A stretch of DNA of 64,000 bases, from contig OZ034977.1 in the NCBI GenBank assembly GCA_964030785.1, positions 33,989,152-34,053,151 of the forward strand. Direction: 5' to 3'. This document shows positions 1 to 64,000 of the stretch, one piece after another. The stretch's first letter is position 1, and each line of letters starts with the position of its first letter. The stretch comes from Siderastrea siderea (taxonomy: Eukaryota; Cnidaria; Anthozoa; Scleractinia; Rhizangiidae). A program made the position numbers and the translations under genes. Below the pieces are notes generated by a model that worked only from the letters and a program-made list of their open reading frames with translations, was not told the DNA's origin and ran no database searches.

Positions 1-560
1 TATCATAGCGTGTTTTTATAACGAAATAAGGCCTCTTTTTGTTCGGTACATAGGGGAAGTCCACACGTGGTCGTAACATCGTAACAGCGTATTTATTTAA
101 TAATCGTAAAAGCGTAACATCGTAAGAACGTAACATCGTAACAGTGGTAACATCGTAACATCTTAAATTCTTAACAACGTAATGTTGTAACATCTTACCA
201 TCGCAACAGCGTAACGTGTTAACAGATGTGATATTGGACGACTAATAAGTAGTTGCGTGTACCCATTGACTCATGTTCCGGCAAACAGGTTAAATTTATG
301 TAGTAATGTCGTAACACAGTACCTAACGTCATGTTTTTCTTGTGTTGGACGAATTGATTACCTATTATTTTGGTGGAACAAGGATTACCATCATCACAGC
401 AAACACTTTAAGTACATGAAAAAGTGTTAAAATTTTCAACAATATGACAAAAAAACCTTTCGTTATCAAAGAAGGCACTCCTACAATGTTACGTCCATTA
501 TTATACACACGTGAACCTGTTACGCAGTTCTATTTTATTACGCTGTGTCGGTTTTACCCT
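1..560. repeat. Degenerate short tandem repeat, GTAACATC-type
   Basis: Short units resembling gtaacatc or gtaacagc recur many times, most densely at about 70-220. The array is degenerate and AT-rich. No exon is visible here, so the upstream NEDD1 exons must lie outside the window. Confidence 0.6.
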
Positions 561-564
561 GGGT

Positions 565-890
565 TTCTGACAGTCGGCATACAGTAGCATCGTAGATGCG
601 TAGAATCGTCCAGTCGTGTAAAAGCAAAGTAAGCCGTAGAAATGTAGATGCGTAGAACGTACAGTGGTATAAAACAAAACTGACAGTCGGCGTACATAAT
701 ATTAGTACTTAGCATCGTACGTGTAGATGTGTAGAATCAGTGGTGTACAGTGGTGTAAAAGCAAAGCGATCCGTAGAAACGTAGATGGGTAGAAACGTAC
801 AGTGGTACAAAACAAAACTAACAGTCGGCGTATAGTAGCATCATAGATGCATAGAATCGTCCAATGGTGTAAAAGCAAAGTGAGTTGTAC
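565..890. repeat. Minisatellite, three copies of about 113-148 bp
   Basis: The motif cagtcggc recurs at 571, 684 and 832. Each copy is followed by gtagatgcgtagaa-like and gtaaaagcaaag-like blocks. The copies differ by substitutions and indels, so the array is old. Confidence 0.7.
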
Positions 891-941
891 AAAGAACTAA
901 GCTGTAGAACCAGTAAAGTGTTTCAGTAATCCCCTTAATTT

Positions 942-1078
942 CCCATTTCAGTGCGTTGTCTAATAAAACATTACTCTACGATCTACGATCTACAACTACA
1001 GGCTTTTTTTCCCATTTCAGTGCATTGTCTAGTATAACATTACTCTACGATCTACGATCTACGATCTACAACTATACG
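942..1078. repeat. Tandem duplication of about 60-70 bp with a tctacga run
   Basis: Two copies of a block starting near tcccatttcagtgc and ending in repeated tctacga heptamers, which differ in heptamer number. The 1080-1330 interval that follows shows nothing I can interpret. Confidence 0.65.
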
Positions 1079-1334
1079 TTTTTGACATAAATATAAAATA
1101 GACGGCCGTAGAAGCATAGTGCTCTACGAGAATCTCTACGCACATTTGAGTGTGCAAAAATGCGACAGGTATATGCTTTGACTGCAAAACATGCCATCAT
1201 TATTGCAATGTTTTGACTCTCTCTATCATAAATAAAGGACAGACATATTCATAAACACGATGTCAGTTTAATGTTAATTGTGATATTGATTCAGTACCAC
1301 TACCACCAAAATTTTCATAACTAGTGGGTCCTCA

Positions 1335-1362
1335 ATTAATAATAATAATAATTAATAATAAT

Positions 1363-1408
<46 letters not shown>

Positions 1409-1414
1409 TAATAA
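1335..1414. repeat. AAT trinucleotide microsatellite
   Basis: An almost pure run of aat units with occasional aatt interruptions, about 70 bp upstream of the first visible NEDD1 exon, in its intron. Confidence 0.9.
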
Positions 1415-1484
1415 TGATATGTACAAGCTCAACCTTTAAGCAGGATTTAATTGCTATTTTGACATTGGTTCCTCTGTCCAACAG

Positions 1485-4400
1485 GCAGTGCGGGACATTC
1501 AGTTTTCACACTTTAAGAAGAGTTTACTTGGTGCTGTCAGTGATGATTCAGCTCTTAATCTGTGGGATTCTAACACTCGTAAACTTTTCACATCATTTGC
1601 GTCAGATCATAAAGCTCCTGCAACTGGCTTGAGCTTCTCACCCATGAACGACATGCTACTTTGCACCGTGGGTCTTGACAAACGAATTGTGTTCTATGAT
1701 GTACAGGGGAGAAAGTAAGTAACATTAACGTTGACTGTGTAATCACTAGTCAAAAAAGACATCCAACACCATATGATTTTAAGTTTATTTCCCACATGTT
1801 ACTGAAACACACTTCGTAAAATAAATGTAATTTTACTGGGCGGAATGTCCTGGGTCGACTCCCTCTAGAAAATCTGCAAAGGACCTTGTAAATCTTGCTT
1901 TTCTTAGTTTGAATGAATTGGATCTTTATTAACTAGCCCCTCTTCTAGGCCACATTGCTGGTGATTGAAGTTAAAAAAAAAGCAACAACAACAACTACGT
2001 TAACATCAACAATAACAACAACAACAAATTAAACATAATATAATAATAATTGATTTTTTCTACTGTACTTTAAATGTTCAGAAGGATCCACCACGTTGTT
2101 TTAAATTTGCCTTTTTTTTGTTCTTTCTGCTTCCACCAAACATAGTGTGAACTGACCCAATAAGCACATATTTAGAAGGAAAATATTTCAAACAGTTGTA
2201 TAAATTGGCTTACTTAAGTCGTTGATATCTCTTATGCAGGTATGGTGGCCAATTCTTTTACTGCACATTTGAAACAGTACATGGTAGCAAACAATCAGAA
2301 AGTTAAAAAAAATTGTGAACTTCAACTTTTATTTCACGGGTGTCACCTTTTAAAAACTACATCAAGTGTAGAAACTGTTCATTTTGCAGAAGCTTATGAA
2401 TTACGTTGTATGTTTGTGGTCAGGTCAGTGAAGGTAATGACAGCAGAATCTCCCTTGACATCTGTTGATTTTATGTACGATGGAGCAACCCTTGCAGTGG
2501 GATCAACTAGAGGTAACATTACAAATTAAAATAATGACCTTCCTTTAGGGTTTTAGTAAAGTGACATTGGGAACATATTTTGGATTCCAGTTCTCTGACT
2601 TCAGCAGATAAATTGTCCACCAAATTGTTGAGATTGTAATTCAGGATATTTTTAACTACAGGTAAAATCTTCATCTATGATCTGCGCAGTGGGTCCACTC
2701 CTGTTAATACAACAGTGGCACACAAAACATCTGTCCAATCACTTTCATTCCAATCATCAACCAAGGTTAGTTCTCAAATGTATACTCTAAAATAAATAAC
2801 TTTTTTGAATTAGCTTAAGAAATGCCTAACTACCACATGGGAACACTTTATACGGTCACAGAAAATCATCAACACAATGTAAAATAGAGTGACTGAAGAT
2901 CCCCAGGGAATTACCCAGTATTGGATTGGATTGGAGTTAGGTCTTCATGGACACACAAATGCATTAAACTGCCGCAGCTTAAGCTGGTTTCTGCAGCATG
3001 AGTTGACGAGGAGCATTAAGTAAAAAAAATATTTTCTCTCCTGTGGGTGAGATAGCCATTAAAATGTAGTATAATATTGTAGTGTTATCCACCAGCAGTT
3101 TGTAAGAATTCCCTTTGGCTAATAGTCTGCTACAGTTTTCTTACACCCATTATACATCTGGGCACCAGAGAGAGACAATTTGGTGTGAAGTTTCTTGTCT
3201 CTAAAAAGAGACAACACAAAGCAATGAATGTTGACCCTCTGATTGTTTGAGCAAAAAGTTCAAGAAGCACTTGTCAGTAAATTAACTTCTTTTTTTGCAG
3301 GTTAATAGTTTAACTAGCAACAAGAGCACAAAGCCAAGTTCTGTGCCAAGCAGTAAACCACAAAAGCCTTCTGAGCAGGTTGTGGAAACATCCAAACCTC
3401 CCTCCTCACCAACACCTCAGTCTGAGCAGACTCAAGTGGTACACACACCATCAGTCAAACAAAATGGAGTGAAGGATGACGATGAGGACATTTTCTCACC
3501 TCTTAGAGAAAGTAACTATGTCCTTTGCAGCCAAACCATTTAATTTAGGCATAATCTGTTGCTGGAACCTATGGCAATTGTTTTGTCTTAGGCTCAAGCT
3601 TACGTTTAACTTAGCATTTTCAGGAACTAATCTTGTACAGCTTGATATACATAGCCTGTCAATGGAACATTTTTAGCTTGGTAAATTTCCTGCCAAAATT
3701 ATTTATCAAAGCATTGAAAATGCTTTTGGCTGGAGAGTTCTAATTCCTGGATTGGCTCTTAACAAGAAACCCTCTTTGAGGCTTGAAAATGTGTAATAAT
3801 GATCAAGGCTGAATGATTGTTTTAAATCTTCAGTTAAAACTCCTGTGATTAACAGCAGGCAAGTCACGGTGGCTGGGTCAAGCAACCTCAAGGAAAACAA
3901 CCCTCCAGATGGTAAGAATAGGTTCAATCAACGCACATGTTGTATGTGTGTCATAAGTTTTGGTAAACTTCTTTGCTTTCCTCTGCAAAACAACATGGAT
4001 GATCTTGTGTGTTTTCCAAGTTGGTCCACCTTGTGGATAATTTTTTTGTTGCCTTAACTTGTTCAGCAAAAAACCATTTTGTTTGATAGCCGAAGTTTTG
4101 TCTTCAATGAAAAATGAGATGGAACAAATTGTTTGAAGTTTTGGAAGAGGTAAGGACTTGCATAGAGACTGGTTTGTTTATTGATGGTTATCATGTGGCT
4201 GATAAAATACAGAGTTGAGAGGCTCTTTACTAGCAGCTTTTTTTAAATTCTTTGATAAAAAAGGTTTTTCCTATCTCTTTAAACATAGTCATTGATAAAG
4301 AGCCACAACTCTTTTTCTTGTATCAGTATTATTATTCATTTTGATTGTTTAATTGATAATTCAATGTACTAGGGTTCCATAATTTCACAACATGCATGAT

Positions 4401-7400
4401 AATTTTGCTTTTCTGACAAGTACAATATTTTTTGTATCACCTTTTTTTATATTAGTTGGCATGTAATAATTATTACATTGGCATATTCAGGAAGATGAAC
4501 AACTCATTAAAATGTTAAATAAAATCAACATTGATATTTTTAAACAGTGTTCCACTGAACCACTAGGAATTAAATGTTGGTGTATGTTTACAATTGTTTT
4601 CCTTTTCTTTTGTCTTGAAATCATTTCTTTTCTAGAACTACTATATTTCCTAAATAGTGCTTAGTTTAAGTACTCTTGTGATTTTTGTATGATTGCACAG
4701 GAATAATAAAATACTATTTAAATGAATCTCTAAAACTCTCGCTAATCTCAGTCACTTATCTGCAATTTATCCAGACAATGCAAAGAAGTAAAAATTAATA
4801 TTGCTTGTGGGAGGTAGAAAACATGTCAGTAGTAATGTGAATTGATTGTTTAGAACTTGAGGAACAGCTTACATCTAGATGAATCATGCTCAAAACTATT
4901 AAAAGACTATTAAATAGCCCTAAACATAAACAGATTTCTTCCAATTTTAATGCTTGTGCAGTGATATAAGAATTGTACTCAGCACTCCGCATAACTGGTA
5001 ACAGCCTCTTGACTTTGTTGTGACAGGTTCAAACAGGTACGCAATATGGTGATTGTGAAATAAATAATTAATATATATAATGTACAGTGGTCACAGCTGC
5101 CCATCTGTTTTCAATATTTTCCTTGTTACAGTATCTTCTCTGTGTTGAGAGTAACAGGCTGAAACACTGAAAACTATTATTGATTTAAAATAATTGTGTC
5201 AAATTGCTCCAAAATGTGATCTGGGATATGCCGGGTAGCAATTACATTGCTAAATTTAATTTATGGTAGTTGGAGGAAAACGAGGAGGCTAACTGAATTA
5301 ATTACATACCCTGCTGTTTAAATTGAAGTTTGCAGCTACAAAAATATTAGCAGTAATGTTTGTTATCCCTGACATAAAATGTTTGAAGCCTCTAATAAGT
5401 GATTTAATTTGCTAAATCATTTCTTTAAAGTCATGTAGTAGTCCTATGATGTGGAATTTATCGTATTTATATTTCAAAAACCTGGTGACTATTATGACCT
5501 CTTTGTTTTAAGTTAATATATTTATGGTATCTAAGGCTTTCTTTAAGTTATATCAACCATTCAGTTGTTGATTATTCATGAGTAGCAACACAACAGCACA
5601 ACGCAACACAACCGGCACAACAACACAACACACAGCTAATCCCAACACAACACAACGCAACACAACCGGCACAACAACACAACACACAGCTAATCCCAAC
5701 ACAACACAACGCAACACAACCGGCAAACACACAACTCCAGACATATTTTGCAACAGGCGGTCGAGCTGGTCGATCGACCAAAAACTCCACGGAAAAATTT
5801 GGTCAAAAAACGCTGCACATTTGATCTCCTTTATGGGTTCTTTGTAGTTGTTAAGCATACTCAGAGCATGAAAAAATTAATCTGTGAAGCAAACATTTTA
5901 CGTTTATTTTTAGTTTATTGTTTTTTATACGTTTCATTTTTACTGATTGGAACCTTTCTCATTAGAGCTGAATAATAGGATTTTCTGTCATTTTTTGTTT
6001 TTGATATAAAGATAAATCCTGTTAACTTTATTTATAATAATGTAATAAATTGAAAAAATATATATACTTAAGGTATGTATATCTTACTAGGTAAATCAAA
6101 CTGGAATGGCCTGACTGTATTTTTTATAAGACATAGAAATCTTACCTTGAAGTTCACTTCTCTAATAAATTTGTTTTTCTTACCTCCACAAGTTCCAACA
6201 GTAGGTTTTTTTTCTTTTATTTGCCTTTAGTGACCACAAACAAGTTAAATTAACATTGGAAACTTCTTGTGTTTTAAAGAAAAATCATCATTAAAAACAG
6301 TCATGTTTTTCAAAATTGTCATCATATAAAGAAGCAATTTTGCACTTTGTAAGAACATATTTGGCACTGTCTTATGAGTGTATTAACTGAGATTTTTCAA
6401 TGCATGATGAGAATTTATTAGCCAGAAATTGACCATTGAGTTTACAGGGCTCATACAAGTCGTAAGAAACCATGGAAAAACCAGACTGGACCTTGAAGGC
6501 CTTGAAAAGCACTGAAATTCATGGAAAATAACCTTCCATAATTTTGTGCAAAAATAAAGTAGGCAGTTGTTTTTTGAAAAAAAAAAGGAAGAGAATTTAA
6601 AAAATGGGAGAAATTTAGTGAGTCGGGAAAGAGATCTGGTCGACTGTTAAATTCAACACTAAATTCTGGTCAACTTTTTGGTCCTGCCAAATGTAAACGT
6701 GTCACTGAAGTTGAATTACAAATTAAAATCGAATTACAAGTTAAATCTCATTAGAGTATTAAATTACCAGCTAATTCTGTCAATCAACATGTAAAATAGT
6801 TTGCTGTAAGGTAGTGCTTTAAGCAAAGTTATCATTTTAATTTGTGCCAAGGAAAATTCTTCATAAATAAACGGTTTTATTCCTTGAAGGATCAGGAGTG
6901 TTCTCTCCAATTGGAAGTAACCTATCTGCATCTACTAGCAGTCAGTCACATCGTCCTTCGGGAGTCACGCATACAAACAATAATGCCCTTGATTCACCAA
7001 GGACACTTGGAGTAACAACGGCAGCTGGAACAACTCCCTCAGCCCTGAAAAATGTGCGATCATCCGCTACCAGGTCTCTTACGGAACTAGGCTCTGCTAC
7101 AGATCGGTCACATGACAGTATGCCTAAATCGTATTCAGATACCAGGCTTATTACCAACACCAGACCCTCCTCTGAAGCTAACCTTGGTGGAAGCCTGATA
7201 CCAAGTGCTACTAAGCACCATTCTACAGCGGAACACTCATCAGAGAATTCACGTGGAATAGATGTGAACGGAGACAGCAGACAACCCTTGAGTAGCCTTT
7301 CAACTGAAGCAGAAGGCACTATATCAGCACAAGGAATACATGTAAGTTACTATTTAGAACTAACATTAATAAGACAACAGGTTGTTTGCAGCATGAATCT

Positions 7401-10400
7401 CTTTCCATAGATCAACCATAAAACCTGCTTACAGTTGTTTTGTTACCTCTGACTATAATTTTAACCCTTTTAAGCCTCAGTGGTGCCCAGCATCTTCAAT
7501 TTCTCCCTACGATATATCACTACTTGATCATGAAACTTAGACATCATGAAAATAAAAAAAAAGTGATCAACAAAAATAAAATGTCTAGGTGTTTAATGAA
7601 ATTCTCCCAATTTGTACTGCTTGAGATATATTCAGAGGCCCGAGTTAGAGGAGAATATGCATTTTGATATTGGGAATTAAAGGGTTAGGCCTTAGGAAAA
7701 ACAAAAGGGATTGGTAATAGTATTGCAAGCATGCTGTAACCATGTGCCACAGTCATCAGTAGTAGTCGTAATGTGCATGGAGAATTGGAATTGTGAATTG
7801 TGTGTATGATTGCATCCATGGTAACTGTATTATACTTTGTTGTAGTCTCCACATGGATCCCCATCTCCAGTCAGGAAGACAGCTGATGGGACAGGAGCTG
7901 CTGGTCAGATCACAGCACGTGCTGGAACAGAATCACAATCAGGTTGACAGGAACTGTTTTTAACACATTTACCAATAGTATATGAACTTCACTCTGCTAC
8001 CAATAGTTGTCTCTTAGATATTCCTGCCCAAAGAATGCACGGTCAACTTCAAGATGTCGTATTACTTACATTGTCAATTTGCTGTCACCTGTTTCTGTTA
8101 TAGCCTATGAAAGATGGAATTTACTCTATCCATTGAGGTGGGGGAGTTGGGTTACACGGGATCTTTATTGGTTACCCTCTGTTTATCACCAATATTAAGG
8201 TTTTAAATGTGAACTGAGTTCAGGGTCTTTTAAGTGTTTCCCAACTGCTGTACTGCCAAAGCGTTTGTTCTCTTGTATGAATCAGCTGTTAATCAATAAA
8301 TTCAGGTACTGGGCTTAGGTATGAAGGAGTGTAATGTTTGTACCCATTCATATCAGTCTCACAACATTGTTTTATCACTTTTTAGTGTCACCAGCCCATA
8401 GCTTAATATTTGACAACATAAGGCATAGTACAGACCCACTGCCAAGTGGAGCTGTTGGCATGGCAACCCCTGATGTGGCTGGTGCTGCGGGTAGTGCAGG
8501 AATGTTGCCATTCCAAGTACAGTTCATTAAGAATCTGATTGATGAATCACTGGATGAGTTCAGGTATGAAAAACTCTGTTCAGAAAATAGTACCACCTGG
8601 AGAGATCAGACATGTACTAAACAACTGTGACATTGTAAGGAAAAGATTTTTAATCAACCAGATTTTTTAATCAATAAAATAGAAACTCAAATAGAGCTTA
8701 TCCCAGTCAGTGTTATTTAATGGTCTGATATGAAACTCATTTTTGTAACAAGAAAGCCCAATGGGCATTTTAACTCACCGTTGTGACCCTCCCCACCCCT
8801 AGGTTTCACAAATGTTTGTGCGATCCTGTATTTATACAAACCGTCCTGACGAAAAGTGATTGTGTGACACAATATTTTGACTATAGCGTTACTGGATGAC
8901 GTTATGTTTAAACTCTGATGACTCAGCTTATCTTTCTTATCACTTTACTTTCTGCTGAAAAATGCAAATTCACTCAAACATTGAGTCGGTATAAATTTGC
9001 CCACAACTGAGGATGTTTACAAAGGGATGATAAAATATTTACTGTTGTGCCTAGACCGTGAATACAAACAGTGAACATAGCAGAAGAATCAAAATATAAT
9101 GCTTGATAAACACGAGTTTGAGCAGATCGTCAGAGTCGGGGGCACGTTAAGGCATATCTCATGACGTGATGTTTAAATCTGGTTTGCTAATCTGGAAATC
9201 CCCATGCAAAGTAAACAAGTTGACTCGAAATGGCTATGTAACAGACTACGCACTTACAAAATTACCTCAAACCCAACCAACACCACACGCAAACCACACA
9301 AACTAACTTAAATTCTTGTAACAGCTACCTTATTAATTGATCTCCTTTTTAATGACCTATTCCTTCTTTATGCAATTAAAATCAACTTCTCTCAAATAAA
9401 CGCTCATCTCTCTCCCTTCTCAAGAACTGTGATGTATCGATGGTGCAATCCACTAATTGCATCATCATACTAGTGCCAATTCTTTCTCTCAAATAAACGC
9501 TCATCTCTCTCCCTTCTCAAGAACTGTGATGTATCGATGGTGCAATCCACTAATTGCATCATCATACTAGTGCCAATTCTTTCTCTTCGTAAGCCACCCT
9601 TCCTTACCACGCTAATAAGCTGCAAACACATCTGTCGTTTCTCTCCTCTGCGAAATACAGGTTACCCAATGAGAAAACTTACAAATGAATCCACTTAGGA
9701 AACCATCCCCCCATAAAACGCCAAGGGAAACTGCCTCTCACACAGCACAATATTACACCGCTGCCATACAAAACGCAACTTTCAAAGCAAATGACATTCA
9801 CAGAAGGGTGATACGCTCCTCACATTCACAAATCCTTCCACTCCCACATTTTTGCATCCCTCAAAATGTCAATCCCCATAACAAAACTTCTGCGCTAAAA
9901 AAATTTTCACCATAACCACTTACTAGATCAGGCAACACAGCCAATTTTGCATTCAATCCTATTAGCTGCTTTACTCAGTTGCGCATGCGTTATACAAGAC
10001 AAATACAAAAACCCCAAACTTAACAACCCTTCGCCGTTCATATCTTAAATACTGTAAATTATAAAAGACAAGAATGCACAAAGGTAACATTCAGCAGACT
10101 AATATACCCATGTGTCTTATATAAGACAGTACCGCTCTTGAGTTCCCATGCCACAAGCTTTACAGCACTTTGTTCGTGTGTTAAGCCAACTGAGGCAAAA
10201 AAAACTTTGTCCATTTTGTAATAGAATCCTTTCACTGTTGTACAAATTATTATTTATTAACGTGGATTGAGTTTGTGTGCAAGAATACCCTGATTTTGAA
10301 TTTTAACATTTTTCTTTCTAAATTGATGTTATATGCTTTGAAATGATGACAACCTTTTTTGATAAGTGAACCTTGAAGAAAGACAACTTTCAAACCCTTC

Positions 10401-11526
10401 ACAGCCACAATATTGGCAAAATTTATTGCTACGTGGTTACAAAAAAGAAACAATTATTTCAAACTTCCCCCACTGAGATTTTCTTTTAAAATAGGGGTCA
10501 CAAAGACTTAACAGAATCTGTTGGTACAGTGCCTGCCAGCGTTGTATTTGTCTAATTTCTTTCTTGATGTACTTGCATGATGTATGATGTGGCATGATGT
10601 TGCAACATGACTGTCTTGTGTGCACATGCAGTAAGGACTCGCATACAATTAAAACATCATTATTTTTTGTGTGGTGTAAACAACCTGTAAATCATTGTAG
10701 GAAAGAATTACAAAGAAAGTTCAAGTATTATGTTATGAAGCTTTTGAGGTTATCTTTTGTGTTGAGGCTTTTATTAAAAGTTGTGTGCTTTGTGTTTCAG
10801 GGTGGCCATACACAGAGAGATTGTTAATGTACAAGTTGAGATGCTCAGACAGTTTCAAATTCAACAAGTGAGTTGTGATTTTACTACACTGATGTCATAA
10901 CTAACTTTTCAGTTTTGGTAATGAGCATGCTTTAACTTCTCTCAACCTTTTTTTTAAGAAAATGCGTGCAGAAAATTTTGAAAAATTATCACTGATGTAG
11001 TATCGCCTGAGGACTGGACTCTAATATTTGTTCCATCAGGAACAAATTCTGAGGGCCATTTGAAATTTTTTTAGTGTTGGTTTCTGTCATAAATTGGGCT
11101 TAATTATGGTGGGGTTGCTTGTCCCCCACAGAACCCCCAACCTGTAAGACGAGCCACAGAACCCCCAACCCGCAAGACCAGGTTGTTCTTTTCATTTGGC
11201 ACCTAACCTGCAGAACAATCTGGCATGGTTGTGCTTGCCAGGGGAACAATGCTCCCCTCAGCATATTGGAGGGGGTGGGTCATTAAGTCTTCTAAGTCAG
11301 CTTCTGCTACAACAGGGCACAACACCAAGGGCCAATGATTTGGTTTCTGTCTTTGAGCACTCTTGCAAAATTTGAAGTTGACCAAGAATGCTGTTGAAGT
11401 ATGATTTGCTTTTTCAAACAGAATGAACTTAAGGGGCTTATAGAAAAATATTCTGTAAATGAAGCATTGGTGACAGAGATTGAGCGTCTAAAGGAAGAGA
11501 ACAACAGACTCAAATCAAAATACTGA
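1485..11526 (+). CDS. NEDD1: NEDD1, gamma-tubulin ring complex targeting protein (5'-partial)
   Basis: Ten coding exons: 1485-1714, 2424-2512, 2662-2765, 3301-3511, 3834-3911, 6890-7341, 7846-7942, 8386-8563, 10801-10867 and 11422-11526. All phases agree and the gene ends at TGA 11524-11526. The first three exons encode WD40 repeats, including the motifs LNLWDSNT, DKRIVFYDVQ, MYDGATLAVGSTRG and FIYDLRSG, which match NEDD1. The middle exons are a Ser/Pro/Thr-rich linker containing SPLRE, VFSPIGS and SPHGSPSP. The last exons give the helical C-terminal region (FQVQFIKNLIDESLDEFR, then a short coiled coil with EIERLKEENNRLK), which in NEDD1 binds the gamma-tubulin complex. In the family the protein acts at centrosomes and spindles in microtubule nucleation. 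The start codon and first exons lie upstream of the window. The AATAAA at 11982 is a plausible poly(A) signal. Function is from the family; splice sites are read directly. Confidence 0.92.
5586..5732. repeat. 54-bp minisatellite in a NEDD1 intron
   Basis: The ccggc landmark recurs at 5612, 5666 and 5720, an exact 54-bp period over about 2.7 copies. The unit is mostly aacaca and caacg words, which leaves long spurious open frames on both strands. Confidence 0.9.
7458..7687. mobile_element. Probable MITE with TTAACCCTTT termini, in a NEDD1 intron
   Basis: The segment begins with ttttaacccttttaag and ends with attaaagggttagg, so its ends are inverted. It lies wholly in the intron between 7341 and 7846. 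Related termini occur at 27544-27765, and one-ended matches near 19518 and 24054. No target duplication is clear. Confidence 0.5.
8564..10800. other. 2.2-kb NEDD1 intron, no gene seen apart from a duplication
   Basis: This intron has no recognisable coding exon. Part of it (about 8760-10200) is richer in CA and CAC words than its surroundings, which suggests an unrecognised mobile element. It includes the perfect 97-bp tandem duplication listed separately. Confidence 0.5.
9391..9584. repeat. Perfect tandem duplication, two copies of 97 bp
   Basis: The block beginning ctcaaataaacgctc at 9391 is repeated at 9488 with no visible difference. The identity implies either a very recent duplication or an assembly artefact. 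Confidence 0.9.
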
Positions 11527-11651
11527 AAGAGATACATGGTAAGAGGATAATGTGGGCACATGTTAAAAGAAATGTTTGTCTAACGTCTAACATGGCTTTG
11601 AAGTCAACAGTGTACTCTCATCATATGATTGTGTATTTTCTGTTTTGAAGT

Positions 11652-11784
11652 ATGTGTTGTGGTTCAATTTTATCCTTGGTTCAATTTTTATTCGCCTTTG
11701 TTTTAAGCTCATTACCACATTACCATAGACAAAAACAAAGGAAAATAAAAATTGAACCAAGGATGAAATTGAACCACAACATAT
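11652..11784. mobile_element. Long-hairpin MITE of about 133 bp
   Basis: The left arm (from tgttgtggttcaattt through ccttggttcaattttt) is the reverse complement of the right arm (aaaaattgaaccaagg through attgaaccacaaca), with a few mismatches over about 50 bp per arm. It lies just 3' of NEDD1. No clear target duplication was found. Confidence 0.75.
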
Positions 11785-11981
11785 CCAATGCCAGCCATAT
11801 TTTTTGGGCCTGAGCTTAGAATTCTTTAGTATTTTAATTGTGTCAGGCATCCTGGTTAATGACTCTTGTCTTCTGTGGCTACACCCAAATAATAGCTATT
11901 TGTGTAATTTTTTGTGCCTTTTTTTACCTTGACCTTTACAACTGATGTCTTAGAGTAGGTCTTGTTTTGTCTTTTGTCTTT

Positions 11982-11987
11982 AATAAA
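11982..11987 (+). terminator. Candidate NEDD1 polyadenylation signal
   Basis: AATAAA lies about 455 bp after the NEDD1 stop and is followed by T/G-rich sequence. No closer canonical hexamer was noticed on this strand. Position only; usage is unproven. Confidence 0.4.
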
Positions 11988-12174
11988 CTGGTGTAAAAAT
12001 TTATAATGAGTGAAGACTGGCATATACCAACCCTTTATGTGTACTTACAGCTGTACAGTTCCAGCTGTAATAATATTTTTGAAAAGTAATGTACCAGTCT
12101 TCAGAAAGAAATGGCCCCTGAAACAAGCTTCCTCTCCAAAAGCAATTGATGTTTCCAAAACAAACAACCACCTC

Positions 12175-12394
12175 ACAGAGTTATATTGTGTTGCAGTTCC
12201 AGAAAATATCCATACTCCTGCCACTGAGGTTTTTTTGGTTTGAACCCCCACCCCTCTGGCAATTCCAGTTTTAATAGGCTCATACTTTCCTTTAAAAATT
12301 TTGGCCTTCAAGCCCCCCCTCCCACTCAGAATTCCCAATGACCCTCTGTTGTGGGGGTATGGATATTTTCTGGAACCACACAGTGTAACTTCTG
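12175..12394. mobile_element. Inverted-repeat element with ttccagaaaatatccat arms
   Basis: The motif ttccagaaaatatccatac, about 20 bp from the left end, reappears inverted near 12356-12375. The surrounding 15-20 bp (agttatattgtg against agttacactgtg inverted) also match. The centre is rich in C and G runs. It is a non-autonomous element with arms of about 40 bp and no coding capacity. Confidence 0.75.
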
Positions 12395-14225
12395 ATAAAC
12401 AATCAAGAGTATGACTGTATCACAGTGCTTCATGCATATATTGTTCACATCTTTTTTAATTTTATGAAAATAATAATCTTTTTGTTGCTCCAGGTTGAAA
12501 AGGAGAGTATTGTACATGGGTTGAATTCCTTCAAAACGGACTCAGTGCACTACAGTCATTTAGTCAAAGAAGCAAGTACTTCCTTCCTTTGGAGAAGTAC
12601 ATCTGCAGGTGTACATTTTCTTTTCTTTTCAATTTGTTTGCAGAGTTTTTCTATATTGTGGAGTATTCTGTCCAGAGTCCCCTTGCTTCAATAATGAAAA
12701 ATGCTTCAAAGAAGGAGATTTTCAGAAATGTTAACAGTGGATATTTTGAAAAATGGAGATGTATCATTAACCATTTACTGTAGCTTGGAAATAGTTAACA
12801 TGAGCTTCTGTTAAAACAAAAACAGGTTTTCATACAAAACACATCAAAATGCAGTTTCTACATAGCACATTGATGGTTTTTGAACAGAGCAGATAGCTTA
12901 AAACATATGAAGGTGAAGGTGCAAAACATTTTAATTAATTGTTGTGTTTTTGAAAAATATCTGACTGGAACTAACCAGTTGCCATGGGAACTATTAAAGT
13001 GCATTTTGTACTCTAACTGGACTGCAATAAGAATTTTGAAAGCTTCACTCTGTAAAATGCATAACAGTTAATACAATGAACATGGTTCTGTTCAGTTATC
13101 CAATGTGCACCATTCAAAATTGTGAATTGTTTCTTATTGATTGTCTTGAAGTGCTTCAAGGGAGTGAGAAATACGACCTTATTTTTGAGAGTGTTAGAGC
13201 GGTTTTCAACTGAGTATCATAAATCCAATGCATGTATGCCAATCATGATTGGTTGTGGTGTTACTCCGGCTAATTGGATGAATAACCAAATGAAAACAAA
13301 TGAAATACAAAATAATTACTTGTATCAACCAGTTGAAAAGTGCTCTGTCACTCTATACTGTACCAACTATACCAGAAGAAATCTGCCCCAGAAAAAATCT
13401 CCATCTGTGTTCTGTAGTGGGGTGGGGGTATCTGGTTTAACTTTCACTTGTGCATAATATCGGAGGTTTCTAACTCATGGTATGCCTCTGTCACCCTTTT
13501 CAAACTGCAAGATCTCACGCTTATGGGCTTCTTTTTCAAAATATGGTTATGCTTATCCATAAATCAATGTCTCAGTGATGATTTTGAAAAAAAAGTTGCT
13601 TTGCCTTTTTTTTCTGATTGTCCAATCTCAAACAAGCAGTGAAAATATTTTTACAGACAAGCAAAAACCTTGGTTGATGTTTAAACCTTCCTTGGTTTGA
13701 AAAATCTCAACTGTTTTTTAAGGGTATAAAAGGCAGTTGAAAGAATAATAAAAAAAAGATAAAATGGAATGCTATAAAAGTACTGAATTTTCCAGCACGG
13801 ATAGATATTTAAAAATTTTGGTGCAAATGACACATCATCTGGAAAATAATATTTATAAGCATCATAGAAAGAAAAAAAGAGAGATTTCAATAGAATTAGA
13901 TTGTCCAGCGATAATGTTTTGAAATAACTGCTTTGTTGGAAATGAACAGGAATAATAAGGAATACCAAATAACACATGAAATGATTACTTTTCTATGGAA
14001 TGCTGTAAAATAAATAGAGATTTTAACTTAACTCTTGCAAATTTTAGAAAAGGAATCAGTAGTTAACTAATGTTTTGTTACACTTAAATATTCCAAGTGA
14101 CTTAGTTTTTGGGCTGTTGATAGTTACTGTAAAACCTTTATTAAGTCCCTGTCTGTTATGTAAGTCCTACTGCTGCCTTTGGAAGACAGATTTGAAATTA
14201 TCCTGGGCCCACTTCTCCCATGGGG

Positions 14226-14412
14226 ATGTGTGGTGGAGTTGTTGGCATGTTGGACTTCACATCTGAAGGTTGGTGGTTCAACGTAGGCTCCTTAGACAAG
14301 ACACTTTACCCCACATTGTCTCTCTCCACTCAGGTGTATAAATGGGTACCACCAATATACTGCTGAGGGTAACCCTGCGATGGACTAGCATCCCATCCAG
14401 CGGGAGTAGCAA
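14226..14412 (+). mobile_element. tRNA-derived SINE remnant
   Basis: A tRNA-like head (gtggagttgttggcatgttgg, then tggtggttcaacg, resembling polymerase III A and B boxes) is followed by a body with gatggactagcatcccatcc. This arrangement is typical of dispersed invertebrate SINEs. A related, poorer body lies at about 50965-51075. Confidence 0.6.
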
Positions 14413-15129
14413 CACTCTCAATTGCTTCACATGTGTGTGAGACTTTGCCTTACCCTTCTCCCATTGTGGTGTAACAAACAGTTGGAAAAGTCAATGATTT
14501 TAATTTTTTATCTGAAATTTACTATTGGAATAGCTCCCCTCCCCCCATCCTTTCTCTAACTGATTAAATAGTCCTTCCTTTATTAAAGCGTGAAGTGAAA
14601 TAGTTGACTGGGGCTTAATAAAGCTTTTACAGAATTATAGCTTTGGCGTGGAAGTGGGGTTTAATCAGAAATAATGATAAGCTATTTTACCTAACTGTAC
14701 TGTTTGTTAAGTATTTTCCTAGGTCAGAATGCTTTGTCAATAAAAGAAGGTTGTAGTTTGTATCTGTTGTTTTCACTTGACTTCACAATGACCCGATGAA
14801 CACTTGAGTGTACCACTTGCTGGGTGTGTGGGTTGCAGAACAGCTTTTATTTGCTATCACACAGTCAATCGTGTTGGCGTTTCTTTATAAACATTTAAAC
14901 GCATACTTAACACATAGCAGTAACCTCAGGAAAACTGACATGCAGGGCTTCGAAAAAACCATGATAGTGTTTTATGCTTTTAAGGAAAAAAGGTTAGGAA
15001 AAAGAGAAAAGAAACATGCCAACCAGTTGAAACTATGTATAATTATCAACTGTTTACAATGTTCTTGGATGTCCTAATGCCCCTTATCCTAAGTTACTTT
15101 ATAGTGTGTGAAAGGACCCATTGAAGACT

Positions 15130-15153
15130 GGGGAGGGGAGGGGAGGGGAGGGG
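15130..15153 (+). other. Putative G-quadruplex, five GGGG runs
   Basis: Five runs of four G separated by single A residues. Such a tract can form a stable quadruplex on the + strand. It lies about 2 kb upstream of the coiled-coil gene start. Confidence 0.8.
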
Positions 15154-17152
15154 TCACGATGGGGACTCCACACTACTCTACCCCTCTCAGTTCTTACTGA
15201 CCTTTCTTTTTGTCTAACACCCAGCTACGAGAGCCTGCCTCTTCTTCTTGTTGACTTGAAGGTGTCCCTGCCATATTTTGACATCATTTGAGGCAAGAAA
15301 GATCATTTGAGAGACGTTTCGTTGGTACAAGCTGTATCAGTTTGCTTTGAAAGCATTTTAGCACCTTATTGAGTTGTTCTGCCCAGACTGCTGCATATAA
15401 TTTATTCGGCCGAAATAGATGTTTGTGTATGTTTGTATGTTGCGGAAAATATTATTCCACTTTTAATCTATCAACAAAATTGTTTGGAAACACAGATGCG
15501 GCTACAACTTGTTTCAAACGACCGCGTACGAACTGGAAACTACAAACAAAGCTATTTGGGTTATTTGGGTCAGGATTTGTCACATACTAAATTCGGAGGT
15601 ATTCCGCGGAGGGGTTAGGAGAATTTCGACACACTCTCTCAAGTAACAACTCAAGTTTGACTACAAAATTTAGCTTTAAAGATTAAAGAAGGCTAACAGT
15701 AATTAATAAAAGCGTAAATGCCTTCTAGCGTAAATCTTAGAAAAAAGTTTCTCAATTTGACGCGGATTTTCGCAATGGTTGTAGTTGGAAGTTCCTATAA
15801 TCTCCTAAACTAACAGCCAAATGACGCTCTGAACAAGGTTATTCCCCGAATTTGTCTGCTATCGTGTTATAACTCTAGACACAAACAATTCAGTCTCACA
15901 TCAAGTCTTGCAGGAACTGACAAGGAAGGTACAAGCAACAATCAGTAAGTTTAAATGTGTAATGCAGTTGTAGCGATGTTATTGTCAGTTGTGAGTATAT
16001 TTGAAAGTTTTATTTCAGTGCAGAGCTGCGAAATGTCGGTGTGTTCACTTCCGGGATCGGGCTGAGCGAAGGAAGAAGTGGCGCGCGCTTTACTTCATTT
16101 TGTCGCGTCTCATTTTGTCTTTTCGGCCAGAATTTAAAATTATTGAGAAATGCAATCTTGAATGAAGTTTTCCTTATGCAAAACTTAATTTGAAACGTCA
16201 AGCACCACTTAATTTGTACAAAGTTTGAAACGCTTTCGAGCACGGGGTAAAAGAGTGCGCGATGATCTTCGATTCAGTCTTGGCGACCATGAGAGCTATC
16301 AAAATCAATCGGCTCCATTCCGAAACGAGATTAAAGGAATAAAAAAGCTCTAAAATAAAGAAATCCACGTTAAATAATTTCTATACATTGGTCTTGGTGA
16401 TGTTTCTGGAAATATTTAGTATTCAATTGCCAACGCAATTATCACGATACAAATGATCATCAACACGTGACGGTGTATCAAATTATTACTCGTTCATTTT
16501 GACGATTTATGAACAGGTTAGATTCTTTGAGGCAGCTTTCGAGTGACAAATAGTTCTTTCTTACTGGTACAGGTGATCAAAAGGACTGAATCATCAAGTT
16601 TTGTTATGACGTGACATTTATTTTAAATCTGTCCCACGCTAGCATCTGATCATGGTTGACTGGGTCACGCCATGTTTTGAACAAATATTTTTGTTGATCG
16701 CATTTAATAATGGCAAAAGTGGTGAAAAAATTATGACTCGTTCGTTGCCTGATAGAGAACGACATTCTCATTTTGCAAATGAAAAAATTTAAACAAAACA
16801 TCAGTTGCCATTCTTAGCCGGGCTATTTAGCGAGATAGGATTGGGGGTAACTTTTTAGCTTGGGATGTTTGCATGTGAAGTACCTCCTGAGTGGAAAATC
16901 AATGCATCAGAATTTGATTTTAAGCCTTCAAAAGTGACGGACACAGAATAAAGGGCATTGGGGAGGATATTTACTTGCTATTAGAGTTCAAGTACTTATC
17001 ATACCATTTATTTGCGTAAAGCAAGAACAAAACTGTGAAAGGGATTTAATATTAATGATGGTTATTTGTGAGAGGCTCTCTACTTAAAAGTATGAAGAAG
17101 AACCTAGTGATTATTACCACACAAACAGAAAACGTAGCTTACGATAACCGGC

Positions 17153-28852
<11,700 letters not shown>

Positions 28853-30993
28853 ACAAAGCCTTTGACAAACACCCACATTGTACGATAAAACAATTTAAAA
28901 ATCTGATCAGTGGTGTTTTTACTCGTACGTACAGGTCTTTAATCCTTGTTGAAACATTGCCGCAATTTTATATTTTTGTTTTTATTGCCACTGGTGCATT
29001 CCACTGAGCTGCAGGGAACCAATCAGAAAAGAAAGGCCCAGAATGGCCCTGATTAGTACACACTCACAAATGTGGCTTATAATTTGAAAGAATGCAAATC
29101 TGATTGGTCGATTTGTTTTCTGTGATTCCACGTTGAACTAAAATCCTTGGGTTTTTTTTGCAAATCGGACCTAAATATTGTGTTTTTTGGTTCTAATCAT
29201 TTACTTGTCTTAACTAATTAAAAACAACTAGATTGCTTGGCCATGTTTCCTATGAGTGATAGTCACCTTGCCTGTACTTTACTGGCTAGTCGACCGAGGA
29301 AAAACTACAGCAAAATGCACTTAATAGTTTTCATAATTGTTACTGTACATAATAGAGCATAAAACTGAAACCCACGTCAAGGATACTGTATTTGGCGTAC
29401 ACCTCATAAAATGTAGGCTGGTATTTCTGAACATAATTATTTGTGATGATTTTGTGGTTTAACTTTGAAGGAATCTTAGAATGATGTAATTTTGATTTTA
29501 ATTATAGCTTTAAACGCTACATGTATAATTATTGTAAGCTACTATAAACAACTACTGACCCAGTGTTTACGATTTAAAAAACTGTCCTGCAGTATCAGTC
29601 ACGGAGGCTGGCTGGAAAGCCATTTATCAACTGTGACCACTGATGAGTCATGAAAATGAAGTCAGGTGAATGAGTTGGTGAAATTAATGACAGAGGTTTT
29701 CTGATAAGAATTCACTAACTGTTTGCCAGAGCCTTTTTTGTTCAGGCCAAAAAAATGGTGACATGGTCATACCATGTGTTCCACTCAGTGCATTAAATAA
29801 TCATTAAATGTGACTAACGTACTAGGTAACTGTGAATAGTGATGTAGCAATAAAATTGTTGTTCATTAAAATATGACTGATGAAGTGCTTGCTAGTTTGG
29901 ACTGTTCAGCAAAATAATTACAGTAATATGTAATGATCAGTATATAAACTCATCAACTATAGATGAGGTTGGGGAGCCAAGTTGCTGGAGCCAAGCGTGC
30001 GTAAGGTGTTCATGGCAACCCTGTGAGCAGCAACCACCAATGGCACCATCACACTGAATTACATTCAGTGGATATAACACTGCACTTTTATGAGAGGGAG
30101 GGAAGGAAGGGACAGGGAAAGCAGCAAGACAGCTATGAATTTGTTAATGCTACAATGAACAGAATTGCACCATGAGTGTCAAGATGCAGTTTATTTATAT
30201 ATTGTATATAATTATGGTAAGAATTCTTCCCATGCTGGTTCCCTCATTAGGCTCTGTGATTGTTTGCATGTAGATAGCTTGTTCACAAACTCGGTATGAT
30301 CAGCATGGGTCAATAAATGGTTCTAGGTAGTTCACTCTGGTAGACAAAAACCATCCAGTAGATCAACCCCCCAACCCCCCACCCAAACCTTATTTTCCTG
30401 ATTATAAGCATACTATGTTAGGTTACTTGTTAGTTGCTTATTTACTAGTCAGAGTGGTTTTACTTTTTTAATTACCCATGAAACAATTAGTGTCTAATAT
30501 TCAAACTTGAACAAAAGAAAACAATGAAATTAGGGAGTAACAGTCTAGTATCTATTTCGTGGGTTTAGTAAAATCTCTGTAGTATTTGTGTTGTTGAACA
30601 ATAGTTCTCGAACTCATTTTAATAATTCATAAAGAGAAAACAAAGGAATTCACTACTGTGACAGTGGTTTGGGTACCTGATCTTAACTAGCATAAAATTT
30701 TGAGAACTTTTTCTTTCAATTTCTCCAAGAACTATGAATTAATGGTTTGAGAAGCTATATCAAACACTTGAAAGAGTGTTTCATCAGGTATGTAAACACC
30801 TTAAACTTTAAGCTGTGCCTTGTTTTTAAATCCACTTCTTGGCACTTTCTTTCTCGTGTTCGATAATTATCTCATCTACTTTAAATAATGAAAATGGATT
30901 CATGAATGATTGTTTGATTCTATTTAGTTTCAACTGTTTTGTTCCAGAATAATATCATTGAGGAAAGGTGATTATGATGTGCCTACAAACCTC
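28853..30993. other. Region between two convergent genes
   Basis: This is the 3' side of both the coiled-coil gene (+) and the MULE-Ulp1-PHD gene (-). Candidate poly(A) signals are AATAAA at 29849 on the + strand, and TTTATT near 30188, which reads AATAAA on the - strand. No coding exon was recognised. Confidence 0.5.
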
Positions 30994-33900
30994 TCATTGA
31001 GGGCAGGTGAAGAAGGGCTTGATAGCTGCAATATAGTAGTCCTGTGTAATACAAGCTGCATGAAAGAACTGTCCACAAGCATCACAGGACAGCCACAGAA
31101 TGCCGTCACCACCTCGGCAAACCTTGCAGACTTCGACATTCCGCCTGGTGATAAAATGAATAAGCAGAAAATATAATGATGATCAAAATGAGAGCAATTT
31201 GAAATAAGTTTAAATGAAGAATCCATCAAGAAGAAAGCAACAAATTTCAACTACAAAAAAACATCCCACAAATGAAAAAGCAGGCCTTTTAAAACATTAA
31301 ATTAATATGGTGTGACGAGACCAGAAGGTTAGGACAAGAGCTAAAATCATGGGTATGCTTTAATCTATTTTATCCCAAAAGTTTTGGTTTGAAATTCGAG
31401 AAGCTTTCCATGTCAATGGAAAGGCTTTTTCCATCCTGGCGAAGAGCCCCTTGTTCTGTTCCAAACTTGCAATCTCACTGGTAGATCGAAAACCTTGTGT
31501 GATGGCACAATGGAACAAGCCAACAAACATCAACAAAATGGATGTTGCACTGTGACTATTTTCTGATGTGGACAATTTTGATAAGGAAATTCAAACTTTC
31601 AATACCAGCTATTTGTTGCTATTTTGTGGGAAGGGATTTAAATAGGGGAGAAAACTGTTTTGAGTCTACAGTGTGGAGAGGACTTTGCAGTGCATTTTCG
31701 GATGAGTCGCACTACCACCAAGCGGCTGACTAGAGAAGTGTTGAGAACAGGGAAAATACCAACAGATGTCTATAGACAAGAAACAACCATTTTAAAACCG
31801 CAAAGTCTCAGAACAGTTGCCCTAGTTATCCTCAACAGCAAAATGTCAGGAAAAATTCCTGAAAAAAAAAAGATAAAATGTTTCCTGTCTGTGTGCAGCA
31901 GAAATGGAAATGCAAAATTAATGGTAATAGAATAAATTTAAAAAGTGAAGTACCTCCCAAGGTCATCCACTTGTTCTGGAAAAATTCTAGTAGATCAGCT
32001 GCACATTCCATTCACTTTTCAACCGCTCAAAAATTTTTCACTAAATGGAAAGCAGCCCGAGTCTAGCAAAAACTAGAATTGTAGTGGGTCGAGCTGTACT
32101 GGCCGAGTGAAAACTGGATGATTAAGGGAAGTTGCTTAGAACCAAGTGCATGCTCACCTCAGGTGGACACCGGTTAAAAAAAAAAAAAGTAGATGGTGTT
32201 CTTAGAACTGGGCTCACCCAGCCTCCAATGCAGTTGTTTTTGGGGGAGTCGTATTACCCTCCTGCCCACAAACGCCTGCTTACCGGAGTTTAACATTCCT
32301 TTCCAATTGTTTTACTTGCAAGGCAGTCTAACCAATCACCATTGGGGCATTGTCTGACAAAGACCAGTCAAATTAATCGTTATAATGTGCACCTCTGTAC
32401 TTCAGGTGATTGTTTTTGTTCCGAGATGCTGGTGCCGGGAAGCTGGAACATATTCTTTACTTCTAGAATGGCGAATTATGGCTGAAAAATCGGAAAAAAC
32501 ATATTGCGTGATTAAAAGTGTTTCCTGTGTGACACTTTTATCCCGTTATTGACCGAAGGAGTTCGAATCTTCTGACAAAGCATTGTTGATCTTCCTCGCC
32601 TGATCGAACGGACAGTCAGAGAAGACTTCAGCGCTTCTCAAACTGCTGGAGCCAATGCAATGCGAAGGGATATATAAGAGACTTCTACGAATTGAAAAGA
32701 CAAAGAGTAAGACGACAAAGGACCGAGCGAGATGATAAACCGATGAATGAGATGAAAATATTACATCTGACGTGCCACAACAACCAAGTGCATTTCGGCG
32801 GCGAAATCTGTCATACTCAATTCGCTGGCATATCCTTTAATGTTTCTGCTATCTTTGCGTCTAGGGACGAAGGAGGTTTTTGCAACGTGCATTTGCATGC
32901 TCTTTTTGCACGACATTCCCTATTAAAACAGAGGGGACTGCTAGTCCTAGTTTATAACATGTAGTCTAGTTTACAATCACTATTGTGATTACACAGAGCT
33001 AATAGCTTATCAGTTTTAAAATCTCTTGACGGATTTCTAAGTTTAATGTTGCATTTGAAAGCTTATAGAGTATAGATAATCCTACACTTCTAAGTTAAAT
33101 GAACCATTTGAAAGTTCAGAGAATGTAGTTATAATTATCCCTGCATTTATAATTAATCAGTGATTTAATGCTTTTGGAACAATTTAGTGCCACGTGGGAT
33201 TGCAACACGATATCGTAAATTTTATGCCTAAACGGAGTTTATCGAGCACATAAATAAATTTATTTCTCCAAAATCTTAACACCGATTTTGAAGTTCAACG
33301 TGCCATTTCAAAGGTTAGGAAACTTCGTTATCCCTGCATTCAAGAACGATTTTGAGATGACGTTTTACTTTACATTTTAAAATTTATACTGCGCTGTCCC
33401 GCGCGTCTGTTATCTGCATGTGTTCTCGCGAAAGCGTCCTGCGGTCAAGGTCAACCTTCCATCCATAAGTAGGTACAATGTGATTGGCTAAGCGGCAGAA
33501 AGGAATGTTGAACTCAGGTAGGCAGGCGTTTGTGGTGAGGAGGGTAATACGACTCCCCTAAAAATGACTGCGTGGGAGGCTACACCCCAGGCTACCTGGT
33601 TAGATTTGAGGTTGCATGGAGTTGGAACACTCCATGCAACATTGACAAATCACCCCTCCTGAACATTGACAACTCATCCCTCCCTGCTTCCTAATGTCCC
33701 CCCCTCTCTCCCCTCCCTGTTTCCATCTCTCTTCTTTTTGTGTCTGCACATGTTACCTTTGGATGTCACTATAGCAGAATCCAAGGATAGTGTCACAGAT
33801 GTGCTGTCTGTCCTGATGTAAATTACATGGTGATGCGAAGCACAGCCCTTCAGCAAGACATCTGGCAAACTGTAGACACAAAAAAAGACATGTCAGTTGC

Positions 33901-36900
33901 CCAGGTGAAGGCCAGAGTGGCATCTGGATCTTTCCCAATCAACTGAACCAGCCATGAGGCTGAACACTACTGATGCTTAACAAGTACTGACAGTTTTATT
34001 TGTCGTATGAAGGACTTTAAAAAAAACATTTTTCTTTCTATCCCCTACCCATTAAGGCACATAGTGTACAGGGATTATTTCCAGTTAGACTATGGACAGT
34101 CCCTCTTTCTACTCAGGGAAAGTAGAGCAATTACTAGCCAATTGCGTCTGTTAGGTTTCTCAGGGCTTCATAAATGAAATGGTGCATTTTTATACAACTG
34201 AGTAAAAAAGAGAGCATTAGGAGGAAACTTCATGACCAAGGAGATTGACATCTGGCAAACTGGATTGACAAAACTGTGGACTGCTATGGTTCACCCGTGG
34301 TCATGGAAAAATATAGCCTGCGAATACAGCCGCCTCTCATTCACATCCCGCAACGAAGAGCGAAAGGCGGCTGTATTCGCAGGCTAGGAAAAATAAAAAA
34401 ATCTGACTTCTGCCCATGCAAAGCTACATGTAAATAATTTGTACAGTCATGTGCATGTTGACACGAACAAGTACAAACTATAACATGGTCTCTTCCAGAG
34501 ATGATGTCAACAAATTTGACGTGCATTCATTTTATGATCAACAGGATTTTCAAATATTTACCTTTCCATTTGCACAAGAAAATCATCCATGAGCTGAACA
34601 ATGTAACAAATTATGAGGGAAATTGCAGCTGGGTAAGTTATTTAAGGTAGGGCTTAATCATCGTCACCTTCATCAGGTGTCATGACATCAGTAGTTAAAA
34701 ATGTATGGGTCAAATAGTGAGGTGGACCAGACTTGTTAGCTGCATGGGGGGAGCTGCTTGTTTTAAGGCGGGCTAGCTACTCTGAACTCAAAACCAAGCT
34801 ATGGCAGTGGTCGCTGTGGAGCTTTAAGGAGAAGTCTTATCTTCAGCATTGGGTAGCTTATAAAACACTTGGCAAGCAACCCACTTAATTGGTGCTTAAT
34901 TTCACCAAACCAAGGACTAACCACCAATATCTACATGACTGTACCTATATTGAGGCAACTCTACCTTTCAGTAGAGAGGCCCTGAACATTGACTGTGCAA
35001 TTGGTGTGATACATGTGCAGGTTTAAGTACTTACCCAACAGATAATTACACCACAATTGTGTAAATCCTGCTGACTGTAATGACACGGCTCTCTGCACGG
35101 CCAAGTTAAGCTGTTCCACAACACCTTGGAGTCAATCATCTCACTACAAAATTCTCTCATTAGAAAAACATCTGACTGCACTCTTAAACTTACCACATTC
35201 AGTCAGGTTGTCTGTCCACTCTGTCCTAGTATAACAATATAATTATTTTTGGCAGAAATTTAGTTGCTTTGGTTCAATCATCTCTCACTTAATTACAATG
35301 ACCTGTTACTTGGGAGCTCTGCTGTTTACTGGCTAACCTACATGGACAGTGTCATCACTGTATTGACCACACACTTTGTCCATTAATTTTTTGCTCTTGT
35401 TTTCCCACTTGTTCAATACATGCCATTTCCAAGTTGTCTTGTGCCTTTCACATGAATATGAGTTTTCATATGAAAGGGTAATTGTACCAAAACTCAATTT
35501 GAAAATTAGAGGTACAAGACAAGACAACTTGGAAATGGCCTTTGTGAAAATAATAGAGAAACTAGTTAACACTGATACCCTTACGGCTAAAGTGAAGTTA
35601 CAAAAAGGGTTTAATGCTTGAATTAGTAATGATCATGACCGCAGAATGTAGAATCATACCATATTCTTTGAATGTTATGCATCAGCTCTTGGTCTGTGTC
35701 CATAGTTACTGTATGTTCTTCTGATACAAAGGGGTCAAAGTACAGCTTCTCTTGGTTACATTTGTCAACAGCCTGGTAATTAAAGGAAATAGTTTCACAG
35801 TGAGTGACATTTAGTAAAGAGAGGGAATACAGGGATGGGGGGGGGAGGGGTTGGGGTCACTTTCTTCTGTGGTCTTCTTTAAAATAAACTAGCTGAAGTT
35901 AAAATATTTCTGTTAATGGTATTAAATACTGGTATATAATTGTTTTACTTTTTGCTAACCAAGCTCTGAGAAGTAACTGAAGTCACTAACAAATTAAAAC
36001 AGTTCTAATTTATTACATTCAAATATGTCACTTATTTTTTTATTTCTTTGTATACTTGAATGCAATTTGAAATGGAAATAATTAAGCAACAACAAACTTG
36101 TACTGGTGGATGATTTTCTAAAATCACAAGTACTTACATTGCTAAATTACTTTATAAATAATAAAAGTACTTGTACTTGTGCTTGACTTTTAAGTGCTTT
36201 TATTATGCCACATCAATCTTGATCACATCCAATGAGAATAATGAATTGTGTGACAAAAAGTGTGACAAAAGTTCACAAAAAAACACAAGAGTTTAGGAAG
36301 AGTACAGTGTACACAACAGTTGACAACTGAAAATACACTGGACAGAATCGAACACAGGAGTTGACAAGAAAAACACAAGAATTGACAGGAGAACACAAGA
36401 CTTTTCACAAGAACACAAAAGTTGACAAAAGAACACAAGAGTTGACAAGACAACACAAGAGATGACAAGTCAGAGTGCACAAGTAACACAAACAAGAATA
36501 AGAGTTTAATTAACAAATTCTTGGCAGCTGTCATTAATTCTGATTAAGATGGATTCCGTTCAATGTTCGAGCAATAAGTGCAAAAAATATTTACTAAAAA
36601 ACTACTCATAGCACGGTAACATTTTAAATGCTATTTGAAACATCTCACTCTAGTTCACTTGCCCAAGTGACCCCGCGATGAAATTCTCAAGCATTCTCAA
36701 GAAAATTAACTTCAAATCTCGTTAAAGTATGCTAAAAACGGGCGCCATTTTCAGTGTTCTCCCTAGTTTTCAGGGTAACAGGTAAGTCAGTTTTTTGGAC
36801 CGGTAAAGCAGCTCTGTTGAAAATCTTTTTCTACGCTCGTGTGGAATTGTCGTCATGAGACCCGAAATGTTGCAGGGATGACACTAGGCTAACACACGTT

Positions 36901-39900
36901 TCAAAAACCCTTCAAAACGGTTGACGTTTGTAATTCCTGTGACATGGAACGTATTAACGTACGGATAAATGTCGAGAAGAAAAAGCTTACAGCAACCTAA
37001 AAAATGTCCTGAGAAACGCCTAGAAGATGAGACATACTCCTTACAAAGGCACAAACGAAGAACTTCGAGGAGAAGACAATACTAAGAGTACCTTACAAAC
37101 AAACCTGAACAAACCAACGTACGGATATAGATGTCAAGAAGATAACACTAGTATCTCATGACAATGCTAACGTACGGAGAAATGTTAAGGAGATACAACT
37201 AACAACATCTAAATTACGAATATACTAGCACACGGACAAACGTTGAAAAGATAACAATAATATTTTTTGAATGTTTTAACGTACGTAGAAATGTCGACAG
37301 TCGTGAAGATAAGACCGCACCTTACTCCACTGACGAACACACTATCGCATGGAAACTGTCCAGAAAACTAATACCTTAGGAATGTACTGGCATATGGAGA
37401 AACGTTAAAAAGATACAACCTACATCTTACTTAGGTAGAAACGTGCGGAGAAACGTAGAGAAGATGAGACTATTATCTAACGAACTTAGAAATGTTGAGA
37501 TGATAAGACTACGTCTAATATTGTACAAACGCATGGACAATGAGAAAAGTTACTAAAACTAGACTTACGTGGTACGCAGTAGCCTGCATCGCAGACGTAA
37601 TCTAACAGTCACATTCCGTCTGCGGTGCAGGCTAGGTACGCAGTACGACAGACATAAATCTTTTCATAATACAATCCGATAATAAATCTTTCACGATCCC
37701 AAACTGTTGGATGTTTCTAATCCAGGCCTTTATCTGGTTCCGGCTAACCGGTAACAAGCGGTGCTACAAGCGGTAAATTTTACCGGTTACCGCCTGATAA
37801 GGAGAACACTGCATTTTGTTTTGAACTGACATGAAGCGTCTTTTTAATTGAAATATGGATAACTTCAAATCCAATTTTCTCTCGTGGCGTCAGCTTGGGA
37901 CAGTGCTGCAAGTATTTTTTTGGTAACTTAATTTTTGCACTTACTGCTTGAACGTTGAGCAGAAATCGTCTTAACCTCTCTGCATTACAGTTAGCTAATT
38001 TCCTACAACAAGCAATACTCACCAGTAATGTCCAGTGATGTCCAGACACATTCATAGGAACAACAATCATCTCCACGTCTTTCAATCTGTCTCCTCCTCT
38101 AAGCATGTAATTTGGGCTTCCTCCACCAACAATTTGAAGATAAAATGAGCTGCTTAGGGTGAAGAACTTTCTGTTGGTAAACTGGCATCTCCAAAAGAAT
38201 GCATCTATCACCTTTGAATGGTAGAAATCCCACTTAATCTTTCTAAGGACACACAAGAATACATGTACATGACTGTATAAATTGTACATTCGCCAATAAC
38301 GCACATGCATTGTTCATTTCCATCTTCTACTTGGTCACTGATTTGATAGCCACATAGTACCTTTCAGTCATAACTAGTTAATTTGGAAATACAGTTTCTA
38401 TCTTAGTTTGTGGCATGTAAGGCTCATGCCATTGCCAATGCTCTAGGGAACTCCACAGATTTTGATATTAGAACTTACATTATCACTAAGCCATCCTGGA
38501 GTGAAGTCGTGAATCACAAGTCCTATTGCTCTGCGATCTTTGTCACTCAGTTTGGTAGGAGGCACCAGTGTCCACAAATCTCCAGGGGTTATGTTGTGAG
38601 GTCCCAGTACCAACAATGTGTCACACAGACCTAATTTCCAGTTTGCCAGTCCATGAAGGCATTTACACATACCATATCCGTGAACCTCACTGTTATCAGA
38701 ACTTGGTACCTTAATGGCCGCACCATCTCCCGAGACATCCTAAGGAAAAGAACGGAAGGCAATTAAAACATGATGATAACATTAAGTTAACTTTAAAAAC
38801 TGAGGGGCTACAAGCATAACCAGGTAAATATTAAATAAGTAAATAAATAAATAACTAAATAACTCATTGACTGACTGACTGACCGACTGACCAAACTACT
38901 GAATGATTGCTGACCGACCGACCGACCAACCGACCGACCAACCGACCGACTGACTGGATGGATGGATGGATGGATGGATGGATGAATGAATGCGAACAGA
39001 AGGATGGATGGATGGATGGATGGATGGATGGATGAATGAATGAATGAATGAATGAATGAAGAAGGATGAACAGAAGATGGATGGATGATGAATGAATGAA
39101 TGCATTCATGCACACATGCATGCTTGGATGCATGAACAAATGAACAAACATGAACAAAAGAAATACACAAATGAATAAATTATACAAATGAATGAACAGC
39201 AACAAACATTTAACAAATTAAATTAGGTACCTTTGTGCTGCTGTCATTCCTTGGTCCTAAATGTTGGGTGACATGCTCAGTTACAGTCCGCAAATGTGCT
39301 GTAGCTGCAGGTGCCATTGCTGGACACTGGTTATCTCTGTTGGCACCTGTCTGTAGATTAGATGAACTCTTTGTTGGGCTCTCGCCGGTATGAGTGCTTT
39401 TATTCAATTCAGTAGAGTCGTCGTCACAAGTTCCCAGCCTGAGTTTCTTCACGGGAGGACAAAGATCTGCATTCTGTGATGTGCTTGCCTTTTCACAACA
39501 TGAACACAATTCTTCCATTGTTGTTAAAACAGACTGTAAAATGTCCACATCATTGATGTGATGAAGTGATTTAGCCATGGAGACAATCCTGTCCTGAATT
39601 TGCTCCTTTAGTGAGTATAGAATGTTTGCATGGTTTGATGAAGTACCCTTGTCAGTTGCAGCCTGGCCAGGAGTCGCATAATCATGATCAATTAATGCAC
39701 TTGCAATTTGCTGGTAGATAGCAAAATTATCTAAAACTGATGAATCAACTTCTGTGTCAATAGAGATGAATGGACTATTCCTGTAATGAGCTGGGAGACA
39801 TGCAAAAGACCAATGTTGAACAAACATAAATATAGCATGAAAATGCTCACAAGGGAAGTGAGTTAGCTGCCACAGTTCACAGGAACAACAAGGTACTTCA

Positions 39901-42900
39901 AACTGCACATGATGGAAGTCATTATAGGTGCTGGAGCTTCGCACTTTGAACTCGCCTTGGTGAAAATCAACACAAACAACATGCGCTGGGTCCTTGTATT
40001 CTCGTTCTGCTCTAAACTGAGCCTTCAAGCAGTGTTTAACAAAACTGGGTGGTCTGTGGTGAAGATGTGGGGGAACCAGAGGGTTTGCTTCCTGGACGTG
40101 TTGACAGAGATTTGTGTTCATCTCCACATAGCTTCTATAGCTATCAGGAATGAATGACTCAACCAGCATCACTGCAATCCCATAAACAGACCTGTCAAGT
40201 GTCCAAGGGAGATACCAGTATGAGAACACACGAGTCTGTTCCTTGATCCCATCGTTCATGTTAATAATGGTATCGGCAGTTGGATGCCTCACTGCTTGAG
40301 CCCAACGCAATGCACAGGACAACCAGCCACCAACAAACTTTTGCACATTTGCCTTGTCTTTATACAGCGCTGATTCCTGGAATTCGACCACAGTTGATGA
40401 AAGCAGCTCTTCTGTCTTAGAGTTCCTTGCAGAATTGAGGAAAGCAAGGAGATCGTATTGTTCTCTGATTTCAAGATTGTTTTTAGAAGTTTGTATCCAC
40501 CTCTGCCACTCTTTCAAAAGATGGAAATCAGAAATGTACACAGTTGCCTCTGGGAACTGCTCTTCAATAGCACTGATTTCCATTTTGGAGAACCCAGTCA
40601 CCCAAAAGGAAGGGTTCCAAGCTGGATTCCATGACTTAACAACCCTGATAGCTTCACTGATTAACTCCTGACAGTCATTCTGGATGACAAATTCAGCAAC
40701 TACTTTCAATCCCATGTTTGTCTTCACATAAATAAAATACAGTGGCAATGAGTATTTTGTTGTGTTATGAACGCCATCCATGAACACAAGCTCTCCCCCA
40801 TATCGAGATAACAAACGCATCTGCAAGGGCTCTTGATGAACAAACAAGAGAGGACACATATGTTTTCTGCTTTGAGCTGTGGTTAAATCAATATCCCTTT
40901 CAGAGTTCCCAGCCACAGTGCTGGCTCTGTAATAAAACATAGTCTGCGGAGATCTGCATTTCCAATCATCTACCTTCCTTTGTAAGGACTCCTGATCATT
41001 CTTACAGTACTTCTGTGCTTGTTTGGCTCGGAATATATGGTTTTCTACATCTTTCTTTTTTGGATAAAACCTCTGATTGTCACGGTGTGGCTTTTGTTCA
41101 GATGGTGCATCACGGAACAAGTCAAGTTCCACATACTCTGCTAGCATCCCCTGGACGTGAGTCACATCGTCAATGTTTCTTTCAACCAGATCATGTATCT
41201 TGGTAACAATGCACTTATCAAGCAAGTGTTTTGCACCAGCTTGACTGCCTACAAGATGTCCCTTATGCACATGTAATAGAGGAATCTTCACATAGTGTCT
41301 GGACAGCATTTCCTCTGGTTTCCTTGCACTGTTCCTCTTAAATTTCTTCAACATATTCTTTTTCTGACAGCGGACACCAAATTTTGTCGGAGTGGATGAG
41401 ATATCAATGCCGTACTCTGGAAAAGTGGTTATTGTCCGCACCTGAATGTTTGCTGGGCAGTCCACCTTGATTGTGCCACGAGGTTTCCTTGAGTTACTGG
41501 CCTCTTGTGAGATATCTTTTTTACCACCTCGGGAATCCTTGAAAGCAAACAAAAGGTAGTTTTACAAGTTAGTCAATTGAAAGTTAAGAAGAAAATTTTG
41601 ATTTTATGATGTACAGTGTGATAAGCTAACTCCTTTACATTACATAGGTAAGACAGTACATGACAAATTATTATTTTTAAATAACAGAGACTGACAAATA
41701 AGTTTTATGGCAATTACAATCATTATGATTGTGTTACCCTGACAGATCCATGTATGCAGTGCCAAACTTCAGAACTTGCTATCTTGAATGGCACTCCAAA
41801 AAAACTGATGGGAATGTTTCCTGATCTGTGTTCCCAAACAGGTGTAGCTGGATTGAAATAAATTAAAATAAACAAAAAATTAGGCAAAATATTCTGAGAT
41901 AGGGCACTCTTTCGGTTTTTTGTTAAATGAAAGTCAGCATCTGATGTCAGGTTGGAATGAAAATATGCTTTACTTGTACAATACAAAGGCAACATTTGGC
42001 CTTGAATTGTTTATTTTTGAACTTATAATTAAATTTAATATTATTAGTTCTTGTTGCAGATTGGCTCAGTCTCCATTAGTGGAATTTAGAAGAAATATTT
42101 TGTGCATTCAAGTGGTTATGTTTTCTTCCTTATTCTTAAGCTCCCTCTCAAGTTGTTTTAACAGATTGCAGAATGTGGATTTTTAAGCTTATGCCTGAAT
42201 TTAGTCAGGTGAAAATATTGTAAGCCAAAAATCCCACACAAGCAATGCAATTGACAAATTATACCCAAAACTTTAACCAGTTTCATCAGGGAGGTATTTT
42301 AATTTATAAAGAATACTAAACTACATATTATTCTTTGCAACACAGCAAACAAATGTCACAAAGGTTTGTTGATGTTTCAACCAGTTTCACCGCTCATCAT
42401 CAGAACATTAAGGCTGAGTGGAGCCCAAGCCTTTCACGACCAAGGAATGTCTTGTTGTATATATGAGTGCCCCTCATTATGGGAACATGATGGATGGATA
42501 ACTCCCAAATGTAGATATGGCCCAACTTATACACCTCTTTGTCTTTGTCAGGACTGTGATTGTCCCCAGGGCAATGTCTTCTGATCCGACACTCTCTCCC
42601 ACAACCAGTGTTTAAAGCAGTTCCACTATTATTCAGAATTTCTGCACGAGCCTGTGCAGTAGATGAACCCTTGTACGGTCAACGTAACACCAAAAAGATA
42701 ATTATGTTCAATTTAGTGATCCTTATGGTTAGCATGTTAGACTTTCAATCAGAAGACCACACCTAGTTGGTAGCTGAAGGCTTTAGTCTCTGCGTAATGA
42801 CATGCTGTAGTTGCATTATACTAGAGGAACCAGAGTTAAGTAACAGCCACGTGGGCCATTTGCAGGCACATGTGTAACTTTACATTATGCCATCATACAG

Positions 42901-45900
42901 TTTAATACGGTGTCTGAAAATAAGTCCTCAGTTGCTCAACACCAAGCCACTGGTTGTGCAAAAGCGAATTGACACTAATAGGTAAGAAAGATTCAAGAAT
43001 TATGCTATTAATCCACAGTTAACTTAATCCTGCTTTCAATAACCTACAATAGCCTAGGTGGAAACCAGGGAAAATCGAAACTTGTGGACACCCATGGTTT
43101 CACTTACAATGTGAAGAGATGGTGGGGCAACAACAACGACTGGCAGTGCACCGTCCGACCGAAGGTACTGTATGTTGCAGTTTTTATAAAAGTACTTAAT
43201 GACTTAGGGCCTGACAAACAAAATTTAACTTTCTGTTTTCTGATATCATACTCCAAAACACAATGAAACAAAATTTGACTTTCTGTTTTCTGATACGTCA
43301 TACTTCAAAACGCAATGAAACAAAATTTGACTTTCTGTTTTCTGATATGTCGTACATAGGCCAACCCATGTAGAGCAACCGTTACACAACGAGAAAACGG
43401 CAAATTCGTGTTGGGGAGACAACAGCATAACCACACAGGTCAAGTGGGGGCAGCTTTAGCGCTAACATCACAGCGAAAACCAAAAAAGAGGCGGTGAACA
43501 ACCTACTTAAACCTGCGACTGCGATAGTGAATGAGGTCCTTCTAGAGGAGTTAACAGATGCACCCTGCCCCAGTCTTCCCAAACCAGAACACCTGGCGCA
43601 TGCAGCAGACTACATTGAGGCAACGCCTTCGGCCCTCAGACCCCAAAGACCTGGATTTCCAGTTAGATCCCGTCCACATTCCAGATAACTTCCTTCGAAA
43701 AGACATCATGGTGAGTATACAAATGTGAATATTCACAAATATTAGACATAACCCCAACCCCTCTCGTGTTCAGTATCAGGCTGCGCATACACGGAAAAAG
43801 TTTTCTAAAGTTTTCTACAGTGACTTTGAATTTTACCAGTTTGTCACATTCGACGAGTAAAATTGATCGCAATTTCCAGATGACAAAGATGTGTCTGACT
43901 AGGATCCTTAAATTACAACATATTTGTAGTTCTTTAAGTAATGTTTCTTATTTTTGCGTTTAGGTCCGTCATCACCGTAACCCAGATTCCCGTCACCTTT
44001 TCTTTGTGACAGACCACCAACTTGATGTGCTCAGCAGAGCAAAAAGCTGGTACATCGACGGCACGTTTAAGTTGGTACGTCAGCCGTTTAGCCAACTTGT
44101 CACCACCAACGCCTTCGTGAAAACTGACGTCTACACTAAGCAAGTCCCTCTGGTCTTTGCCCTAATGTTGGGGAAAAAGACAAAAGACTACAAAGCCGTC
44201 ATTAAAGTAGTGCTGGAGATGCTTCCTGTCCCGCCAGCGGTGAAGAAGATCACGCTCGACTATGAGATAGCTGTAGGGAAGACACTTCGAGAGCTGATGC
44301 CCAATGTCGACATTGTTGGGTGTGTGTTCCACTGGATGCAAGCACTGTGGAGAAAGGTATGTTAGCGATGTTTCACATACAATATTTCAAATCAAATTTA
44401 ACTAAAGTTTACGATGATAATTTCAAATCTGGGATTAATTCAAACCTGTAACCGCTTCTTCTTATACCATATTTTCAAGTCAAATTTAACTGAAGTTTAC
44501 TATGATAATTTCAAATCTGGGATTAATTCAAACCTGTAACTAAATTCAATCCTGTAACCACTTCTTCTTATGCCATATTTTCAAATCAAATTTAACTGAC
44601 GGTTACAATCAATTCAAAACCTGTTACTAAATCCAAACCTTTAACTGGACATTGTTTAAACACTTGAAGCGGGGTTGTTGAAATACGTTTTCCTTATTAA
44701 ACTGGGTTACTTATTTTTGGTCTTTACTTATTTATAGATACAAGAAATTGGCCTGCAGGCAGCTTACACCAACGACCAAGGTACCTACTCATTGCTGCGG
44801 AAGTACATGGCCCTCCCGTTCCTGCCAGAGGATGAGATCATACCAATGTTTCAACAGCTACAGCGACATGCCACGACTGAACCCTTAGAACGATTTTCTT
44901 ACTACCGTATTTACACGTGTATAGGCCGCACCTGCATATAGGCTGCACCCCAAACTTGTGACCTAATCTTGGGGGAAAAAATAATTTCTTAAGTATGCAA
45001 GAAGAAGAATCGAGTTTCGAGTCGAGAAACTAAAATAAATGAGCTTGTCGCTTGAGTGATCTACCGAGAAATGAATCGGACAAACGGACTGAACTTGATC
45101 GCGAGCGTTATTGTTTACAGATCCAACAAGTGTGTTGAAAAATGAGGTGCAAGCGTCGCCGTTTTGTGCGATCAAATAATGACAAATGATACATGTGCAT
45201 TTAGAATTCGCTGCTCCTTTCCTCATAGGGTAAATTATCCACTTTGAGCTTTTAACGTTATGGAAATTGTTGCGATAATTCTAAAAACGGCTATTTGACA
45301 AAACACTCTTACTAATGTAAAGTCGCTCGAAAAAACTCAAGCTTTTCCCTGTTGTTGCGTAAAACAGGCTTTTCACGGGCTCAGCGTAGTGTCAAGTTTT
45401 GTACAAGTGATGCTAAATTTCTGATTGTTTAAGAATTTACACATTTACAGGTGAAACAGGAGGGCAAAATGTCTGTCGAGAGTGAGAGTTGTGTCAAAAG
45501 CATTGTGTTATGCATTGTGTATTTACAAGTTTCAAATTTCGCTTTTGACGTATGCAAATTAACATGCGTAGGGTAAAAATAAATCACCTCTTATTTATCG
45601 CTGAAGACACGACAATGTGTATTAAACTTCGAAACTGTGATATTTTATATCAGTTTCATTTATGAATTTTTCTTTTTGTGACGGGTTCAGTGTATTTTTC
45701 GTGTAGTTCGGCAAATAAACAAACGCGGTTTGACGTGAACGGCATCGAAAGGACTTCTTGGCTTGACATGCAAACTTCTTTGGACTTCATCCAATAACAA
45801 ACATATTCGGAAACTAGATACATTCATTGCAGCGGAGAGAAGCAAAATTCTTCAAAGACATGGATTAACTTGACCTCATACGATACATTCAATCAAACTG

Positions 45901-47353
45901 TTAAGCTTTCAGTAACTTTGTTGACTCTGTGAGTGTCGGGAAATTTTGCATATTAATGAGCTCAAAACTCTTGTACCCACGTATAAGCCGCACCCCAAAT
46001 TTTGAACATTTTTTTCCTTGAAAAAAGTGCAGAGTATACGCGGGTAAATACAGTACATCTCCAGTACGTGGATAAATGGCTCCACATGGTCTCCGTCCAG
46101 TTGGTGTGTGTTCGGCCAATCTGTGCGGACAAACAACGACGTCGAAGGTTGGCACAATGGCCTAAACAGACGTGCGCAAGGCAGGTCCAACCTGCCATTC
46201 TACATGATGATCCAACTGCGTCATGAGGAAGCGAAGCTTGCCTCCCTACAAATCAGGCTCGTATAAGAAAGGAAGTTGTGGCGGCACCAAAAGAAGGCTT
46301 ACAGAGAGCTGCAGTCGAAGATTTTCCATCTTTGGGAATCTTACAGAAATGATGAGAGGACAGCAAACCAGCTGCTGAGGGCATGTGCCCATCTCTACGG
46401 CCCAGTAGAAGACTGAAGACTGAACCAAAATCCTGTAGGTCGAGCATAGCGCTCGATATTGCACTCTTCAGGTGCTACACCAAAACGGCTCCTTTAGGAA
46501 CCACCACATCTAATAAAAGCTATGACCAACAATACTATTTATCTAACACCCGATATACCCATTCCTTTGTATACTATTGCTAAACTATTCACAGTCTTTA
46601 TCCGTCGTGATCAATCGTCGATTTCGAGGGGTCGCCATCTTGTTTTCTCAAAGTGAGCGAAACCTGGGGAGAGTACAAAGTGCACTCTCCCCAGGTTTCG
46701 CTCGCATTTAGATCCACGGACGCGATGATCGATCACGAACACGACAATATTTTTATAAACTACTGGGTTGACAACAAAACTAAATGCTTGCTTGATAGTG
46801 GGGCGAACTTGATCTACTTTGGAGGCGAACTTGGTTAACTGTGGGGCGAACTTGGTTAAACCACCGTAATTCGCCTAGGCCAAACTTACTCAAACAAGGA
46901 TTAGTGTTAATTTCAACTTGGTTTACCGTAAATTCGCTGTCCCATTTTGACTCTGGCTTCTTTCATTACTAAACCTTTTCATAAATATAAATTCTTAAAA
47001 ATAACATTTAAGGTTATAATCTGTTCACCTCCTGTGCAAACGTTCTTTGAGTGAGACACTGCGTGACAATGCCAAAGAACGCCTGCTAGCCCTGATATGC
47101 TAATAAACTACTCACCCGCATCAGAGTATCTCTTGTGGCCTTTAGCCCTGGAATGTGTCTCAACACGAGTGAAACTAGTTGAGCCAATCGCCATAAATCG
47201 AAGAAGAAAGTTCTCCAGATCTCCCTCAAAATGGCCAGTGACGTATCCATCCTCCTCTTTAAAGTCCCTTAGATGACTCTTCAAGAATTCCCGCTCTTTA
47301 AGAATTTCAACTCCTTCTTCTACTGAGGTACTAACCGAGGTCATGGCAGCCAT
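30994..47353 (-). CDS. MULE transposase-SWIM-Ulp1 protease-PHD fusion protein
   Basis: Ten exons in order of transcription: 47353-47116, 41847-41738, 41537-39231, 38739-38479, 38211-38023, 35772-35660, 35444-35338, 35090-35035, 33869-33757 and 31144-30994. They total exactly 3645 bp with every phase matching and encode about 1214 residues. Residues 80-150 hold a Cys/His motif (WHCIHG, later VDCPA) like FAR1-type zinc fingers. Residues about 360-465 are a MULE domain ([22 protein letters not shown]). Residues 667-681 are a SWIM finger (CSC, then CEH). Residues about 895-1165 are a C48 Ulp1/SENP fold: [14 protein letters not shown], catalytic HW at 1031-1032, Asp 1048 in YFDPF, Gln in SQQD and Cys 1121 in HNCGV. 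Residues 1171-1212 are a PHD-like C4HC2 finger ending CPQ-stop. The second MULE Asp is Gly (WVTGFSKME), suggesting loss of transposition activity. The gene has no flanking terminal repeats and sits head-to-head with SLC37A3. The weakest exon boundary is the acceptor at 35444. Role in chromatin or SUMO biology is inferred. Confidence 0.8.
31660..31770 (+). pseudogene. Possible PIF/Harbinger-type transposase fragment
   Basis: A short open stretch contains [16 protein letters not shown] followed by TGKIP. This resembles the F-R-M-S-R motif near the start of Harbinger-family transposases. The surrounding frames are broken and no terminal repeats were found. It lies in the last intron of the MULE-Ulp1-PHD gene. 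Confidence 0.35.
32220..33581. mobile_element. 1.36-kb foldback DNA transposon with TIRs of about 100 bp
   Basis: The left end (agcctcc, then gggggagtcgtattaccctcc, then cacaaacgcctgc, then aacattcctttc) reappears inverted at 33481-33581 with perhaps 85 percent match. The interior shows no transposase; the longest internal frame, at 32692-32964, matches nothing I know. The termini resemble Mutator-like TIRs. No clean target duplication is visible, so the exact ends may be off by a few bases. It lies in the last intron of the fusion gene. Confidence 0.8.
33611..33640. repeat. Perfect 12-bp inverted repeat hairpin
   Basis: gttgcatggagt and its inverse actccatgcaac are separated by 6 bases, just outside the right end of the foldback element. 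Confidence 0.8.
34305..34395. mobile_element. 73-bp palindromic MITE with perfect 9-bp target duplication
   Basis: Perfect 22-bp arms (tagcctgcgaatac... at 34314-34335 and its inverse at 34365-34386) enclose a 29-base loop. The element is flanked by ggaaaaata at 34305-34313 and again at 34387-34395. A 9-bp duplication fits Mutator-like transposition. It lies in an intron of the MULE-derived gene. Confidence 0.9.
35422..35539. repeat. Inverted repeat overlapping a 3' splice site
   Basis: The 21-bp arm at 35422-35442 (gccatttccaag...) is perfectly inverted at 35519-35539. The left arm lies inside the exon 35338-35444 of the - strand gene; the right arm is in the preceding intron. The acceptor site therefore sits just inside the stem. 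Confidence 0.8.
36270..36490. repeat. Degenerate minisatellite of about 20 bp (acacaagagttgacaag)
   Basis: Roughly ten degenerate copies in an intron of the - strand fusion gene. On the - strand this produces a spurious Cys/Phe/Leu-rich open frame. Confidence 0.75.
36950..37520. repeat. Degenerate tandem repeat with aacgtacggagaaatgt core
   Basis: The core aacgtacgga(g/t)aaatgt followed by gagaagata-like sequence recurs about every 60-75 bp, at least seven times, with heavy divergence. It lies in the intron between 35773 and 38022. Confidence 0.6.
37571..37643. mobile_element. 55-bp palindromic MITE with perfect 9-bp target duplication
   Basis: Arms of 18 bp with one mismatch (tagcctgcatcgcagacg at 37580-37597; inverse at 37617-37634) are flanked by ggtacgcag at 37571-37579 and 37635-37643. 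It shares the terminal tagcctgc with the element at 34314, so both belong to one Mutator-like family. Confidence 0.9.
38825..39130. repeat. Complex tetranucleotide microsatellite (GACC, GACT, GGAT, GAAT)
   Basis: Successive runs of gact, gacc, ggat and gaat units lie in the intron between 38740 and 39230. Their - strand translations give false Ser/Ile/His/Pro-repeat proteins, which are not genes. Confidence 0.95.
41848..43060. other. Part of intron 1 of the fusion gene, no feature seen
   Basis: This sequence between the second coding exon of the fusion gene and the antisense FLYWCH-MULE remnant has no exon with recognisable content on either strand. Confidence 0.5.
43217..43372. repeat. Tandem repeat of about 51 bp, three copies, in the pseudogene intron
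   Basis: The block aaatttgactttctgttttc recurs at 43221, 43271 and 43323. It lies between the two FLYWCH exons of the broken transposase and runs into the acceptor at 43359. Confidence 0.85.
44385..44640. repeat. Tandem repeat of 88-105 bp in the pseudogene intron
   Basis: The block tttcaaatcaaatttaac recurs at 44385, 44473 and 44578. The second unit is longer by 17 bp from an internal partial duplication. Confidence 0.8.
44903..46055. mobile_element. 1149-bp TA-flanked DNA element inside the FLYWCH-MULE pseudogene
   Basis: The element spans 44905-46053 with TA at 44903-44904 and again at 46054-46055. Its ends are inverted: ccgtatttacacgtgtata on the left and, inverted, ctgtatttacccgcgtata on the right. 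Both ends also contain a gtataagccgcacc-like motif. Removing the element and one TA restores the host frame, so the boundaries are secure. No transposase was found inside. TA duplication suggests the Tc1/mariner/pogo group; this is inference. Confidence 0.85.
46655..46703. repeat. Perfect 20-bp inverted repeat, cctggggagagt core
   Basis: The arm at 46655-46674 is perfectly inverted at 46684-46703, with a 9-base loop. Its right arm begins a segment that recurs in inverse orientation at about 48930-49125. Confidence 0.9.
46684..46860. repeat. Dispersed ggggcgaac repeat, copy 1
   Basis: This segment contains atccacgga, gatcgatcacgaacacgac, gttgacaacaaaactaaa and ggggcgaactt. It matches the reverse complement of about 48930-49125 at high identity. 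A third, partial copy of the ggggcgaac part lies at about 49955-50065. Confidence 0.8.
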
Positions 47354-47472
47354 GTTAACTCACGGGCGCTTGAAGGGAGCTGCGGCGGCTTTGCATTCTG
47401 GACGTGATATAAGCGACATCGGACAGTCCCGAAATAATGATGTGACAGAGGGAGGAACAGCAAGTCGAAAAC
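47354..47472. promoter_or_regulatory. Probable bidirectional promoter
   Basis: Only 119 bp separate the start codon of the - strand MULE-Ulp1-PHD gene (47353) from that of the + strand SLC37A3-like gene (47473). The interval is GC-richer than its surroundings, with CpG sites such as gcggcggc and no TATA box. The 5' UTRs must overlap this interval, or each other, or be very short. Upstream non-coding exons cannot be excluded. Confidence 0.6.
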
Positions 47473-50400
47473 ATGGCGTCTCACAGGCGATGGACGTTAC
47501 ACCATTTGGTTGTGTTTGTTCTCACATTTTTAAGGTATGTAAACCCAGTATACGCACGAAACAATCTAAAATTACTTAGATAACTTTTAAAACTTACCAC
47601 AGCCAGAAAATATTCAAGAGCCTCTCTAGTGAGAATGTCTTTGTGCCGATATTTTGGTGATGAATTTTAATTCTGTTTTCTGACACTCCCTTTTTATGGC
47701 TTTTCATTGCTTTGACTAGGTTTCGTTTTAGCCTGAAGGAGTTTAACCTGAATGGTGATTGTGTGTCAAATGAAAGATGACACAGATATGGGGACGAATT
47801 GGACAGCAAATACAGTGCCGGGCAAAAGTAAGTTGACAGCCTCGACTCGAAACTCGATTCTCGATCCTCGATGTTTTCGCGAATCGAGAATCGAGTTTCG
47901 AGTATCACGGATCGAGTTCCGAGCTTCGAGACACTCGAAGAATTTTTTGAGACTCTCGAATAGGGATTTCAAGGAAACGATTTATTTCTCGAATACAGAA
48001 CAATAATAACGAACAATAACAATTTACGTGACGCAAAATTAAAAATCCGAAATCTGACCTGCTTCGATTTCATCAACCGGAAATGTATAACCACCATTTC
48101 TGATTTGCACGTATTATATGTAAATACTGGAATCATTTGAATCAAAATGTTAAATATATCTGGTACAGTCTTGTCATTTCAAGAAAATTTCACGCTGAAG
48201 CAGAAGCAAAATAACAATCGCATCTGACGCCTTGAATTTGCATAATATATCTAAAACAACTTGATGGGCAGAGGTGACATTCCTGGTTCGTCTTTCTTTC
48301 GTCGCTGATATCTCCGTCTCTAAACTGCTGAGAAAGGAGATTAAACCAGCAAAACACTCTGCTTTTGAAGTCACAATCTGTGATAAAGATTCCCACAATG
48401 CGCTGAGTATTTCTCAATAATATTATTGCAAGCGAATTTGTCAGTTTTACAGCAAACACGCGCTGACTTTCTAGCAGTATTTGCATAGCTTTCACGACAA
48501 GTTTGTAAAAAGTCGTATTCCCGGTTCTACAAGGTGTATAAAGATGATTACACCAGTAAAACACTCTGCTTTTGAAGGCATAATTTGTGATAAAGATCCC
48601 CACGATACACCAAGTATTTCTCCATTATGTTATTCATTTATTGCAAGCGAATATTTGTCAGTTTTTCAGTAAACACATGCCGACCATCTAGCGGCATTTA
48701 CATAGCTTTCTCGGAAATTGTGAGATGGCTTCAACAAACAAATTATTCCCCAGCGGCACCTAAACGAAACAAATGAAGCCTCATGGCAGTAAAGAATATT
48801 AGCGGCTTTGATGACACTTTTTGTTTCGGAGAAAAACCGACTGTCGTGTTTGCATGCCTTTTTAAAAACATGTCCGTGTTACTGTAGCGAATTACAGTGG
48901 TTTCGTCCCGTTGCGAGTTAGCCCCATTAAAGTTCACCCCACACATAACGGAGTTCGCCCCACAGTTATCCAAGTTCGCTTCCAAAGTAGATCGAGTTCG
49001 CCCCACGATCAAGCAAGCGTTTAGTTTTGTTGTCAACCCAACAGTTTAAAAAATATTGTCGTGTTCGTGATCGATCTTCGTGTCCGTGGATCTAAATGCG
49101 AGCAAAACCTGGGGAGAGTGCACTTTGAATACTGATAAAAATTAAAAGACTCGCGTGTTCAATGCCGAATCCTCTGGCGCGGGATGTAAAAGTTTCTTCA
49201 AGAGAATGGCAGAGAAAGATCTGCTTCATAAAATTTATAGGTATGCAACAGAAGTGAAGACTGGTCCAACAACAGAGATGAAAGAGTTAACTTTTTATTG
49301 ACATTCTAATTATGTTACATTAACACAATACAATACTTGCCTAATGAGTTTTTTTCTCACTGCAGTTCCTTCGTAATAACAAAATTACAAGACTCGCATG
49401 CCGGCTAAATAAATACTTGGTTTCACTAAACTTTTTTGAATGTTGAATTAAAGACTTGACTGGAATGATTAGAAAAAAAGATATACGCCCGTTATTCAAA
49501 TGGGAGTTGACTCCACACTCCAACAATTTGGTTCGACTAGAAAGCACTCTATTTGTTTTGATTTCTAGAACAAAACAATCAAATTCAAGGTAAGTTGACT
49601 ATGCACTCACACAATAGACGGCTTACACAATAGACTTCACAAGTGAGACTTTTTCTCAACTCAAAATAGGCTTCACAAGTGAGTCTTTTTCTCAACTAAA
49701 TCCCTGAATGCTAATATAATTAAAAGACTCGCGTGTGAATTTGGTTCTTTACAGAAAACACTTTGTTTTGATTTCTCTAACTCCCGTGAGTAGCAGCACC
49801 TCGCTATGAGTTTGTCAGCAGTAAACATCACTGAACATTTTACAATGCGATGTTCGGCCATTTGCAACAACACAGAGATTCTACGGTTCATATGGCAGTT
49901 AAGTCTAACTCTAGAAAGGATCAAAGGTCGTTAGTATAACTTTCTTATATAGGGGTCCAACTCGATTTATGTGGGGCGAACTCAATATATTTGGGAGGCG
50001 AACTAGATTCGTTATGGGGCTAACTCGAGGGGGCTAAATCGCAACGGGGCGAAACCACTGGTTTCCGTTACTGTAGCACGTGTGTATGCAAATGGTATTC
50101 ATGCGAACTGTTGTCGTCGGTATACAATAATGTAGCTTCTCTTGCAACATTTTTGAGTTCTGTAACGGAACTGGCTACGAGACAATCTGCTGGAGACTTG
50201 AATATTCCTCGACTTAGTGTAGTCCAATTGACAATGTGCGAGAGAATGACGGCAGCCATCACCGTTCGATGAAGGACGCAATGGTGATGAAATGGTTTCC
50301 CTTCAGTCTTTCCTCCGATAAGTCACGTGAAAAATTAATGAAGCGCTAAGCTCTTTGTCTCTAGTCTCAAAACTCGAAGTTCTTGATTCGAAACTCGAAA

Positions 50401-53400
50401 TTCTCGACTCGAAACTCGAAGTTCTCGACTCGAGACTCAATACGCAAAGTTTTCGAGTTTCGAGGATCGAGGATCGAGGATCGAGTCGAGGTGTTCAAGT
50501 ATCGAGGGACTGTCAACTTACTTTTGCCCTGTACTGTAGCATGATACGTCGTGTATATTTTTTTTTGTCAGAAAAGGTCTACATTCAAGGATAAATTAAC
50601 AGATTCATATGCTACACCAGCAATCAAAACTCTCAGATATAATAATGAATCCTGTAACTGTTATGAATTCATGGCTAAGTTATAGAATACAGAGCCACTT
50701 ATTTGCACTCGATCAAAGAACAACAGAGCCTACTGTGATATGCCTCCTTATACAAAGAGTTCTCACACACAAGTATGTTCTCAAATACATGTAACATGGA
50801 TGGCCCCGTATTCTATAGTTGCTCCGAGTTCTTAAACTCATCCTTTTCTCTGATCCATGATAGGGCATCCGCAATATTGTCAGCTTATGGTGTTGGGGAG
50901 ATAATTAGGCCTGAGCGATGCAAGTGATAACTTCCTGCACTCTAGCACAATGCTGGTAATGGAGTCCCCCCCTCCCCCCTTCACCCATCCAGGAGGGAGT
51001 AGTAACATTCTTAGTTGCTTCCTGTTACAGAAACAGACCTAAGCATTGGTCAGCACTGTAGAGCCTCTTGGCGGCTTAAATTCTGTTCAGTGGAATCTGA
51101 TTTGTTCTGACCTGAACATGGAGTCTTTAAGCTTATTACACCATTCCAGCTGATAAACTCTGTCTCAGACGCTGAGAAACCAGCCACACATTCAAACTGT
51201 CTGTTATTGGCTCATTCACACATGCAACTCAAATGCAAATGGAGCCCATTGACATTTAATGCAAATGCAAACACGAGCATAAGGAATACACTGTACCATG
51301 TGTGCATGCACAAAAACACAGCCTATTAAGTACAATGGTGCCAGTTAATTAAAATGTTTTATTATTATTTTGAATAATAATGTAAACACTGTTATTGTTT
51401 TCTTTATGAAATATAGTTGTCGTTACCAAGAAAATGTCATTTTCATCTGTTTGTCACATGTAGTTATTCCTGTTTCCATGCCACAAGGAAAGCATTTAGC
51501 AATGTGAAAGATGTCATGCAGAAAGAATGGACAAACAACTCTGTTACTGTGGATCCACCAGAGGCGAGTATTTAATTATAGTATTTTCTAAGGTTCTACA
51601 TGTACATGTATGATCCATTACACAAACTTGTGTTTTCACTTAGAATGAACTTTTTAGGCCCTTATAGTTTTATAGTTATTGGCCAGTTACAATCATTTTC
51701 CTGTAATCTTTGTACAGTTGAAACAGGCTAGTAAGTTCCCACCCAAAATGTCACACCTAGGTGTGATATTTAGGAGGATCAATTTTGTGACGTTATTCTT
51801 AGGTTCAGAAGCTTAATCCATTTACAGGCTCTGTGTCATGTAAAATGAGAGGCCCCAAGTTTCACTCTGACTCAAAATTTTGGTATTTTAGAAGAAGTGG
51901 TTGCTTATGAGGAGTGGTTGCACTAGAAGGTTGAACTGTCTTTGACCTTATTAAAGGTCACGTCCATTCTGTAAATTGTTGATTATAGTACTACTTTGTT
52001 TAGTTATGGCAGGTTTGTAACTGCACAGTGCGTTAAGAGACAGTAGCTTCTAAAAGAGAGAATTATTACATATTGTTAGCTTGGTGGAATTTGAAGCTGC
52101 TATTGCACGGGTAGAATATCAGGAATATCAATAATGCAATGTTTCATGAAATCTGTGGTGAACTTGGTAATTCAGGAAATGGTTCAGCTCTCTAAAGAAA
52201 ACCATCAGGATACGTACAGAGTCTGGAAAAGTATACAATGTAGAAAAGTGTTGAAATCTCAAAACTAGTTTGCCAGTCTGGAAGTATGGAGAAGGTTTCA
52301 ATTGATAGATCTGGAAAAAGTAATATTATGAAATTTTGTCCAAGCTGATTAGTCACGAAAATCGGTGTCAATTCTAAGCCAATTTTCTGTTTTTGAAATC
52401 CTTTTAGTTGCAGGTAGCATTCCATTTTTTGTTTCTGTCTTCACAGTTTTAGTCTGGAAAAAATGAAAAATAGTTTGGAAAAATGTTTGGAAAAAGTATT
52501 GAATTTTGCACTGAACATTTTTTATGAACCATGAACCATTCAATATCATTTCATTTTGAAGATAAATTATAATTTATAAATTTATACTATGCTCTCTCTC
52601 TGTCCTTCTTACCTAATACAACCCTGTACACGCTTTTTAAAATTTTTATTTGCATAATAGCTATGGAGCGCCTTTTATCTGGCCTTCTTTAAGTACAGTG
52701 TTGCTTACTAAGGATAATGCAGATAATGCTTATTTCTTTGAATTCAGATTACTCCAATGCAACCATTCATTGTCATTCATTTCAAGTCTAGAGTTATCTG
52801 AATGTTGAAATCATTATAATTGTTACTGACAGTTAAAAATGGTCCTCTTAGTGGGAAATTGCATATGGGGTACCGGTAATGAATGAATGTTAAAATTAAA
52901 TTGGAATGGTTTTATTAATATTATCAAACTGTAGCCTGTTTTCCTGTCTTGTTTTAATTTTCAGCTATGGGAAAACAGAGGTTTCTTCAAAGATGAGGTG
53001 AGTGGAATTAAAACTCAAACTTGCTACATGTAGTAGCAACCACTTTGAGTATGTCATATTTTAGCTTTGTATTCCTACATGTCTTAGAGCTTGCAACCTG
53101 CTAACTTAGAAACTAAGATATATTGTTTTGTGTTGGCACAGACAGGTACAATCTTAGAATGTACTGCTTGTTACTAGGTACCCCCAATTTTTTTATGTCT
53201 GCTTTTGATCGGTTCCCAGTTGTTTCATGACCAGATTACATTTTAAATGTGGCTAAATGTAATTTAGGCTAAGTTAAACTTGAAGCAATGCTGGTCAGCG
53301 GTCTTCCACGTGGCTGGCTTGCGGGGTGGCCGGGGGGTTGCCGCAGGGGCCTTTTGTGTTTTACAGTTCGGCTTTTGAGGTCAATTCATTTCACGTGCTT

Positions 53401-56400
53401 GTTCGCTAGTTGACGGTTCTCCGTGCTTTCACTAGTTGTTTTTCGTTTGTTCCTGCGTTCTCTGCTGCGATGGTGCGTCCAACAAATAACAGCATGCAAA
53501 CGGCTCCTGTTGATCAGCCTGTTTTGCCTGACGAAGAGGATCCTCACCTATCTGACGTTCCCCAAGCTTCAGGCGACGTGTCGGCAAATCTTCCAGCGAA
53601 CCCTCAACCTCCGGTGCCTGCCAACGTGGGGATTTCGCCTGAAATGGCCGCCTTTATCGCCCAGACAGTGCAAACAGCAATGGCTGCTGAACGGGAAAGG
53701 TTAGCGGCTCCGGCAAATGCTTCTGTGACTCCCAGTTCTGGAGATCCACCGAGTCCTGCTGTAGTTTCGACTTCAGGGGGCGTTCCCGCTTCGCTGAACT
53801 CTTCAGCGACTAGTTTCTTGGCTGCTGGTGGCGGTGCTAGAGAACAACCAGGACAAGGTAGGCCTTCTCAGTCATTGTTAGTGCCTTCCTTTGTTTCTAC
53901 GTTTGCAAATCTGTCCAGTTCCGCATTTGTTAGTGCCCCGCAGACCGGTGCAACTCGCGATGTCACCGACCGTTCTAACGTGCTCTCCGTGCCGTTGTTA
54001 GATCAGCCCTTCGTTGTTGGGCCCGGTTTCTCGCCTGTGGCAGCGAAACTCTTGGCTGTCAATTTAGTGCAGAAAGAACCGGAACCTCAGCTCCCTTTGG
54101 ATGGCCGACTCGTGTTGACGTCCCAACCTAAACGGCAACGTCGGAGGATTGAAGATATTGCATCTTGGATGGAAGCCTTTGCCATTTTTTCTCTCATCCT
54201 AGTTACCCACTTCCCTCATCGGTGGAAGGATTTGATGCAGTATCAGCTCTTGATCCTCCGAACCTTCCGCCATTTCTCCAGCAAGTTTGGCTGGCGTACG
54301 ATCAAGTGTTCCACGAACATGCTGCTGCCACTCCTGTAACGGATTGGTCGTGCATGAGTGTGCAGCTTTTCAATTTTCACACCGCCGTGTCGTCCGCCTG
54401 CTCTTTGTCTTTGGCTCAAACGTCCGAGCGTGTCGAACCGCCGGGCTCATCGTCGCCAGCTATCAATTGCAAATCGTGGAATAAGGGGCGTTGCACAGCC
54501 CCCTACGCTTCGTGTCGGTACGCTCACCGATGCTCTGTCTGTTCTGCTGCTCATCGCACAATCGTGTGCACTAACCAGCCCACGACAGTACAGCAGGGAG
54601 GACCCCAAACGACGTGGTAGTCCACCAGGAGATGCAAATGCCTCGACAAGTGCTAAGGCTCGCCGTGTGTAATTGGAACTGTGGCTATCATGTAGTTTTG
54701 CGTGTTCATGTTTAATTTAGAGACAGTTGTGACAGTTCATGTTTCATTTTATGCTTTCCGCCTTTGCCTTTTGGCCGAGTGCCTCAATTTAGTGAACTTA
54801 CTTTCAGTGTAGGCCTTGTTTATTCCTTGTCGTAGCTGTGATTTATTTGCTCAGTGCCTGCCTTAGCGTGCTTATATTTAGGCACGACTGTCGACAGTAC
54901 TAGTTGATTTTAGGCATTTTTGTGGCATGCTTTCGTGGAGGCTTGCCTTAGTGATTTGTTACTTTGCTCATGAATTGTGGTAGCGTCGTTTCAAGCTTAG
55001 CCTTGCTTGTTCCGCCTAGGCGCTCGTTGCTCGTTAATAAAGTTGGTTACGCTTGTTGGCAGGTTTTCAAGTGTCGTTTTCTTGCAATTTTTGCTTCTAG
55101 GGGGTCCCACCTTTCATCAAGTGTCGGTGGTTTCTCCTTTGAACGCGGCGCAATTCACCCTGGATTTGGCTGGGCACCCTGATCGGCAAGCTGTCGCCTA
55201 CGTTCTCCAGGTCCTTCAACAGGGTTTTCGTCTTGGTTTCCAACCTTCCCGCAGGCTTAAAGCAGCCAAAAAGAACAAACCCTCGGCGTTTCAGAACCCC
55301 AAGGTCATAGATGATTACTTGGCCCTCGAGGTCTCACGATGCAGGGTTGCTGGTCCCTTCCCTCTGGTTCCGCTTCCCAATTTACAAATAAGCAGTTCGG
55401 GGTAATCCCAAAGAAGGGGCAAATTGGCAAGTGGCATCTCATTGTTGACTTGTCATCCCCCAGGGGGTCAAGTGTTAACGATGGTATTAACCCAGACGAG
55501 TTATCCATGCACTACATCAAACTTGATCAAATCATCCGCATGGTCGCCAAGTACGGACACGGGGCCCAGATGGCCAAGTTTGATGTCGAGGCAGCTTACC
55601 ACAATGTTGCCGTTCATCCTGAGGACCACTATCTCTTAGGGGTGAAGTGGCGTGGCCAGTTCTATGTCGATTTAGCCCTCCCCTTCGGGCTCCATTCGGC
55701 CCCATATATTTTTAATGCGGTTGCAGATATGGTGGAGTGGATCCTCATCAATAATGACGATCTCAGGCATTATCTGGATGATTTTATCACGGCAGGCCCA
55801 GCCAGCTCAGATCAGTGCGCAAATAATTTGCAGATGTCGACAACTGTGTGTCGGTCACTCGCCGGCCTTCCACTTCATCCCGACAAGTGTATTGGCCCGT
55901 CCACTCGTCTGGTGGTGTTGGGAATTGAATTAGATTCTCTTGAACAGTCTGCTCGTCTCCTGGCAGACAAGCTGGCAGCGCTTTGGGAGTTGATCCAGTC
56001 ATGGCGGCTCCAACGGTGGTATACCAGATGCCAACTCAAGTCGCTGATCAGCCATCTGCACCATGCGGCTAATTAAAAGTGGTATGGCCTGGATGTACCT
56101 TTTTGCTCCGCATGATTGACCTCCTCTGCTGTTTCCGTACGCGTGATCATCCGATTAGTTTAAATGTGGAATTCCATCGAGATGTTCAGAGGTGGTCTGA
56201 ATTTCTTATGTCGTGGCATGGGGTTAGCTTCTGGCTGTTCCCTGGGATGGCAGCCACTCCAGATGTGGAGGTGACGTGGGATGCCGCAGGCTCATTGGGG
56301 TTCGGGGCATACTTCCAGAACGAGTGGTTCAGCGGTGCCTGGACCCCGTTTCAGTCACCACAATCGATTGCCTATAAGGAATTATTCCCCGTAGTGGTCG

Positions 56401-59400
56401 CGTCACACGTTTGGGGGTCCCAATGGTGTCGAAGACACATCTTGTTCCGTACAGATAATGAGGCAGTGGTGCACATTCTGACATCCAGGACCTCCAAGAT
56501 CCCTTGCATCATGCAGCTTCTATGCCATTTACTCTCTGTGGCCGCTCGTTTTAACTTTACGTTTACTGCGCAACACTTGCCTGGCATTCACAATAACATT
56601 GCTGATGCTCTTTCCTGTTTCCATTGGCAGGAGTTCAGGCGTTTGGCTCCCGAGGCCCAGCTACTCCCGGTCACTGTCCCCCGTGAACAGTTATGACACC
56701 TTCTGATGCCTGTGCCTAAGAGGCACAGTGTCATAACTTCTTGGTGCAAGGTTTGGCAGCTTCAACCCACAACTCCTACGCCTCTGGTCAGAAGAAGTTC
56801 TATGAGTTCTGCACACAGCTCGGCAAGGTTCACCCGTCAGGCTCCCCCTGCCCTGCGGACGAATGGACCCTGTGCCTCTTTGCTACTTTTCTGGCCAACT
56901 CAGTTCAGCATGCTACCATCAAGGTTTATCTTTCAGCTGTTTGTTCTTTGCACATTGAACAGGGCTTTCCAAACCCTCTCCTCAATTGCTTGAGGTTGCA
57001 GCGGGTGCTTTGAGGAATTAAGCGCACTCAGGGTGACACGTGTGAGTTACGCCTTCCAGTCACTGACGACATCTTGGCAGTCATCTTCAAGGCCTTAGAT
57101 CTGAAAATTCCAGATCATTGTGTGTTCTGGGCTGCTTGTAATTTAGCTTACTTCGGTTTCCTCCACTCCGCCGAGTTTACAGTCCCTAACATGGCTAGTT
57201 ATTCGCCAGCCATCCATCTTGGCCTGGCGGATATTGCATTTGACTCTCATTCCTCTCCTTCATGTCTCCGCATCCGAATTAAGGCGTCAAAGACAGACCC
57301 ATTCCGCAAGGGGTGTTTCGTGTACATAGGTAAGGGGGATTTTCCCCTTTGCGCTATTTAATCCTTGTCAGCTTACTTGTCAGTAAGGGGTGATGCCTCA
57401 GGCCCCTTATTTCTGTTCCGGGACGGTCGGCCATTATCCCGGGCCACTTTGTCTTCGTGGCTACGTCTCATTCTTTCGTCCGCTGGCATCGATGGCAATT
57501 TTTCAAGGCACAGTTTTCGCATTGGTGCGACAATGGTCGCTGCTCGAAACAGGATTGCTGACCACCAGATTCAAGCATTGGGCCGTTGGACAAGCAACGC
57601 TTATTTAACATATATACGTACTCCAGCGGAGGTGTTATCAAAACTGTCAAAGCACCTGACGTCTGCTGCTCGCTGATCTCCGCCTGCGACTCGATGCTTA
57701 TGGTTTGCATCTGGCTTTGAAGACTTTGTGCAGTGACCTGGCATGGGCGCAGCTGGTTCGTGTCCAAAGACTTCGCTTCCTCATGAAGACTGGATTGCTG
57801 CTCGGTCTACGGTGAGCTGGTACTGGTTTGTTTACTCTTCTTGGTCTGGTACGTACTATTTTGTCTGCCTTGTTAGATGTGGGCATTGGGGGAACGGTGC
57901 TTGGAAGGTTTGGGGTCTTGGTCCCTCTCCCACCCTGTTCGCGGGCCCGTCGCTCTCCAAGCACCTTGGAGGGCGAGGCCTGGTGATTGCCGCTCACAGG
58001 GTTGTCATGGTTACCCGACATGCGCGGCCCAATTGCTTCTGGCTCCACCATTCTTTCAGGCACCTTCCCCAAGCTCATCTATTGTTGATGAGTTTAAATG
58101 TGGCTAAATGTAATTTAGGCTAAGTTAAACTCGAAGCAATGCTGGTCAGCGGTCTTCCACGTGGTGGGCTTGCGGGGTGGCCGGGGGATTGCCGCAGGGG
58201 CCTTTTGTGTTTTACAGTTCGGCTTTTGAGGTCAATTCATTTCACGTGCTTGTTCGCTAGTCGACGGTTCTCCGTCCTTCCACTCCCTGCCCTCCCCCCC
58301 CCTTTTTTTTCATTTCCTGGTATGGTAAGTATGTGGTAAGTATCATTGTTCCACTGTTATCAGTGTGACGGTGCCTGGTGATTGCCGCTCACAGGGTTGT
58401 CATGGTTACCCGACGTGCTCGGCCCAATTGCTTCTGGCTCCACCATTCTTTCAGGCACCTTCCCCAAGCTCATCTATTGTTGATGAGTTCAATTTAGTAC
58501 ATTGTTAAAATTTGTTAAACAGAAACATACTTAGTACCAGAGCTACAACTAAACTCCTGAAAATTACTGTGCATTTCTAAACAGTTCGGGAGGATTACCA
58601 GTTCTGGAAGAAAGTGTGACGTCACATTTCTTTTGTTCTTGTGAAAATACGCAAAAATCGGTAAAAATAATAGAGAGAAATTGGTGCCTAATGCTAAAAG
58701 CTCCTTACCAGACTCTAGGCGCAATATCTGGGAACTTTGAGTAGCAAATCTGGTTGAAAACAAGATGGCTGCTAGCACAGTTGCATTTTGGTGACGAAAG
58801 TAGAGTTAACAACAGATATTTCAGCAACGAAAGTTTGTGGATCGTGGACAATGCCGCCATGTTGGCGGACATGAAATGTAAGTATACGTTTCTTTTGTTT
58901 TGTTTTCTCTGTCATGGAGAATTTTCTAGTCCAAGAGAACAATTTTCCTCCATTGTGCCGTTAATAAATGTTGTTTTTGGAAAGTTTCGTCGCTGGTAAC
59001 CACCTAGGAAAAATGGTAATCCATTTTAAAGTTGACTACTTGGATGCTTTGCTCATACACTGTATGCATTCCTTGATACATCGCTTCGATCTGGACAAGA
59101 GCGCTTATGTTCGCTCAGTCATTACAGCTGTCATTAGCGTTTTGAGGCATAATACAGGCATCATTTGAAGGTGTGATAAATCAGTGATATGGGGGAAGTT
59201 AATTTACATTTTTACTACTTCGAAATAAATTTAAGAGTGTTTGCCAATCGCTGTTTTAAAGTTTGCTGATGATTTATCTTTCCTGCTCCTACTGTACATG
59301 TTACAGTTTTAATTCCTTGCTAAATTTAGCTTCATGTGTCTTGACTGCCTACAGAAATTGACGGTATGATAAATCAGTGAGAGTATAGGAACTTTATTTA

Positions 59401-62400
59401 TATTTTTACTACTTCGAATAAATTTGATAGCGTTTGCCAATCGCTGTTTCAATTTTGCTGATGATTTATCTTTCATGCTCCTACTGTTACAGTTTTAATT
59501 CCTTGCTAAATTTAGTTTCATGTGTCTTGACTGCCTACAGAAATTGTAAGAAATGGAGGTGGCTTTCGTTACTTTTAGGGGACTCGCGCTATATAGAGAA
59601 AAATTGTCTGAATGCACGCGCAAAAATGACGAATTTAATTCACTCGCAAAAATGACGAATTCAATTAATTGTACAAAGTTTAGAAATAACTAAATTCAAC
59701 AATAACAACGCTAACCGTCGTAGAATCAGTGCTTAACCCTAAACAGAAGTATAGATGAGTTCTTAGGCCTAATCACTATCGATCAGTGCTTAACCCTAAA
59801 TACTGTAGATGAGTGTTTAACCATTTTTCATTTTGTTTTCATTTGTTTTTCTCGCTAATAAACGCTCGTCATCAAATTTGTCACTCGTCATTTTTGCGCG
59901 TGCATTCAAACAGTTTTTCACTGGTTTTTTTCCTATGTATCGCGAGTCCCCTAAAAGTAACGATAGCCATGGAGGTTCATCATCAAATTATAGAGAACTC
60001 TTGCTGCATTTGTGGAGCTAACCTTCAAGTTAAAGGAAAACGAAAGACAAAGTGTAATCTCTTCTGGCAACAAATCTCTCAATTGTGGCAACAAAATGTG
60101 GCTTTGGTTTCCCCAGATGTACACCCTTTGCATGTGTGGCACAATAAATGTAGATCTCTGTGTGCCAAGGTTTTTTTATCACTGCTTGTTCAATTTGCAA
60201 TGCAAAGATTCTGATTATCTCCGTAACAAATTACCAGTAATTATAATTTTAAATGTTATTCCAAAACATATATTAAAAATTTCCCTGAGTAGGAGATAAG
60301 CATTTTTATATAAATTATAACCAGATAGTAGGTCCAAAACAAGCAGGCAGGAGGGGGGGCTACATCCCTGTGAATGGGTTCTCCTCATTAAGCATAATTT
60401 TATGGATGAGGCTGTGGCAGCAATAACAACAGGCCTGACAAATGTTGAAGAAGGAGGGAAGATGGAAGTACAGGTTTGTTGGAAAATATTAGTTAAAGTG
60501 CACTTGTATGTGCAAGAGGGGAAACTACAGGAAGAATAGTTATTTTAGTTTTCTCCTCCATTCCATCTTTCCCAGTGCCCTCTGCTAAATTATCTTGGGC
60601 CATTATGTGCATGCTGGGGACAAGGCAGTAAGATTACAGTACCTGTCAGGAACATTATAATGATATAGTTCTTGTTATTAGAGAATCAAAAGAATCTCTG
60701 AATTGTGCCAGATATGACCTGGCAGGGCTGTAGCCAGTATAACTGTGGCAATGTCCATGGTTAAATTCTTTTCCTTGGTATTTACTTTCCCCTTCAAAAA
60801 AAAAACAACGTAAAAAGAGACTTAGGCAAGTGCCTCGGTTTGCCTCAAAGCAGCTACGGCCCTGCTTGGGTATTTTCACAAAGCTCTCCTAACTAAGATA
60901 TAATCCTCTGTGTATTGTTTCATAACAATAGGCTTTTATTAAGAACCAATACTTAGGGTACATCATAGATGAGAAGGGCTTTGTGAATCCTCCCCATGAT
61001 TTGCTCAGTTATCATGCAAATTAAATCAACAAATTAAAAATTGTTTTTGTGATTTGTTTCTAGGTGGATGGAGGAACAAAGAAGAATAAGATGTAGAGAG
61101 TTGACACGAAATAAAATAGTATTAACCTGAAACATTTTGACTGCTTATTTCTTCTTTCACATTTGCATTTTTGTCTCGATAACAAGAACAAATTAAACGT
61201 TCCCAGGCTTAGATGAAATATATTGCAACCAAGGATTTTTCAATTTACACTCACAATAAACCCTCTGACACCCTTCAGGATCTGAGATGACTTTTAAAAT
61301 TATATGAAAAATGTTCTGCTAGCAATACATGAACATAAATGTACTTTTCTATGTACTTTTACACTTTGGCAATCACAGGATTTATATCACCACAGAATGA
61401 AATTTTCAGGTGAATCCTGCAAGGGCAATTAAGTGTGACTGCAAAACAATTTCAAAGACCAACATTTATTGCTCCATTTCACCTTTCTTGGTACAGGCAT
61501 TTACCAATCCCTATACTGAAATGCAAACTACAGTATTATATCAAGCTCTATGGCACCTTTTCTAGCCATGCTTTATGTTTTACAAAAAATCACAAAAAAT
61601 TAAAAAATACAAAGTCTGAACGAAATGCGATAATATGACAAGCTCGCTCCATATTTTTTCAGTCTTAGATGAAGGGGCGCTTTCAATGATACCTCGCATT
61701 ACAGGCTCGACTTAACAATTAGCCCTTAACTTAAAATACAATGATATGTGGGCACATTCGATAAAAGAAAGAAAACACACAACTTAAGCCCGGGCCAAAC
61801 GAGTAAGAGTTGATGAGAATTGAGAGTTTTCGTCGACTCCCATTGACTATCATCAACTCGGGCCAAACCAGAACGAGAGTTATCAAAAGTCCGTCACGAG
61901 TGACGCGTTCATTTCGTTATGCTTTAGAGAAAACTCTCGATGACTCTCATGACAAATTTAAGCACGTTCAAAGTCGAGGAGGGCGCAAGAGTTCAGGCCA
62001 AGCCGCCCAAACGAGAGCGAGAGTTTGACCTCTCATAAACTCCGTAAACTCTCTTCGATTGACCAGTGCTTAAACTAAATAAAACTAAAAAGTGTAGACT
62101 TACGGGAAGAGAAAGCGAACTCCGACCGTTTTTATGTTGGCAATAAGCTCGTTTACAACTTCAGAGCTGCAAACATGACAAAGAAAAAAGATTACGGCAC
62201 GAAATTAAATAAAAATCGTATGTACTTTCCTCGCGCTTGTCCGCCATCTTGAATTTTGCTGCAGAGAATATTGTTATGAAATGCGATCCAATGTTTTGAT
62301 CGATGACGTTTCGTGACGTAGAACAATTGTTTTCGTTTCTTCCAGAACTGGTATCCTCCCGAACTGCTAAATGACAACAAATGTGGAACATAATGATCTA

Positions 62401-63717
62401 CACATATTTACAATTTTATTGCTGACCAAGGACCAAAGGAAAGTGTGTCTTTTTTTCCTGTGGGTAACTACAGGATCTTTCATAAATTATAACAAGATTG
62501 ATTAAAAATTAGTTATAATTCTCTTTTTGTTTCACATAGCATCATGCTGAAGTTTTTCTTGGTGCAATGGATACTACCTTCCTCTTGGCTTATGCTGTGG
62601 TAAGGCCACTGCAGTTTTACAATCCAGAACTGATGTACATGTACTAACAGTCTAACATCTTGTATCGCATTCCAGTGTACTCTTTTGATTGCATTATTTT
62701 GCATTATTTATTGTGTTTATGATCTGCAAGCATAGCTTAAATTTATCCAACTTCAGTTTTAACAGATATAATGTACTATCAGCTTACTCTTGCTGCATGA
62801 ATTCTTGTTTGGTGAACTTGATTTTGAGTGATGCCTAAAAGGCTTCCAATGATAACATGAGGGTTCTTAATCAGTTTTTCGTAGAATTGATTTTTTTGCA
62901 AATTGTACGTCATACTGGTCGCAAAATGACTCGTGACTCATGTTTGAAAATAATAATATTAATGTAGAATGGTGTTAGATATTTAATTGTTGACTACTGG
63001 GCTAAGTTTTTTAGGAGTGACTTGCCGACAAAGGCCTGTTAAGCAAATAGATTATAATTTTATTTGTCCATAGAAAATATGAATGGCTAGTCATATGTCA
63101 TAGACTTACTTGTAACTAAAATAATTATTTAATAATATATTAACTATATGAAAAATGTAAGGTAATTAAAAACAAACAAACAAAAGTACCCAGTAATTCT
63201 ATTTTCAAGGAAACTTAATATGTGATCACTGTTTGTCAGCAAGCAGCTGACGATGTTTGAAGTGATGTTCCAATCAACCCTTGTATGATCCCAATTTATT
63301 TAGGAACATTTGCGAGTGACAGTAGGTGGGTATTTACTCCATGTTCCCCAGCATATTTTTTGAGAATGCCATCAAAAAAGATGAAGTCAAGCATGCAGCT
63401 ACATTGTAGTTTAGCTGTCTATAAAATACTAACAGTTTCCTCTGAAAATGGCTATGGTAACCATGATTGCTCACCTAAATCTTGTTTGGCAATTTATTCT
63501 GTTTTGCCTTTTGTCAATAAAATATTCATTCTTCTCAATTATTTAGACAATTTTGAGTGGTCCCACCAAGTCAGGATAATCAAAGTTTGACTGTGTATTT
63601 TAAGTATCCCCTGGTTTGTCTTCATTAATTATTTATAATAAGATATTGCCTTTTTTGCTAACTAAAACCTTGTGCTTTTCCACAGGGTCTGTACATAAGT
63701 GGAATTTTGGGTGACAG
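47473..63717 (+). CDS. SLC37A3: SLC37A3-like major-facilitator transporter (3'-partial)
   Basis: Five exons are in the window: 47473-47534, 51464-51563, 52965-52997 (33 bp), 62540-62599 and 63686-63717. All phases agree and the gene continues past the window end. The N-terminus reads MASHRRWTLHHLVVFVLTFL, the first membrane helix. It is followed by RKAFSNVKDVMQKEW, an acidic loop (NNSVTVDPPE, LWENRGFFKDE), then FLGAMDTTFLLAYAV and GLYISGILGDR, the second helix and the conserved G-x-x-x-D-R loop of the superfamily. This order matches SLC37 sugar-phosphate antiporter homologues and is closest to SLC37A3, a 12-helix membrane protein; its substrate is not shown by this sequence. Intron 2 appears to start with GC rather than GT (gag then gcgagt at 51564). 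Introns 1 and 3 are swollen by transposons. Other SLC37 paralogues remain possible. Confidence 0.85.
48340..48725. repeat. 207-bp tandem duplication inside the TA-flanked element
   Basis: The block starting aaaacactctgcttttgaag at 48351 recurs at 48558. The copies differ by about 15-20 percent. Its - strand frames give a repeated peptide that is unlikely to be a gene. Confidence 0.85.
48890..49125. repeat. Dispersed ggggcgaac repeat, copy 2 (inverted)
   Basis: This is the reverse complement of the 46684-46860 segment, extended outward by a part ending at about 48890. That outer part also matches 49955-50085 in inverse orientation. It lies within the 2.7-kb TA-flanked element. Confidence 0.75.
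49950..50085. repeat. Dispersed ggggcgaac repeat, copy 3
   Basis: Repeated phrases such as tggggcgaactc, ggaggcgaact, ggggctaactcg and cggggcgaaaccactg are followed by gttactgtagcacg. This is the inverse of the outer part of copy 2. Confidence 0.75.
50965..51080 (+). mobile_element. Degenerate SINE body
   Basis: The stretch catccaggagggagtagtaac, then cttagttgcttcctgttaca, then gagcctcttggcgg resembles the body of the SINE at 14226-14412. The tRNA-like head is not recognisable. It lies in SLC37A3 intron 1. Confidence 0.45.
53470..54620 (+). pseudogene. Retrotransposon gag-like ORF, frameshifted
   Basis: The ATG at 53470 opens a Pro/Ala/Ser-rich N-terminal region (QTVQTAMAAERERLAAP). It continues to a conserved helical block with RRIEDIASWMEAFAIF and HFPHRWKDLMQYQLLIL. 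Near 54260-54285 the frame shifts, and the next frame carries VWLAYDQVFHEHAA followed by a Cys/His cluster (CKSWNKGRC, YASCRYAHRCSVC, AHRTIVC) typical of the gag C-terminus in this group. It belongs to the 53243-58489 element and would package element RNA; it is not functional as it stands. Confidence 0.8.
55070..56696 (+). pseudogene. Reverse transcriptase and RNase H, frameshifted
   Basis: The upstream part (QFTLDLAGHPDRQAVAYVL, VIDDYLALEVSRCRVAGPFP) is in one frame and shifts near 55395. RT motifs follow in the next frame: VIPKKGQIGKWHLIVDLSSP, MAKFDVEAAYHNVAVHPED, LALPFGLHSAPYIFNAVAD and the catalytic box HYLDDF. After a TAA at 56074-56076 and another frame change comes RNase H: VEVTWDAAGSLGFGA, YKELFP, FRTDNEAVVHIL and NNIADALS, which supply the Asp/Glu catalytic set. 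The YLDD box form is usual in this order. The two frame breaks make it inactive. Confidence 0.88.
56741..57676 (+). pseudogene. Tyrosine recombinase (integrase) with two in-frame stops
   Basis: One frame runs through the whole region, interrupted by TGA at 57011-57013 and TAA at 57359-57361. The N-terminal SAM-like part includes TLCLFATFLANSVQHATIKVYLSAV. The catalytic part includes FWAACNLAYFGFLHSAEF, RIKASKTDPFRKG, the RHSFR box and GRWTSNAYLTYIRTP with the nucleophilic Tyr. This enzyme integrates circular DNA copies in the DIRS order, in place of a DDE integrase. The intact catalytic boxes on either side of the stops suggest recent decay. Confidence 0.88.
59174..59546. repeat. Tandem duplication of about 190 bp
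   Basis: Two copies begin tgataaatcagtga at 59174 and 59367 and end cttgactgcctacagaaatt, with scattered indels. It ends just before the 408-bp MITE. Confidence 0.85.
59553..59976. mobile_element. 408-bp MITE with 8-bp target duplication
   Basis: The element spans 59561-59968. Its ends ggctttcgttacttttagg and, inverted, ggctatcgttacttttagg extend through gggactcgcg. A second inverted block, gcacgcgcaaaaatgacga, lies further in. The 8-bp atggaggt occurs at 59553-59560 and 59969-59976. An 8-bp duplication points to hAT or a related superfamily. It has no coding capacity. Confidence 0.9.
60365..61096 (+). CDS. Possible 3' end of a small nested gene
   Basis: An open stretch to 60472 reads FMDEAVAAITTGLTNVEE, then GGKMEVQ, and ends with a gtttgt donor. 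An exon at 61064-61096 follows a good acceptor, keeps the phase and reads VDGGTKKNKM then stop. AATAAA follows at 61110, 14 bp after the stop, as expected for a real 3' end. Upstream exons are not clear: a Cys-rich frame at 59969-60170 (SCCICGANLQVKGKRK) and a start-like ATG near 58859 followed by a gtaagt donor are candidates. I do not recognise the protein. It lies in the same orientation inside SLC37A3 intron 3, so it could also be a retro-derived or unused fragment. Confidence 0.3.
61795..62060. repeat. Degenerate repeat tract, gggccaaacgagag and aactctcgat words
   Basis: The words gggccaaac, gagagtt and actctc(g/a)atga recur on both strands, giving several potential hairpins. The style is that of a dispersed repeat with internal inverted repeats. 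It has no clear ends and no coding capacity. Confidence 0.55.
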
Positions 63718-64000
63718 GTATGATGATTTTAGACCATTATTTCACAGAATGTTTCACCAAATCTGAGTGGTGCTTCTAATTGGTTTGCCGTACTGTTTCA
63801 AATTTATTTTAACCAATCTAAATTTATTACTGTATGGACCTGGATTATGCTATTTCATTCAAAATAATAAGTGTTAATACACCACATAATTTATGTTGCT
63901 TTATGTATGGGCCATTAGTGCCAGTGTTTTCAAGCAGTGCACTATGTACATTTGGGATATGTTTTGCACAGACATTCAGTTGTTCCTTGGATGAATTTAT

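What the first reader, a model, noticed from the sequence alone, without database searches (positions are those of the whole stretch)
30994..47353. Intact ten-exon gene fusing a MULE transposase, SWIM finger, Ulp1-type protease and PHD finger
Ten - strand exons join with every phase matching and give about 1214 residues: an N-terminal Cys/His motif, a MULE domain, SWIM CxC...CxH, a complete C48 protease signature and a C-terminal PHD-like finger. Plant Kaonashi MULEs are known to carry Ulp1-like domains. A host-like animal gene with this order plus a PHD finger is, to my knowledge, not a standard described family. The long introns holding other transposons, the lack of flanking TIRs and the divergent promoter argue for domestication.
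Basis: partly seen in the sequence, partly recalled or inferred. Interest (0 to 1): 0.92.

Follow-up and report, generated by a model that had tools for sequence, protein, structure and literature searches.

The report
Domesticated transposase with a SUMO-type protease
An animal genome has kept a single, stationary descendant of a jumping-gene enzyme: its DNA-cutting centre looks dead while its DNA-binding domain and its SUMO-type protease look intact, and relatives with the same domain order still lie in the same genome as transposons with terminal repeats.

Summary
The gene model largely holds. Ten minus-strand exons join in phase into 1189 residues: CaRF-type DNA-binding domain, MULE RNase-H domain, SWIM finger, C48/Ulp1 protease, C-terminal PHD-like finger. 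The locus is single copy in the searches made. Three open relatives are 97, 77 and 69% identical; simulated neutral decay leaves no stop-free frame at 77 or 70%. Two of three transposase catalytic residues are lost in all four orthologues and kept in every related element locus where they can be read. The Ulp1 residues are intact. Domestication is well supported.

The domain order is not a new fusion: the same genome carries multi-copy MULE elements, two with terminal repeats and perfect 9-bp target-site duplications, encoding CaRF-MULE-SWIM-Ulp1-PHD.

Caveats: the PHD lacks its eighth ligand; exon 1 is unsupported and lies between inverted repeats; expression is untested; exons 4-10 could belong to a neighbouring gene. 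Most likely function: a DNA-targeted deSUMOylase or transcription regulator.

The parts
47116..47353 (-). exon 1, ATG at 47353; no recognised domain; least certain exon
   Evidence: donor gtgagt, phase fits exon 2. No Pfam match. Lies between inverted arms, so it may not belong to the gene
41738..41847 (-). exon 2, start of the CaRF (ALS2CR8) DNA-binding domain
   Evidence: ALS2CR8 E 1.7e-4 on the ORF that holds it (22 bits, below cut-off), profile 10-38; on the spliced protein
39231..41537 (-). exon 3: rest of CaRF domain, MULE/ZSWIM-type RNase H domain, SWIM finger, variable tail
   Evidence: one 783-aa open frame (39210-41561); ALS2CR8 3.8e-25, ZSWIM1-3 5.4e-10, MULE 9e-7; relatives 97/77/69% identical
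38479..38739 (-). exon 4, region before and into the Ulp1 domain (ends PGWLSDN)
   Evidence: related exon P0023, 70% identical, with Q just before and V just after the shared part, on a contig of the same length (714045) as the 77% exon 3 relative
38023..38211 (-). exon 5, Ulp1 domain with catalytic His1031
   Evidence: C48 match; close relative P0022 98% identical (one codon fewer; its flanking intron is alike too)
35660..35772 (-). exon 6, Ulp1 domain with catalytic Asp1048
35194..35225 (-). exon 7, 32-bp exon of the Ulp1 domain
   Evidence: supported only by splice signals and phase
35035..35090 (-). exon 8, Ulp1 domain with Gln1090 and catalytic Cys1096
   Evidence: aligned with the Q and C of Ulp1/SENP5
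33757..33869 (-). exon 9, end of Ulp1 domain and linker
30994..31144 (-). exon 10, PHD-like finger, seven of eight ligands, then TGA
   Evidence: PHD E 1.4e-6 on the exon ORF; nearest solved PHDs AIRE, SP140, CHD4, all weak (E 0.006-0.05)
43964..44362 (+). another MULE transposase fragment inside intron 1, opposite strand (not part of the gene)
   Evidence: Pfam MULE E 3.9e-11

Best explanation
This is a single-copy host gene domesticated from a MULE transposase lineage whose elements themselves carry CaRF-type DNA-binding, MULE, SWIM, Ulp1 and PHD domains. The transposase should no longer cut DNA, since two catalytic acids are replaced, and no TIRs were found round the gene, so it should not move. 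What is kept is a protein that should bind DNA through its CaRF and SWIM zinc domains, use the dead RNase H domain as a scaffold or DNA-contact surface, and carry an Ulp1/SENP-type protease with its catalytic residues to sites on chromatin. There it would remove SUMO or a related modifier from chromatin proteins and so change transcription. The degenerate PHD finger may still help contact histones, or may be losing its role. Shown here: gene anatomy except exon 1, single copy in the searches made, conservation of exon 3, loss of transposase residues, retention of protease residues. Inferred: splicing of all exons into one transcript, DNA binding, protease activity, SUMO as substrate, effect on transcription. 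Of the confidence below, the domesticated single gene is the firmer part; the deSUMOylase mechanism alone I would put near 0.4.
For: Phase-matched exons and domains. Exon 3 matches itself at 100%; the best other match is 40% (57 of 138 candidates scored). The last 304 residues match this locus (6 of 7 matches) and one 38% fragment with two stops. Open relatives at 97, 77 and 69%; simulated neutral drift to 77% and 70% gives 9.8 and 12.8 stops on average and 0 of 200 stop-free runs each. Domain blocks are more conserved than the tail of exon 3: RNase H 110/131 and 108/131, tail 90/157 and 84/155 for P0002 and P0003. Second D is G/G/K/G in the 4 orthologues and D in 14 of 14 readable element loci; E is K in 4 of 4 and E in 12 of 12; the CxxH Cys is Ser in 4 of 4 and C in 15 of 15. 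In Muta1 each DDE residue is needed for transposition (passages of PMC5225508). Ulp1 H1031, D1048, Q1090, C1096 align with invariant H, D, Q, C in all 15 rows of the alignment. The four orthologues form one clade (100/100) with a long stem (1.57) and tips of 0.01-0.14. The element end motif is absent without mismatch and, with one mismatch, occurs at four places none of which is at a gene end; no 14-bp inverted repeat joins 27901-30994 to 47354-50500.
Against: No transcript data. Exon 1 rests on splice signals alone and lies between inverted 183-bp arms. The relatives in the protein database are predicted ORFs and had to be at least 0.55 times the query length, so broken relatives would not have been seen; the stop test is conditional on that, and at 97% identity it says nothing (49 of 200 runs stop-free). 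No DNA of relatives was at hand for dN/dS. The PHD finger lacks its last ligand in this genome. The C-terminal Ulp1/PHD part is only weakly alike to that of the elements (hhalign probability 59%, E 9.5e-5; a profile of element C-termini gives the model 1.4 bits), so its origin from the same element is not proven. The 16 element loci are not independent: they fall into about nine groups of close copies. No test of protease or DNA-binding activity.
Confidence: 0.62

Rival explanations
1. Two neighbouring genes were joined on paper: a domesticated CaRF-MULE-SWIM gene (up to exon 3) and a separate Ulp1-PHD gene (exons 4-10) downstream on the same strand.
For: A matching phase at one junction arises by chance about one time in three. 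The Ulp1/PHD part finds Ulp1/SENP5 and, weakly, AIRE/SP140/CHD4 fingers, and scores almost nothing against the elements' C-terminus, whose PHD is nearest PHF2/PHF8/BPTF.
Against: The exon 3 frame runs K-V and then stops after 5 and 15 further codons in P0001 and P0003, and Q-V-Y and stop in P0002 (read by eye; the V implies GT, the DNA was not seen). The exon 4 relative P0023 becomes similar right after a Q. So exon 3 seems to need a following exon and exon 4 a preceding one. The exon 3 and exon 4 relatives lie on contigs of identical length, 714045. L010 has SWIM, Ulp1 and PHD in one frame.
Confidence: 0.16
2. It is simply a transposon copy, recent or decayed, and no host gene.
For: Its relatives are transposons in the same genome, two of them with paired ends and TSDs. 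Inverted 183-bp arms stand round exon 1, though not round the gene and without an evident TSD.
Against: One copy in the searches made, no repeat pair round the whole gene, dead catalytic residues shared by four orthologues, long open frames at 69-77% identity.
Confidence: 0.07
3. A formerly domesticated gene that is now being lost in this lineage, with the PHD finger already truncated.
For: TGA stands where the eighth PHD ligand is expected; intron 1 holds another transposon fragment.
Against: The other modelled exons are open in phase; the Ulp1 residues are intact; close relatives (97-98%) keep exon 3 and exon 5 open, seen on different contigs.
Confidence: 0.1

Closest known systems
CaRF-MULE-SWIM-Ulp1-PHD transposons of the same genome (L009, L010, L011, L023 and others, this work) and Hydra LOC105849580 (P0016)
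   Same: Same order of domains; CaRF-MULE block of L009, L010 and L011 37-39% identical
   Different: Multi-copy; ends GGAGCGCAC and 9-bp TSDs in two copies; second D, E and CxxH Cys kept where readable; Ulp1 and PHD very different in sequence; PHD nearest PHF2/PHF8/BPTF rather than AIRE/CHD4. In the Hydra protein MULE, SWIM and PHD score below Pfam's cut-offs and Ulp1 is seen only by alignment
Plant FAR1/FHY3 and MUG domesticated MULEs
   Same: Host genes made from MULE transposases; FAR1/FHY3 have an N-terminal zinc-chelating domain, a core transposase domain and SWIM (PMC2528002 passages; PMC13306707 start of abstract in the listing)
   Different: CaRF-type domain in place of the WRKY-GCM1-type one; extra Ulp1 protease and PHD parts; animal
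CaRF (ALS2CR8), calcium-response factor
   Same: N-terminal domain matches the same Pfam family, E 5.9e-37
   Different: I did not examine the CaRF protein itself. PMC2877716 (abstract and passages) says it has no similarity to other transcription factors; the word stem 'transpos' does not occur in its main text
Kaonashi MULEs of Arabidopsis
   Same: MULE together with an Ulp1-like domain
   Different: Described as non-TIR elements with the ULP domain in reverse orientation (PMC2528002 passage); no PHD or CaRF domain in that passage
ZSWIM1/ZSWIM3
   Same: Pfam's ZSWIM1-3 RNaseH-like domain matches (9.4e-10)
   Different: To my recall they lack Ulp1 and PHD parts; not tested here

Membership tests
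Active MULE transposon | terminal inverted repeats and 9-bp target-site duplication | tested here: not met
   none round the gene. One search lists 33 inverted pairs (25 shown); the longest stand round exon 1 only, with no evident TSD. Found for L010 and L011
Active MULE transposon | DDE triad and CxxH | tested here: not met
   D370 and H455 kept; G431 and K548 replace D and E; S452 replaces C
Active MULE transposon | several similar copies | tested here: not met
   one copy, next best 40% identical
Domesticated MULE-derived host gene | homologous to MULE transposase | tested here: met
Domesticated MULE-derived host gene | orthologues open under selection in other genomes | tested here: inconclusive
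   supported for exon 3 at protein level; exons 4 and 5 found, selection not tested; exons 1, 2, 6-10 not seen elsewhere; no DNA for dN/dS; broken relatives would have been missed
Domesticated MULE-derived host gene | transcribed and functional | not testable with these tools
   no RNA data at hand
C48/Ulp1 protease | catalytic His, Asp, Gln, Cys in order | tested here: met
C48/Ulp1 protease | cleaves SUMO or a related modifier | not testable with these tools
   needs an assay
PHD finger | eight zinc ligands C4HC3 | tested here: not met
   C1146 C1149 C1160 C1163 H1168 C1171 C1187, then PQ-stop; seven of eight
CaRF DNA-binding domain family | match to Pfam PF15299 above its cut-off | tested here: met
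   128.3 bits against a cut-off of 28.9
CaRF orthologue | orthology to vertebrate CaRF over its whole length | not tested
   the genome search for PF15299 did not complete
Kaonashi MULE | ULP domain in opposite orientation to the transposase (as described in PMC2528002) | tested here: not met
   Ulp1 lies on the same strand and in the same spliced frame as the MULE part

The most novel reading that the evidence does not exclude
A DNA-targeted deSUMOylase was made in one step by domesticating a transposon that already carried a DNA-binding domain, a SUMO-type protease and a histone reader; and the orphan transcription-factor domain of CaRF is itself the DNA-binding domain of an animal MULE lineage, so CaRF arose from such a transposon.
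Probability: 0.33. Interest if true: 0.78.

Novelty: new variant of a known kind. Interest (0 to 1): 0.57.

Why it matters
To my knowledge domesticated MULEs are best known from plants. An animal case that lost the transposase centre but kept a protease would show a host taking over a transposon for its modifier-removing and targeting parts rather than for DNA cutting. The transposon relatives suggest that some MULEs carry their own protease and histone reader, possibly to choose or prepare insertion sites: by profile their PHD is nearest PHF2, PHF8, BPTF and ING proteins, which I recall as H3K4me3 readers. The match of the CaRF domain gives a testable origin for a transcription factor that one study of it (PMC2877716) describes as without relatives.

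Tried and rejected
Selenocysteine at the PHD TGA: no SECIS among the two matches (both below gathering score) in 27000-31200; dropped. AlphaFold model of the exon 3 ORF from six sequences: mean pLDDT 41.6, pTM 0.29, too poor, so no fold search was made. PDB search with exon 3: no hit at E 1. A profile of element C-termini gave the model 1.4 bits; a profile comparison gave E 9.5e-5, which may reflect generic Ulp1 and PHD likeness, so common origin of the C-terminal half is left open. For the profile, and for the Ulp1 residue counts, 13 of the 17 hits were used plus L010; P0009, P0011, P0012 and P0014 were left out. Zisupton/KDZ elements, which I recall as carrying SWIM and Ulp1 parts, were considered: the paper search found no paper; MULE-type profiles and 9-bp TSDs fit MULE. 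Transposon ends could be paired with a TSD for 2 of 16 loci only; L017 has a full-length pair of ends without TSD; L009 gave no pair, and L023 gave only a doubtful pair without TSD. Inverted arms round exon 1 (46676-46858, 48946-49127) show no TSD in the 12 bases outside, and no copy in the fetched loci L009-L024. Ten paper searches listed no description of this architecture; they went by words, and four showed only the top of long lists (15 of 152, 15 of 6,390, 12 of 1,999, 10 of 193). Repbase could not be searched.

Full report
Observation. Splicing the ten minus-strand exons by their GT-AG borders gives one open frame of 1189 residues from 47353 to 30994, every phase matching. The central exon lies in a single 783-codon frame. 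On the spliced protein Pfam finds ALS2CR8 (the CaRF DNA-binding domain) at 74-290 with E 5.9e-37, the ZSWIM1-3 RNase-H-like domain, MULE, Peptidase_C48 and, below its cut-off, PHD. The C48 score rises from 16.7 bits for the exon 5 ORF to 35.1 bits once exons 5-8 are joined, which speaks for the joins. The PHD finger ends ...TCPQ and then TGA, so its last Cys is missing. Exon 1 has only splice signals and phase behind it, and lies between two inverted 183-bp arms 93% alike; it may belong to another insert, in which case the true start is unknown. The recognised domains begin at the exon 1-exon 2 border and do not depend on it.

Copy number and kin. The exon 3 protein matches itself at 100%; the other 56 of 57 scored matches (138 candidates) are pieces of 27-56% identity, the best by E-value 40% over 231 residues. 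The last 304 residues give seven matches, six at this locus and one 38% fragment with two stops. In the protein database four proteins match: three relatives with the exon 3 frame at 97, 77 and 69% identity, and a fish protein (Polymixia lowei) at 26%. Candidates had to be at least 0.55 times the query's length, so broken relatives would not appear. In the 98% relative the intron beside exon 5 is alike too, so that pair says little on selection.

Selection. Simulated neutral drift of exon 3 to 77% and 70% protein identity leaves 9.8 and 12.8 stops on average and no stop-free run in 200 each; at 97% identity 49 of 200 runs are stop-free, so that case says nothing. Conservation follows domains: 110/131 and 108/131 in the RNase H block, 90/157 and 84/155 in the tail for P0002 and P0003. 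In the tree of 22 rows the window and its three orthologues form a fully supported clade on a stem of 1.57 changes per site with tips of 0.01 to 0.14: a long stem and short tips, as after a change of role. Branch order among the element families is weakly supported (7 of 19 inner branches open), and the tool warns of long branches.

Catalytic residues. Aligned with element loci, the first D is kept (D370); the second D is G, G, K, G in the window, P0001, P0002, P0003; the E is K in all four; the Cys of CxxH is Ser in all four, while its His stays. In the element loci that can be read the second D is kept in 14 of 14, the E in 12 of 12, the Cys in 15 of 15, and the first D in 14 of 16. These 16 loci were chosen from among the matches and fall into about nine groups of close copies. 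For the mosquito MULE Muta1, passages of PMC5225508 report that changing any of the three DDE residues abolishes transposition. The fish protein has also lost the second D and the CxxH but keeps the first D and the E; the Hydra protein keeps the second D, the E and the CxxH and lacks the first D's stretch. The Ulp1 residues H1031, D1048, Q1090 and C1096 line up with invariant residues in all 15 rows and with yeast Ulp1 and SENP5 (E 0.0014 and 0.0066).

The transposon lineage. Loci L009, L010 and L023 are 97-99% identical over thousands of bases. L010 spans 9004 bp with terminal inverted repeats beginning GGAGCGCAC and a perfect 9-bp duplication TTCTTATCC; L011, of another group, spans 9113 bp with the same end motif and the duplication GCATGAACA. 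L017 has the ends without a duplication; for the remaining 13 loci no convincing pair of ends was found. L010 encodes a 717-codon frame with SWIM, C48 and PHD above Pfam's cut-offs, and upstream a frame with CaRF and MULE matches; L009 carries a frame shift there and L023 a stop codon. Of the 16 fetched loci, 10 match its Ulp1 part and 9 reach the PHD. A genome search gave 69 matches, 62 of 220 candidates scored, a lower bound; several Ulp1-PHD matches share one score and are probably near-identical copies. The Hydra protein LOC105849580 matches CaRF above the cut-off and MULE, SWIM and PHD below theirs, and aligns at the Ulp1 residues. The domain order is therefore that of a transposon family, and probably older than this gene.

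One gene or two. The C-terminal half resembles the element's only weakly, and its PHD finds AIRE, SP140 and CHD4 at E 0.006-0.05 while the element's is nearest PHF2, PHF8 and BPTF. Either the half diverged quickly or it was replaced. That exons 3 and 4 belong together rests on their order and phase, on the K-V or Q-V step followed soon by a stop at the end of exon 3 in the relatives (protein letters only), on the Q before exon 4 in P0023, and on the equal contig length. It is not proven without cDNA.

Mechanism. The protein most likely binds DNA by its CaRF and SWIM parts, should not cut or join DNA, and brings an Ulp1-type protease to chromatin. DNA binding is inferred from the tested role of the CaRF domain (PMC2877716, abstract and passages). 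Protease activity is inferred from intact residues. SUMO is the likeliest substrate because the nearest solved sequences are Ulp1 and SENP5, at weak E-values. Each of these steps is open to test.

Comparison and novelty. Domesticated MULEs are a known kind (FAR1/FHY3 and MUG genes of plants; PMC2528002 passages; PMC13306707, start of abstract in a listing). Retaining a protease with its catalytic residues beside a dead transposase is a variant that my ten word searches did not turn up. In PMC6446971 the passages I saw give PHD for Rehavkus, and the word ulp1 does not occur; a 2026 survey of arthropod MULEs (PMC13359780, passages) has no word beginning ulp or phd in its main text. Passages of PMC2877716 call CaRF unrelated to other factors; the Pfam match of its domain to transposon frames suggests an origin, which I could not test further because the genome search for that family did not complete.

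The inverted arms round exon 1 and the ascertainment limit of the protein search were added; for these I lowered the main confidence from 0.65 to 0.62 and the novel case from 0.35 to 0.33, raised the two-gene rival from 0.15 to 0.16, lowered interest from 0.58 to 0.57, and changed one membership row to inconclusive.

Noticed in passing
window 43964-44362 (+): A second MULE transposase fragment (Pfam MULE 3.9e-11) lies inside intron 1 on the opposite strand.
   Followed up: partly
window 46676-46858 and 48946-49127: Inverted 183-bp arms, 93% alike, stand round exon 1; no target-site duplication seen in the 12 bases outside.
   Followed up: partly
window 32220-32303 and 33498-33581: Inverted 84-bp arms, 88% complementary, 1194 bases apart, inside intron 9: perhaps a small non-autonomous transposon.
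   Followed up: no
window 53410-57360 (+): Long frames upstream of the gene, one with a reverse-transcriptase domain at 55315-56073 (RVT_1 1.7e-13); probably a retroelement.
   Followed up: no
L010 871-9874; L011 725-9837: MULE elements with inverted-repeat ends and 9-bp duplications; L010 encodes CaRF, MULE, SWIM, Ulp1 and PHD parts; the PHD profile of such proteins is nearest PHF2/PHF8/BPTF.
   Followed up: partly
P0004 (Polymixia lowei protein): A fish protein with CaRF and RNase-H-like domains that has also lost the second catalytic Asp and the CxxH motif: possibly a separate domestication.
   Followed up: no
window 24765-24837 and 25021-25093 (-): Two odd tRNA-like calls with an undetermined anticodon.
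   Followed up: no
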